Source of the DNA: Boswellia sacra
Taxonomy: Eukaryota > Streptophyta > Magnoliopsida > Sapindales > Burseraceae
Direction of reading: 5' to 3'
Assembly (NCBI GenBank): GCA_013180625.2
Contig: SNVD02013559.1
Location: forward strand, 434,001 to 498,000
DNA: 64,000 bases
Shown here piece after piece: positions 1 through 64,000 of the stretch (the stretch's first letter is position 1; each line of letters begins with the position of its first letter). The notes beneath the pieces were generated by a model, which was not told the DNA's origin, searched no databases, and saw nothing but the letters and a program-made list of their open reading frames with translations. A program made the position numbers and the translations under genes.

Positions 1-884
1 AAGATCTGAATAATTGAATAAGCTTTCCAACGCATCAAGAACCAAGTCATTTGGATATCTGTATCTCAAGATATGGCCAAAACACCATTCGGTGCTCATG
101 TGACTTGATTTTTGTTCCTTGTGTCAGTCCATCGAATTGCATGTTAATTCTGTTAGCCTTCCGTTTGAAATTTGAATTTCTTCAAAACATAAAAGATCTG
201 CATATTTGAATAATCTTTTGAAAACATTAAGAATCAAAGCATTTGGATATCTCTATCTTAAGATATGGACAAAACATTATTCGATGCTCATATGAGTTGA
301 TTTTTCTTCTCTGTGTCAGTCCACTGAATTGCATGTCAATTATGTCAGCCTTCCATTTGAAATTTGAATTTCTTCAAAACATATAAAATGTGACTCATTA
401 AGTCATCTTTCTAATGCCATAAGAATCAAGTCATTTTCATATTTCTACCTTAGGATATGTCCAAAAGAGTATTCAATGCTCATTTTAGCTACTTCCATTT
501 GTCTTTCAACTTGCATGATGATTTGGACAACCTTACACTTGAAATTTGAATTTCTTTAAAACATATGAAATGTTATAAATTGAGTAAGCTTTCCAAAGGC
601 TTAAGAATCACATTATTTGGACATTTGTAGAGAAATATATGACCAATTGATTGTACATTGCTCATATGTCATATTCCTTGAATCAAACCTTGTTCTTAAA
701 CTTTGGTGCCTTTAACATGTAGTCTTCTCCTTAGCTTCAACACTTCATTTTAATAAGCCTCCTCTTGATTTTACAAATATTTCATTGAATCTTACTTTTG
801 CACATAAATAAACATATTAGTAACACCTTATGAATCAATGTGTATTATTATCATCAAAATTATCATGTAGCCTTAGGGCTAACA
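1..884 (-). repeat. 3' LTR (partial) of the SIRE-like Copia
   Basis: This stretch matches 3850-4743 over its whole length, with the same order of motifs: CATTCGGTGCTCATGTGAC, then GTCAGTCCAT, then TTGAAATTTGAATTTCTTC, repeated about every 190 bases. It ends at the same CTTAGGGCTAACA. The outer half of the LTR lies left of the window. The two copies differ at many positions, so the insertion is not recent. Confidence 0.85.
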
Positions 885-1200
885 CTATTACCAACAAATA
901 ATGTCTTATTGTTACTAACATCCTTAATCACATATCTATTAGGCTCAAAAGTAACAAAATATCCCTTATCACACAATTGACTAATGCTAATCAAATCATG
1001 TTTTAAATCATGAACAAGCAAAACATCTTTAATAATAGGTGAAGAAGGGTTATCAATATCACCATGTCCGATTACCCTTCCTTTGGCATTATCACCGAAG
1101 GTCACATATCCTCCTTTCTTCATGATTAATCTTGAGAACTTGGAGGCATCTCCGGTCATATGCCTTGAGCATCCACTATCTAAGTACCACTTGTGTTTGC
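885..1200 (-). pseudogene. Copia protease end / GAG-pre-integrase fragment
   Basis: On the minus strand this reads WYLDSGCSRHMTGDASKF, the aspartic protease active site (D-S-G) of Copia polyproteins. It is followed by GGYVTFGDNAKGRVIGHGDI and HDLKHDLISISQLCDKGY, typical of the region leading into the GAG-pre-integrase domain. It stops a few codons later (about VGNS) at the LTR boundary. The protease active site is intact, but everything downstream in pol is deleted. Confidence 0.82.
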
Positions 1201-2919
1201 CACTCCTTTGTCTCTACAATCAACATTCAAGGAGTAACTTTTTGGTACCCAAAAGTTCTTGGGTCCTTGGGGGTTAGTTATGGTACTTTTTGGAACCCAT
1301 ATTTGTTTCAAATTAGGATTTCTCTTAATATAGCAAGAATGCACTTTGTATCCTTTTCTTCCACAATAAGTACATAAATGATTAGGATTATTCCTAGAAG
1401 ATGCATGAGCAAAATAATTTTTAAAATATTTTTGATTTTTATGAGTTTTATATCCTAAACCTCTTTTATCAAAAACACACCTTTGGTTTTGTAACATAGA
1501 ATTCAAATTTTTTGTGCTTTTTGTAAAACTATCAACAATATTTCTTAAGTCATTATTTTCCTTTTTCAAAATAGCATTTTGTTTCTCCAATTTATCAAAA
1601 TCCTTTTGTTTTAAAATGTCATTTTCAGTTTTTAATAAATGTATTTGACTTTCGAAACTTTCAAAATCTTTTTGCTTTAAAATTTCATTTTCATTTTCTA
1701 AAGCTTCATTTATTTCTACCAACTCTTCTAATTGAGATAACATGATTTTTTACTTCTTTTTTAAAGCATTGATTTTTGAATTTTACTTATCAACTTGCAC
1801 ATGTAAATTTTGGAATGCTTCAAGTAATTCATCATATGAAAGTTTAGGATCATAGTTTAGAAGACTCACCTCATCTTCACTTAAAGCCACGAAGCACATG
1901 TTTGCCACTTCGCAATCTTCTTCTTTGGTGGAGCTAGCTTCACTATCATCCTAATTTGTGGCTTTCATTGCTCTGGATTTCTTGTTTTGACTCTTGAAGT
2001 AAAGACAATCCATCTTTACATGTCCCGGTTTCTTACACTCATAGCAAATGACTTGATCATTTTTCTTATCTTGCTTTGAGCTTTGCCATTTGTACTCCCT
2101 TCTAGAATTCTTCTTGAATCCTTGGTTTCTTCTAATCATCCTTTTTAGCTTTCTTGTGATGAATGCAAGATCTTCATCATCTCCTTCATCGTCGGACTCA
2201 TCATCTTCTTTTGTTGAAGATTTGAAAGCGATATTTTTCTTTTTCTTGAAATCTTCTTCATTCTCCTTCAAGGTGATTTCATGAGTCATGAGAGAACCCA
2301 TAAGTTCTTCTAATGGTAGTTTGGTGAGGTCCTTTTGCTTCTTGAATTGCCGTCACCTTTGGCTCCCAAGATTTTAGTAGACACCTAAGAATCTTTCTCA
2401 CCATTTCAACATTAGAATAAGATTTACCAAGAGATTTCAAACTATTAATAATATCCGTAAATCTAGTAAACATTTCAGAAATTGATTCATCCGATTTCAT
2501 CTTAAAAGCTCATAACTATGAACTAGCATACTAATTTTGGATTCTTTAACTTGACTAGTTCCTTCATGAGTTACTTCAAGTGTGTGCCATATTTCTTGTG
2601 CCGTAGAACAAGTAGATATTCTATTAAACTCATTTCTATCTAGAGCACAATACAACACATTCATAGCTTTAGCATTCAAACTCAATTTCTTTTTATCATC
2701 TTCACTAAACTCTTTAGGTTCTTTAAGCATGCATTCCCCATTTTCAATTTTGGTAGGAACAAAAGGTCCTTCCAAAACAATAGACCACAAATCATAATCA
2801 AAAGATTTCAAGAAAATACTCATTCTAGTTTTCCAATAAGAGTAATCACTTCCATTAAAAAATGGAGGTCTAGAGATAGAAAGTCCCTCAACATATGAAG
2901 TTGAATTAAAAGTTGCCAT
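1180..2919 (-). pseudogene. gag: Copia gag (SIRE-like), frameshifted
   Basis: The start codon is at 2917-2919, 41 bases from the primer binding site. The N-terminus (ISRPPFFNGSDYSYWKTRM) and AKAMNVLYCALDRNEF with AQEIWHTLEVTHEGT are hallmarks of the Copia gag (UBN2) domain. A CCHC zinc knuckle, CYECKKPGHVKMDC, is encoded at about 2004-2046. The C-terminal part (1180-1743) is rich in Glu, Lys, Leu and Asn with heptad-like repeats, probably a coiled coil. Reading frame shifts near 2500 and 2290 and stops near 1950 and 1743 break the protein into four pieces. The gene would encode the capsid-like protein that packages element RNA, but this copy cannot make the full product. Confidence 0.85.
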
Positions 2920-2960
2920 AGCTCAAAAATCGATTAAGATTTAAAAAATTGAGCAACCTT

Positions 2961-2972
2961 GCTCTGATACCA
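2961..2972 (-). other. Primer binding site (initiator tRNA-Met type)
   Basis: The reverse complement reads TGGTATCAGAGC, the usual plant Copia primer binding site complementary to the 3' end of initiator tRNA-Met. It lies two bases inside the LTR that starts with TGTTGACCC at 2975, which fixes both the LTR boundary and the orientation. Confidence 0.93.
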
Positions 2973-3298
2973 CTTGTTGACCCAGGTATGGCAACCCAAG
3001 GGGGGTGGGGGGTGAATTGGGTTTTTATTTATAAAAACGGATTTAGAAAACTTTTCTTGAAAGATCAAAATTATTTAAATCTTTCTTTAAGAACAAAGGT
3101 GAAGAAGATGAAAATAGAATGCAATCAAGAGAATGACAATAAAGAACAATCACAAGTGCAAATAAATGTAAAGAGGATAGGGATAGAGAGAGTGCAAACT
3201 CAATTTACGTGGTTCGGCAAACCTTGCCTACGTCCACGGGCTCCTAGCTCCACAAGCTAGGCTTTCCACTAAGTTGTAGAAATCTTTACAACTTGCTT

Positions 3299-3522
3299 GA
3301 TGAACAACCTCACCAAGACTTTTTCCTTCAACCCTTGATAACACCACACCAAGAGTTCTTCTTGATGAACAACCTCACCAAGGCAACTTCCTTCAACTCT
3401 TGATAACACCACACCAAGAGTTCTTCTTGATGAACAACCTCACCAAGGTAACTTCCTTCAACTCTTGATAACACCACACCAAGAGTCCTTCTTGATGAAC
3501 AATCTCACCAAGGAAAGAGTTC
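3299..3522. repeat. 65-bp tandem repeat inside the LTR
   Basis: The unit begins GATGAACAACCTCACCAAG and ends CACCAAGAGTTCTTCTT. Copies start at 3299, 3364, 3429 and 3494, an exact 65-base period, giving three full units and a partial fourth. The units differ at only a few bases. The repeat lies in the transcribed R/U5 side of the LTR. Confidence 0.92.
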
Positions 3523-3723
3523 TCTCAAGGATAACTTTTATCCTTTACAAGTAGATCTCACTCTCACCACAATACCAGAACAAAGAAAATTTTTACAACA
3601 AAAGTACAACTCTCTTCAAAGAGTAGATAAAGAATATAAAAGCTCTCTAGACTTGATATTTCTCTTGTTTTATACTTGATAGATTCTTCTCTTCTTCTTT
3701 CAGAATGCATGGGAGAAGGGCTC

Positions 3724-3732
3724 CTTTTATAG
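3724..3732 (-). promoter_or_regulatory. TATA box of the 5' LTR promoter
   Basis: The reverse complement reads CTATAAAAG in the context GCCTATAAAAGGAGCCC. It is the only clear TATA element in this LTR, and its orientation fits transcription toward gag. The role as promoter is inferred from position. Confidence 0.6.
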
Positions 3733-3832
3733 GCAAATAGGATGAACTTAATCAAGTGAAGACACCAACTCCAAATTTTTTTCCCACCATAAAAACCAAA
3801 ATTTTGTTTGCCATTTTTGTCAATGTTCCGTT

Positions 3833-4535
3833 TGAAATTTGAAAATATGCAAAACATAAAAGATCTGCACAATTGAATAAGCTTTTCAGAGCATCAAGAA
3901 CCAAGTCATTTGGATATCTGTAGCTTAAGATATGGCCAAAAAAACCATTCGGTGCTCATGTGACTTGATTTTTCTTCCATGTGTCAGTCCACCGACTTGC
4001 ATGTGTATTATGTCGGCCTTCTGTTTGAAATTTGAATTTCTTCAAAGAATATGAAATTCTCTCCATTGAAGTATCTTTCCAATTCCACAAGAATCAAGTC
4101 ATTTGGATATCTCTACCTCAAGATATGGACAAAATATCATTCGGTGCTCATATGAGTTAATTTTTCTTTTCTGTGTCAGTCCATCGAATTGCATGTCAAT
4201 TATGTCGGCCTTCTATTTGAAATTTGAATTTATTCAAAACATATGAAATGTGTCTCATTAAGTCCTCTTTCCAATTCCATAAGAATCAAGTCATTTTGAT
4301 TTTTTTAGCTCAAGATATGTCCAAAAGAGTATTCGGTGCTCATGTCAGTTGCTTCCATTTGTCTTTCAACTTGCATGATGATTTGGACAAACTTGCACTT
4401 GAAATTTGAATTTCTTTAAAACATATGAAATGTTATAAATTGAGTAATCTTTCCAAAGGCTTAAGAATCACATCATTTGGATATTTGTAGAGATATATAT
4501 GACCAATTGATTGAACATTGCTCATGTGTCACATT
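3833..4535. repeat. Degenerate ~190-bp tandem repeat in LTR U3
   Basis: The anchor TTGAAATTTGAA recurs at about 3834, 4026, 4217 and 4400, and CATTCGGTGCTCAT or a close variant recurs at about 3948, 4138 and 4331, with a weaker form near 4511. The period is about 185-192 bases. The same arrangement is present in the other LTR (anchors near 172, 358 and 540). This is the upstream (U3) part for a minus-strand element. Confidence 0.8.
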
Positions 4536-4743
4536 CCTTGAGTCAATCCTTGTTCTTAAACTTTGGTGCCTTTAACATGTAGTCTTCTCCTTAGCTTCAA
4601 CACTTCATTTTAATAAGCCGTTTCTTGATTTTACAATTATTTCAATGATATTACTCTTGCACATAAATAAACATGTTAGTAAATAACAATGAATCAATGT
4701 GTATTGTTATCATCAAAATTATCATGTAGCCTTAGGGCTAACA

Positions 4744-5127
4744 TCAACAATATCTTTCATTTTTAAAAAGTATTCATAAACAGACATGGATCCCTTCTTA
4801 GTAGTTTGAAGTTTATGTTTGAGAAGCATCACTTGAGCTCTTAATTCTCTAAGAAATAATCTTTCTAATGTATTCCCACCATCAGGGACGTTTGACACCT
4901 CACTACGTGACCATACATAGTTTCAGAGATTGATGATGACAGCTAACTCAAGACAAATTTATCTGTTCTTTTTCATAAAAGATAATTTGGATTATGAGTA
5001 TTAGCAGTAGGATCAATAGAATCACGAATAGAAATAAAAGGTTGAGGACAGATCTTATCTCCATTAATGAAGCCTTCAAGTTCATAAGCTCCAAGAGTAG
5101 GTAGAACTTACGACCTCCAATATCCAT
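4744..5127 (-). pseudogene. gag: Copia (Tork/Tnt1-type) gag fragment, target of the 1-4743 insertion
   Basis: The minus strand reads ELEGFINGDKICPQPFI, then NPNYLL, KRTDKFVLS, SSSISETMYGHV and finally LRAQVMLLKHKLQTTKKGSM and YEYFLKMKDIVD. This is the N-terminal half of a Copia gag. The Trp after NPNYLL is a stop, and there are frameshifts near the start codon (5125-5127). The frame runs directly into the end of the neighbouring LTR at 4743, so the rest of gag should lie beyond the left edge of the window. Confidence 0.82.
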
Positions 5128-6634
5128 AGTTATTAGAATGGATGAATAATAGCGTACAAGGTAAGTTTCCTTATTTATACAAAAATTGTAACATGTAACT
5201 AACTACTGCTGACGTGGATAACAAACTTCAATAGCTCCTAACAACCTTCTTTAACTAACTAATTACAAGCTAATAGCTTCAATAGCAGTGGAGGAGATCT
5301 TCTCAAAGTCCATTATAAAGTCAGAAGTTTCGGACGCAAGGCTGGTTATCCCGACGCACGCTATGTTGTGTTTTAACTATTTTAATCAAAGCAACTTTGA
5401 ATTTATATATGTGCTGACTGGAAAGAGTTAGAATTTTCGTTACACAAGGCAGAGCCTAGAGCAAACTAAGCCCATTTTTAATGGGTGGGTAGGTTTGCAA
5501 AAGATAAATGTGTGCAAGAGAGACATTTAATCTCATTTATGGTTGAAGATGGTGTTCACAAAGTTGAAGTGGTGAGAGAATCTAGCATCAAAATGCTTGG
5601 ACTGTTATGGATTGCGCGCGGACACTTGCTCCAATCAAGAAACACTAGAACCCAACAAAGAATATCAATAAAGAATAAAACACAGAAATTTACTTGGTTC
5701 AACTTCTTCTAAGTTCTACATCCCAAGCAGGGATGTAATGTCCTTAACTAATTTAATTAACTCCTATTAACAAACTCAACTAATATGACAACCAAATCAG
5801 CAGTCTCTTAACCAACATGGACAAGCAGTTGTTTGAGCTTAAGTCCTGTGAGTGTTGTGTTAAATATATCTTACTTAAACTTTCATCTCTAAGTGTGTAT
5901 ATTTATATATGTTTAATGTTTCATCCATTCCTTGGTGTGTGGTGTGTCGTGATTTCTACTTCCTATGTAAACCCTTACTTTAGTTTATAGTATAAATTTA
6001 AGTTTGCTGATCTCCATTTATATATGTTATTTCTATTACGTCAATGAAACTAGCTTGTTTAATTTAATTGTGTCCGATAATTTTTTTATTTTCTGTACCA
6101 CCAAAGCCTCTTCATCCTTAAAACCCTCAGTTTAATTAATTAATTGTCTTCTCTCTCCATTTGTTTGCTGCCTCTCTTCTATCCTTTGTCTAGCATAGTC
6201 TTAATTTCCTATATATTCTCAGAAAACTCACTTTTTCTCTGCATGCATTTGATGTGCAATCTTATTGGTTTTACCCTATGATTTATTGATGTAAAACAAA
6301 TGTCCCAAGGGTACTTGAAGGACGTCTAATCACTATATACTCTTTTTAAAAGAATAATAGGTGACCAAATAAATAATAATAATAATATTGGGGCCTATTG
6401 TCAATTTCCAGAACTGTTAATAATATAATCAATATTAATTGAAATTAATGGGCATATGTAAACTGCATTTCGATGTTCATATTCTCTTTCGTTGGGCCAT
6501 GTGCCTAACTGTGAAACAGGATGAATCTTACCATGCTAGCTCATGCTTGTTGGATAAATTGACTTCATTGTAAGCAGTGGTTATGTGTATATAGGAGAAA
6601 GGATATTTTAGTATAAATTTTTTTACATAAAACT
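5128..6634. other. Degraded retrotransposon leader/LTR remnant, then unassigned non-coding DNA
   Basis: The part near 5630-5730 has the arrangement AGAAATTTACTTGGTTCAAC followed by TTCTACATCCC, resembling the TTTACGTGGTTCGG...CCTACGTCC motif of the Copia LTRs here. It probably is what remains of the LTR belonging to the gag at 4744-5127. A 75-codon open frame at 5485-5712 overlaps this and looks like chance. I recognise nothing in 5730-6634. Confidence 0.4.
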
Positions 6635-6775
6635 CGTTACAAGAAGAAAGAGTTTTTATGTCACAATTTTTATGTCAGTTCCTAAAAAAATGACAAGTAA
6701 TTACAACATAAATTTAGTCACACTCATACATGTCAATCATGACACCATTTTTAGTGTGACACGTATTACCAACTA
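6635..6775. repeat. Left terminal and subterminal repeats of the CACTA-like element
   Basis: After the degenerate terminus there are closely spaced ATGTCA, TGACA, GTCACAC, TGTCAATCATGACACC and GTGTGACACG motifs. These short direct and inverted repeats resemble those at 12360-12840 and would serve as subterminal transposase-binding sites. Confidence 0.6.
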
Positions 6776-7240
6776 TAAAAGAAAAAATTAAAAACCCTAA
6801 TGCTCCGCTATCTCTCTCAATTGCCTTCAGTGCCTCTCATCACCATCCCTCCAACTTTGAAATCCCACATTATATCTCTCAATTAATCACCATCGTCATC
6901 GCCTCTTCACCTCTTCATCGGGTCATCTAGAGATTTTCAATGCCATCGTCATACTCATCATCATATCTTCATCAAACGAATATTGTCGCAATCAAATCCC
7001 ATTTGCGTTTGAGTTCTTCAGGTACTTCTTCACGAGTTTCTCTCAGCTCCCATTATTTTGTTATATTTTTCTTACCCAAAAATGTTGCTGCCTGCTGCAA
7101 AAAAAATTTCCCTCTCTCAAATGTTGAACATCAGTTCTCTTTGCACCATCAGCTGTTTGATCCTTTGGTTGTCTATGGTGTCACGAAGTTCTTTGATTTA
7201 AAGCAATAGGAATTCTAACTTCAATTCCTCAGCTTGAGCA

Positions 7241-7480
7241 GATGGCTTCACGTCCTCAACCGATGCTCAAAAGGCTTTTATTTTCCCCACCGTCAATTTG
7301 TCCGCTGACTTGAATTGTCGTGACCACAATGCCATTACTAGTGTCAAAGACAAGGTATCTTATACAATATTTCATTTAAATAACTTAACTTTAGAAAAAT
7401 AAAATAAAAAATTGATTTTGTTGTAGGGTATATGTGGATTGTGCTGGTATTTTAGTATAAGTACAGGGGCTCTAGAAGAA
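7241..7480 (+). pseudogene. Fragment of a papain-type (RD19-like) cysteine protease gene
   Basis: Two exon pieces can be read. The first (7241-7354) gives KAFIFPTVNLSADLNCRDH then NAITSVKDK. A 72-base interval with GT...AG borders (7355-7426) follows. The second (from 7427) gives GICGLCWYFSISTGALE. This corresponds to the propeptide/mature junction and the active-site block of RD19-type papain proteases, where the family has a PT-x-L-P-x-DFDWRDH stretch and QGSCGSCWSF. The catalytic Cys and its Trp are present. The oxyanion-hole Gln is Lys and the normally conserved DWRDH Trp is Cys. Similarity ends soon after GALEE and the His/Asn catalytic residues are absent. The retained intron means it was taken as genomic DNA. 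Confidence 0.78.
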
Positions 7481-10400
7481 CTGCAAGCACCTTTGAGATT
7501 TTTTTTGATCTCTTGGAGAAGACCCCATTTGAGAGATCACCATAGCAGTGGAGGAAGGTGCAGAGAAGAGGAAGTCAAGATTGAGAAGTATCTTTGAGGG
7601 AAAAATTTTGTTTTGATTTTGGTGGTGGTATTTTTGATGGAGAATCATTGTAGCAATGACGATGGTGTGAAGGAGGTATGGTTGATGAGTCTATGGGTGG
7701 CAGATAAGGTGTTCGATGAAATTTCCAAAACAAAAATAAAATACATATCGAAATCTCATCATCTAGTTTTTGACAGCATTCTAACTTCATTTTTTTTCCT
7801 TTTTTTCAATTTAACTTCTTCTCAACTATTACTGATGGTGATAATTGGGATTGTTTTCATGGGTTTCGTAGCTGCTATAATTTTTTTCTGTTCTCTTTAT
7901 AAATCTGTGCAGTTGGTGTGACATTTGAATCACAAATCAATGCTTTCGACAGTGGGCTCAGTTACTTGCTTAATGGGTGTTGACGTTATGAAGGTAAGGC
8001 AGCCGTTCTACATTTATTTCTGATTACCTGGTATGCTTTTTCTTTTTCTTCAAAGTTTTTCTTTTTTTTTTTTTGAATTTTATTTGCATGATCTAGATTT
8101 CAAAGGGCCCACTGAGGTTCTGGAGTTTGTAGACAAAGGCTTCATTATGCTTTACGTTGTTTTTGAATTTGGAGTCTTTTTTTTTTATCTTTATATCTTT
8201 TGTTGTCTATTAAATAGATCCATTTCCTTCATTGATTTTATAACTTGTTGCACGTAGATGAAGAGATTATAATAGAGATAGAAAGGACAGGCACTGATGT
8301 CATTCTTGATCTCGTTCAAGGGAAAATCTAAGCATAGCTCAAGGCCTAATTCTCGCTCACATTCGAAGAGGTAGGCAAGGGATAACATTAGTTTTCATCT
8401 TTATGGCATTTGAAGCAACTTATAGTTATACTTGACATAATATTACACTGATATTTTTGAATTAGCTTTTTGTTTATGAATCCTTTTATAATTCATACTA
8501 TGATTTTGACATCATAGTGTGTAGAAACTAGATTATACGGCTCATTTCCTTACTTTTCTTATGATGGTATCTTCTGATATGTATTATTTTCTTTCTATTT
8601 TTTTTTTTGTTTTATATGGTATCCTCTGTTGCTACTACAGGTATATGTACCCTCTTGTATACTTAATATTCTTATCCTTATAATAATTATCTTTCTAGTA
8701 TTGGTTAATCTCTCGTTAAGTTGGAAAATGCTAAGGTAATTTGAAATATAGTTGTAATTTAAATATATTCTATTTAATTCTCAAACAAACTCCACAAATC
8801 CCTCATCGAAATTTAACTAAAAACAGAAAAATTTATTAAATTCAAGAAATCTACACATACAATTTTTATTAGTGCAAGGTTTGCAGCCATTGGCCGGTTG
8901 ATAAACTATGATTATGTCATTGGTGAATAAGAGGTTCAATGAAAGTAACTAGTTCTGTTTATCAAAGGAAAGGATGGAGGAGTTTTCTGTTTGTCAACAA
9001 CTCATGCTCAACTAAAAATACCAAGAGCATGCTCTGAAGCTTCGTAGTAAGTACTTTCATTTCTTTCTTAATTACCTTCTACATATACATACTTATACTT
9101 TACCTGTCCACTTTTTTATTTAAAAGTCGTCTGCCACAATTTCTCAATCTAATGAGTGTTTGTTAACCTATACATATAATGGAAGCCCAAGACTCATAAT
9201 TTATCTCTATCAGTCCTTTAATTAGCCTTTATTAATTATCTGTATTTTTTAATTATTAACCCTTTTTTAGGAAGATGACTTGTATATTTCTGTTTAATTT
9301 GAATTTGAATGGCATGCGAAATAAAGATTAATTATAATTTTTATGTTTAGAGGCTTTTTCATAATTACAATAAATGTAAGACTGTTATTGCATGCCTGAG
9401 ATACATTTATGAAACATTTATCCTATTTATTTCTTTATTTTATTTTTTAATTTTTTAGCTTGAATTGATTAATAATATTTATCCAGGGGCTCTAGCTCAC
9501 ATGCTCTGCTTTGACCATGAAAGTGATTGTGCTTGAAAATTGTTTCTTAATTTCTTGAGTTTTATGTTATTCCCCGAAGTTTCCTTTTGGAAAGATCATT
9601 TAAAAGGCTCCAAATTAAGTTAATTTCAAATCACCTTCCATAATCTTACATTAAAATATTTTCAAGTCTCAATTGACACCTAATAATTTAAGCCAAATCC
9701 CTTTATTGTGCTCCTTTTATTAAGCACCAGTTAGTTTAAGTCTTTTTGATATTCTAATTTCATTAGTAATTGCTTATTCGTAATTGTGTTATGATATGTA
9801 CTTTCATCAACTCTACATGTCAAAGTCGTGGGATAACTCCAAAAATTCTTGGAATGTTCCCAAACATGTTCCCTTAGGCTACTGTTAGTTAGTTTTTCCT
9901 TTCTTTAATGTAAAGGATATTATAAGCATCATTTAATTTTTGCATTTGTTAATTTGTGCAGAGCTGTCTGATCTAATCTTATGTTTTATTGTTTATTTTC
10001 TAACTAAGATGGACTTGAAACAAGTGATATTTTTTTTTTAATCGTAATGCAATGTTAGATTAAATATTATCCCTACTATTTATGCTGAGTTTTTATTAAT
10101 TATTATGGAAGCTCATTTAATTAATCTACTACTGAATAAGTGAAACAAAATTTTTAATAAGATTGTGGGGCTAGGATTAAATTAGCTTGAAACAATTAAT
10201 CGTTCGAAATATCTTGATCGATCATAATATATAATCAATTTGTAGTAAAATGAAAAATATATTTATATAAAAAACAATAAATATAAAGAATAACACTTAG
10301 CAATATGGCTAAAAGCATTAACAAACAAACATAAATAATAAAATTGTATATTAAAAAACCTAATAAAACTAAACAAAAAAATCAATTAATAAAAGGGGAA

Positions 10401-11234
10401 ATTACGTTAAACATCTTGAGGTTTAATATACATAAAACTTGTGATATTTTGGAAATGCACAAGAACACCCTTGTTGTTTAATGTCAATCATTAAGTTAAA
10501 TGATATAAGGGCAAATTTAGTAATGTTACATACAAATTTAATAAAATGATGGCATTATAGACTTGGTTAGAAAATTCATCCAAGTATATATTGGTTAGAA
10601 ATTGACATATAAGCACATAAAAAGAAAAATGATAAAGATAAATAAAAAACTCATCATTGTCACCGTGAAGCAATCTTTATTCCGTTCAGAGCAAAAAAGA
10701 TTTTTCTTTAAACTTTCCTTGTCAAATGATGAAGATGATCTATCAAGCATCCATAATGCTCAAACAAAGCATCAATGCTACAATTCCTAATCATAAATTG
10801 AAAATAAAGATGACTTTTCTCCATTAATCCTCAATGTGTACAAGTGTATTTTGGAGCTATGTGATCAAGTGCCAAAAAGCTAACTATATGGCTAGGAAGA
10901 AAGCTGAATTTTGATTAAAAGGAATTTGAAAATGATGTTCTTTTTTTTTCTTCACATTTAATTAAATGGTTGTGACATGACTTGAATCCGGTTGAAATCC
11001 TTTGGCTAGAAGTCATGGATATGTGCTTATTTAGTAGATTATGAATCAAGTCTAAATAATTATAAAACATTTGATTGTATCTTATTTGAATTTATAGCTT
11101 GGGCAGACTTTAAGTACTAGACCAAATATCTTGCCAACTATATATTACCAAGAGTTGCTAGTTTTGATTCCAATTCAATTCTAGTTTTGATTTAATTTAT
11201 TGAATTCTTGATGATTAGTGAAAGATTTTTGGAA
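7481..11234. other. Internal non-coding part of the CACTA-like element
   Basis: Several short open stretches bounded by splice-like sites occur, such as 7922-8002 ending at GTAAGG and about 8095-8160, in front of T-rich intron-like sequence. They may be further pieces of captured genes, but I cannot assign any. The sequence at about 10396-10490 resembles the terminal sequence of a Mutator- or hAT-like repeat, without a recognisable partner. The rest is AT-rich with no gene I can support. Confidence 0.35.
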
Positions 11235-11689
11235 GTTAGTTGATGAAAAAGGGGTTGTTATCACTGTACTTGATGTTCTAGGACAACATGTGATCTGGCC
11301 AAGAGAACTTGTCTTGGAAGAGGTGGGGTAAGAACTTAGCATGTATTTTTTTTATTATGTGTTATTTACAAATGTGTGCTAGTGAACAATTTGTTGCACC
11401 TTTTGTTCTTATGCTGTCCCCATCCGATGAACAAAAAAGCTGTGACACGAAATGCGTGAGGAGGGAGTTGAAAGCGCTACAAACTGAGAAGCCTCAAATT
11501 AATAATCCTAATTCTGTTGACATGTTTGAGGTTCTAGTAGAATCTTTGATGGTAGATGATACGGACAATGTCAAGGTTCAATTTGATGAAGGTTTGTTTA
11601 GGTACTATGTGCCTATATATCTGAATTGTGATGATTGTAGACATGTTATCAATTGTGAGGAACTGTCACAAAATAGCATCTCCCTTTAA
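11235..11689 (+). pseudogene. CACTA-associated protein remnant (DUF8039/Ulp1-like region)
   Basis: An exon-like stretch reads GVVITVLDVLGQHVIWPREL followed by VLEEVG and a GTAAG donor at about 11327. The V-LG-x-V-x-WP-x-x-L pattern is typical of the domain preceding the Ulp1-like protease in proteins of plant CACTA elements. A second stretch, ending at the stop at 11687-11689, reads VDDTDNVKVQFDEG and then VPIYLNCDDCRHVINCEEL, which resembles the beginning of the Ulp1-like part. No catalytic His/Asp/Cys of a Ulp1 protease is present, so it is truncated. The family assignment comes from pattern memory. Confidence 0.5.
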
Positions 11690-12359
11690 GATTTGTGCTT
11701 ATCAGCGTAGATTGAATATTCAATATGTTCTAACTTATTAAATCAAAATATTGGTAGAGATTTTGTGTATATTTGAAGTTTTTTTTTGAGAGATGACTGC
11801 TTGTTTGATTGAATTAATGGTTGAAGTAGCTAATGGAGTTATTTGGAGTTTGTTTGTTTTGCTGACACAACTCAAATTCTAATGGTTGAAGTATCTGTCA
11901 TTTAGCTTTGCTGGTATTTGGACCTTATGTTGCCTCTTGTGTTTGTAGTTGTTGGTTAATTTTGAAGTGCATAATATGCTTTTGTGTTGAAATAGCATTG
12001 CGGTTGGCTTCCAGTTTAATTTTTGGCTAGATATAAGACTTTTTCTAATTGAGGATATGATTTAATGAGCATGATTTTGATGTTGGTTTTGATGAGTACT
12101 TGTTAATTTGTAGTAATAGCTTTACTCACTTAATATTGTGTTATGAATTTGTATTTGTTGACATTGCTTGTTGAGGTTTGTGTTTGTTGCTTACAAATGT
12201 AAGCTTTGTGTTGCTTAAATATGTGAGTTATATTATTAATTTGTTGTCTTTGCATGAGTCTGCCTTTTCTGTAATTGTTGGGTAATAACATTGTTTTTGC
12301 TATCTAGGTGTTCTTGTATATGCATACACATATAAAACTAGATTTTTAAAAATAATAAA

Positions 12360-12840
12360 TATATAATACGTGTCGGTTTGAATTTTAAATTTAGGCCGAC
12401 ATGTATTATATATTTTTTTTATGTTTTCAAATATACATGTGGGCCAATAAACGACACAAGAAATATTTATGTCATACAGTTGAATGACACGTATATCCTA
12501 AATTTTAATCGATGAGTGTCATTCGATGAATGACATTACACGGTGTCACTTCATAAGTGACACAAATGAATTCATCTATATGTTGTTGGAGGACTGACAC
12601 TATATTTGTGTCACTTACAAGCGGACACATATTTAGTGTAAACTGACACGTTAATGGTAAATATTTGCTCCTTATATGTCTGTTTCTGAATGACATATAT
12701 TATATATTATTTTGTGTTGGTTTGACTAAGTGACAAGTATAGAAATATGTGATAGGTCACTTTATATCACACGAAAACCGACATATATAATGATATATGT
12801 CATTTTTTGGCTGACATAAAAAGCCAGTTTTGTTGTAGTG
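12360..12840. repeat. Right subterminal repeats and terminus of the CACTA-like element
   Basis: The block contains many copies of GTGTCA/TGACAC and related motifs in both orientations (for example near 12487, 12517, 12543, 12558, 12594, 12618 and 12647). It ends in GCCAGTTTTGTTGTAGTG at 12840. Clusters of such short repeats next to a CACTA terminus are the usual transposase-binding architecture. Confidence 0.7.
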
Positions 12841-13048
12841 ACTAGATATAAATTTTTAATCATTGATCTATAAAATCATATATATATATATATATAATAA
12901 ATTAATTTATGATGATATGTGTTTTGGTTTAATTTTCTTTTAAATTTAGACATAAATATCTAACCATTTAAACATTTAACTCTAAAATTGAAAATTTGAA
13001 ATAACTGCTGAGATGACATATCATAATTTGATCAAGAGAGATTATTGG

Positions 13049-13211
13049 CTGGATCCACTACACCATATAACTAGACTAATGTGGCATAGTAAGCCAATGG
13101 AATGCATCCAAAGTGGGAGAGAAAAAAAAAATTCAGTTTCTCTCCCACTTTGAGTGCATCCATTAGCTTGCTGCATCACAACAGTCCAACGATGTGGTGT
13201 AGCGGATGCAC
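13049..13211. mobile_element. Foldback MITE-like element (about 160 bp)
   Basis: The left arm (from GGATCCACTACACCATATAA) and right arm (reverse complement from GCATCCGCTACACCACATCG) are long imperfect inverted repeats of about 70 bases. They meet at GTGGGAGAGAAA / TTTCTCTCCCAC around a short A-rich loop near 13123-13135. The arms cover almost the whole element. I could not define a target duplication, so the superfamily is open. Confidence 0.75.
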
Positions 13212-14152
13212 GCAAGACTCTTTTTTTTATTAAACTACCACTTTAGTAAAAGCACGATGCTGTAGTCAAGAAACCCATCAGTACTTTGGGTTTCTTGTTC
13301 ACGATCTTTGGTTGCTACAACAGCATGTAATATAAACAAAGCCTTTCCGACTTTTGATAAATCTAATAATGATGATAAGGAATTTAGATGGGTACATATA
13401 TAAAGACTAAAGGGCTTCGTTAGCGAGATATCTTCCCTTAAAATGCTTGTATCAACATGTGATTTGTATGTTTATATTAAAGCACTAATTTCTTTTTCTT
13501 TTTCTTGTTATTTATTTTCCCTCTTTACCCTTAAATACAATTTTTAGTTTTCCAAGTGCTTAATGGAAAGTTTAAGGATTAAATATCTAACATGGATATG
13601 CTTCAGAATGTTGATACATATTGGAAAATTTATGTCAAAATATGCATTCTATATAACATGGTATAAATTTAAGATTATCATATTATTTATTTCATCATCA
13701 AATTATCCATTTGATAATCATTAATTAAATACATATCATTTGTGATAAAAAAAATTAAATAGAATTTGAGATCAAGATCATTGTTATACGCATAGATTAG
13801 TTACCTAACTTTCTTTGTTTGAGAGGAGAAACAAACATCAAAATAATATCAAAATTTTCAATACTTCTTGAAAAAAATTTATTCATCTAAATTTTAAAAC
13901 AGTTGCTCCCATGATGTTACCAACCCATTTCTTTTAGTCGGGTGTTGTTTTATTAAGTTTTAATTTAGCTATGGGAATCGAAATCGGATCTTTTAATATT
14001 AGTAGAAACACTATAGAAAAGAGCTTCGTTGAGATATTTTCAAGCCGCAAAATAAGGGACTATATACTATGCGTAATTTGTTGGGACATGATAAATGAAA
14101 TTGTCCGTAATTTTTTAATAAACAAATGGATATTGATTAGCCTGGCAAGGGA
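13212..14152. other. Unassigned non-coding DNA with a dispersed motif
   Basis: No gene is recognised. A 64-codon frame at 13971-14165 overlaps a roughly 110-base segment (13990-14110) that is clearly similar to 50590-50695. A shorter related string, GGGCTTCGTTAGCGAGATAT, occurs near 13430. These look like dispersed copies of one unknown repeat. Confidence 0.45.
13990..14110 (+). repeat. Dispersed repeat, copy 1 (related to 50590-50695)
   Basis: AAGAGCTTCGTTGAGATATT then TTCAAGCCGCAAAATAAGG and GGGACATGATAAATGAAATT correspond to AAGAGCTTCATTAAGATATC, TTCAAGCCACAAAACGAGG and AGGACATGATAAACGAAATT at the other locus. The two copies flank the central nest at some distance. No coding assignment is possible. 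Confidence 0.6.
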
Positions 14153-14343
14153 TTTTGTTGATTAATATGCTATACTTACAAAGTTTATAGACAAAGTTGA
14201 AGTAGCATTAAGTGAATGGAAACATTATTATGTGTTTTTAATGCTATAAATGTTGATGAGTCATGTGACATTGAATGAGTGATATTACCTCAATTTTCTA
14301 TACAAACTTTATAAATGAAGCATTACTCTTTTGTTGATTAATA
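14153..14343. mobile_element. Short foldback element flanked by 15-bp direct repeats
   Basis: TTTTGTTGATTAATA occurs at 14153-14167 and again at 14329-14343. The 161 bases between have partly complementary ends: CTTACAAAGTTTATAGACAA on the left pairs imperfectly with TACAAACTTTATAAATGAAG on the right. This looks like a small inverted-repeat transposon with its target duplication, although 15 bp is longer than the 8-9 bp usual for hAT or Mutator, so some of the match may be chance. Confidence 0.6.
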
Positions 14344-14357
14344 GTGCTCATTTTAAC

Positions 14358-14360
<3 letters not shown>

Positions 14361-14412
<52 letters not shown>
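14361..14412. repeat. (TA)n microsatellite
   Basis: A perfect run of 26 TA dinucleotides. A smaller TA run lies near 12880-12897. Confidence 0.97.
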
Positions 14413-14414
<2 letters not shown>

Positions 14415-14618
14415 TACTCACAAAAAAAAAATAATGTTAGACTTTTAAGCCAAATATAATCTAAAGTCTATAACCCGATGTGACAGCTTAAGTTACAAAA
14501 TCCTAATGGAGATGTAACTTCTCTTATTCATTTTTGCTTTTTTCTCCTCAAGTAAATTTTTGTCATGTAAGCTGTAACATCAAGTTGTAGACTTTTGTTT
14601 GTATTTAAGTTGATATTT

Positions 14619-14649
14619 CTTGAAATTGATTCTTTTAATCAATTTCAAG
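14619..14649. repeat. Perfect 13-bp hairpin
   Basis: CTTGAAATTGATT at 14619-14631 is the exact reverse complement of AATCAATTTCAAG at 14637-14649, with a 5-base loop. It stands in AT-rich non-coding DNA. It might be the centre of a small foldback element, but I could not extend the arms. Nothing else is recognised in 14413-15575. Confidence 0.6.
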
Positions 14650-15575
14650 GAATGTCACTTGTAAATTTAATAATATATCTTAACTAAGACAAATATATCA
14701 CATTATTTATGAACTTATAATCAGATAAAACTGTGAATATACAATTCCTTTTTTTTGGCTTGACTATTAATATTATTGACGGTTATTAAAATAAATACAA
14801 TCGAGTAGAGGTGTCTTTCTTGTTGAAAGTTATTCGAGCTTATGAGTATGATTTTATTAGATTATACCTTCATCCTAGGACTCTTTGTCTTGGCAATATA
14901 AGACCCTGTTACAAAAATGTTTGTTGAGTTAAGACAAAAGAACAATATTTCAGATTATATTGTGGCTCTTCAGCTGGACAAAAAAATAATAAAGAAAGAG
15001 GATAAATAATAATGATGCATTTGGAGACTTGGACCTTATTTTTCAACTTCACTCTTACAATCAATTTCCTAGATGTACAATGTCTAAAATCTAGAGATTC
15101 AGCATCTGATATGTTTTTCATTTCGGTGAGTCATGCAATGCCATAATTTTCAAGAGACATTTTAGCACAGACCAAAGTGGTACGCCACAAAATCACTAGT
15201 AAGCATAAAAGAAATCATGCATTTAGATGATATGAGATGATATTAATTAATAAGCATAAAATCTTTATTAGCTTCCAATTTTTTTTAACAATTATTAATT
15301 AATCACTAGCTACCTAACTTACACCAATTTAACAAGCATGTCCATAAAGCTAACTGTAGCTAATTGAACTTTATATATGACATGCATGTTTTTCTAAAAA
15401 GTTGAATTTTTATGGAACAATTAATATCTTAGAATAGCACATATTAATTAAATTTATAGTGGGGTCAGGCCTACAATTTGCATATAGTTTTTATCTATTA
15501 AATAGAGTGGTTAATTGAATACTTAATTTTTAATTATTTGGAAACCTTCGGCTTGATTGATGGTCAAGTCACCTT

Positions 15576-16152
15576 TATTGTGACAATAAGGATCGATTCA
15601 TGCTGAAACAAAGTGAGGTTGATAGGGAAAAAATATAGAGAATAGCAAAAGAAAGCACACAATAATTTGCGTTGTTTGGCTTTTAGCCTATGTCCATGCG
15701 TGAAGATAGAAGAACAATTATACTAACAAAATGGAGTATACAAAATTGAGGAATATCACTTAAATCCAAATCCTTAATTACACCCAAATATTTCTCATCA
15801 AACTAAACAAAAGAGCTCTCAAAACTCTTAAGAGAGGAATTGTGTTTTTGGGATGCCTTTTGCTCCTGGATGGCATCTCTATTTATAGTAGAGGGAAGCC
15901 AATGAATGTCAAAGTTTGCAGCAAAAGATACATGAACTAGCCACCAAAATTAGATTTTGTTTTGACCTTGTGAGAGACAAGTTTCTTCCATTTTGGTGGC
16001 ATTAGTTGTCTTTGCATGTGCCATTAATTCAAGCAATTTGAAAGCTTGAAAAATAAGGAGCAAAATGCATGTTTACGTATGAACCATGCATCGTAGTCAA
16101 ATTTCTCATGCTTGCATTTATCTGGGTTACTATTTAAGTCAAATTTTCAACA
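15576..16152 (-). repeat. 3' LTR of the Tork-like Copia
   Basis: It matches 49131-49711 throughout, including GAGAATAGCAAAAGAAAG near 15632 and TTTTCAACA at the inner end. The terminal TG has changed to TA here. The reverse-strand TATA box lies near 15880-15890. Just inside (16153-16166) the minus strand reads CCAAGGTGGAGATT, the polypurine tract. Confidence 0.88.
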
Positions 16153-16231
16153 AATCTCCACCTTGGCTTAAATAGTTACTAACTCCATAACCAATCTTCA
16201 ATTATCTTCTCCAAAAGATTTCTTGGGGAAT

Positions 16232-17840
16232 TTAGCAACTAAAAGGTCCAATCAAGTCCAAACTCCTTTTGAACTTGATTGTTGGAGTTGACTTCATCAT
16301 CATATCCACTAGATCGTTTGCCGTAGAGATCTTTTTCACAATAACTATTCCTTTAGATACAACCTCACGAATGAAATGATATCTAACATGAATATGCTTG
16401 GTCCTTTCATGATGCATTTGATTTTTAATCAAATATATTACACTTTGGCTGTCACAATAAACAACAGTAGCATCTTGTTGAAATTCAAGATCAATCACCA
16501 AGTTTCTTAACCAAATTGCTTCCTTTACTACTTCTGTTGCTGCCATATATTCAGCCTTGGTAGTAGACAAAGCAATTGTAGAGTGTAAACTTACTTTCCA
16601 ACTAACGGCACAACCGGATAATGTAAAGACTTATCCAGTGAAAGATCTCATTTTATCCAAATCTCATGCATAATCAAAATAAAAAAAACCAACGACGTTG
16701 CTACCAAGTTTGGCATTTCTTCCATATAGCAGACCAACATCTGTAGCTCCCCTTAAGTAACGAAGGATCCATTTTATAGCTTGCCAATAGGTTTATCCTG
16801 GATTATCCATATATCTACTAATGACACTAACAACATGTGAAAGATTTGATTGTGTGCAAATCATTGCATACATGAAGCTCCCAATTGCATTAGCACGAGG
16901 AGCACGAGCCATGTGTCCTCCTTCTCCTTTGATTAAGGTGACAATTTTGCTGAGAGTCAAAAATACGTTGCAAGTGGAGTACTTATAGGTTTAGAATTTT
17001 GCATACCAAACCGTTGTAGCACTTTCTCAATTTACTTCTTTTGTGATAAGTATAATCTGCCACCTGGTCGATCTTTGTAAATCTCCATACCTAAGATCTT
17101 CTTAGCAAAACCCAAGTCTTTCATTTCAAACTTACTACTGAGTAAAGTCTTCAACTTGTTAGTTTCATACATGCTTTTAGTAGCTATAAGCATGTCATCT
17201 GTAGCAAGTACACAAACAAACCATCTAAAAGCTTCTTGTGGTAAATATAGCTATCAAAATTACCCTTTGAGTAATCATATTCAATCATAAATGAATCAAA
17301 TTGCTTATGCCACCGTCGAGGAGACTGCTTCAGGCCATACAAGGATTTCTTTAGTAACAATAAGTGGTCCTCTTTTACTTGAACTACAAATCCTTTTGGT
17401 TGTTGCATGTAGATTTCTTCTTCAAGCTCACCATGCAAGAAAGCTGTTTTGACATCAGGTTGTTCTAACTCCAAGTCAAACATTGCAACAATGGCAAGCA
17501 AAACAAGAATAGAGCTATGCTTGACAACAGGTGAGAAAACTTCATTGAAGTTTACACTTTACTTTTGACTAAAGCCCTTTGCAACCAAGCATGCCTTGAG
17601 TCTAACTACTTCAACCCCTGATATTCCTTCCTTATTATCGAATATCCATTTACACCCAATAGTCTTTCGATCTTTAGGTGGTTTGACCAACTCCCATGTG
17701 TGATTTTTATGAATGGACTCGATCTCCTCATTCATAGCAATAATCCATTTGGTAGAATCAACACTGGAGATAGCCTCTGAATAAGTGGAAGGTTCTTGAT
17801 TCTCAATCGTCTCTATTGTGGACAATGCATAATGAACCAA
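16232..17840 (-). pseudogene. pol: Copia reverse transcriptase and RNase H, degenerate
   Basis: RNase H is recognisable from TIALSTTKAEYMAATEVVKE with DSQSVIYLIKN and HVRYHFIREVV (16232-16620). The upstream part includes DLDKMRSFTG and a stop. RT starts at about 17840-17559 with SIHKNHTWELVKPPKDRKTI and GCKWIF. It continues at 17501-17184 with DVKTAFLHGELEEEIYMQQP and SLYGLKQSPRRWHKQFDSFM. At the catalytic site the two residues before the Asp pair of Y-V-D-D are lost and the frame shifts (about 17195-17210), so the enzyme is dead. The frames are broken in several places between 16570 and 17560. Confidence 0.88.
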
Positions 17841-17858
17841 ATTTGCATGACCATATCA

Positions 17859-18900
17859 TTAAGGCAGTTTGATTCTCCTTTTTGTTCTTCTAGTTGCAAT
17901 ATTGTAATGTTGTTGTTTTTGAGGCATAGTATCTTGTTCTTGATTTTCTGGCTGAATGGACTGATGTGTAGTATCTACCTCAACCTCTACTTGCTTGCTC
18001 ATATCCTCATTCAAGCTTTCATCCATTGACTTTTCTTTTGGATGAAGCATGGATGTTTCATCAAAAGCAACATCTCTACTGAATAAGAATTTGGGTGACT
18101 TAGGATCAGGACAACATAACTTGTATCCTTTAACACCTGTTCCATAACTTGGAAATATAAACTTCTTTGCTCTAGGTTTGAGCTTTCCATCATTTACATG
18201 TGCAAATGCAGGACACCCAAATATTCTTAATTGTGAGTAATTAGTAGGAGTTCTAGACCATACCTCTTGTGGAGTTTTTAACCCAAGAACAGTTGATGGT
18301 GATCTATTCATGAGGTAGCAAGCTGTATTGATTGCTTCAGCCCAAAAATCTTTTGATAATCTATAATTAGAGAGAAGACATTGATCTCTCTCTAATAGTG
18401 TTCTATTTGTCCATTCCACAACTCCATTTTGCTGTGGCATTCCTCTAATAGTGCGATGTCTCACTATGCCTTCTTTCTTGCAAAATTCATCAAACTCCTT
18501 AGAACAAAATTCCAAGCCATTACCAGTTCTAAATCGTTTGACATTTTTGCTTGTCTAATTTACAATCAAACTCTTGAACTGCTTAAAATTGGAGAACACA
18601 TCATTTTTATGCTTCAAGAAATATACCCATATTTTTCTTGAGTAATCATCAACAAATGTCAACATTGATCGAAAACCACTTTTAGATGGGGTAGATGCTG
18701 GGCCTCATAAATATGAATGAATTTAATCAATCGTACCCTTTGTACAATGAACAGTGGTTCCAAACTTCACTCTACACTGTTTTCTAAAAACACAATGCTC
18801 ACACAAGTCAAGTTTGGAAATCTTTTGGTCACCAAGTAAATCTCGTTTACGCAATTCTACCATCTCTAGTTCACTCATACGCCTAGATGCATATGCCACA
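17859..18900 (-). pseudogene. pol: Copia integrase, catalytic residues lost
   Basis: The minus strand gives the end of the GAG-pre-integrase zinc region (LDLCEHCVFRKQCRVKFG, near 18785-18830) and the integrase core. The first catalytic Asp of D-D-35-E is Tyr (IHSYL, near 18715) and the following Trp is a stop. The second Asp is Gly (RFRTGNGLEF, near 18520). The Glu remains in QQNGVVEWTNRTLLER (near 18410). The C-terminal part (to 17859) contains FWAEAINTACYLMNRSPS and RIFGCPAFAHV, standard for Copia integrases, and ends in a basic stretch. Two of three catalytic acids are missing. Confidence 0.87.
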
Positions 18901-18929
18901 ATTTAGCAATATCAGATTCTGTATTTTAT

Positions 18930-19266
18930 AAAGATTATACAATAGTAGCACCAATATTATTACTTTGTTGAAGAAAGTATAAGCCTTTCATCAACTGTCC
19001 CTTTATAACAATGAGAGCACCTTTAACAACCTTTAAAACTCCATCTTGGGTTGAATACTTACAACCAAGTAAGTCAATAGTACTAAAGGATATAAGGTTT
19101 TTTGCTAAAGCTAGAACATGTAGCACATTGGTCAAGGTTCTAACAATATCATTGTGCATTTTGATTTGAACTATTCCAATTTGCACAAGTGGACAAGCAA
19201 GATTATTACCCATCAAAATAAAACCACTAGCCAACTAATAAGTGATAAACTAGTCTTTGTTTGGAC
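18930..19266 (-). pseudogene. pol: Copia protease / pre-integrase, left part of the split gene
   Basis: The minus strand reads MASGFILMGNN, then VQIKMHNDIVRTLTNVLHVL and LAKNLISFSTIDLLG with KVVKGALIVIKGQLMKGLYF. This is the end of the retropepsin domain and the start of the GAG-pre-integrase domain. At 19266 the frame stops at the border of Gypsy A. Its continuation, with the protease motif ILDLACSF (normally D-S-x), lies at 47889-47930. The active-site Ser is Leu and two Trp/Gln codons are stops. Confidence 0.85.
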
Positions 19267-20797
19267 TGACACATCCGAAAAAGGATTATCTCCTAAGTAT
19301 AGGAGTGTTGAAGTAATAAACCCGACAAGATTGGGGTCGATCCATGAGGAAGGGGATTTAGCAATACAAACTAAAGGATAAGAAATATGATATGAATAAT
19401 TCAAATAAATAACAAGATGATCTTAACAGATAAAAGTAAATATGGCAAGCGGTACAACCGACCATTCAAATGTAAAACAAAAACAAGAGGCGATAAAACC
19501 AACCATAGGAATAGGTGGTAAAGCCTACCATAACAAATGAAAGAACAAAAGAAAATAGAATAAAGAAATATACAAGTTGGAGGAATAAATACAACAACAA
19601 CGAAAGCTAAGGTTAAAGAATCCACCGTTGATATATCCGACAAGGATAAACAAACCAATTATAACTCAATTGCAATCCACACATCAAGGAGGTTCCAATC
19701 GGAAGATATGTCATTTAGACCCATTTTAGTTATATGAATCATATTTGTTTCATTACCAATATTTATACCACTTTTTATAAATAGATTCAAACATCCAATG
19801 TGTTAATCACCATATGTCTACAACAAATCAAGGTTCTTAAGTAGACTTATGTAGGTAAGGGAGAATCATACGATGTCTAGAAAGGATCCAAGCATTTGAT
19901 GTGTCAAGGATTGTCTACAATGGATCAAGACCTCCACTTTACGAGTGGTGTCAAAATTGATTAAGAAAATAAATATAAGACATATAAAATAAACAACAGA
20001 AGATTATGATTATTAAGCACATAGCAAAGGGTTAAGAAATCCTTGTTCTCATATTAAAGGTTTCACCTTTTCACTTTAGTAAGAGAGAATTTAGTGGAAC
20101 ATTATGCAAGAAAGAAAATAAATTGCAAGAACAAAATGATTTATTAATAATATTAAGAGAACAAAACACAAGAGCGAAGACACAATGTTAAGAGATCTCA
20201 ATCAAGAGTCAAGATGTCCTAATGGATGACAATTCACCTCTACTTATAGATACATTTAAGGGAAAACTTGTCAAATTACAAAGGGACAATTGTAAAATCT
20301 CTTGTTGATAATTCGATCATCATGTGCACTAATTTTGATCACCTGTTTTAACATCAAAATATTTAGAATTTTGATCATATGTCTTCATGAAATTTGTAGA
20401 TATTTCTCTTAACTTTCTAGAACATCTTGAATCATAGGTTTTCGATTTGTATTTCAAGAGATACGGTCAAAATATAGAGACATGCTCAGGCTAAGCTTGG
20501 GTTTGCTTTAAGCCCATTTTTCATCCATTAGACGCCCGAATTTCATGATCCTCGTGAAACACAATTTTGTAGGCAATTTAATCAGCTTTCCATCAAATCA
20601 AAATTGCACCATTCTGATCTATAAATAGAAAGTTATACTTATTCTACCAAACCTGCATCAAAAACTGAAATTAAGATGAAACTAATTCAGAAGATGCAAA
20701 AACTACAAATATGTTTAAGTCGAGGAATTTAATGACACTATTAGTGTAATACGATGACTTAAGGTCTTATTAATTATACACATTTAACTGTTCATCA
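19267..20797 (-). repeat. 3' LTR of Gypsy A
   Basis: It begins TGACACATCC (reverse of the LTR 3' end) and ends TTCATCA, like the other three LTRs of this family at 37717-39236, 43880-45407 and 46329-47883. The promoter TATA near 20240-20250 has changed (CTACTTATAG instead of CTATTTATAG). Next to it on the inside is a GT-rich polypurine tract on the minus strand (TTGGGGAGTG, 20799-20808). Confidence 0.92.
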
Positions 20798-20808
20798 CAC
20801 TCCCCAAC

Positions 20809-22069
20809 CAGCTTATTGCTAGTCCTTAGCAATTAAAGCATTAATATTTAGCAGTGATTTAAAGAATTTTACATCCAAGGTGGTCATTATTCTACTTTTC
20901 TTGATTCTACCCAAATAAATAAACTCTCACTAATTTTTTTTAAAGTCTTATATACCCTTTAGTCAAGATATTAACAAACCTTTTTTTGTACTCAATCGAC
21001 ACATGACTATTGGATTTTTTAGAAAGGAGCCATATTAGTTCTAATATTTGTCAAGGCTAACATCCTTAGGTAAGGGCTATCTTTTTTTTTTTGTTTTTTT
21101 AACTAATGCCTCATTAAACCATGTAATGAGCCTTAGGCTAATGAGTCCCAGACTAGCTGGCTTTAGGGCTTTAGGTGTTGAGACACCTCTACAAGCTTGA
21201 CGACTCGGGTTGTAGAGACTTTATTTTTGCTTAGAAAATTGTTGATAGTGCAATGTTCGATCTCCTTAAACTTTCTCCTTAATCCATGTAGCAAGCTTTA
21301 GGCCAATAGCTCCCAAATGAGTTGGTCTTAGGGTATTAGGTATTGAGGCACCCCTTAGGCTTAATTGCTCGAATTAAGGAGGCTATGAAACCAGACTTAT
21401 CCATAATTACTTATTTACACATTTCTCCTTTTTTTTTTTTTTTACTTTCCCCTTCTTTTGGTTGTTATCCTAAACAAAATAAAAGAACTTAAATATTGCA
21501 ACATTTCAATTTGTAATCCACAATCATGCATCAAGGTATGTGTGTGTGCCAAGAAAGGTTCATAAATATTGCTTAATGAGTATATGAGCAAACAATTTAT
21601 TAAATGATAAAGTTGTGAGAGTTCATAGGTTTGAATAATTCAAAGAAAAGTAAATAAGACAACCTCATTATAAAATTCAAAAATCAAAAGTAAATAAAAA
21701 CAAAATAGATAAAACGAATCTGAAAAGCACGAAATCAAGACAAAATAACAAGTGTTAGAATGCATTTCAAGAGCTCAAAATTGTACTCTTTACTCTGTCA
21801 TTCTTGACCTGGAATGCATCCCAAAAGGAATTGAACTCCTTACCCAGCCGCTCTAAATCTAATTACTTTTTTTTTTTTTTGCAAAAGGAAAAAAAACACA
21901 GCTATGTCTACCATCCTTTTCCCCTAAAACCAAATGAAACATTGTCCTCAATGTTTAAATGTAAAGAGATAAAATTTAGGAGACATTACCTGAAGCTTCA
22001 GTTATTCAAAAGAAACAACCTGAAAGACACTTAATTAAATGTAAAAAAAAAAAGGCAAGAAAAATTGCA
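20809..22069 (-). other. Gypsy A 3' non-coding region with paired ~170-bp repeats
   Basis: Two related units lie near 21110-21230 and 21285-21395, each with a run like AGGCTAATGAGTCCCAGACT or AGGCCAATAGCTCCCAAATG followed by TTAGGTGTTGAG/TTAGGTATTGAG. They correspond in reverse to the two units at 43262-43530 in Gypsy B. A short stretch near 21780-21870 matches B at about 42770-42900. No coding capacity is evident. Confidence 0.65.
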
Positions 22070-22715
22070 AACAAAATGTTAAATCCAGTTTGCACTTATT
22101 GTTGTGTCCCATCGCCAATTAATTTGAGTTGTTGCTGGGTCAGGCTCATAATCAACTATTTTTAATTTGTCAAGCAGTTCTTTAGTAGTAAGCAGTTCTT
22201 TAGTAGTAGTAGCAGAAATAAGAATTCGTCGTGTTGAGTATGGGATAAAATTATGTTGTACAACTTCATCAACAAAACATAGTAAAAGATAAAATAAATT
22301 ATTAATATTCAACAAACTTATGGGTTTTTTTATGGAGATTCAGTTGAAAAATTTCTTTGAAAGCACTAAAGCCACCTAGTAAAGCAATAAAAGCATCTGA
22401 ATTGATAAGCATGTATGCCATGCATTCATGCACAGATGAGACCCTTAGCTCCTGCCCAATTGTTTTTCCAGTGATGCTTTCTGTCGCCAAAGCTCTAAGA
22501 ATAACACTTAAAACTTGACCGCCTCCTAAGAGTGCAGCTGTTAGCACACAGCCCATTAACCCGAGACTACCTCCTTTATAAACCAAATGAATCTTTCTCT
22601 CAACTAGTAATCTACCAAGGTAATTTGTTGTCTCTCTAAACTCTTCGCTTTCTCTAGGTCGAGATCCACAAAATACATATATCTTTTGGATTCAACGAGT
22701 TAAGGTTCCTTCCAT
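22070..22715 (-). pseudogene. LOG-family (cytokinin riboside 5'-monophosphate phosphoribohydrolase) pseudogene of Gypsy A
   Basis: From an ATG at 22713-22715 the minus strand reads MEGTLTR, a stop, then IQKIYVFCGSRPRESEEF and GGSLGLMGCVLTAALLGGGQ, aligned along its length with the intact ORF at 41928-42578. Decay is plain. There is a stop at codon 8. The nucleotide-binding motif PGGxGTxxE reads LGGFSAFKE, and the first Gly of the Rossmann motif is Lys. A few residues after EIFQ are deleted, a short duplication lies in the KELL region, and the last codons are frameshifted. It sits between integrase and the 3' LTR in the same orientation as the element, exactly as in Gypsy B. Confidence 0.9.
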
Positions 22716-23692
22716 GTCTACATAACTCTTTAATTATGTATGTAAAAATGAAGAATAAGAGATGTTTTATTTATGAAGTACAACAAGATATTGTAATGAT
22801 AACGCCTATATGGGTAGCTCGGCTGTTTATTGAAAAAGTTTGACAATAAGACATAGAAATTCAAAATTGGCAAAAATAAAAATTATAACATGCATGCGTA
22901 ATTCAAAAAATTCAAAAATGATAGCATAACATGAATATATACAGGTAGTTATGACTGTGGCTCACATTTTCCTTTGATTTTACATCTAGAAACGACTTAA
23001 ACACCTTCTATAAGTTGGGGATAGCTTCTCATCCATTTTTTTTATAAACTGGCAAACAAGTTGTTTTGAGTTAGATTCCTGAGACTGTATTGTTCATGCT
23101 TATATCTAAATTGGATCCATAGTTTCAAGATCTCATGTTGCACAATTCCACAAGGATACATCTCAAGAATCAATAAGACATTATCCAAAGACTTCCTGCT
23201 CAGGCCATCCTTGATGAATTGAAGCTTATCCTCTCTATTGTTAGACACAAATCCCAAACAGCAGCAACGCTGGTTACAAGTCCATCTTACACATTTATAG
23301 CAGACTTATAATCTTTTCACTCTTCATTTTTTGGCATAAGAGCTTCTTCCTAAACTTGGCATATGAGAAACAAAACCATCTGTAGATTCACAAGATAATC
23401 GAACCTTGGCTTCAATTAACTATCGTAAATCAATTGGAATACCTTTGAGCATCAACATCCTTAGTATTTCTGATGGTGCTTTGTAAATTTTAAGCAAATG
23501 ATTTTGAGAAATAGAGGGAAAACATGTTTTTAAATTTTAGAGAATGGTATCCATTTGAAAAGAGAAGGAGAGAAAAGAAAATGAATGCAAAATGAGTAAC
23601 AGTTTTTAGGAAACTAAAAAACCGACTTCAAAAGCCATAGAGTATTGGATTTGCCATTTGACCAGGAAAAATCGATTCTTAAAAAGGATTGA
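22716..23692 (-). other. Spacer between integrase and LOG in Gypsy A
   Basis: The reverse strand of this spacer matches 41430-41927 in Gypsy B. Shared strings include AAGTCGGTTTTTTAGTT near 23615 and 41450, and the reverse complement of ACGACTTAAACACCTTCTAT near 22992, which matches 41600-41625. A 71-codon frame at 23042-23257 has no recognisable domain. B lacks a counterpart to part of the middle, so B has a small additional difference here. Confidence 0.55.
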
Positions 23693-24880
23693 TTAAGGTA
23701 ATGGACTCTTCATTTTGATCAAAATTTTCAAAGAATGTTCTAACTGTTGTCCATTAACCTTAAAACTATTACCATTCTTCGGGTTCTCAATTTCAACAGC
23801 TCTATAGTGAAAAACATTTTTAACAACGAAAGTTCTAGTCCAATGAGACTGAAACTTACAAGGAAACAAATGCAATCTTGAATCATACAAAAGAACTTTT
23901 TGTGAAGGTTCAAAAGATTTTCTAACAATGCGTTTGTCATGGAAAATCTTCATTTTTTCTTTGTAGATCTTAAAATTATCATAAGCCTCACTCCTGATTT
24001 CTTCAAGTTCACTTAGTTCGAGTTTATGTAATTTGCAAGCATCATCCAAATTTTTGTTAAATGTTTTAATGGCCCAATAAGCTTTATGCTCAAGTTCTAT
24101 AGGCAAGTGACAATGTCTTCCATAAACTACTCTATAAGTAGACATACCCAGTGATGTTTTGAAAGCAGTTCAATAAGCCCGAAATGCATCATTAAATCTT
24201 AAATACCAATCTTTGCCATTTTTTCTAAAATTTGTTTTATCTTCCTATTTGCTAATTCAACTTGTCCACTTGTTTATGGGTGATAAGAGGTAGAAACTTT
24301 ATGGGTGATTTCTTATTTTTTAATTAAGGTTTCAAATGGTTTGTTACGAAAATGTGTCCCCCTATCACTAACAATGGCTTGAGGAATTCCAAATCGAGAC
24401 AAGATATTCTCTTTCAAGAATTTGAGAACTATTTTGTGATCATTGTTTTGACATGGAATTGCCTCGACCCGTTTTGAGACATAATCTACTGATATAAGAA
24501 TGTAAACAAAACCAAATGATGGTGGAAAAGGTCCTATAAAATTAATACCTCAACAGTAAAAAATTTCGACAACAAGAATGAGATCCAAAGGTACCATGTT
24601 TCGTTTTGAAATAGAACCAATTTTTGACAATTTTCACAAGTTTTGTAAAATGCATGTGCATCTTTAAATAAGGTGGGCCAATAAAATCCACATTGCAAGA
24701 TTTTTGCAGCCATTTTTCTTGATGAGAATGTCCCTCATATGCTTCAGAATGAAAAAAATGAATAACACTACTAACCTTATTGTCGGATATGCATCTTCTA
24801 AGTATTTAGTCAAGATAATATTTGAATAGATATGGATCATCTCAATAAAAAAATTTTACCTTGATCAAAAACTTCTTTTT
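23693..24880 (-). pseudogene. pol: Athila-type Gypsy integrase
   Basis: The C-terminal part (23693-24145) is an open frame reading [20 protein letters not shown], then [20 protein letters not shown] and [20 protein letters not shown], ending at [14 protein letters not shown]. This is very close to the family pattern of Athila integrases, which have no chromodomain. The core (about 24160-24560) and zinc-binding region (24560-24720) are recognisable only in pieces on the minus strand with frameshifts and stops. Confidence 0.82.
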
Positions 24881-24910
24881 GTCCTAGGCACTCTAGTGAG
24901 GTGGCATTTC

Positions 24911-26439
24911 TCATGTTGCAAGAAAATTAACAACAAACCAAGTCATTGTAGCAACAGAGAATAAAAATTCATTAGGAAAAGAGTCATTGATAGATGAGGT
25001 TTCAGTTGATGTCTCTGTTGTCAATCTTGATAGATGATCAGCAATGACATTTTTGACTTCTTTCTTATCCATTATTGTGATGTTAAATTCTTGGAGCAAT
25101 AAGATTCATTGTATCAATTTAGGTTTTACATCCTGTTTAGAATCAAATATCTCACAGCAGCATGGTTAATGTAAATATTAGTTGGGGAACTAATTAAATA
25201 AGATTGAAATTTGCCCAATGCGAATCCTATCGCATGTAGTTCTTTTTCAATTAAAGTGTAATTCATTTGCGCATCATTTAAAGTTCTACTTGAATAACAT
25301 ATCACATAAAGCTTCCCTTCTCTTCTTTGTCCTAAGACAGCACCAACAACATAATCGCTCGCATCACACATCAATTCAAAAGGCGAGGACTAAGCAGGAG
25401 ATTGCATAATTGGGGCAGTTCTTAAAGTCCAATTAACTTATCAAAAGCATTTTGATATTCTTGAGTCCATTCAAAACAAGTGTCTTTTATTAAGAGGTTA
25501 CAAAGAGATTTAGATATAGTACTGAAATTTTTGTATAAGCCTCCTATAAAATCCAGCATGCCCTAAAAATGAACAGACCTCTTTGACTATTTTCGGTGGA
25601 GGTAAACGGTAAATCAATTCCACTTTTGCTTTATCCACTACAATTCCCTTGGAAGACACCACTTAACCTAAGACAATTCTAGAAGTAACCATATAATGAA
25701 ATTGTTCCCAATTAAAAATAAGACTTTTTTCTTCACACCCTTTTAGGACTTTTTCTAAGCTTTTCAGATAATTATCAAAAGAATTTCCAAAGACAGTTAA
25801 ATCATCCATGAAAACTTCTGACCAATGCTCAACTATGTCACTAAAAATGCTTAACATTCATCTTTGAAAAGTAGCTAGAGCATTATGTAGTCGAGAAGGC
25901 ATCCTTCTAAAGGCAAAAATGTCAAAGGGACATGTGAATGTGATATTTTCTTGGTCTTCAAGTGCAATGGAAATTTGGTAATAGCTTGAGTAGCCATCAA
26001 GAAAGTAGTAGTAGGAATGCCCTGTTACTCTTTTTAAAATTTGGTCAATGAATGATAAGGAAAAATGGTCTTTTCTAGTGACAGTATTTAATTTTCTGTA
26101 GTCAATACACATCCTCCAACTAGATGAGATTTAGGTTGACAATGATTTACCCTTTTCATTTTTGACTATTGTAATGTCAGATTTCTTAGGTACTACTTGT
26201 TTAGGGCTTACCCACTTACTATCCAAAATAGGGTAGATAATTCCCACATCAAGTAATTTAAGAACTTCAGCCTTAATGTCCTTTTTCATATGTGAATTTA
26301 ATCTTCTTTGAGGTTGTTGGGATGCTTTGGCATTTTCTTCTAAATGTATTATATGTGTACAAATCAACGGGTTAATGTCTTTTATGTCTTTTAAAATCAA
26401 CCCAGTTGCATTTTTATGCCTTTTAAGTACTTCTATCAA
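24911..26439 (-). pseudogene. pol: Athila-type Gypsy reverse transcriptase and RNase H
   Basis: RT begins in 26131-26439 (LKLLDVGIIYPILDSKWVSP and QVVPKK). It continues in 25858-26112 with CIDYRKLNTVTRKDHFSL, HSYYYFLDGYSSYYQISIAL and ITFTCPFDIFAFRRMPSRLH, and in 25663-25857 with EVFMDDLTVFGNSFDNYL, so the M-D-D of the active site is intact. RNase H is at 25126-25374 (CDASDYVVGAVLGQRREGKL, then YTLIEKELHAIGFALGKFQS). Its end, with VIADHLSRL, is at 24911-25099. Frameshifts and stops separate all these pieces, so no functional polyprotein can be made. Confidence 0.9.
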
Positions 26440-26739
26440 CTTACCTTATTACTTACTTGTGAGAGATGAAGAAATTACCATCGGATACGTCTGTTTTTTC
26501 TCAAGATATGCATATTTTAGTCCTTCACGTAAAGGCTTCAGTTCTAACTTGGGAGTTTTCTCTTCCTTGCTTTCATCAAGTTGTCCCAATTCTTCAAATC
26601 GTGGTTTCAAGCCTTTATTTTCCATCACCTGTGTACAATCTAGTAAGGAACATATATTAGAAAGATCAAGCTCTAGTTACACACTTGATTCAAATGAATT
26701 GACTATATAAGTTTCCAAAGGGTTAGAAAAACTCCCTTT
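26440..26739 (-). pseudogene. Protease-RT linker of Gypsy A
   Basis: On the minus strand this encodes a Lys/Glu-rich linker with KGLKPRFEELGQLDESK and ELKPLREGLKYAYL, the usual stretch before Athila RT. The intact gag of Gypsy B ends with material related to this linker (41050-41170), which marks where B's pol deletion starts. Confidence 0.6.
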
Positions 26740-27120
26740 TTAGATATGGTCTTTCATAGTAGTTTCGATCATATTAACTTCTTCATTTTCATCCTCTTCT
26801 TCATGTGATTGTTTATACATATTAAAAACATTAAGCTCCATTGTTATATTCCCAAATGACAACTTCATGACTCTATTCTTGCAATTAATCAAAGCATTAG
26901 AAGTTGCTAAAAATAGACTCCTTAAAATGACAGGAATTGAATTACATACTTCTACCGGTTGTGTATCCAAGACGATAAAATCCATAGGATATATGAATTT
27001 ATCGACTTGAACTAACAAATCTTTAACCATTGCTCTTGGTACTTTAATTGACATATCAGCAAGCAAAAGAGTTATAGAAGTTGGTTTTAACTCACCTAGA
27101 TTGAGTTTTTGAAAATCTGA
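26740..27120 (-). pseudogene. pol: Athila protease, C-terminal part (cut by CACTA insertion)
   Basis: The open frame reads SDFQKLNLGELKPTSITLLL, then ADMSIKVPRAMVKDLLVQVD and FIYPMDFIVLD with IPVILRSLFLATSNALINCK. This follows the family pattern after the active site in Athila retropepsins. It starts exactly at the CACTA border at 27120. The missing N-terminal part with the D-L-G-A-S active site is on the other side of the CACTA element at 36614-36700. Confidence 0.87.
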
Positions 27121-27600
27121 CACTACAACAGTGAAAGGTATTTGCGGCGGGCCAAAACCACCGCAAAATCATTTTTACAGTGGTTTTACGGCGGTTCACA
27201 ACCGCCGTAAAAGTAACCGCAGTAAAAGATTTTATGGCAGTTTTGGCCCGCCTCAAATACTTTTAAACGGCGGTTTACGTGTTCGACGCAAAAACCTACG
27301 ACGAAATGGGATTGGCATATAACACACTCTTTTACGGCGGTTGGTGAACCGCTGTAAATATACGGCGGGCTTATGCCCGCCGTATATTTACTTTATGAGG
27401 CGGTTTTCGGACCGCCGTAAAAAGCTCTTTATACTGCGGTTACAAAACCGCCGCATAAAGTGGTTTTTTACGGCGGGTATTTAAATATTTTGTACGGCGG
27501 TTTCATAAACCGCCGTAAAAAGTCTTTATCACAAAATAATTAATTTATTTCAAAATATCTTTTGCGACGACCGGGAAACCGCCGCAAATGGCTTTATTGG
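27121..27600. repeat. Left subterminal repeats of the CACTA element
   Basis: At least ten copies of a GGCGGTTT-type motif or its inverse occur, for example near 27146, 27190, 27202, 27270, 27337, 27365, 27400, 27411, 27440, 27498 and 27507. Several form short hairpins such as GGCGGTTTCATAAACCGCCG at 27496. Similar repeats occur at the other end. They are the probable binding sites for the element's TNPA-like protein. Confidence 0.85.
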
Positions 27601-28001
27601 AGCAATTTCAGTTCTTGCTTATTATAATTTACTGTTCAAGAAGTAAATAACCTGTGCAACAAAAATATTTTGATATGTTTCTCCAATCATTCAATAATGT
27701 TTCTCCAATCATTCAATAAATATAATAAAATAAAATCAACTATCAAAATATATCACATAAATAGTTTAACCGTAAACAAACCAAACTTCAAACAATCATC
27801 ATTCAAACTGTTCAACATCATTTAATCAAATATTTGGTTTGATCAGTTACATGATTCAACAGCATCCACAAAACTCAGTCATTTGATAAGTAAGCCGTAA
27901 AACTTGACAAACAACCTGCAAGAATATTTTTGTAATCAAGATTATAATCATTAAGTAACATTATGAAATATAAAACAAATTGTATAATTTTATTTACATA
28001 C
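27601..28001 (-). other. 3' flank of the Transposase_24 gene
   Basis: AT-rich sequence after the stop codon at 28002-28004, leading to the left terminus. A 16-18 base string (TTTCTCCAATCATTCAATAA) is directly repeated near 27678 and 27700. No other gene is seen. Confidence 0.5.
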
Positions 28002-29758
28002 CTATTCATTGTCGTGATTTGAACCACGATCTGTAAGGTTATTTGTTCCATGACTGTCATATTGAAAACGGCTATGATGTCCACTTGAAGCATCTGGGAC
28101 CTATTTGTAAAAAAAAATGAAACATAAGTTAAAAATATGAGTCAACTGAAATCACATTTTTAACTTTAAAAATAAGCAAATACCGGTCTTGTAGCACGCC
28201 GCTCAGCAAACTCTAGAAACCTCTCCTGCAGGAAGGAAACAACTTCATCATACATCATTTTCATGTTGTTGTGATCTTGCTTCAAGTTGTTGTGTGCTTC
28301 ATTCAAATTTCTGTGTGCTTCCTTCAAGTTGTGGTGTTCTTGCTGCAAATTACCCAACTATTCCCTCAAGTGAACATCTGATGAGCTGCTGTCGGAAACG
28401 TCAGTCAGAGATGGACCAAAACCATATGTCCGGGCATAACCGCGATGATCAGGTCCCATCACATTCCCAAATACTTGTTCTCTCACTTGTTGGGTTTGTT
28501 GGTCTTGTGGAAATTGAGACAAACCTTCATTAAATTGACTCTACAACATAGTGGAAGGAACATATCAACTTAATAAAGATAATGTATTATGCAAAAATTA
28601 AATTACCGGTAGTGGATGAATAAATAATTCAAAAGATTAAAGAACTTACAATTATTTCTGCACTTTCATCATCACCTACTTCGCCATTACTTTTTGTTCT
28701 TGTCTTGACGAAGACACTAATGCGATCAGTTTGCTCTCCATTCCTTATCATCTAAACAGTAAAATAACATAACTACAATAACACAACTACTTAAAAGATA
28801 TAAGTAAATCTTGATAACCAACAAATAAAGAGCGTATAAACAAACAGATGTAACTTACCTCCTCTCGTTTCTGAGCAAATGACGTGCGGCCTGTTCGATG
28901 AAGTGCTACTTGTTGTGTGCAATTAACCTTATTCTTCTCTGCAGCTTCCTATAATACAAGCCAAATTTACAACAATTATATTATATGACTTCCAATATAA
29001 ATGAAAGAAAATATGAAATCTACACTTTTGTTATTATGTTAAGCACATACTTTAGCCTGTTCTGTTCCCCAGTAAGCTACAAGAATAGGCCACTGATCCG
29101 GCTGAACTCTGGGAGGAGTGAACTGTAACCGCTCCTCATCCGTATCATATTTTCTGTAGTACTCCCTCTTTACACGAGATTTCCAATCCCGCCAAAGGTT
29201 TCTAATATGCTGTAAACAATGAAGTCTGTACTCATCTGGAACATCTGTATTATCCTGCAAAAACAAATTGCAATAGATTAATCCAGGTACAAACTCAATA
29301 TACATGTTATCTTATGGATTTGTTTCAGATAAATAACCTTCACTTCTTTCCAGATGGCATCCAAAAGATGTGATGGCATATTTTGCCACCGAGGACAAGT
29401 CAATGGAGCCATGTTCCCATTTTTGGCTATGATTCCAAGTTGGGTGGTTAATTTGTCTTTGTTTGCGTTTATTGGTTGCCATTGAGCGTTAAACTGAATA
29501 TGCAACCTTTGGCCTGTACCCCACTCGCGAACAGTACGAGCTGCTTCACGTCCTCTCACAACACCTGATGTACCACCCGCATCTATAAAAAAAGAACAAA
29601 TGTTTAAACAATCTTAAATTTTAGGATATTTAAATAAACATGTATATACCTTCATTATTCATTTGAGTTTGAGAAGATGTTGCCGCTTGTCGTCGAGCTT
29701 CTACTTCTCGTTCTATTATACTCTCCATGGAGGTGTCCCTTGGTCTCTTTGGCGGCAT
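28002..29758 (-). pseudogene. CACTA Transposase_24 (Ptta/En/Spm, TNPA-like) gene, one nonsense codon
   Basis: Seven exons can be drawn with GT...AG borders: 29650-29758, 29338-29582, 29051-29254, 28859-28948, 28650-28751, 28184-28540 and 28002-28100. It begins MPPKRPRDTSMESIIEREVE. Exon 2 has LHIQFNAQWQPINANKDKLT and LGIIAKNGNMAPLTCPRW. Exon 3 has RNLWRDWKSRVKREYYRKYD. Exon 4 has KVNCTQQVALHRTGRTSFAQ. Exon 6 has VFGNVMGPDHRGYARTYGFG. This is the order seen in PF03004-type proteins. The C-terminus has repeated HNLKEAH-like heptads, likely a coiled coil for dimerisation. The only clear lesion is an in-frame TAG after DVHLRE (near 28360). The product would bind the subterminal repeats. Confidence 0.85.
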
Positions 29759-30018
29759 AGTTATCTATTCTAAAAACATTCACAGTCATAGAATGCTAAT
29801 ATATTTGTTTAAGTTCCAAGATAAGTAATATTTGCATATAATAAAATATTAGAATCCATACAAGTTTAATTGAACAAATTATATATTTCATTCATAAAAA
29901 GTAATGGTTACACATAGTGGAGGGGAAGTCACATAATTGGACAAAAGAGGAATGCCCCTAAAACAAAAGCCATCTGGAAAAACATGGAATCCAAAAAAAC
30001 ATGTCGAATGAAATACTG
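29759..30018. other. Intergenic region between the two CACTA genes
   Basis: A 260-base gap between the stop of the TNP2 gene and the start of the Transposase_24 gene, both transcribed leftward. In En/Spm-type elements the two products often come from one spliced transcript. No terminator or promoter is obvious here, which would fit that arrangement. Confidence 0.4.
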
Positions 30019-33000
30019 TCAATCAACATCATCCATATCATCATCATTGTCTTCTCGATTGATGATCACTGTTGTTCCCTCAACTCCTTGTCTAACCCAT
30101 TGAACATCTTCCTCACGAAAATAACCCATTTCATCTAGTTGTTGCTGTGTATATAACTCAACTTGAGGCACCATGTTCGCAATAGATGAATTTTTGGACG
30201 TAAGATCAAATGTGTCTCTTGTTGACATTTTCAGGACAACATGCCAATCTTCATCTACCGGATCTTGGATGTAGCAAACTTGCTCCGCTTGCGCCGCCAA
30301 AATGAAAGATTCATCATCAATACTATTGTCTTTGTACAACAGATGATTGAAATTAACCATTGTGAAGTCAAACTCATCACACTTCTTTCCAGTCCAATTA
30401 TCAACCCAATTACACTTGAACAAGATAAAAGTCATGTCATTGACATATCGAATTTGAATTATATCGGTTAACACTCCGAGAAATGTTACACTGCCGGAAA
30501 GAGGGTTTTGATCTCGTGCACTAGCATAACTCATGGTATCGGCCTTCAAAATAACACCAGATTGTTGCGTGCTTTTGTGTTTATCTGCATCCTTGGTACG
30601 AAATTTGAAGCCGTTAACAACATAAGATTTATAGCTACGTGCACCCCATTTAGGGCCATTAGCTAAATGAATGATTTCCTCAGACAATGATACATTTGAG
30701 GTCTCTTGCAATGAGTGAACCTATGGAAACACATATAGTTAGCAACAAAAATCTCTATAACAACAAAATGTTAACTAAATTTTTGACACTTACATGATTT
30801 CGAAACCATTCGTGGAATTTTCTGTTATGCTCTTTTTGAATTTCATGAATAGAAAAACGTGGCATTTCATTACGAATTTCATTAAGATGCTTTCTGTGCG
30901 AGAAGACATTGGAAGATATCAAGAATAGATAAACAGTACCTTAACTTAGTTGTATAGCAAAAAGAACAGAGGCAACGAAGGAAAATTATGCGATCTTACT
31001 CTCGAAATGGATCAATAGAAGGTGTATTGACTAGCACATATCTATGTGCTTGAACCCAAGAGATATGATCAAGTTCGAATTGCTCTCCTTCGTCAGAGGT
31101 ACCATCTTTGTTCCGAGGTCCTTGATTGAGTTTGGTTTCCACTTCATCAAGATATCTTGAACAAAAGTTTGTGAACTCATCCATTAGGTATCCTTTAGCA
31201 ATAGAAGCCTCAGGATGTGCACGATTACGCACATATCTCTTCAGAGTTAGCAAATACCTAGATAATCGCATGAAATTTATAAGTAGTATCAATCAATTCA
31301 TTTAGAATTTATGAAAATTAAAAGACATTAACATGGTAGTCCATATTACTATTCAATTGGATACATCCATCTAAATTGAACTGGTCCCGCTAATGATGCC
31401 TCCTCAGCCAGATGAATAGGCAAATGCTCGATAATATCAAAGAATGAAGGTGGGAATATTTTCTCAAGATGACATAATGTAAGCACCACTCTATCTTCAA
31501 TATTATTTAAATCTTCTTCAGTGTTCACCTTTGAGCATAATTGCTTAAAAAAGTTAGCCAACTCAATCAAAGTGGCAACAACATTTTTCGGTAATGCCCT
31601 TCGAGCAGCAAGAGGAAGCAGTTGCTGTAGCAGTATATGGTTGTCATGACTCTTCAAACCTGAAATGCTTCGCTCTTTCATGTGAACACGACGAGAGATA
31701 TTTGAGACATAACCATCTGGTAACTTCACCTTTTTCAACACCTTAAGAAAGACATCTTTATTTTCTTTGGTCATTGAGAAACATGCAGGAGGTAGATATA
31801 ATTTGTTAGCCCCCCGTTCTTGAGGATGCAATGCTTTTCTAATTTTCATATCCCTTAAATCATAGCGAGCTTTCAAATTATCTTTTGCTCTCCTACGATC
31901 CCCCAACAATGTCCATAGTATATTATCACAGACATTTTTCTCAATATGCATGACATCAAGGTTATGTCTAATCAAATTATGCTCCCAATATGGTAGTTCG
32001 AAGAAAATACTTTTCTTCTTCCAAATGGTTGCATGATTTTGGGGATTATTCATTCTTCGTTGAAGATCTTCTATCTTATATTCAGTTAGTGTATCTTGTA
32101 CTTATTGTTTTATATCAAAACCAGATAACCGAGATGGAGCAGGTCCCATATCGACTCTACCATTGAAGGAAATCCTATCCTTTCGAAATCTATGAGTAGT
32201 AGGTAAATATCGCCGATGACCCATATAACAAAATTTCCTACTATGAGACAACCGTTTGGAGACCGTATTTCCTAAACAACAAGGACATGCTTTCTCCCCT
32301 TTCGTACTCCAGCCTGATAGATTCGCATATGCCGGAAAATCATTGATAGTCCACAACAATGCTGCATATAGCTTGAACATTTGTTTACACGATGTATCAT
32401 AGGTTAGAACACCTTCACTCCATAATTCTTTCAATTCATCAATCAATGGTTGCATATAGACATCTATTTTATTCCCAGCACCTTTGGGACCATCAATGAG
32501 TACTGACAATATAAAAAAACTTTCTTTCATACAAAGCCAAGGAGGCAAGTTGTACGGCATTAACACAATAGGCCATGTACTATGGGCTATAGACATAGTC
32601 CTAAAAGGATTAAATCCATCAGCTGCCAAGCCAAGTCTCACGTTACGACAATCAGCAGCAAACTCCGGATTTCTTTTATCGAAAGTTCTCCAACAAAGAC
32701 TATCAGCCGGATGCCTAAGAACACCATCTTTAATGCGATGTTCTGCATGCCAGCGCATAAGAGAAGCAGTTTTTGAGGACATGAATAGTCTTTTTAACCT
32801 AGAACTTAATGGAAAATACCTAACTTGCTTTGCAGCTATCTTCCCATGGGAATTTGAAGCATCATTCATCTCGTCAAAGTTTTTATAACGAGACATTTGG
32901 CATATGCAACATCTATCCAAATTTGCTAACTCGCCTCTGAACAACATGCAATTGTTAGGACAAGCATCCCAAGTTTTGTACGTAAAACCCAAATCAGTAG

Positions 33001-33601
33001 TTATCTTTTATGCTTCATAATATGAAGAAGGAATTTTGACTTCATCAGGAAAGGCCTTCTTCAAAAATTCTAGTAACTTTGCCACTGATTTGTCGGTCCA
33101 TCCGTGCAACATCTTCAATTGCAAAAGTTGAACAGTAAATGATAGGGAGGTAAAATTTACACAACCCGGATACAAGGGACACTCTGCTTGTTCAAGTAGC
33201 TTAAGATATGTTTCAGTTTCACTATCTACCGGGCAACTACTACCTTCACCTGAATCATTATTCGGAATCCCCATGGCCTCACATATCATTCCAACCATAT
33301 CATCACCCCTTGTAGAATCACAACCAACCTCAAAATGTTGGTTAGGCTGGTCAGACTCTATAGTTGTATATTGTTCACCATGTAACGTCCACCTCTTGTA
33401 TGTTCTTAAAAACCCATTAAATATTAAATGCTCCCTAGCTGTGTATCTATCCATAAGATATCGATTGTGACATTTCTTACATGGACATAATATTCTATTG
33501 TCATTCATCAAATTGCCAAAGGCAAAATTTAGAAATCCCTCCACCCCAGTGAAATATGCTCGACAACATCGATTTGGTAAATCAATCCAACTCTTATCCA
33601 T
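30019..33601 (-). pseudogene. CACTA transposase (TNP2/TNPD type), nearly complete with nonsense codons
   Basis: The start MDKSWIDLPNRCCRAYFTGV is typical of the Transpos_assoc domain. Then come the Transposase_21 (TNP2) domain (FTYKTWDACPNNCMLFRGEL, SSKTASLMRWHAEHRIKDGV, DGFNPFRTMSIAHSTWPIVL), DUF4218 (HNLIRHNLDVMHIEKNVCDN, LPIHLAEEASLAGPVQFRWM) and DUF4216 (VLTDIIQIRYVNDMTFILFK) at the C-terminus. Exons are about 31349-33601, 31000-31257, 30794-30893 and 30019-30720, ending in an acidic tail. Lesions are a TAA for Lys after SSYYEA (33008-33010), a stop after GFDIKQ (about 32102) and a mutated first donor near 31345. The enzyme would cut both ends of the element for cut-and-paste transposition. 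Confidence 0.9.
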
Positions 33602-36479
33602 GAGAATTTTCCTTAAAAGTAATAACAACAATATTTACATCAATATAAATTTATTCATGCACAAGGGAATAAATATAATATGAAACCTAGTTGCAAACAT
33701 TTATCTAAAAGGTGGGTGGTCCTATCCCATTCAAGAATGCATAAGTTTGTACTATAAAGTAGTAGTCACAAATTGCTCCATCTCTAAAGAAAATTCAGCA
33801 GCGTTTCCCTATAGTTCTCCAAGTACACATAGATATAGATGATTGAATTCACGTGTCATTTCGATGTTCGAAAATCCACACAAAATAGACAATCATCTAT
33901 TATGTACTTAGAGAACATGAGGAAATGTTACCAAATTTTCTGATAAGATGGAACAAAACATGACCAACTAATTTACAATACAAACTTATGCATGCTCGAA
34001 CTATCCGAATCTGGACAATTCAAGAATCATTAGTAGACATACACTCTTCGTTGTCATCTTTGGATGAAAATGAAGAAAAATTATATGTCAAATAATAATT
34101 CTTGAACGGGATCTAAGCTTATATGCATGAATGACAATTGAATATAATCATGTTAATAAACTTTTCAACGAACATAAAAAAACGTAATATTCATAACAAA
34201 GTACAGAATCGGGACCCATACTTTATGTGAAATAACTTGTGGCACCTTCTTGTTTGGGCTCTATTAGTTTGTGGTAACTACAATGCCCACCTAGAAGGCT
34301 ACATATTAATTTGGGATAATGAAAACCTATCAGTTTACAAGTTGTTGGGTTGGTTTATATTGTTATTTAGTGGGCTGGTTTGCTATATACTGTCAATTTT
34401 TAATGGGTTGCTTTTGACCAGTTTGGGGTAGGTGTGGGATGGTTTAAATGGGTTGTTATGTCATTCTTTGATTAAGTGTGGGCTGGTAGGCCTTCTTGGC
34501 AAAGTGTGGTAGGCCTTCTAAATCTTTTATTAGCATATCTAAATGTGTAAATGTGTATTAGGTGGAACAAATTTTAAATACCTTATTGATGTGGAAGAAC
34601 TTTTATTAGCATGAAAAGAAAGATACAATAGTTTTAAATGTAATAAATCTTTACCATCTTTACCATTAAGTCAAGTTTATCTGGAGTTCAAATTAATTTG
34701 AAGTATTCAGAAGTATGGTTACGATAACGAACAATTTTGAAATCTTATCTCAATTAGTTAAAGACCTCTGTGAGGAATAATATGCAACACACATACAAAT
34801 TCTTATCACTAGTGATTTGACAATTATATTAACTTGGCATCTAAATATGGCATAATCTGATAATTAATGTGGCAATCCTATAAAGTGCAACATACAAGAT
34901 TTGATCTTATCTCAACATACAGGATTTGAGATAGAGACTTTGAATATTTAATTAATTACATGCTCCTTATATTTATGCTATAAAACAAACTCTTGTTTGA
35001 TCTCCATAAGTTTTTAACAATTATTTATTAGGATCTGAGCAAATCTTTTCTAACTTTGATCTTTTGTGACAAAATCTGATGGGCTTTGATTGTGGCCATA
35101 ACTTGTGTTATATATATAGTGGTACTAATAATAGCCTGTAGTTTATAATTTATTTGCTTGTCTATCATATCACTTTCAAAAGGGGTACAGTTGGGAAATA
35201 TATGAGATTATATATTTTTTGATAGGAAGGAAATATAAATGACAGTATTTAGTAATACTTAAATACAATCTTTTTATTTTTTAAATTTGGGCTGGCAGCC
35301 CAGCCATCAGCTAGCTTCATCGGTGCCTTGGCTATTGTAAGATGCTTGTTATGAGCTAACCTTAGAGCTTTTCTAGAAAGCAGTCACTCTTTTCCATTTA
35401 TTTTTGATAAGAAACTTTTCAAATTGTATCAGAATAAAATAGCTATACAAGGTATAACAAGCATTCCACTAAAGAAGGACTAGCCTGAGAGGGCATAGAA
35501 CTTTACAAAATGATACATTAATAAGCCATATAAAGTTAGTTAACCAAGAACTAGGCAGAGGCACCCAAAATCACGAGTAGTAACCCAATACTGCCTCCAA
35601 AAATTTCACCATGTCTTGATATCTATTTAATAGTTGCACAAAAATATCGATGTATGATGATAAAAGAATGATGAATTACAAAGTTCAACTAGAAATATAA
35701 AATCACACACCAATCCACAATGTCTATTGCAAATCTATGATTTCCCAAAGAAAATTAATGGAAGTCGATCACACAAAAATCATCATGGAAACGCAAACAG
35801 CAACAACAAGCCATGGAAACGCAATAGCAAACGCAAACAAAAACAAGTCATGGAAACACAATAGCAAACGCAGACAAGATATAGTACCAGTTCAGAAGTC
35901 AATCACGAGAGTTCTAGGAGCAGCTCGATGCAGAAAGCACACTCCTTGTCTGCACTCTTTCTCACTCTCCTCAACCACGAGTCACAAGCCCACAATCCTT
36001 CTTCTGCCATTGGGAAAGGAACATCTCTCAAGTGTTATGATCCTCCATTGCTGCTCGGACTAAGGAAGAAAGTAGATAGATATAGTAGCTCACCAGTAGT
36101 AAAGCGGAAGAAAGCAGGCAAACTACATCAGCACATTTCCCTCGCCACAATCTTCGTCGACTCGGTTGAAGTAGCTCACCAGTAGCAAAGCGGAAGAAAG
36201 CGAAAGATAGATATGTGCCTCGACGATCCCTTATGGGTTTGGCAAACTCAGCAGAGGAGTGGTGGAGTTAGAATTGGCTTGGCGGAGAAAATGGAAATCC
36301 AAAACAAGGAAGCTTGGCACGACCAATTCCCGCAATTCCCGCAATTCCCGCAATTATTTAGAAAATAATTTGATGAGAAATGAGAGGGAATACAAGAATT
36401 TGATGAGAGGGCGAAAACGGGAGAGAGATGAGAGGGAGATCGAAATAATTTCACGCAATTCCCGCTCTTAGGGCAAAAT
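33602..36479. other. 5' non-coding region of the CACTA element
   Basis: Nearly 2.9 kb between the right subterminal repeats and the TNP2 start. It holds no recognisable domain. There is a local duplication, CTCACCAGTAGTAAAGCGG at about 36091 and CTCACCAGTAGCAAAGCGG at about 36176, and a 9-base microsatellite at 36324-36354. The stretch 35780-36200 is less AT-rich and could contain untranslated exons of the transposase transcript. Confidence 0.4.
36324..36354. repeat. 9-bp tandem repeat (AATTCCCGC)n
   Basis: Three full units and a partial one of AATTCCCGC, with another isolated copy near 36458. Confidence 0.9.
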
Positions 36480-36613
36480 AAATTTGGGGATTTTTGGCCC
36501 AGTTAAACGGCGGTTTCGAAACCGCCGTAAAGTCCGTTGTATGTCGGCCTTCTGCGGCGGTTTTTAAAAACCGCCGCAGATGGGCACAGTATACGCCCCT
36601 GATTCTTGTAGTG
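36480..36613. repeat. Right subterminal repeats and terminus of the CACTA element
   Basis: GGCGGTTTCGAAACCGCCG at about 36509 and GGCGGTTTTTAAAAACCGCC near 36557 are two perfect hairpins of the same repeat as at the left end. CTTGTAGTG closes the element at 36613. Confidence 0.88.
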
Positions 36614-37716
36614 TGAATATGGAAGTAAATTCATACTAGCACAAGATCAATTAAAGCATTTTCGACTTTATAATCTCCAATAATGCATGAAATTGTAGAA
36701 CAACCAGGATCCTTATATTTCACAGAATTACTATTATGAAGAATAGCACTTACTTGTTCAGCTAAAAAGCCTTCTTTTTTTACATTCAATTTTCTTTTCA
36801 CAGTACACAAATCTTTCAAAATTTTTCCATAAGAAGGTACCTGTTTAATCACATCTAGCAAGGGAATATTGACCTTTACCTAGTTGAAAATTTCATAAAT
36901 TTTAGAATTGTGGTTTGGCTTCTTATGAGTGGTTAATGCTTGAGGGAATGCAAGCATAGGTGGGGATTTGGTTTCCACTTTGCTATGTTGGTTTTGTAAC
37001 CTCTTCCTTACCCTTAAAGATCGATTCATCTTTTTTCTCATAAGGTTTAAGAATGTATTTTTCAACAACCTTACCATTGTGAAGGGTCATGACTGATTTA
37101 GATTGGTCCACATAATGGCTATTTGAACTGCTTGCACTTGAATTAGATTGATCTGTGGGGCTCTGCAATGTTTGAGAAGGGAATTTCTCTTCTTCTTGGA
37201 TACTAAATGTAGATGCAAATTTTGCAAGAGTGTCTATCAAATTTGCTAATGTTTGAGCAGTTTAACTATTAAAGGTCTCTTGCTTTGCAATGAATGAATG
37301 CAATGTTTCTTCAAGATCTTTCCTAGAGGAGAGACCTATGATGCATGATCATGAGCATTTTAAAAATTTCGACGTGTTTCAAAAGGACTTGTGAAGATTG
37401 TGCATGATTGTCATTTTTGAACTAAAATTCGGATGATTTCTCCAACTGCGATTATAGTTTTGTGAGTATGGACTGTGATTTAGCATTTTGAAAGCGTTTA
37501 AGGCATTGGCTTGTCCATGGAGACATTCCCTGAAAGTAGGCAAAGTTGGACAATAATCGATAGAATGATCATTCGCATTACAAATATGGCAGCAAATTTC
37601 TTGAATGGACTTCATTTCTAAAGCCTTAGCTTTTCTAGCTAGATATGCATATTTGGCTAGAAAGTCATGGTCTTCCCTAAGGTTATAAATGCCTCTATTG
37701 GATGTCGAGGGTGGGG
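36614..37716 (-). pseudogene. gag: Gypsy A gag C-terminus and protease N-terminus
   Basis: From right to left on the minus strand: SNRGIYNLREDHDFLAKYAY and CCHICNANDHSIDYC, a CX2CX4HX4C zinc knuckle (about 37545-37610); then MTLHNGKVVEKYILKPYEKK and DESIFKGKEEVTKP; then the protease beginning VKYKDPGCSTISCIIGDYKV ENALIDL. At the active site one base is missing, so D-L-G-A-S becomes D-L-V-L-V and a stop. The frame ends at the CACTA border (36614) on one side and at the Gypsy B border (37716) on the other. The rest of gag continues at 45408. Confidence 0.85.
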
Positions 37717-39236
37717 TGATGAACACTTAAATATGCATGTTTAATAAGAGTTTAGTTCATCATATTGCATTAATAGTGTCATTAAATTTCTCAACTTAAG
37801 CATATTTGTAGCATTTGCATCTTTGGAATTAATTCCTCTTAATTTTGGTTTTGTTATAGGTTTGGTAAAATGAGCATAACTCTCTATTTATAGATCAAAT
37901 GGTGCAATTCTTAATGTTTTGGAAAGATGATTCAATTGTCTACAAGATTGCATTTCACAAGAATCATCAAATTCGGGCTCTTAGTGGACCAAAATTGGGC
38001 TTGAAGTGAACCCATCTACAGTCTCGGCCCAGTCTGACCAGGCCTCAGTATTTGGACCGTATCTCTCAAAATACGTATCCAAATTGTGCAAATCAATATG
38101 TTATAGAAAGTTGAGAGAAATATCTACAACTTTCATGAAGACATGTGATTAAAATTCACAACATTTCGATGTCAAAATTGATGGTCAAAGTCGGTGCCTA
38201 ATGATCCCAATTGTCAAAGATATTTACAACTAATATTTGACAATTATGCCCTTGTAATTTGACAAGTTTGCCCCTGGATGTATCTATAAATAGAGGTGCC
38301 TTGTGACCCATTAGGGCATCTTGACCTTGGCTGGAACATTTTGGCTTTGGCTAGGATCTTGTATTGTGTGTTTATGTTATTAATGAATTTCCTTTTTCTT
38401 GCATTTTATTTTCTTTCTATTATAATGTTCTTCTAATTTCTCTTTTGCTAAGGTGAAAGGGTGAAACCCTTGATATGAGAATAAGGATTCTCTAACCCTT
38501 AATATGTGCTTAATAATCTTAATCTTATAATGTTTATTCAATATGATTTATATTTAATTTCTTAATCAATCTTGACACCACTCGTAAAGTGGAGGTCTTG
38601 ATCCATTGTCGACAATCCTTGGCACATCAAATGCTTGGATCCTTTCTAGATGATGTATGGTTCTTCCTTACCGACACGAATCTAGTTAGGAACCTTGATT
38701 TGTTGTAGACATATGGTGATTGGCACATTGGATGCTTGAACCCATTTACAAGAAGTGGTATAAATATTGGTAATGAAACAAATATAATTCATATAACTAA
38801 AATGGGTTAATTATCCTTATTTGAAATATCAAGGGCGGATCCCCTAACCTTAGCCTTCATTGTTATTGTGTTAATTCCTCTTGTATTTTAATTATTCTAT
38901 TGTTTATGAACTTTTTATTTTATTTACTATGGTAGGTTCTACCACCTTATGAAATTGTTCTTTAATTTACTATGGTTGGTTATACCACCTATTTCCATGG
39001 ATGGTTTTACCTCCTCTTGCTTTTTGTTTTATATTTGAATGGTCGGTAATACCGCCTACCATCTTACATATTTATTGATATTATCTTGTCATTTCTTTGA
39101 ATCATCCATATCACATTTGTTTATCTTATAATTTGTAACGCTTAAATTCCCTTCCTCGTGGATCGACCCCGGTCTTACCGGGTTTATTACTTCGACACTC
39201 CTATACTTGGGAGACAATCCTTTTTCGGATGTGTCA
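37717..39236 (+). repeat. 5' LTR of Gypsy B
   Basis: It starts TGATGAACAC and ends GGATGTGTCA, with a 1520-base length. It contains a TATA box at 38285-38293. The near identity with the 3' LTR dates this insertion as the most recent event visible in the window. Confidence 0.95.
38285..38293 (+). promoter_or_regulatory. TATA box of the Gypsy B LTR promoter
   Basis: TATAAATAG in the context ATGTATCTATAAATAGAGG. It is conserved in the 3' LTR (44449-44457) and, reversed, in Gypsy A's 5' LTR (about 47312-47320). Transcription would start about 30 bases downstream and run through gag and LOG. Confidence 0.7.
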
Positions 39237-39240
39237 AGTT

Positions 39241-39258
39241 TTTGGCGCCGTTGCCGGG
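39241..39258 (+). other. Primer binding site of Gypsy B
   Basis: TTTGGCGCCGTTGCCGGG, four bases after the LTR, is the primer binding site sequence usual for Athila/Tat elements, attributed to tRNA-Asp. Gypsy A has a mutated version with three changes (46307-46324). Confidence 0.88.
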
Positions 39259-39472
39259 GAAGGTAAAGTTTGGCGTACAAAATTGTAAGTACGTTCTTTT
39301 CCCATTTCTATTTTTATTTTTCTTGCATATGTTCATCTCTTCTCTCCCCATTTCTATTTTTATTTTTTCTTGCTTGTGTTCATATTTTCTTTCTCTTTGC
39401 ATAAGTTGGTAGAATTGTTAGGAGTCACTCATCTTCTTTAAAAAACATGCTCAAACCCAACTGAGAACATAA

Positions 39473-41317
39473 ATGGATTGCATGAATCTTATGAGAACTT
39501 ATGCACAATCATGCATAGTCTTCCCTCATGATGCAACATATTTCGACCATGAATCGGATTTCATTCAATTCTTACCCCACTTTCATGGCCTAGATGTTGA
39601 AAACCCAATTTTGCACTTGAGAGAATTTGAAGAGTTTTGTAACACATATAGTGACCTAAATTGTAGCATAAACATCTTTAGATTAAAGCTTTTTCCTTTT
39701 TCTTTAAAATATAAAGCTAAAACATGGCTACAAAATTTTAGGTCAGGATCCATTAGCTCATGGGATGAAATGCAACAACAATTTCTTAAAAAATTCTTTC
39801 CTCCCTATAGAACAAATTCTCTCAAAGGGCAAATCATCAATTTCACTCAAAAACAAGGAGAGACCTTTTACCAATGTTGGGATAGGTATAAAGCATTGCT
39901 TAATACTTGTCCTAATCATGGTTTGGAAACATGGAGACTAGTTTTAATTTTCTATGAAGGTCTTACACATCAAGCTAGGCAAATGGTAGAATTAATGTGT
40001 AATAGACAATTTGAAAATAAAGACCCTGATGAAGCCATGGATTACCTAGACTTGCTAGCAAAACATGCCCAAAATTGGAACAATGTTGGCACCTATGAGG
40101 TACCAAGAACATCTAACAGAGGCATTTATAACTTTAGGGAGAATCATGATCTTCATGCTAAATTTACATCCCTAGCTAGAAAAGCCAAGGATTTAGAAAT
40201 ATGGTCTATGCAAGAAATTGTCTGTCACACTTGTAATTCTAGTGATCATCCAACGGATGATTGCCCAATTGTGCCTACCTTTAGGAAAAGTCTCTATGAA
40301 CAAAGCAATGATTTAAACACTTTTCAAAGGTCAAATCCTAATCTTTACTCACAGAATTTTGGATGGGAAAATCACTTGAATTCTGATTGGAGGAATGATA
40401 ATAATGCACAATTTTATCAACCTCCCTTTCAATCATATCAAAATTTTCACAAATCTCATGATCATGCATCTTATGAGGATCTCGAAGAAACATTGAATTC
40501 ATTCATTGCAAAGCAAGAGGTTTTTAATAGTCAAGTTGCTCAAACTATGGCGAACTTGAACGATGCTCTTGAAAAGTTTGCATTTGCGCTTAGTCCTCAT
40601 GACAAAGGTGAGTTTCCATCTCAACTAGAGCCAAACTCCATCAATCCACATGTGAGTAATCCAAGTGGCCAACATCTAGACGGAGATTCGGTAAGTACTC
40701 TTCATGATGGTAAGGTTGACAAAGAACATATTCTTAACCCTTATGAGAAAGATGATGAATCAATCTTAAAGGGTAAGGAAGAGGTTAATAAACCTACACC
40801 TAACAAGGAAGAGATCGAATCCTCATTTATGCCCTCATGTCATCATGCAAAGGAACTTAATCAAAATTTTGACCTTAATGAATTTTTCAGGCATGAGGAA
40901 GCTAATAGGACTAAGACTAATGTGGAAGACTATATTCAAAATGAGAATTTTTCAAGTCCTTCAGAAATTGGGTTAACCATTTCATTTGAACCAAGTATGC
41001 AACTAGTGCCCATTGCTTCTAAAGAATTCTCATTACTTGATTTTATACAGGTGAAAGAGATAAAGAGTTGGGAGCCATGTTTTAAACAAAGGCAGGAAGA
41101 AACATCCACACTCAAGAATGCATGCCTCAAGGACAAACAAATTCAACTAGTGGTAATCTCTTCCATTCTTACAATTAAAGGAAAAAGAAAGGTACCACCT
41201 CAATGGCATATTTTTGATCGTGGTAAATTGCTTTCAAAGAGATTCCTCTTTTGGCTTTTTTTATTACGATTGTTCAAATTTCATCCATTGGTGCCATATT
41301 TTTATTTTTGTTCTTGA
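39473..41317 (+). CDS. gag: Gag polyprotein of Gypsy B (Athila-like), intact
   Basis: The 614-codon open frame begins MDCMNLMRTYAQSCIVFPHD. The capsid domain (Retrotrans_gag) spans roughly residues 55-185, with RLKLFPFSLKYKAKTWLQNF, SSWDEMQQQFLKKFFPPYR and GETFYQCWDRYKALLNTCPN. A zinc knuckle CHTCNSSDHPTDDC (CX2CX4HX4C) is near residue 250. Then comes a Gln/Asn-rich stretch and an acidic spacer (HDGKVDKEHILNPYEKDDES). The last 60 or so residues are fused across the pol deletion to sequence from beyond the integrase, ending in a hydrophobic tail (RFLFWLFLLRLF) that is a by-product of the deletion. It would form the particle and bind RNA, possibly for a complete relative's enzymes. I chose the start at 39473; the ATG at 39479 in the same frame is a possible alternative. 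Confidence 0.9.
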   Translation: MDCMNLMRTYAQSCIVFPHDATYFDHESDFIQFLPHFHGLDVENPILHLREFEEFCNTYSDLNCSINIFRLKLFPFSLKYKAKTWLQNFRSGSISSWDEMQQQFLKKFFPPYRTNSLKGQIINFTQKQGETFYQCWDRYKALLNTCPNHGLETWRLVLIFYEGLTHQARQMVELMCNRQFENKDPDEAMDYLDLLAKHAQNWNNVGTYEVPRTSNRGIYNFRENHDLHAKFTSLARKAKDLEIWSMQEIVCHTCNSSDHPTDDCPIVPTFRKSLYEQSNDLNTFQRSNPNLYSQNFGWENHLNSDWRNDNNAQFYQPPFQSYQNFHKSHDHASYEDLEETLNSFIAKQEVFNSQVAQTMANLNDALEKFAFALSPHDKGEFPSQLEPNSINPHVSNPSGQHLDGDSVSTLHDGKVDKEHILNPYEKDDESILKGKEEVNKPTPNKEEIESSFMPSCHHAKELNQNFDLNEFFRHEEANRTKTNVEDYIQNENFSSPSEIGLTISFEPSMQLVPIASKEFSLLDFIQVKEIKSWEPCFKQRQEETSTLKNACLKDKQIQLVVISSILTIKGKRKVPPQWHIFDRGKLLSKRFLFWLFLLRLFKFHPLVPYFYFCS

Positions 41318-41927
41318 TTTTTGCTATCATTTCTAGTTTGTTTTTATTTTATTTTGTGTGTGTTTATTTTAGTTGTGTGTTTATTTTAGTTGTGTGTTTT
41401 TATTTTGTTTTTCGGTCAAGTGGCAGATATGGTACTCCATAGCTTTTAAAGTCGGTTTTTTAGTTCCCCAAAAACTGTTGCTCACCTTGCATTCATTTTC
41501 TTTTCTTCTCTCTCATTTTCTTCATAGTATTGGGAATCTGACTCAAAATGACCCTGTTTGCCAGTTTATAAGAAAACTAGATAGGAAGCATATCCCCAAC
41601 TCATAGAAGGTGTTTAAGCCGTTTCTGGACGTAAAACCAGAGGAAGATGTGAGTCACAATCACAACTACCTGTACATATGCATGTGTGCCATCATTTTTG
41701 AATTTTAATGCCTTATAGCTGTCATTTTTGAATTTGTATCTTTTGCTTGACTTATGGTGTCTTATTTCATCATCTTTTTTTTTTTAATTTCTATGCATTA
41801 TTGTCATATTTTTCAAAAAGCAACCGAGCTACCTATTTAGATGTCATCATTAGCATACCTTTTTGCACTCCATGAATACCACATCTATTGTTCTCTTCTT
41901 CACACATAGTTAGAGAGTTGCATAGAC
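41318..41927 (+). other. Pol-deletion scar and LOG 5' region of Gypsy B
   Basis: There is no protease core, RT, RNase H or integrase between gag and LOG. The stretch from about 41430 matches the sequence downstream of integrase in Gypsy A (reverse of about 23640 and lower). T-rich sequence and TTCTTCACACATAG (41896-41909) lie just before the LOG start and resemble a polypyrimidine tract with a 3' splice site. Confidence 0.65.
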
Positions 41928-42578
41928 ATGGAGGGAACCTCAAAACGTCGAATCCAAAGGATATATGTATTCTGTGGATCTCGACCGGGTAAAAGTGAGG
42001 AGTTTGTAGAAGTAGCAAATTACCTTGGTAGGCTACTGGCTGAAAGAAAGATTCATGTGGTTTATGGGGGAGGTAGCCTCGGGTTAATGGGTTGCGTATC
42101 AACAGCTGCACATGTAGGAGGTAGTCAAGTGTTAGGAGTTATTCCTAAAGCTTTGGCTGTAGAAAGCATTGTTGGAAAAACGGTTGGGAAGGAGTTACAG
42201 GTCTCATCTATGCATGAACGCATGGCACATATGCTCATCAATTCAGATGCCTTTATTGCTTTACCAGGTGGCTTTGGTACTTTTGAAGAAATTTTTCAAA
42301 TTGCCTCTTGGGCCCAACTGAACCTCCATCAAAAACCCATAGGTTTGTTGAATGTTAACAATTTCTTTGATCCTTTAATAAGTTTTGTTGATGCAGCTGT
42401 AGAACAAAATTTTATCCCACATTGGGCGAGACAGATCCTTATTTCTGCCAATTCTGCTGGTGAGTTACTTGACAAATTACAAGCAGTAAAGTACGAACCT
42501 GACCCAGCTAGTACTCAAATTAATTGGGCAGGAGAGCAAAACAAAAAGTGCAAATTGGATCTGAATCTCCGTTTGTAA
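41928..42578 (+). CDS. LOG-family cytokinin riboside 5'-monophosphate phosphoribohydrolase, intact and intronless, inside Gypsy B
   Basis: The 216-residue protein has the full LOG layout: an N-terminal strand with IYVFCGSRPG, the Rossmann-type loop YGGGSLGLMG (about residues 46-55), LGVIPKAL, the MHER motif with its conserved Arg, and PGGFGTFEE (PGGxGTxxE) with its conserved Glu, followed by ASWAQLNLHQKPIGLLNV. Length matches plant LOG proteins (about 210-230). Plant LOG enzymes release active cytokinin bases from nucleotides in the cytosol; activity here is inferred. Plant LOG genes normally have several introns, and this copy has none, which indicates capture as cDNA. It lies downstream of gag in the same orientation, with no own promoter recognised. 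A decayed copy in the same position occurs in Gypsy A. C-terminal residues after about 190 (KKCKLDLNLRL) differ from typical LOGs. Confidence 0.93.
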   Translation: MEGTSKRRIQRIYVFCGSRPGKSEEFVEVANYLGRLLAERKIHVVYGGGSLGLMGCVSTAAHVGGSQVLGVIPKALAVESIVGKTVGKELQVSSMHERMAHMLINSDAFIALPGGFGTFEEIFQIASWAQLNLHQKPIGLLNVNNFFDPLISFVDAAVEQNFIPHWARQILISANSAGELLDKLQAVKYEPDPASTQINWAGEQNKKCKLDLNLRL

Positions 42579-43867
42579 TGTTTTCTTGTGCTTTATTTTA
42601 TTTTATGAGTCTTTCAGGTCATCTCTCTTTAATAACAGAAGCTTCAGGTAATGTCTCCTATACTTTATCTCTTTATGTTTAAACATTGAGGACAATGTTT
42701 CATTTAGTTGGGGGGGAAGGATAGTAGACATAAGTGTGTCTTGAATTTTCTTTTTTCTTGAAAAAAAAAAAGCGAGTTAGTAATTAGATTCAGAGTGCGG
42801 TGTAAGGAGTTCAAATCCTCTTGAGACGCATTCTGGGTCAGGAATGGCAGAGTAGGGAGGGCCAGTTTGAACTCTTGAAACCCATTCTAACCAATTTGTC
42901 ATTTTATTCTTGCATTTGTGAACTCACTTAGCTAACTTGATATTATTTAGTCTTGATTTTTGAATTTTATAACAAAGAGGTCTTATTCATTTCACTTTGA
43001 ATTATTCAAATCTATGAACTCTCACAACCTTATCATTTAAAAATTGTGTGCTTATGTACTCATTAAGCAAGTATTCATGAACCTTTCTTCACACACACAC
43101 ACATACCTTGATGCATGATTGTGGATGGTAAAATGAAATATTGTAATATTGAGTTCTTTTGTTTTGTTTAGGATAACAACACAAAGGAAGGGGAAAGTTA
43201 AAAAAAAAAAAAAAAAGTGAAAAAAAAAGAAGAGAGCAATTGTGGATAAGTTTGGTCTCGTAGCCTCCTTAATTCGAGCAATTAAGCCCGATGGGTGCCT
43301 CAACACCTAATACCCTAAGACCAACTGGTTTGGGAGCTATTGGCCTAAAGCTCACTACATGGATTAAGGAGAAAACTTAATGGGATTGAACATTGCACTA
43401 TCCACAAATTTCTAAGAAAAAATAAAGCATCGGCAACCCGAGTCGTTAAGCTCGAAGGGCTGTCTTAACACCTAATGCCCTAAGGCCAACTGGTCTGGGA
43501 GTCATTAGCCTAAGGCTCGCTACATGGGTTAAAGATGCATTCCTTCAAAAAAAAAAAGAGAAAAAAAAATATATATATATATAAAATGAATAAATGCCCC
43601 TTACCTAAGGTTGTTAGCCTTAACAAATATTAGAACCAATATGACTTCTTTCTAATAAGCCCCATAATCATGTGTCGACTGAGCACAAAAAGAAGGTTTA
43701 TTGATATCTTGACTGAAGGGTACATGAGTCATAAAAAAAAAAATCGGTTGAGAGTTTGTTTATTTGGATAAAATCAAGGAGAGTGCAATAATGACCACCT
43801 TGATGTAAAATTCTATAAATCACTTCTAAATAATAACGCTTTAATTGCTAGGGACTAGCAATAAGCT
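42579..43867 (+). other. 3' non-coding region of Gypsy B with paired ~170-bp repeat
   Basis: Two units lie at about 43262-43430 and 43431-43530. They share CACCTAATACCCTAAG / CACCTAATGCCCTAAG, CCAACTGGTTTGGGAG / CCAACTGGTCTGGGAG and AAAGCTCACTACATGG / AAGGCTCGCTACATGG. Both are also in Gypsy A. A-rich runs lie at 43199-43216 and 43548-43570 with a short TA run next to the latter. No further coding region is seen. Confidence 0.7.
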
Positions 43868-43879
43868 AGTTGGGGGGTG
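43868..43879 (+). other. Polypurine tract of Gypsy B
   Basis: AGTTGGGGGGTG directly before the 3' LTR start at 43880, in the position where plus-strand DNA synthesis is primed. The same sequence, slightly changed, adjoins the 3' LTR of Gypsy A. Confidence 0.8.
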
Positions 43880-45407
43880 TGATGAACACTTAAATATGCA
43901 TGTTTAATAAGAGTTTAGTTCATCATATTGCATTAATAGTGTCATTAAATTCCTCAACTTAAGCATATTTGTAGCATTTGCATCTTTGGAATTAATTCCT
44001 CTTAATTTTGGTTTTGTTATAGGTTTAGTAAAATGGGCATAACTCTCTATTTATAGATCAGAATGGTACAATTCTTAATGTTTTGGAAAGCTGATTCAAT
44101 TTTATACAAGATTTGATTTCACAAGAATCATCAAATTCGGGCTCTTAATGGACCAAAATTGGGCTTGAAGTGAACCCATCTACAGTCTCGGCCCAGTCTG
44201 ACCAGGCCTCAGTATTTGGACCATATCTCTCAAAATACGTATCCAAATTGTGCAAATCAATATGTTCTAGAAAGCTGAGAGAAATATATACAACTTTCAT
44301 GAAGACATGTGATTAAAATTCTCAACATTTCAATGTCAAAATTGATGGTCAAAGTCGGTGCCTAATGATCCCAATTGTCAAAGATATTTACAACTAATAT
44401 TTGACAATTATGCCCTTGTAATTTGACAAGTTTGCCCCTGGATGTATCTATAAATAGAGGTGCCTTGTGACCCATTAGGGCATCTTGGCCTTGGCTGGAA
44501 CATTTTGGCTTTGGCTAGGATCTTGTATTGTGTTTTGTGTGTTTATGTTATTAATGAATTTCCTTTTTCTTGCATTTTATTTTCTTTCTATTATAATGTT
44601 CTTCTAATTTCTCTTTTGCTAAGGTGAAAGGGTGAAACCCTTGATATGAGAATAAGGATTCTCTAACCCTTAATATGTGCTTAATAATCTTAATCTTATA
44701 ATGTTTATTCAATATGATTTATATTTAATTTCTTAATCAATCTTGACACCACTCGTAAAGTGGAGGTCTTGATCCATTGTCGACAATCCTTGGCACATCA
44801 AATGCTTGGATCCTTTGTAGATGATGTATGGTTCTTCCTTACCGACACGAATCTAGTTAGGAACCTTGATTTGTTGTAGACATATGATGATTGGCACATT
44901 GGATGCTTGAACCCATTTACAAGAAGTGGTATAAATATTGGTAATGAAACAAATATAATTCATATAACTAAAATGGGTTAATTATCCTTATTTGAAATAT
45001 CAAGGGCGGATCCCCTAACCTTAGCCTTCATTGTTATTGTGTTAATTCCTCTTGTATTTTAATTATTCTATTGTTTATGAACTTTTTATTTTATTTACTA
45101 TGGTAGGTTCTACCACCTTATGAAATTGTTCTTTAATTTACTATGGTTGGTTATACCACCTATTTCCATGGATGGTTTTACCTCCTCTTGCTTTTTGTTT
45201 TATATTTGAATGGTCGGTAATACCGCCTACCATCTTACATATTATTGATATTATCTTGTCACCTCTTCGAATCATCCATATCACATTTGCTTATCTTATA
45301 ATTTGTAACGCTAAAATCCCCTTCCTCGTGGATCGACCCCGATCTCACCGGGTTTTATTACTTCGACACTCCTATACTTGGGAGACAATCCTTTTTCGGA
45401 TGTGTCA
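43880..45407 (+). repeat. 3' LTR of Gypsy B
   Basis: 1528 bases, the same TGATGAACAC...GTGTCA boundaries as the 5' LTR, with few substitutions and small indels. Sequence of Gypsy A gag resumes at 45408 after the TGGGG duplication. Confidence 0.95.
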
Positions 45408-46306
45408 TGGGGATTTGCTTGGTACCTCATAGGTGCCAGAAGTGTTCCAATTTTAGGCTTTTTCAAGTAGTAGGTCTAGATAGTCGATTGCTTCCTCTGA
45501 ATCTTTATCTCCAAATTGCCCGTTGCACATTAGTACTACTAATTGCCTATCTTGAGGTGTCAACCCTTCATAGAAATGTGAAACTAACCTCCAAGTTTCA
45601 AAACCATGGCGGGGATAGGTATTAAGTAATTCTTTATACCTATCCCGACATTGGTAAAAGGTCTCTCCTTGTTTTTGAGTGAAAGTGGTGATTTGCCTTT
45701 TAAGAGAATTTGTCCGATGGGAAGGGAAAGTTTTTGTTCAAAAATTATTATTGAATCTCCTCCCATGAACTAATAAAAGTTGACCTCAATTTTTGTAGCC
45801 ATGTTCTAGCTTTATCTTTTAGAGAAAAGAGAAAAAACTTTAATCTAATAGTGTTTATCAATAATTTCGGTCACTATAGGAGTTACAAACTTCTTTAAAG
45901 GTTTTTACGTGTGAATATGAGTTTTCCGTATCATGGCCATGAAAGGTGGATAAAAGTTGAATGAAACTCGATTTGAAGTTGAGATGGATTGCATCAAGGG
46001 GAAAAACTAAACAAGATTGTGCACTAGTTCTCACCGGATTCTTGTAGTCCCTAAGGGTTCTTAGTTGATTTTGGTCATTTTGTTGGGAATGATTATCCCC
46101 TTCTTTTGTGAGTCTCTCAACTTGATTGTTGGCTATTTTTTCTAAGGCGGACGATGTTTTTTTGACTAGTCTATTGCTAGATGTGTGTGACCAAATTCAT
46201 GCAATTTTAAAAGAGAAAAGGAGAAGAAAAGATGAATACACAACAAAAAAATGAATATCTAAATGGGAAAAGAGAAATTTACAATTTGTACTCCGAATTT
46301 TATCTT
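45408..46306 (-). pseudogene. gag: Gypsy A gag, N-terminal part
   Basis: On the minus strand: LRTLRDYKNPVRTSAQSCLV, then FPLDAIHLNFKSSFIQLLST, corresponding to the start of B's gag. Further left it gives broken pieces of the capsid domain, down to NWNTSGTYEVPSKSP at 45408-45460, which matches the NWNNVGTYEVP of Gypsy B's gag. Stops and frameshifts occur near 45560, 45770 and 45860. It continues on the other side of Gypsy B at 37716. Confidence 0.82.
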
Positions 46307-46324
46307 CCTGGCAATGGTGCCAAA
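46307..46324 (-). other. Primer binding site of Gypsy A (mutated)
   Basis: The reverse complement is TTTGGCACCATTGCCAGG, three transitions away from the perfect site of Gypsy B. All three are G to A or C to T type changes, as expected for decay of methylated DNA. Confidence 0.82.
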
Positions 46325-46328
46325 AACT

Positions 46329-47883
46329 TGACACATCCAAAAAAGGATTATCTACCAAGTATTGCAGTGTCGAAGTAATAAACCTAGTAAGACCGGGGTC
46401 GATCCACGCGAAAGGGGATTTAGTGGTACAAACTAAAGGATGAGAAATATGATATGAATAATTCAAATAAATAAAAAGATGATATTAATAAATAAAAGTA
46501 AAGATGGTAGGTGGTACAATCGACCATTCAAATGTAAAACAAAAATAAGAGGTGATAAAACCGACCATGGGAATAGGTGGTAAAACCTACCATAGCAAAT
46601 GAAAGTACAATTTCATAAGCAAGAAACAAGAATAAATGAAATACACAAGTAATAAGAATTAACACAATAATAATGAAAGCTAAGTTTAGGGGAACTGCCC
46701 TTGATATATCAAAGAAGGATAAACAACCTAATTATAACTCAATTGGAATCCACACATCAAGGAGGTTTCAATCGGAAGGTATGTCATTTACGCCAATTTT
46801 AGTTATATGAATTATATTTGTTTCATTACCAATATTTATACCACTTCTTATAAATGGGTTCAACATCCAATGTGTCAATCACCATATGTCTACAACAAAT
46901 CAAGGTTCCTAACTAAACTCATGTCGATAAGGAAGAACCATACGACATCTAGAAAGGATCCAAGCATTTGATATGCCAATGATTGTCTACAATGGATCAA
47001 GACCTCCACTTTACGAGTGGTGTCAAGATTGATTAAGAAAATAAATATAAGACATATAAAATAAACAACATAAGATTATGATTATTATGCACATATTAAA
47101 GGGTTAAAAAATCCTTATTCTCATATTAAGGGTTTCACCCTTTCATCTTAGTAAGGGAGAATTTAGTGGAACATTATGCAAGAAAGAAAATAAATTGCAA
47201 GAAGAAAATGATTTATTAATAATATTAAGAGAACGAAACACAAGAGAGAAAATACCATGTTCAGAGATCTCAGTCAAGAGCCAAGATGCCCTATTAGGTC
47301 ACAATTCACCTCTATTTATAGATAAATTTAAGGGTAAACTTGTCAAATTACAAAAAGACAATTGTAAAATATCTTGTTGATAATTTGGATCATCATATGC
47401 ACTGACTTTGGCCACTGATTTCAGTACCATAATATTTAGTATTTTGATCACATGTCTTCATGAAAGTTGTGGATATTTCTCTCAGCTTTCTAGAACACCT
47501 TGAATCATATGATTTGCATTCATTTTTCAAGAAATACGATCAAAATATAGAGACATGGTTAGGCTGGGCCGAAACTGTAGATGGGTTTGCTTCAAGCCCA
47601 TTTTTGGTCCATTAGATGCCCGAATTTCATGATCCTTCTGCAATACAATTTTGTAGGTAGTTTAATCAGCTTTACACAAAATTAAGATTTTCACCATTCT
47701 AATCTATAAATCGGAAGTTATGCCCATTTTACTAAACCTGCATCAAAAAATAAAATTAAGATGAAACTAATTTAGAAGATGCATAAAACTACAAATATGC
47801 TTAAGTCGAGGAATTTAATAACAGTATTAGTGTAATATGATGAATTAAGCTCCTATTAAACATACACATTTAAGTGTTCATCA
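46329..47883 (-). repeat. 5' LTR of Gypsy A
   Basis: It starts TGACACATCC on the plus strand and ends GTTCATCA at 47883, directly followed by the TGGAC duplication. It is visibly more diverged from A's 3' LTR than B's two LTRs are from each other, so A is older than B, as the nesting requires. Confidence 0.92.
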
Positions 47884-47888
47884 TGGAC

Positions 47889-48783
47889 ACATGCGGAATG
47901 AACAAGCTAAATCAAGAATCCATTGATCTCCAAAATGCACATTTGATATTGACAAAATAGTGTCGACACCGACAGAAGAATTAACCTCTCCAAACCCAGT
48001 GCTTCATTAGTCTTTTTAGGCTTTTCCTTTATTCTTAAGCTTCCAACAGTCTTTCTTGAGATGCCCTTTTTATGATAGTAATGGCATTAAACATTTGGAT
48101 ATCTTGACTTGGACTGGCCTCAAGATCCTTTATCTTTAGGTCCCCTTTCTTGAGGTCTACATCTTACGACAAGACCATCACTTTGTGTATTATATCCATT
48201 CTCGAACATCTTCTTTCTTAACTCTTGTGAGTTGAGGAATGATTTAACATCCTTCATGGAGAGAGAATTTTTCTTGTAAAGCATTGTGCTAACAAAGTGA
48301 TGATATGACTTTGGTAATGAAGATAGAAGAACTATAGTTTGATCCTCATCTTCGAGCCTGATATCAATATTTTTCAAATCCATGATGATTTTATTGAACT
48401 TGTCAATGTGCTACTGAAATAGATGTACCTTTAGCCATCCAAAGAGTATACAATTGTTGCTTCAAGTACAAATGGTTAGTGATAGATTTCTTAATATACA
48501 AACTCTCCATCTCGTGCCATAGCTTTGCAACCGTTTCTTCTTTTGCAACTTCATGCAGAACTTCATCAGACAATCTCAATAAGATTGCAATATCAGCTCG
48601 TTCCATGATTTCACCTTTTTCTTCTTCTGATAATGTGCTCAACAATTTTTCTCTACCTTCTAATACCTTTTGCAAGCCTTGTTAAAACAACAAAGCCTTC
48701 ATTTTAATTTTCCAAAAGCTGAAATTATTTTTCACATCAAATTTCTGGACGTCATATTTTGTCGAAGAAACTTTCGCTACCAT
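47889..48783 (-). pseudogene. gag: Tork-like Copia gag and protease start (right part of the split Copia)
   Basis: From the ATG at 48781-48783: MVAKVSSTKYDVQKFDVKNN FSFWKIKMKALL, a stop, then GLQKVLEGREKLLSTLSEEE, ADIAILLRLSDEVLHEVAKE and LWHEMESLYIKKSITNHLYL, the gag domain of Tnt1-type elements. A frameshift near 48400 is followed by LLSSLPKSYHHFVSTMLYKK. A frameshifted zinc knuckle (GHLKKDCWKLK) is at about 48035-48090. At the left end ILDLACSF (mutated protease site) runs into the border of Gypsy A. Confidence 0.87.
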
Positions 48784-49115
48784 TTTGAAGAAATTATTGG
48801 CTTGTGAAATTAGAAAACATGACTTAGATTAGTAGAGTGAGCTCTTGTATGGATAAAAATACACCAGGAAGTACCCAAGAAAGACTAGAAGGGTCACAAA
48901 TGGTCCCACTTAAAACCTAGTCTCCTTAAACTATTATAGTCCTTTTGACAAAACTTTCCTAGACTTGTATTCTATCACACGTGTAGCCACTCATTACACT
49001 AAGACAAGCTTCTGAATTTCACAACTCTACGGTGAACAGTAGAGATGAAAAGTATGTATATGTGAATAGTATCATTTATGGGAATGGTATGCAACCATAT
49101 AAGATCGAAAGTTAG

Positions 49116-49127
49116 GCTCTGATACGA
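49116..49127 (-). other. Primer binding site of the Tork-like Copia (mutated)
   Basis: The reverse complement is TCGTATCAGAGC, close to the TGGTATCAGAGC consensus complementary to initiator tRNA-Met. It lies three bases from the LTR starting at 49131. Confidence 0.75.
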
Positions 49128-49130
49128 ATT

Positions 49131-49711
49131 TGTTGTGACAAGGATAAATTTATGCAGAAGCAAAGTGAGGTTAATAGGAAAAAAAAAATGTAGAGAATAG
49201 CAAAAGAAAGTACACAATAATTTACGTGATTCGGCTTTTAACCTACGTTCATAGGTGAAGACAGAAGGAAAATTATACTAACAAAATAGAGTATACAAAA
49301 TTTAGGAATATCACTCAAACCCAAATCCCCAATTACACCCAAATATCTCTCATGCTAACAATTTCTCTCAAACTAAACAAAAGACCTCAAAACTCTTAAA
49401 AGAGGAATTGTGCTTTTGGGGTGCCATTTGCTCTTGGATGGCACCTCTATTTAGAGTAGAGGGAAGCCATGAATGTCAAAGTTTACAACAAAAGATACAT
49501 GAACAAACCACCAAAATCAGATTTTGCTTTGACCTTGTGAGAGACAAGTTACTTCCATTTCAATGGCATTAGCATGTGCCATTAATTCAAGTAATTTGAA
49601 AGCTTGAAAAATAAGGAGACAAAATGCATGTTTATGTATGAACCATGCATCCTAGTCAAATTGCTCATGCTTGCACTTATTTGGGTTACTATTTAAGCCA
49701 ACTTTTCAACA
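49131..49711 (-). repeat. 5' LTR of the Tork-like Copia
   Basis: It starts TGTTGTGACA and ends TTCAACA, so TGTTG and CAACA form the inverted ends. The motif TTTACGTGATTCGG is near 49213. It matches 15576-16152 over its whole length. Confidence 0.9.
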
Positions 49712-49844
49712 ATTTTCAATTAGGTAGAGTAAAGTTTATCTTCTTTGTGACCACGAGTATTCTTGTTTCTTAAAAGGTTATAAATTAAATTCACCAATCT
49801 TTCGTTAAACCAAAAAAAAAAAGGACAGCAAATAATGGAATATG

Positions 49845-49965
49845 CATAAAATTAATATTGAATATCTGCATAAAATGATACATTTACAAATTATCCATAA
49901 AATGATACATTTACAAATATTGAATATCTGCATAAAATGATACATTTACAAATTATACATTTCCA
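49845..49965. repeat. Irregular short tandem repeat
   Basis: TAAAATGATACATTTACAAA occurs at 49871, 49898 and 49933. The larger unit starting TTGAATATCTGCATAAAATG occurs at about 49858 and 49920, a 62-base period. Confidence 0.85.
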
Positions 49966-52249
49966 TTCAAACCTATGTGGTTTGTATTATTAAATGATTG
50001 CTACATAATTAAAATTTAAAATTCAATCATCCAATCAAATCATAATAATTAGTTTGTATAAGTAGTTTGTATGTATAAGTTTATAACACGTTATAAGAAT
50101 GGTAAATATTGAATGCTTGATTTCTAGAACATGGACATTCCATGGCAGCCGTAGGTTAGGTAGCTAGCAAGATACTTATAGTAATCAATTACTATCAATC
50201 TTTTTTTTTTTCGTTGAGTGGTAAATGATTGCTACGCCATTGTGAATTGATGAAGTGAAAAAATAGTTTATTTTTATTTTTATATGCTAGAAATGTAGTA
50301 ATAACATTTGCAATAAATATGGGATCAACAAATGTGAATTGTCATTTGCACCATTTTTTGGGGATATAAGCCCTTCACCATCAAACCAAAAACTGTAATT
50401 GAAGACACTGAAAGACTTTTTACTCAAATATTAGAGGAAACATATTAAGTTGCTTGAGTACAACAAATAAATTGTAAATTTCAATGATTCAAGAACATGT
50501 TGAAGTTAATAAATCTATATTAATTCAAAATTCACATATAATACAAATAAAAAGTAGACCAAAGAATCATAAAGGTAAAAGAAATATTAGTAGCAATGCT
50601 AGACTAAAGAGCTTCATTAAGATATCTTCAAGCCACAAAACGAGGAAATGGACTGCGTACATATTGCTAGGACATGATAAACGAAATTGACAATTAGTAA
50701 TCTTTAGTTGAGAATCAATGTATGAAACCATTTTGCTTTTGAATCTATTGTTGGGTACAAATTTCAAACCCAATGAAGCCTAATCAACGACGAAGATCCT
50801 ACAAAAATATAGTCCAACTATTATTGAAACAGAATTAGATAAAAATGGATTAAGTAATTTACTAAGGTATTATAACAACCAAAATGTAGCACACCGCAAT
50901 ACAAGAATGAAATAAGTGAATCAAAGAACATAACATACCAAACTTTAACGTGATTCAACTAAATAACCTTAAAGCCTAACTACCGCATTCAAAATTTCTC
51001 TTAAAAATCAAAACCCATCAACATCAAAAGAATCCAAGCCTTTTTGCAAGACCTTGGCATGCCTAGTAATAATCCATCAACATTTTCTTAATAACCATTT
51101 GTTAATTATTGTTAATAAAGATATATATTTCTCAAAATTCTACTACTATGATAGAGTTTATAACAATTTTACCATGTTTGTCCAGGGAGAAGCTCCCTTT
51201 AGGTAGATGCAAATTAGAATGTCTAGTTATTCTTCGTACTTTTGGATGATTGTTAAGAACAAGAGCTGCAACTTTCGGCCAAAATTAATTGTACTTCTTA
51301 ACTTTGATTGATCATAGAGTCAAATATCCAAGAGATTCTCTTAAAACATTGAAGAGATAATACACTCGTACTTGTTTCCCATAACAAAACATTAAAGATA
51401 TTAAATATTAAATATGAATTAGAAATCGTGGAAATGTAAACTTAGAAAATGTTTTGATTTTAAGAGAAAACTAAATGAATTTGTTTTGGTTTTTACCAAG
51501 GAAAGAGTTAAAGATATTTGGATCTTTAATAAGAAAATAATTGAATGTAGTTTTGTCCTTGATGATAAAGAATTAATGAGAAAAAAATTTTGATTTAAAA
51601 TTTTATAATTAGCATATATCACTAGATTCTCAAAAGCTTAGAAAAGATGAGATGAGGAGAGGATTCAAATCCATTTAATTTTTTATTTTCACTTAATCTT
51701 AATGACCTTTTCTCTTTGTAGTAGACTTGGCTTGACTTGACTTATCTAAAGGCACAAGAATAACTTTTTTTTTCCTAAAACGCTTGACTTGACCTATCTA
51801 AGTTAATTTATCCTCAGGGAGGAGGAACAAAGATAAAATAAACATAAACAAAAAGAAATACTTTAAGATTATATACGGTGACTGATTGGAACTTGGAATC
51901 CTTTAAGATCTTTTGTTTCCAGCAAGTTTCTAAAGTCAGATGACAACAAGCAATATTATATTTGAATTAATACAATTTTAGAAAGTATATATAGCATTAC
52001 TTCTTCTACTTCCTAACTTGACGCATTAGAAAAAGTCGATGTCGTTTTAGCGAATTAACAAGCACTAACAAACGAAGACAAGGAGGCGGAATTATTGTAC
52101 TCAGAATTTGGATGCTTGAAATGTAATATATTTATAATGCCTGGGATTCGCAGCCTGATCGAGACATATAATAATTTAATTAGAATTTATAACTACAAAA
52201 ATAAATATGCTTGCACCCCAGAAGTATATTATAGGTTTCACTTTCCACT
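49966..52249. other. Unassigned non-coding DNA
   Basis: AT-rich sequence with no recognised gene. It contains the second copy of the dispersed repeat (50590-50695). The few short open frames here (for example 51419-51622) are low in complexity and show no domain. Confidence 0.4.
50590..50695 (+). repeat. Dispersed repeat, copy 2 (related to 13990-14110)
   Basis: AAGAGCTTCATTAAGATATC, TTCAAGCCACAAAACGAGG and AGGACATGATAAACGAAATT occur in the same order and spacing as in the left copy. Read in one frame the two copies give KSFIKISSSHKTRKW and KSFVEIFSSRKIRDY, which could mean an old coding origin, but I cannot name it. Confidence 0.6.
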
Positions 52250-53106
52250 TGTGAGATCTGAAAGTATAGAGCAGTTATGCGTAATATAACAGTAAACTGT
52301 AATATAAACTAACATAAGAGGGTTTACATGTTTCGGTTATGAAAACCTACATCTACAGATAGCTAAGAGCTACAATTCACTAAGTTCTTGTTAGTACAAT
52401 CTTTAGGTGTGTTTACAGTTCTGACTCACTTTTATATGCTGACCTAATCTTTGTAAAACAAAATCCCTCTAAGATCTTAAACTCTAGTGACATTGCCCAC
52501 TCTTTGTTGCTCACAACACACTATTAAGTAATACATAACCACGATGTCTAACATTTAATTACACAAACACTCAACTTGCAAGTCCTATCAAGTGAATACT
52601 AACTCAAACAAACATAAACAAAATTCATGCACTATCACAACTCTCATACATGAATAAAATCCTCACAAAACATAATCAAAGTAGCATTCCAATTTTACAT
52701 TGAAGCTCTTCTCTATTTTCTCGAAATGTCGTAACAGACACACCTACATATAAGTTATGTGAAATAAAGTTATATATGTAGTGTGAAACCAAATTGCCTT
52801 TTCTAACCAATATCCTGTAGAATATCAATCAAACTCAAATGGTAAGAATAGGATAATAATCAATAATATAGGAAGGGTTATAAATAAACTCCTAAGTAAA
52901 TTAGGACAAATAAAATATATTCCTAAGTGAACTAGGATACTAGTATAATATCCTAAAGTAATAAGAGATATTCACTAAGAATCAAATACCTCTTAAAATA
53001 GACTTCGAGAAACAGTAAAATAAAGAAGAATATAACCCAATGTTTTAATTACAAGTTTGTTCAAAATAATCATATGCATGGCACATGGCAATGTGTCTGT
53101 TTGACA
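52250..53106 (-). repeat. Probable 3' LTR of the SIRE-like Copia
   Basis: It ends TTTGACA at 53106, next to a polypurine tract on the minus strand. It includes GTTTACATGTTTCGGTT and CCTACATC near 52322-52352, the same pair of motifs as in the other Copia LTRs of this window. No second copy is in the window, so the left boundary is only estimated. Confidence 0.5.
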
Positions 53107-53110
53107 CTAA

Positions 53111-53130
53111 TAATCTCTCCCTTTTTGGCA
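53111..53130 (-). other. Polypurine tract of the SIRE-like Copia
   Basis: The reverse complement is TGCCAAAAAGGGAGAGATTA, the form TTGCCAAAAAGGGGGAGA being common before the 3' LTR of plant Copia elements. Confidence 0.7.
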
Positions 53131-54079
53131 ACTTGTGATGAAAACATCAAATTATTTTTAAACAATGATATACATGTAAAACAAGTCTAATGCAACTGGA
53201 AACAAACATATGACACATAACTGAAAGTACCATACCAAAAAGGAATAACGACTTATCAGTTATAAAGCTCATAACAGAATCAGTCATAATAGAAAAATGA
53301 CTGAATGCAAATAACCTACAAGAAAAACAAAATCAGGCCTAATTTGACTAACCTATCAAATAACTTGTAAGCAAAGTTATATGCATTAACATAATCAGAG
53401 CTAAATAAGCAAAATAAATTGCATCAAACACAAACACAAAAAATTGAAATATGCATATGAAACACAAAACAATGTAGTTCCTGCAAATAAACAAATCAAC
53501 GCATATATAACAAATCACAAAGCAGAGCAAATATAAATATTCCCCCTTACTGACTTCCTTTGAATTCAAGTAAGGATTACTTCAAATAAGATCAATTTAG
53601 AGCAAATAAACACAAACAAATTCAAAGACAATAAAAGTCTAAAAGTAATCGCTCTTCTCCCCATTGGTTTCAAAACAAATTCCAAAAAAAAAACAAAAAC
53701 AAAAAAAAAAAACTGATATCAAATCAGTGAAATTTGGTTGATTTGTGAATAGGTGGAGGAGATGGAATGCCAGGCCATTTCTTGTTCTTGCTAGCCTTAG
53801 TCTTGAACCTTTTGCCTGTGGTGGATGGAGCAGGAAACCACTAGAGTGGCCTGCTGTTCTATTGTATCCGATGAAGAGGTAGTGACTTCTATCACAATCT
53901 TGCAGAAAGCTTTGTCAAGTTTTTCAGCACCGATCTCAGTATTGTGTAATAACTCCATAAGTGATTTAGCTATTAGGGCTGATGGAGTCTCTTATATTGG
54001 CTTCTCTAGTTCAGAAGTTGGTTCATGTGAATGCTCTGCATCATGAGGTAGAGAATGCAATGGTATAGAAACAGGTAGT

Positions 54080-56119
54080 TGTAGACACTAGATTTTTTAG
54101 GCTTAATGATGAAATAAAGATGAGCATTGAGCAAAGGAAATTATCGAAATGCCCTTGGAAGTCAAAAGGAGAAAGGTGAGAAGGGATTGACTGAAAGTCT
54201 CAAAAATTGACACATGAATTCCAAAAATCACAGAAATCAATCCAGGATGAATCTATTGATAAGCCATATATTGTTGCGAAGCTACAAATGTCTAGTTTTC
54301 ATATAAATTTATGAATCACAAATCAAAGTCAAACTTGAAAAGTTATGCATGATTGAACAGAAAAAGCTCAAAAAGGACTACACTGAAAAGTTGTAAAATA
54401 GGAAGGTATAATGGGCAACAACCGGTAGGCTGTTGACCAACAATCGACTTGTTGTCAGAGTGTCGGCTAGTTGTCAGCCAATAGTCGGCTAGCTTTTGTC
54501 CTATCAAATATGGAAAATCTCATTTGAAACCTTCCATATTTGATCCTCTTTTTCCTTTTTCAGCCTTAACCCTCTCCTATATAAACAGCCCCCCTCCTCA
54601 CTTCCAAGACATCCAAAAATCCTCTCTTTTCCCTCTTGAAGACACGCTTGAGAATTGAAGAAGTCTTTTCTAGTCTAATATTTTTTGGGCATCTTCTATT
54701 GCTCTAAATCCAGAAAGGGTACATCATGAGAGCCATTCTCTCTTCTCCCTCCTTATTTCTTCTTTATTTTTCTTGCTTTAGAATAAGCATGTTTAGGCAT
54801 GTTTATGCTTAGAATAAGCATGTTTAGGCATGTTTATGCTTAGAATAAGCATGTTTAGGTTTTATTTTAATGTTTAGAAGGATGTTTAGGGGTTTTATGA
54901 ATTGCTTGACGCTTTGTTTGTTTTGCGAGGTGGAAATGTGTGTCGAGGTAAGTCCGTTTTTCTTTCTTTATTAGAATCATGATTAAGAATTTATTTTCTT
55001 TGCAAATGTTTAGAATCATGCTTAGGAGCACCTGTCTAGAATCATGCTTAAGAGCACATGAATAGAATCATTATAGAAAAACTTATGATTACTTCAAAGT
55101 ATGCTAGAAAACTAGCATATAATAGGTGTCAATTACCTATATTGCCTTTTGAATGCTCGATTAGGCTAGAATAGCCATGTTTTGCCATGATTGCTTGAAG
55201 TAAGCTAGAATATGCCATGATAACCATGTTTAGGCTAGAAATGCCATGATTCCTTATAAATTGATATGAATTATGCTAGAATAGTAATAGGTAGAATTAC
55301 CAAGATAGAATTATCAAATTTAGGATGAAGTTTCATGATCCTAGATTATGGCTTTAGTTAGAATTCTAATTGATTGATATGAACACATGTATGAATATAC
55401 CATATTTAATTGTATGATGCCATGAAGTGGTGGTAGAGACACATTGGTGGTGGGGGACCAACGCTTAGAATAATTGAATGCATGTTTGGATAATGCCATG
55501 AAAGAGGCTTGATAGACATTAAATAGATAGACTCACATATGGTGGTGACGAATTCATTATCTATTGAGTCTCGAAGTGATTTTGTAAATTTGATATTCAA
55601 ATCTATGATTTCTTTTATGAATATATGGAATATTTTTTAAGTACTTAAAGTAAAATTACTTTACTGTTGAAGAACAATCGATGTAATTTTGTTCCGTTTC
55701 CCCAATATTTGAAGGAAATGTAATCTATTCTCCTCCCACTTTTTATGTATGGATATACGATTACGCTAATTAATAATCACCTCACTTGTTTAACGAAGAT
55801 AAAAAGGGAAATGTGTGTAAAATGAATAACTTAGGTGGAATGTATAGCAATGTGAGTTATTCTAATTTGGTATACCCTAGTGGAGGCCAGATTTTGATCC
55901 AAGCAAGGCGAATGGCTTGTACCTAACTTCGTGAACCCATCTCTAGAGGCATAAGGGTAGTTTAGGTCCTGAAGCGAGGGATTAGATTGTGCCCATTCAT
56001 CCCCAATTGAAGAATCGGTTAGTGACTCCATCTCTCCAGATGTGCCTATAACTCGTTTGTGTTCCCTTAAGTCTCGAAAGAGGTTTTGACATAGTATCAT
56101 GGTCGCAAACACTCTAACA
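54080..56119 (+). repeat. Probable solo LTR (about 2 kb)
   Basis: It starts TGTAGACACTAG and ends CACTCTAACA, a weak inverted pair. It contains CTCCTATATAAACAGCC (TATA box near 54573) and, near its end, TCTCGAAAGAGGTTTTGACA followed by TGGTCGCAAAC, which I associate with Tat/Retand-type Gypsy LTRs. It interrupts the Transposase_32-like pseudogene. No perfect target duplication was found (GTAGT and GAATG flank it), so the borders are provisional. Confidence 0.5.
54781..54862. repeat. 31-bp tandem repeat
   Basis: The unit GAATAAGCATGTTTAGGCAT plus GTTTATGCTTA starts at 54781, 54812 and 54843, giving two full copies and a partial third, within the probable solo LTR. Looser copies of the same words (AGAATCATGCTTAGGAGCAC) continue to about 55070. 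Confidence 0.9.
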
Positions 56120-58364
56120 GAATGAAAGCCCTATTCATAGTGGTGCTGGCTCTTCTTGATCTAGTTCTACATGAAATGACATGGAACATGAGCTGGCTCT
56201 TCTGGAACATCCTTTGCAACATCTTACTTCTTTGTAGATTTCTTTTTGCCAAGTTTGACCTCTTTCTGTCTTTTTAGCTCAGTGCCTCTAGATTTCTACT
56301 TTGTATCGCTTTTCTTCTTCTTCTTCTCTGCTGTCTTGTCTATCCTAACAGCAATTTGTTCAACTTGATCCTCAATTAGTCTAGTGTCCTCTGGATGCTC
56401 CTCTATGATTTTCTCAGTTTCTATGTGAGGTTGTTCATCTGTAATATCTTTGTCTTCAATTTTTCTCTCCAATGCCGATTGCTTTGCCTTGACTTCCTTG
56501 ATATCCTAACAATATTAACTAGAGCAACATTGATTAGAGCAAGTTGTTCTTCCACATTACTCATCGGATGGGTTTTGACTCTTCTTGGTTTTGGTTGAGG
56601 GGTAGGCAAATCAGATTTGTCATGCAATCTAGTCAAAAAGCCTTTTGCGATCGGCTTTGGTAGAATCTCATAGGTTTCTTTCAAGCTCATACGAACACCA
56701 TTTTAAGCTAGAATTCCTTAAATCAAAAGAAACACAAGCAAATGATAATCAGATTTGTAAGGGACAATCTGACCTATCATCCTACATATCCATAAACCTA
56801 AGTTTATCAGTCTATTAGTGCCCAAACAAAACAGAAATTTCACTCTATCTTTTCTGGCTTGATTTTGATGGGCTGACTAAAACCAACCAAATTGAGCAAT
56901 TTTATGCAAGACCCCATACTTCTTAATAAGATATTGTTGATCTATTCCCTCTTTAGGGTTCCATACTAGATCATCATGACCTGTTAACTCTTTAAGAACA
57001 ATTTCCATATCAATACTGTTATCAATAGAATGCAAACTCCAATAGAAATATCAAAGAATGTGTTAATCACATTAGGAGAAAATTTCACTAATCTGCCTTT
57101 ACAGTATACCTTATGAAATTAAAAGCCTTCGGAATTATCAATGGACTCAATAATATTAGCATAAAATTCTTGAATGAGTGTCTTAATAGGAGGCATAAAA
57201 TTGTTTACCGTTCTAGTCCAGTAGATGGACTTAAGAAGTTCACCCAGGCAATATCTATTAAAATCTGAAACCTTCACTGGCCTTTCAATCTATAACTTCC
57301 TCTTTGAAGTGTATTTCAGAAAGTTTTTCTTCACTTCAAATGTGAGAAACTTGTTGAACTTAGGCTTAATCTTGTCCTTCATTCAACCAACTAGAACTAT
57401 TTCATCATCACTCAGCGCAAGATCAATTAGTACCTCTGCATGTTGCTGTTACGACTGCTGTGATTGTGAACTATCGTGACTGGTTTGTTTAGAATTGCTG
57501 GATAAAGATACAATACTGGTAGACTTCTCATACTCAGTCGAAGATGCCATTGTTGGGATTTGATTTGATATGGTGCTTCATAAGGGTTTTGGAATAGAGA
57601 TACACAAGAGATACAAGAGAGAGAGAGGCAGAATGCAATACTTTATTTTAACAAAGAACAAAATAACCCTAACTAAGTTTTGTGATATACTTGAAAAAAA
57701 AAGAGTCCTAATCTAGTTCGGTTACCAAAATAATTTGAAATTCTAATTGTTTTTCCAAAACAAACTCATTAATACAATTGATGACATAAATTCAAATTTT
57801 GATTTTGATTGAAATAATGAATTCCATAAGAGAAAGGATTCCCGCCATTGAAAACTCTCCCCCTCCAACCAATAATGCTGACATGGCACTTTTGACACAT
57901 GGACACAAAAAGAAAAGTAAATTTTAGATAGGCTCAAATGACATCGTATAATATAAAAAACATAACAGCGAACAATTATAATTAACATAATAATAATATC
58001 TATACATCATATGAATCATTATAAGAAAGCATATTTTAGAGCTATTTATAGTTATCATAAGAAAGTTGTTTAACTTTATTTTTCATTCAATTGAGGCGTC
58101 AAAAATAACATTTTGACATAATCACAAAAATTAATCATATTGGATTATGAATTAAACACAGTAGCTTTCACACAATATAGAGGTAGCCTTTTTCAGTTAA
58201 GTGGGTGACCTCAACATATTTCTTAGATACCTTGAGGTTACTCTCAATGACGACTTTCATACATCATATATTGGTATCCCTCTCTGTTTTTTTTATTTGC
58301 AATTAGTACCTTAATAAAAACACAGCATAGATTACGGCTCACACATGTTTAATGAGAAGAAAAC

Positions 58365-59160
58365 TTATGATATATAGATATAATTAATATAGGAGAAAGC
58401 ATTGCTTATCCATAAAACTAAAAAAATGCCTAAGGCCTTTCTTGCATCATCTTTAGAAAGTTTCAAATTAGTATAGATAGGAGTTCTCATAGGTTTTTCT
58501 TTTTCAAGTTCTTTTTTTTTTACAAGATTCTTAGCATATTTTGATTGAGATATAAATATCACATCATCCAATTTGCTTAACATGCAATCCAAGAAAGAAA
58601 TTTAACTCTCTTACCATGCTCATCTTAAACTTTTCTTGCATCAACTTAACAAACTCATTAGTTTTGTTTTTGTTAGTTGAGCCAAACACAATATCATCCA
58701 CATGTACTTGAGTAACAATAAAGTAACTAGGTGCATGTTTAATAAACAAAATCTTATCGTTGCTATCCCTAGAATAGCCTCTCTTAATCAAAAAAAGTGT
58801 TAATATTTCATAACGAGCTTGTTTCAAACCATACAACGCTTTATGCAACTTGTACACAAAATCAAGATGTTTAGGATCTTCAAATCCTTGGGTTTGTTCA
58901 ACAAAAGCTTCTTCATTAAGATAGCCATTCAAGAAAGCTATCTTAATATTCATTTGATACAGTTTAAAATCTAGCAAGCAAGCAATAGCAAGTAGTAATA
59001 TGATAAACTCAAGTCTAGCTACTACTGTGAAGGTTTCATCAAAGTCTATGTCTTTTACTTGTGTGTAATCTTGTGTCACTAACCTAGCTTTATTTTGAAC
59101 TACTTGTCCATTCTCATAAGTTAATTCTTAAATATCCACTTAGTTCCAATGACATTTGCA
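58365..59160 (-). pseudogene. pol: SIRE-like Copia reverse transcriptase
   Basis: The minus strand reads MTQDYTQVKDIDFDETFTVV, KLYQMNIKIAFLNGYLNEEA, VEQTQGFEDPKHLDFVYKLH and KALYGLKQAR. The catalytic motif is VHVDDIVFGSTN (normally YVDD, here H-V-D-D), followed by KFKMSMVRELNFFLGLHVKQ. The next piece (58365-58592) gives ISQSKYAKNLVKK. RNase H itself is not recognisable to the left. Changes in conserved residues and a frameshift near 58570 indicate decay. Confidence 0.88.
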
Positions 59161-60361
59161 TTTTGTGAACTAGGAACTAATTCCCAAACTTCATTTCTTT
59201 TAAACTGATTAAGTTCATCTTGCATAGCCTGAATCTAAACATCCTCTTTTAAAAGCTTCTTTCACATTTTTAGGCTCAATTAATGAAACATAACTAGCAA
59301 ATCTTACCTGATTTCTTACCTTGCTCCTGGTCTTCATTATCCTATTAGGACTTCCTATCATTGAGCTGGTTGGCTGTGCCTATTGTATCCAAGAAGGTGG
59401 CTATTTTCATTCATCATCATTTCTGATTAAGTTTCTGTCCAAGTCTGTGCTATCAGATGTTGCTATTGTGTCTGGTGTAATAGTTATTTTTCCTCTTTCA
59501 TAACAGAAGCTTCCTTGCTGTTACTCTGTCTAGCGCCAAACTTTTTGGATTTTTTTGAGACTAGTTATGCTTTCTTCATGAGAGTACTTTGCATAATTCT
59601 TAAGGTCATTAAACACTACATTTGCTGACTCCATTATAGTCTTAGTTCGAAGATTGTAAACTCGAAACGCCTTACTATTCAATGCATGTCCCACGAAGAC
59701 TCATTCATCACTTTTACGATCGAATTAATATAACTTCTCTTTGTCATTTAAGATGTAACAACTACATCCAAGAACATGAAAATACTTCAAGCTAGATTTT
59801 CTTCCTTTTAAGATCTCATAAGGTGTTTCGTGAGTGCCAGGTCTTAGAAAAACTCTATTTGAAATATAACAAGTAGTGTTAATTGTTTCAGCCCATAGCC
59901 TTTTAGTAAACTTCTTGCTATTGAGCATCACTCTAGCCATCTCTTGAAGTATCATATTCTTTCTTTCTACAACACCATTCTGTTTAGGTATTTAGGGGGC
60001 TAAAAATTCATGTGCAATTTCATGGTATTTGCAGAAATTAGCATAGCTCTAACATTTTCAAACTCCTTGCCATGGTCACTCCGTATCCTCACTATCCTGC
60101 CAATGTTCCTATTTTGCTTATTTTCAAGCTTAACACAAATATTTTTGAAAGCTTCAAAAGTGTCAAATTTGTCTTTAATAAAATCAACCCAAGTATATCT
60201 AGAGAAATCATCAACACAAATAAATACATATCTCTTACTATAAATGCTTTCAATCTACATAAGACCCATGAGATCCATGCGAAGCAAATCAAGTATTTTA
60301 GATGTGCTAAGATGTGACACAGACTTATGCACTCCTCTAATTTGTTTTCCCTATTGACATG
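59161..60361 (-). pseudogene. pol: SIRE-like Copia integrase, truncated by CACTA insertion
   Basis: The minus strand gives CQ, a stop, GKQIRGVHKS, LDLLRMDLMGLM, YVFVCVDDFSRYTWVDFIKD and IRSDHGKEFENV, so the two catalytic Asp positions of D-D-35-E are visible (MDL and RSDHG). The C-terminal part (59725-59955) has ILQEMARVMLNSKKFTKRLW and AETINTTCYISNRVFLRPGT. Further left is HALNSKAFRVYNLRTKTIME (59635-59700). Stops and frameshifts are frequent. The zinc-binding part is removed by the CACTA end at 60362. Confidence 0.85.
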
Positions 60362-60749
60362 CACTACAAGAAAAAAGTTCATATTTGACGGTTTTTAGCC
60401 ATCAAATAAATACATTATTGGCGGTTTTACAACCACCACCAATAGCACCGGCAATATGGTCAATTTAACAGTTGATCAACCCACCAAATATGTACCTGAC
60501 CATGCTTCTCACAAAAAAAGAGACAAGTATAGTTCTCCCAAGAAAGTTGATTTGTGATCCATATTTGTTATTTTTTAGTCAAATATAGCTCATTTCAACA
60601 GTAATTTTTTTTGAATTTTTTTATATTTGTCAATTTTTAGTTGGCAAGTATGATTAATTAAAATATTTAAAAAAAATATTTGGTGGTTTTTCGTCACTAA
60701 GTATGATATAGAAAAATTAAAAAAAATTTATAATACTTGGTTGTTTAGT

Positions 60750-60790
60750 ATTTGCCAAGTATATATATAGACCAAGGTATAACATTAAAA

Positions 60791-60834
<44 letters not shown>

Positions 60835-60860
60835 CAAGGTATAACATTAAAAGAACCAAT
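60750..60860. repeat. TA microsatellite between two copies of a 30-bp repeat
   Basis: TATATATAGACCAAGGTATA plus ACATTAAAAGAA occurs at about 60762 and again at about 60824, with a run of about 20 TA units between. This looks like a slippage-driven duplication of the local sequence. Confidence 0.85.
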
Positions 60861-63613
60861 AGGCAAGAAGTAAATGCAAATCATTATCCAACTACAGAGA
60901 AATTCTAATAAGAACAATATATTGTGAATAACAATATTCAATATAAATAAACCTTTCCATTTTTTCTTATGGCTTCTAGAGTTTAGCCTACAATTGAACT
61001 TGCAAACACGGAAACTTGGCCATCAGTTATTTTTTTAAAGAAAAGCATTATTACAATATTTACATTAATATAGGTAGTCAATTGCAACCTCATCTCTTAT
61101 GAATCTCAGAACATGCTCTAAAAGTGAGTATTTGTACCTGTTTCCTTAAAACTCCAAACAAATAAAGGTTGTCTAAGAAGCTACATTAATGGACTATGAA
61201 CTACATCATAAAAACTTACTTGTCTACAAACAAGGAGCAACTTAGACTCCAAGAAACCCATTTCATATAATTATGGTGCGATAGAAATACATTTTCAAAA
61301 TATAAAGAAACCAAGCTGAGAGTTTTAGTAATCCAAAATAAGTTCATGATTGACTATCCACAATTGACAATTGCAATATGTGTTTTCTATTGATGTCTGG
61401 GGCAAAATATTTTCCCAAAAAACTGTATCCATCTACATCACTCTACTTGTATTGATCTACTTACCAAATTATCATTCTCCACTTGCTTTTAAGTTGGAGA
61501 AAGCTTGTAGTTGTAAATATTTTACATGAAAAATTGATATGATATCATTCTATTTATGCAGACCTCTAGCTAAAGAATTTGTAAAGTTGAAGAGAGGTTG
61601 TAGTTGTAGTTTGAATGGTGGAATACATCAAATATAGGATCAACAATTACAAAGAATTTCCATGAAATGCAATGATGATTGGAAATTTTGCAATCTAGTT
61701 ATCAATTCAATGCAATACATATAAGGAATTAACAATGCTAAAGGATGATATAATACTTGTTGCATACGCATGTATATTTAGAAAGTTCTAAAGCATGTCT
61801 CCAATTCCAAATGCACGCAACTCCATCGATCTAAACCAGTTACAATATCTCTATTTTCTAAAAATTTGGCATCCCAAACACATCTAGCTAACAAACAATT
61901 AACTCTTTAGCAATAATTCAATTCATAAATATGTAAGGCAACACACGTATATTATTACAAGTATCATAGATATGATATTAATACTTATTGGTATAAATAT
62001 CACGAACATAGTCTATAGATCAATTTGTATCTAGATTCATAGTCTACACACACACACTTTTTAAACAAAAAGAGTGAATATAGCAACACTAACATCAATT
62101 TAGTTATTAGGAAATGCAAATAAACTTTTAAGGTTGATACGAAGAAGTCCATAAGTGAAAAATTTTACATTATAAATATTTCAGCATAAAGAGTGAATAA
62201 AAAGGATTGAGATCTGACATGGTAAAAGCTATGGTTATAGCAAGAAAGGTTTGTAGCAAAAGAGCAAAATGATCACCCACCAAAGATCTCACCTATCATT
62301 AATCAAATAAAAATTGAGATCACTAGTCTTATGTATATATCTAAGTAACCAAATTATAGTTAATTAACCGTATAAAAGAGAATTTCTTGTTACAAATAAA
62401 CATAACCGACTTTAGCTCAAAATCACACCAAAAACACTTTCATAATCTCTAAGAAACTATTTTCCTAGGTTAACAACCTAAAGATGTCAATCAACACAAA
62501 AAATAAACAAATTTAAATGACACATATTACAAAAAAAAACTAACAATTAATTTGAGAAGTCATAAGGAACATTATGATAATCACTATGTGCCAACATCAA
62601 TATACTTATAAAAAAGCTAATAATTAAATGAATAGAAGGGTTTGGTCAAATACATGATTATATATTAAGTTTGTCATAAATCATTATTGAACCAAAGATG
62701 TTAATATAACTATATAAACTCATTGTACATTCATGGCATCAATTAATTTTTAATAAGGTGATAATAAAGCATCTGATCCATAAAATTTAAAATAAATGAA
62801 TAAGTAATTAAATAAGCTCATCCATGAACTGATTTGAGAGGTTACATCACATTATCAATAATTAGATTTTTTTAAAAAAAAATCTTCTCTTATTAGAAGA
62901 ATCCTATCTTGCCACCTTTTATAGATTATTATACTATAATATTAATCTAATATTCTCAAAAAATAGTTGGGTTGTCCAAATATTAGGCCAAGAAAATATA
63001 GAAATACTTCTAACAAATATATTATTTTTTATTGTGTTTGTGATTAAAATTAAATGGTACTTGACATGTTAAAAGTAACAATATAGTTTACTACATCCAA
63101 TCATTCAGGTGATAGTTGATAATAATAATCTAATGGTTAGACCAAAAATATCAAGTAGAATACATTTGAGGTAATAAATAGATTAACATCTCAAACTCCT
63201 TGGTAAATAGATTAACAAGACCAGAATTGAGAAAGTTATTGTGATAAACCGAACAAATCACGACATCACTAAGACACACTAATACAACATTTATAGTTGC
63301 ATCTCTATATAGCTAAAGAGAGGAAAAGGAAGCAAACAAAATTCCAAACAAAATTCCAAATTCTGCAATAGTAGTGTTAACAAGTAGATTACGTGAAGAG
63401 CATAAACTAAAAAAAGGAACTAATAGCCTTCAAGCCTATATATATCTTTATCATCAACTCTATGAATTGCTTTACTATAACTTCATTACTTAGTTTACCC
63501 GCATTAAAATCTGTCCATTTGCTCTCACTGGGTTTTATTGAAAATGATTGGTTCTTAAAAGGCAAGTTCCATGGCATTTAACTAATCAATAAAGATACTA
63601 AAAGAGAACTTAC
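60861..63613. other. CACTA interior without recognised genes
   Basis: AT-rich sequence with many stops in all frames. I see no transposase, no repeats beyond simple ones, and no RNA gene. Pieces of captured genes with introns could be hidden here. Confidence 0.35.
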
Positions 63614-63713
63614 AACCAGTAAAAGTATAGCTTCAACGCCATCCTTGATAGAGCAGAAGGATCTCTGGGATTCCTCTCCATTAATAACAAGCTTCCAATA
63701 GTCTCTCCATAGA
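63614..63713 (-). other. Possible isolated exon inside the CACTA element
   Basis: On the minus strand a polypyrimidine tract ending TTTTGCAG precedes 63713, and GTAAGT follows 63614. The 100 bases between are open in one frame (YGETIGSLLLMERNPRDPSA then LSRMALKLYFYW). I do not recognise the family. It may be an exon of a captured host gene or of the element's own gene. Confidence 0.35.
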
Positions 63714-64000
63714 CTGCAAAAGAAGAGAAATGAATCAAACATTTCTCTTCAATAGCTAATTATAACATAAAAGTGAAAAAAAAAATTAATTAACTAATTT
63801 ACAAATTAAAATAAAGCAAACACATAAAATTTTATCTTCAATAGCTCAAGCCCAACTCAAAGTTAGATTAATCTAACATCCATCAACCACAAGAAAGAAT
63901 TAATTAAAAAAAAAAAAAAAAAACCTTAGTGGTGGTGAAACAGAAATTCGTTGGCAACTAGATTGGCAGTAGGATTCTAAAAAAGAAATGATTTAATAGA

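What the first reader, a model, noticed from the sequence alone, without database searches (positions are those of the whole stretch)
41928..42578. Intact, intronless LOG (cytokinin-activating enzyme family) gene carried inside a young LTR retrotransposon
The ORF has all visible LOG motifs (YGGGSLGLMG, MHER, PGGFGTFEE) and full length. It lies within the exact boundaries of Gypsy B (LTRs plus TGGGG duplications) between gag and the polypurine tract, in sense orientation. Host LOG genes have introns, so this is a captured cDNA. A transposon that ships a hormone-activating enzyme could alter cell division or meristem activity in the tissue where it is transcribed, which would be an unusual form of element-host interaction. 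Structure is seen directly; function and benefit to the element are inference.
Basis: partly seen in the sequence, partly recalled or inferred. Interest (0 to 1): 0.95.

Follow-up and report, generated by a model that had tools for sequence, protein, structure and literature searches.

The report
LOG gene kept by plant retrotransposons
A jumping gene in this plant carries a full-length copy of a hormone-enzyme gene that is not a stray passenger: its element families carry it in many copies and selection seems to keep it while they multiply, although its substrate pocket has changed, so its job may no longer be making the hormone.

Summary
Confirmed, with a twist. Window 41928-42578 is an intact, intronless 216-aa LOG-family ORF in a complete young LTR element (B: TSD TGGGG, LTR K2P 0.018). 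The older pol-bearing element A carries a decayed LOG in the same place. In the 638.6-Mb genome the capped list of 150 scored matches is near full-length throughout; a second family has a 70%-identical LOG; a 26-mer just upstream of LOG occurs 7,383 times. Fuller elements read LTR-gag-pol-NABP-LOG-LTR (NABP: carlavirus-type ORF); B is a pol-less derivative. In 41 copies, variants private to one copy look near neutral (omega-like 0.90) and shared ones constrained (0.17; pol 0.13); family C repeats this (0.79, 0.20). So selection keeps LOG while elements propagate, not after landing. Catalytic Arg/Glu remain, but the adenine/prenyl-pocket Lys is Met/Ile in 66 of 66 copies and the Glu is Gln in 64 of 66; a C-terminal LxLxL tail is added. 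'Ships a cytokinin-activating enzyme' is only partly supported; an altered substrate is at least as likely. LOG (YgdH) domains in Citrus/Populus Gypsy elements are in print, so this is a new variant of a known kind.

The parts
37712..37716 (.). target-site duplication TGGGG, 5' side of element B
   Evidence: sequence
37717..39236 (+). 5' LTR of element B (TG...CA)
   Evidence: K2P 0.018 to the 3' LTR
39243..39259 (+). primer-binding-site-like TGGCGCCGTTGCCGGGG (complement of a tRNA-Asp 3' end by recall)
   Evidence: sequence; the same stretch follows the 5' LTR in L013, L027, L028
39473..41317 (+). gag ORF, 614 aa
   Evidence: Pfam Retrotrans_gag PF03732 9.4e-18
41524..41606 (+). 3' remnant of the NABP-like ORF (last codons and TAG)
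   Evidence: 95% over 80 bp to the NABP ORF of L009; TAG read from sequence
41607..41690 (+). segment between NABP stop and LOG, nearly identical between two diverged element families; holds the 26-mer counted 7,383 times in the genome
41928..42578 (+). LOG-family ORF, 216 aa, intact, intronless, ends KCKLDLNLRL
43866..43879 (+). G-rich tract 5' of the 3' LTR (polypurine-tract position)
   Evidence: sequence
43880..45407 (+). 3' LTR of element B
45408..45412 (.). target-site duplication TGGGG, 3' side of element B, inside A's gag
46329..47883 (-). 5' LTR of element A (TSD GTCCA at 47884-47888)
25112..27087 (-). element A protease-RT-RNase H region, 85.5% to the PR-RT stretch of L014
   Evidence: RT and RNase H domains of the L014 stretch:
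23682..24556 (-). element A integrase region, 86% to L023
   Evidence: domain of the L023 stretch:
23013..23554 (-). element A NABP-like region, 82% to L009
22068..22715 (-). element A LOG copy, decayed (stops, indels)
19267..20797 (-). 3' LTR of element A (TSD GTCCA at 19262-19266)

Best explanation
Element B is a recent, pol-less (gag + LOG) member of an abundant Ty3/Gypsy lineage whose fuller members read LTR-gag-pol-NABP-LOG-LTR. The LOG ORF is a standing accessory gene, present before the A/B and B/C families split, and kept because element lineages with an intact LOG leave more copies. It works for the element in the cell where the element is transcribed and stops mattering once a copy has landed. 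SHOWN: structure, repeated occurrence in the genome, no introns where host LOG loci have them, near-neutral copy-private versus constrained shared variation, conserved catalytic residues, changed pocket residues, added tail. INFERRED: capture from a host LOG, once, as an RNA copy; benefit to the element; and that the protein is a LOG-fold nucleotide 5'-monophosphate phosphoribohydrolase with a remodelled base pocket. My odds: altered or broadened substrate about 0.5; still mainly activating cytokinin ribotides (raising cell division or permissiveness where the element is expressed) about 0.35; acting mainly by its basic + LxLxL tail, for instance by docking a TOPLESS-type corepressor, or another non-enzymatic role, about 0.15.
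For: Intact ORF and exact element. Decayed LOG at the same place in A; codon-position differences 47/210, 27/209, 54/210, pos 2 vs 3 p=0.0012. Own genome: 150 scored matches (capped) near full length, 124 without a stop; AtLOG3 query: 150 scored (capped), one-frame matches of about 180 or more of 200 residues, 143 without a stop. 41 LOG copies: singletons 30 syn/90 nonsyn, omega-like 0.90 [0.63-1.46]; shared 48/27, 0.17 [0.10-0.27], p=9e-8; pol in 10 copies 0.71 / 0.13. Family C, 25 copies: 0.79 / 0.20, p=2.7e-6; B vs C dN 0.245, dS 1.33. Singletons even over codon positions (44/35/41; 56/45/53), shared piled on the third (14/13/48; 19/9/47). Host LOG loci exon-split. Tree: element-type LOGs split from LOG1/3/8-type host LOGs, support 100. 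Pocket: K100 is M in 41/41 and I in 25/25, E125 is Q in 40/41 and 24/25, catalytic R 41/41 and 24/25, E 41/41 and 24/25; listed AtLOG3-type proteins 120/120 K and E. LxLxL tail 40/41, 25/25 and 101/120 versus 0/120.
Against: B-family copies were picked by similarity to LOG, which favours intact ones. Transversion-only counts keep the direction but are small (42 N:11 S single, 13 N:8 S shared); in the 36 stop-free copies they no longer differ clearly (0.87 vs 0.72). Of 134 element-type matches found by their last 62 codons, only 51 have an open frame of 216 or more (counted). Some database relatives have lost a catalytic residue (Arg in 5, Glu in 2 of 120), and His97 is kept in only 67 of 120. 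No expression or enzyme data. Host LOG5/7 classes are missing from the tree, so the donor is not identified. The lineage name Athila was not tested with an RT tree.
Confidence: 0.85

Rival explanations
1. Cytokinin shipping: the element LOG is an ordinary cytokinin riboside 5'-monophosphate phosphoribohydrolase that raises active cytokinin in cells where the element is transcribed, favouring division and germline or meristem entry.
For: LOG fold and nearest solved relatives AtLOG3/AtLOG8; catalytic Arg/Glu and PGGxGTxxE kept; strong constraint on shared variants.
Against: The Lys that contacts adenine/prenyl is Met/Ile/Leu and the Glu of the prenyl site Gln/His in 115 and 112 of 120 listed database relatives and in 66 and 64 of 66 own-genome copies, while both stand in 120 of 120 listed AtLOG3-type proteins and in the Pseudomonas and Bacillus relatives aligned. 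In the Corynebacterium LOG, alanine changes at the AMP-binding and catalytic residues lose almost all activity (PMC4979012 section 6; the figure with the single mutants was not seen). A Met or Ile there could still work: not tested.
Confidence: 0.35
2. Passenger cDNA: LOG was transduced by chance and hitch-hikes without function; copies are intact only because they are young.
For: Singleton variants are near neutral; B and the five other LTR pairs measured are young, K2P 0.007-0.030.
Against: Shared variants have omega-like 0.17-0.20 in two families, B vs C dN/dS is about 0.18 at high dS, and pol-less B kept LOG.
Confidence: 0.05
3. Host-level benefit: the plant has domesticated element LOGs as extra LOG genes.
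For: Very many open LOG frames in the genome.
Against: Copy-private (singleton) changes show no third-position excess in either family and omega-like values near 1; host-type LOG loci with introns still exist. A few domesticated copies among many would not be seen by these tests.
Confidence: 0.05

Closest known systems
LTR-retrotransposon consensuses with a YgdH (LOG) domain in Citrus sinensis, C. clementina and Populus trichocarpa (PMC9289625, citing Steinbauerova et al. 2011)
   Same: Gypsy-type elements with a LOG-family domain in rosids; very probably the same lineage (inference)
   Different: That paper gives them two sentences, without ORF anatomy, selection test, copy number, pol-less forms, NABP partner, pocket changes or tail (sections 12 and 17 read; supplements not seen). 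Steinbauerova 2011 was not seen.
Phalaenopsis Gypsy elements with an AlkB m6A demethylase ORF (PMC9289625)
   Same: Gypsy element keeping a host-type enzyme as an extra ORF
   Different: Other enzyme; there the activity was shown in vitro, here it was not tested
Plant LOG cytokinin-activating enzymes (AtLOG3 2a33, AtLOG8 1ydh)
   Same: Fold, PGGxGTxxE, catalytic Arg and Glu
   Different: Intronless, element-borne, pocket Lys and Glu replaced, LxLxL tail added
TR-GAG / non-autonomous gag-only LTR elements (recalled; seen only in search listings)
   Same: LTRs, gag, no pol match, as in B, L013, L024, L027, L028
   Different: They also carry LOG; the L relatives also carry NABP
Carlavirus-type NABP / cysteine-rich proteins (PF05515, PF01623)
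   Same: The ORF between integrase and LOG in L023 passes both Pfam cut-offs
   Different: It sits in a retroelement; its role there is untested

Membership tests
LOG / TIGR00730 family (by descent) | Pfam PF03641 and TIGR00730 above curated cut-off | tested here: met
   131.9 bits vs 27; 164.9 vs 96.35
LOG / TIGR00730 family (by descent) | LOG fold and PGGxGTxxE motif | tested here: met
   AlphaFold model pLDDT 84.7, best PDB match 2a33_B TM(target) 0.94; motif PGGFGTFEE in B
Functional cytokinin riboside 5'-monophosphate phosphoribohydrolase | catalytic Arg (R99) and Glu (E122), CgLOG numbering | tested here: met
   41 of 41 B-family copies for both; C family 24 of 25 for each; database relatives 115 and 118 of 120
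Functional cytokinin riboside 5'-monophosphate phosphoribohydrolase | adenine/prenyl-pocket Lys (K100) and Glu (E125) | tested here: not met
   M 41/41, I 25/25; Q 40/41 and 24/25; listed AtLOG3-type proteins 120/120 K and E
Functional cytokinin riboside 5'-monophosphate phosphoribohydrolase | score above NCBIfam equivalog NF058542 cut-off | tested here: inconclusive
   106.6 bits vs 300, but AtLOG3-type P0166 also scores only 132.4
Functional cytokinin riboside 5'-monophosphate phosphoribohydrolase | activity on iPRMP/tZRMP | not testable with these tools
   needs protein
Ty3/Gypsy LTR retrotransposon (Athila-like) | LTRs with TG..CA, 5-bp TSD, gag, and in relatives RT-RNaseH followed by integrase | tested here: met
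   order RT before integrase read from positions in A
Ty3/Gypsy LTR retrotransposon (Athila-like) | lineage Athila by RT phylogeny | not tested
   name rests on recalled RT/INT motifs and a recalled tRNA-Asp-type PBS
Non-autonomous gag-only (TR-GAG-type) element | gag kept, no pol between the LTRs | tested here: met
   B: no integrase match and only a weak 113-bp match to PR-RT; L013, L024, L027, L028 no match to the L014 PR-RT stretch
Viral NABP (PF05515/PF01623) | Pfam gathering score | tested here: met
   32.6 vs 23 and 28.9 vs 20.9 bits for the ORF of L023; in B only a remnant
EAR-motif protein | LxLxL motif, here LDLNLRL at the C-terminus | tested here: met
   40/41, 25/25, 101/120 vs 0/120 listed AtLOG3-type proteins; corepressor binding not testable here

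The most novel reading that the evidence does not exclude
Retrotransposons have turned a cytokinin enzyme into something else: an element-clade LOG with a rebuilt base pocket and an added basic + LxLxL tail, kept by selection beside a carlavirus-type nucleic-acid-binding protein. The two would form a virus-like accessory cassette, one protein handling RNA or silencing and the other acting on a modified nucleotide and/or a nuclear corepressor, which helps the element replicate and spreads between autonomous and pol-less elements.
Probability: 0.35. Interest if true: 0.92.

Novelty: new variant of a known kind. Interest (0 to 1): 0.78.

Why it matters
It gives a direct test, repeated in two families, that a host-type hormone-pathway gene works for a transposable element: constraint on what the elements pass on, none clearly seen on the landed copy. 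A marker next to LOG is present 7,383 times in a 639-Mb genome, so a large reservoir of LOG-derived ORFs, easily misannotated as host 'LOG' genes (such as LOGL10-named Populus proteins with the same pocket and tail), sits in plant genomes. If the altered pocket means a new substrate, it points to a nucleotide or nuclear pathway that controls retrotransposition.

Tried and rejected
Rejected: single-copy accident or chance insertion; passenger cDNA and host domestication as main explanations (see rivals). Led nowhere: viral-contig scan found nothing; gag singleton/shared comparison is uninformative (7 rows of mixed families, 0.54/0.51); NCBIfam equivalog cut-off does not discriminate; find_trnas found none in the window. 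Not obtained: a genome-wide count of the LOG core itself, an equal-length RT control for intactness, and the pocket exons of most host LOG loci: the Lys is seen in L056, L057 (alike in the matched exons) and L059; the matches in L055 and L058 show no such exon. A TAG read-through reading of the segment after NABP was considered; its codon pattern gave no clear support (by eye).

Rows dropped before counts: L062 (358 of 660 bases missing) from family C, leaving 25 of 26; five of 15 pol-matching loci with under 60% coverage; L019 (cut by its contig end) has no NABP match. L035 lacks the last 3 bases of LOG. NABP constraint is weaker evidence: p=0.04 in 19 copies, p=0.07 in the ten copies that also have pol. 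The tree used 59 chosen sequences, not all hits, and leaves out the Xanthoceras proteins with doubled LOG parts.

Full report
CHECK. Window 41928-42578 (+) is an ATG-to-TAA ORF of 216 codons with Pfam PF03641 at 2.2e-38 and closest solved relatives At2g37210 (2a33) and At5g11950 (1ydh), known as AtLOG3 and AtLOG8 (names by recall). An AlphaFold model (pLDDT 84.7; residues 1-5, 202-212 and 214-216 under 50, so the C-terminal tail is loose) matches 2a33 with TM(target) 0.94. The ORF lies inside a complete LTR element B: TSD TGGGG at 37712-37716 and 45408-45412, LTRs 37717-39236 and 43880-45407, K2P 0.018. At a recalled plant rate of 1.3e-8 per site per year that is roughly 0.7 million years (inference).

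NEIGHBOUR A. On the minus strand lies an older element A with TSD GTCCA and LTR pair K2P 0.151; A-B LTR K2P is 0.196-0.228. B is inserted in A's gag. A's parts read 5' LTR, gag, PR-RT, integrase, NABP-like region, LOG, 3' LTR. A's LOG (22715-22068) has stops and indels. Differences between the two LOGs fall 47/210, 27/209 and 54/210 on codon positions 1, 2, 3 (positions 2 vs 3 p=0.0012), as expected if constraint acted before A landed.

GENOME. The window is part of a 638.6-Mb, 7,431-contig plant assembly (host not named). With B's LOG as query, the 150 scored matches cover at least 214 of 216 residues at 92-100% identity, the window copy included; 124 have no stop (capped list out of 14,416 loose first-look candidates). 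With AtLOG3 as query, the 150 scored matches each run in one frame over about 180 or more of 200 residues at 53-58% identity, 143 without a stop (capped). The six fetched ones (L049-L054) belong to a second family C with NABP upstream and a LOG 70-73% identical to B's in DNA; the other 144 were not placed in a family then. With only the last 64 residues of AtLOG3 as query, 16 of 150 scored matches look like host exons (69-88% identity, ending at query residue 47-56) and 134 are element-type (46-53%, ending at 61-62); 51 of these 134 have an open frame of 216 aa or more. Host loci L055-L059 are exon-split. A 26-mer from the segment between NABP and LOG, up to 2 mismatches, occurs 3,702 + 3,681 = 7,383 times; the backward-read control pattern 0 times. 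This counts that segment, not LOG itself.

ANATOMY OF RELATIVES. Twenty regions around LOG copies were fetched (L009-L028, 4.3-9.8 kb, chosen for LOG). NABP matches in 19 of 20, the PR-RT stretch in 15 of 20. L013, L024, L027 and L028 have gag, NABP and LOG but no PR-RT match, like B but with NABP kept (with a stop and gaps in L028). Many pol frames are interrupted: of ten copies with enough PR-RT, six have stops and several have insertions. The open frames of L014 and L023 carry RVT_1 with RNase H, and rve; the L023 ORF between integrase and LOG passes the Pfam cut-offs for Viral_NABP (PF05515) and Carla_C4 (PF01623). A Citrus sinensis protein has Carla_C4 with gag and RNase H domains, and an Acer yangbiense gene model joins a gag part to a LOG part, so such combinations are not private to this plant. 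LTR and LOG are 94-98% like B's (apart from LTR pieces) and NABP mostly 93-99% like L009's in gag-only and gag-pol copies alike, whereas gag is about 69-77% between the types and 88-94% within the gag-only type: the 3' cassette seems to be exchanged between lineages (inference). Five LTR pairs have K2P 0.007-0.030; direct 5-bp repeats (TAAAG, ATTAA, AAAGT, GTGGT) stand at L013, L027, L028 and L017.

SELECTION. For 41 LOG copies (B and L009-L048), variants seen in one copy (mostly after insertion) are 30 synonymous / 90 nonsynonymous, omega-like 0.90 [0.63-1.46]; variants shared by two or more copies (mostly arisen while elements multiplied) are 48/27, 0.17 [0.10-0.27]; Fisher p=9e-8; pooled pairwise dN/dS 0.21. 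In the same analysis pol (10 copies) gives 0.71 [0.53-0.96] and 0.13 [0.07-0.20], LOG in those same ten copies 0.82 and 0.07, NABP (19 copies) 0.75 and 0.32 [0.16-0.60], p=0.04 (p=0.07 in the ten). Family C (25 copies) gives 0.79 [0.56-1.14] and 0.20 [0.12-0.31], p=2.7e-6; B versus C gives dN 0.245 and dS 1.33, with differences 56/40/102 by codon position. Singletons are spread evenly over codon positions (44/35/41; 56/45/53) and shared variants pile on the third (14/13/48; 19/9/47). This is what selection on the propagating lineage, and little or none on the landed copy, predicts; LOG is constrained about as much as the element's own PR-RT region. Caveats: the B-family copies were ranked by LOG similarity; transversion-only counts point the same way but are small, and in the 36 stop-free copies no longer differ clearly (0.87 vs 0.72). 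The family C sample was chosen by the last 62 codons (20 loci, one of them dropped) or by AtLOG3 similarity (6).

WHAT THE PROTEIN MAY DO. In the Corynebacterium LOG, Arg99 and Glu122 are the proposed catalytic pair, Met96/Lys100/Glu121 hold the adenine, and Met96/His97/Lys100/Glu125/Trp129 seem to form the prenyl site; alanine changes at the AMP-binding and catalytic residues nearly abolish activity, Ser19 excepted (PMC4979012, section 6 and passages; figure not seen). In the element copies the catalytic Arg is present in 41/41 (B) and 24/25 (C), the Glu in 41/41 and 24/25. The Lys is Met in 41/41 and Ile in 25/25; in 115 of the 120 listed database relatives it is Met, Ile or Leu (Lys in 4). 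The Glu is Gln in 40/41 and 24/25, and Gln or His in 112 of 120. Among those 120, Arg is lost in 5, the catalytic Glu in 2, and His97 is kept in 67. All 120 listed AtLOG3-type proteins keep Lys, Glu, Arg and catalytic Glu, and the Pseudomonas and Bacillus relatives aligned have the Lys and Glu125 too. The element clade also ends in a basic stretch plus LxLxL (B: KCKLDLNLRL): 40/41, 25/25 and 101/120, against 0/120 AtLOG3-type proteins. LxLxL is an EAR consensus, and extended LxLxLxL forms are mostly C-terminal (PMC9956375, abstract start and passages). So a phosphoribohydrolase with a changed base pocket, possibly nuclear, is my first choice (0.5), plain cytokinin activation second (0.35). Neither activity nor expression was tested.

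TREE. In a 59-sequence ML tree the element-type LOGs (B and C families, Reevesia, Diplodiscus, Pterospermum, Populus including one named LOGL10, Melia and unnamed proteins) are parted from LOG1/3/8-type host LOGs by a branch of 0.79 substitutions per site with support 100; many nodes inside the element side are weakly supported. LOG5/7 host classes are missing, so the donor is unknown. That the Reevesia, Diplodiscus and Pterospermum proteins are element-borne is inferred from their many near-copies per genome, not shown.

KNOWN OR NEW. PMC9289625 reports, in two sentences, a YgdH (LOG) domain in Gypsy-type consensuses of two Citrus species and, without a filter, Populus trichocarpa, in line with Steinbauerova et al. 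2011 (the 2011 paper was not seen). The review of additional ORFs (PMC7264820, parts 1 and 2 of 3 read) does not mention LOG there, and the Retand paper (PMC11963269) has no 'cytokinin' or 'lysine' in its main text. The searches listed no paper whose title or abstract start describes selection on, or anatomy of, such elements; some lists showed only the first 20 of more papers (28, 3,643, 29, 42 and 125), and only openly licensed PMC papers are covered. Hence 'new variant of a known kind': the kind is known, while selection evidence, abundance, the pol-less form, NABP pairing, pocket change and tail are new as far as these searches go.

Noticed in passing
L009 4737-5282 (oriented); window 23013-23554 (-) in A: Carlavirus-type nucleic-acid-binding ORF (PF05515/PF01623, scored in L023) as a second accessory gene of the element family, with weaker evidence of constraint (shared omega-like 0.32 in 19 copies, p=0.04).
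   Followed up: partly
window 41607-41690: About 85 nt after the NABP stop are nearly identical between families whose LOGs are 70-73% identical; holds GTGAG[T/C], and the frame after the TAG stays open for 20 or more codons in B. Splice donor, read-through or other RNA signal unknown.
   Followed up: partly
L017, L011: Young LTR-flanked copies (K2P 0.007 and 0.030) without the PBS-like site after the 5' LTR and without a gag match inside, but with NABP and LOG.
   Followed up: no
P0124: A protein filed under Pseudomonas protegens is a gag/integrase-type protein like plant retroelements, probably contamination of that record.
   Followed up: no
window 30019-33631 (-): ORFs that look like a CACTA-type transposase region (by eye), lying within the span of element A.
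   Followed up: no
P0045, P0075, P0103: Populus proteins named LOGL10 have Leu and His at the two pocket places and the LxLxL tail; probably element-borne genes named as host LOGs. P0075 also lacks Glu121.
   Followed up: partly
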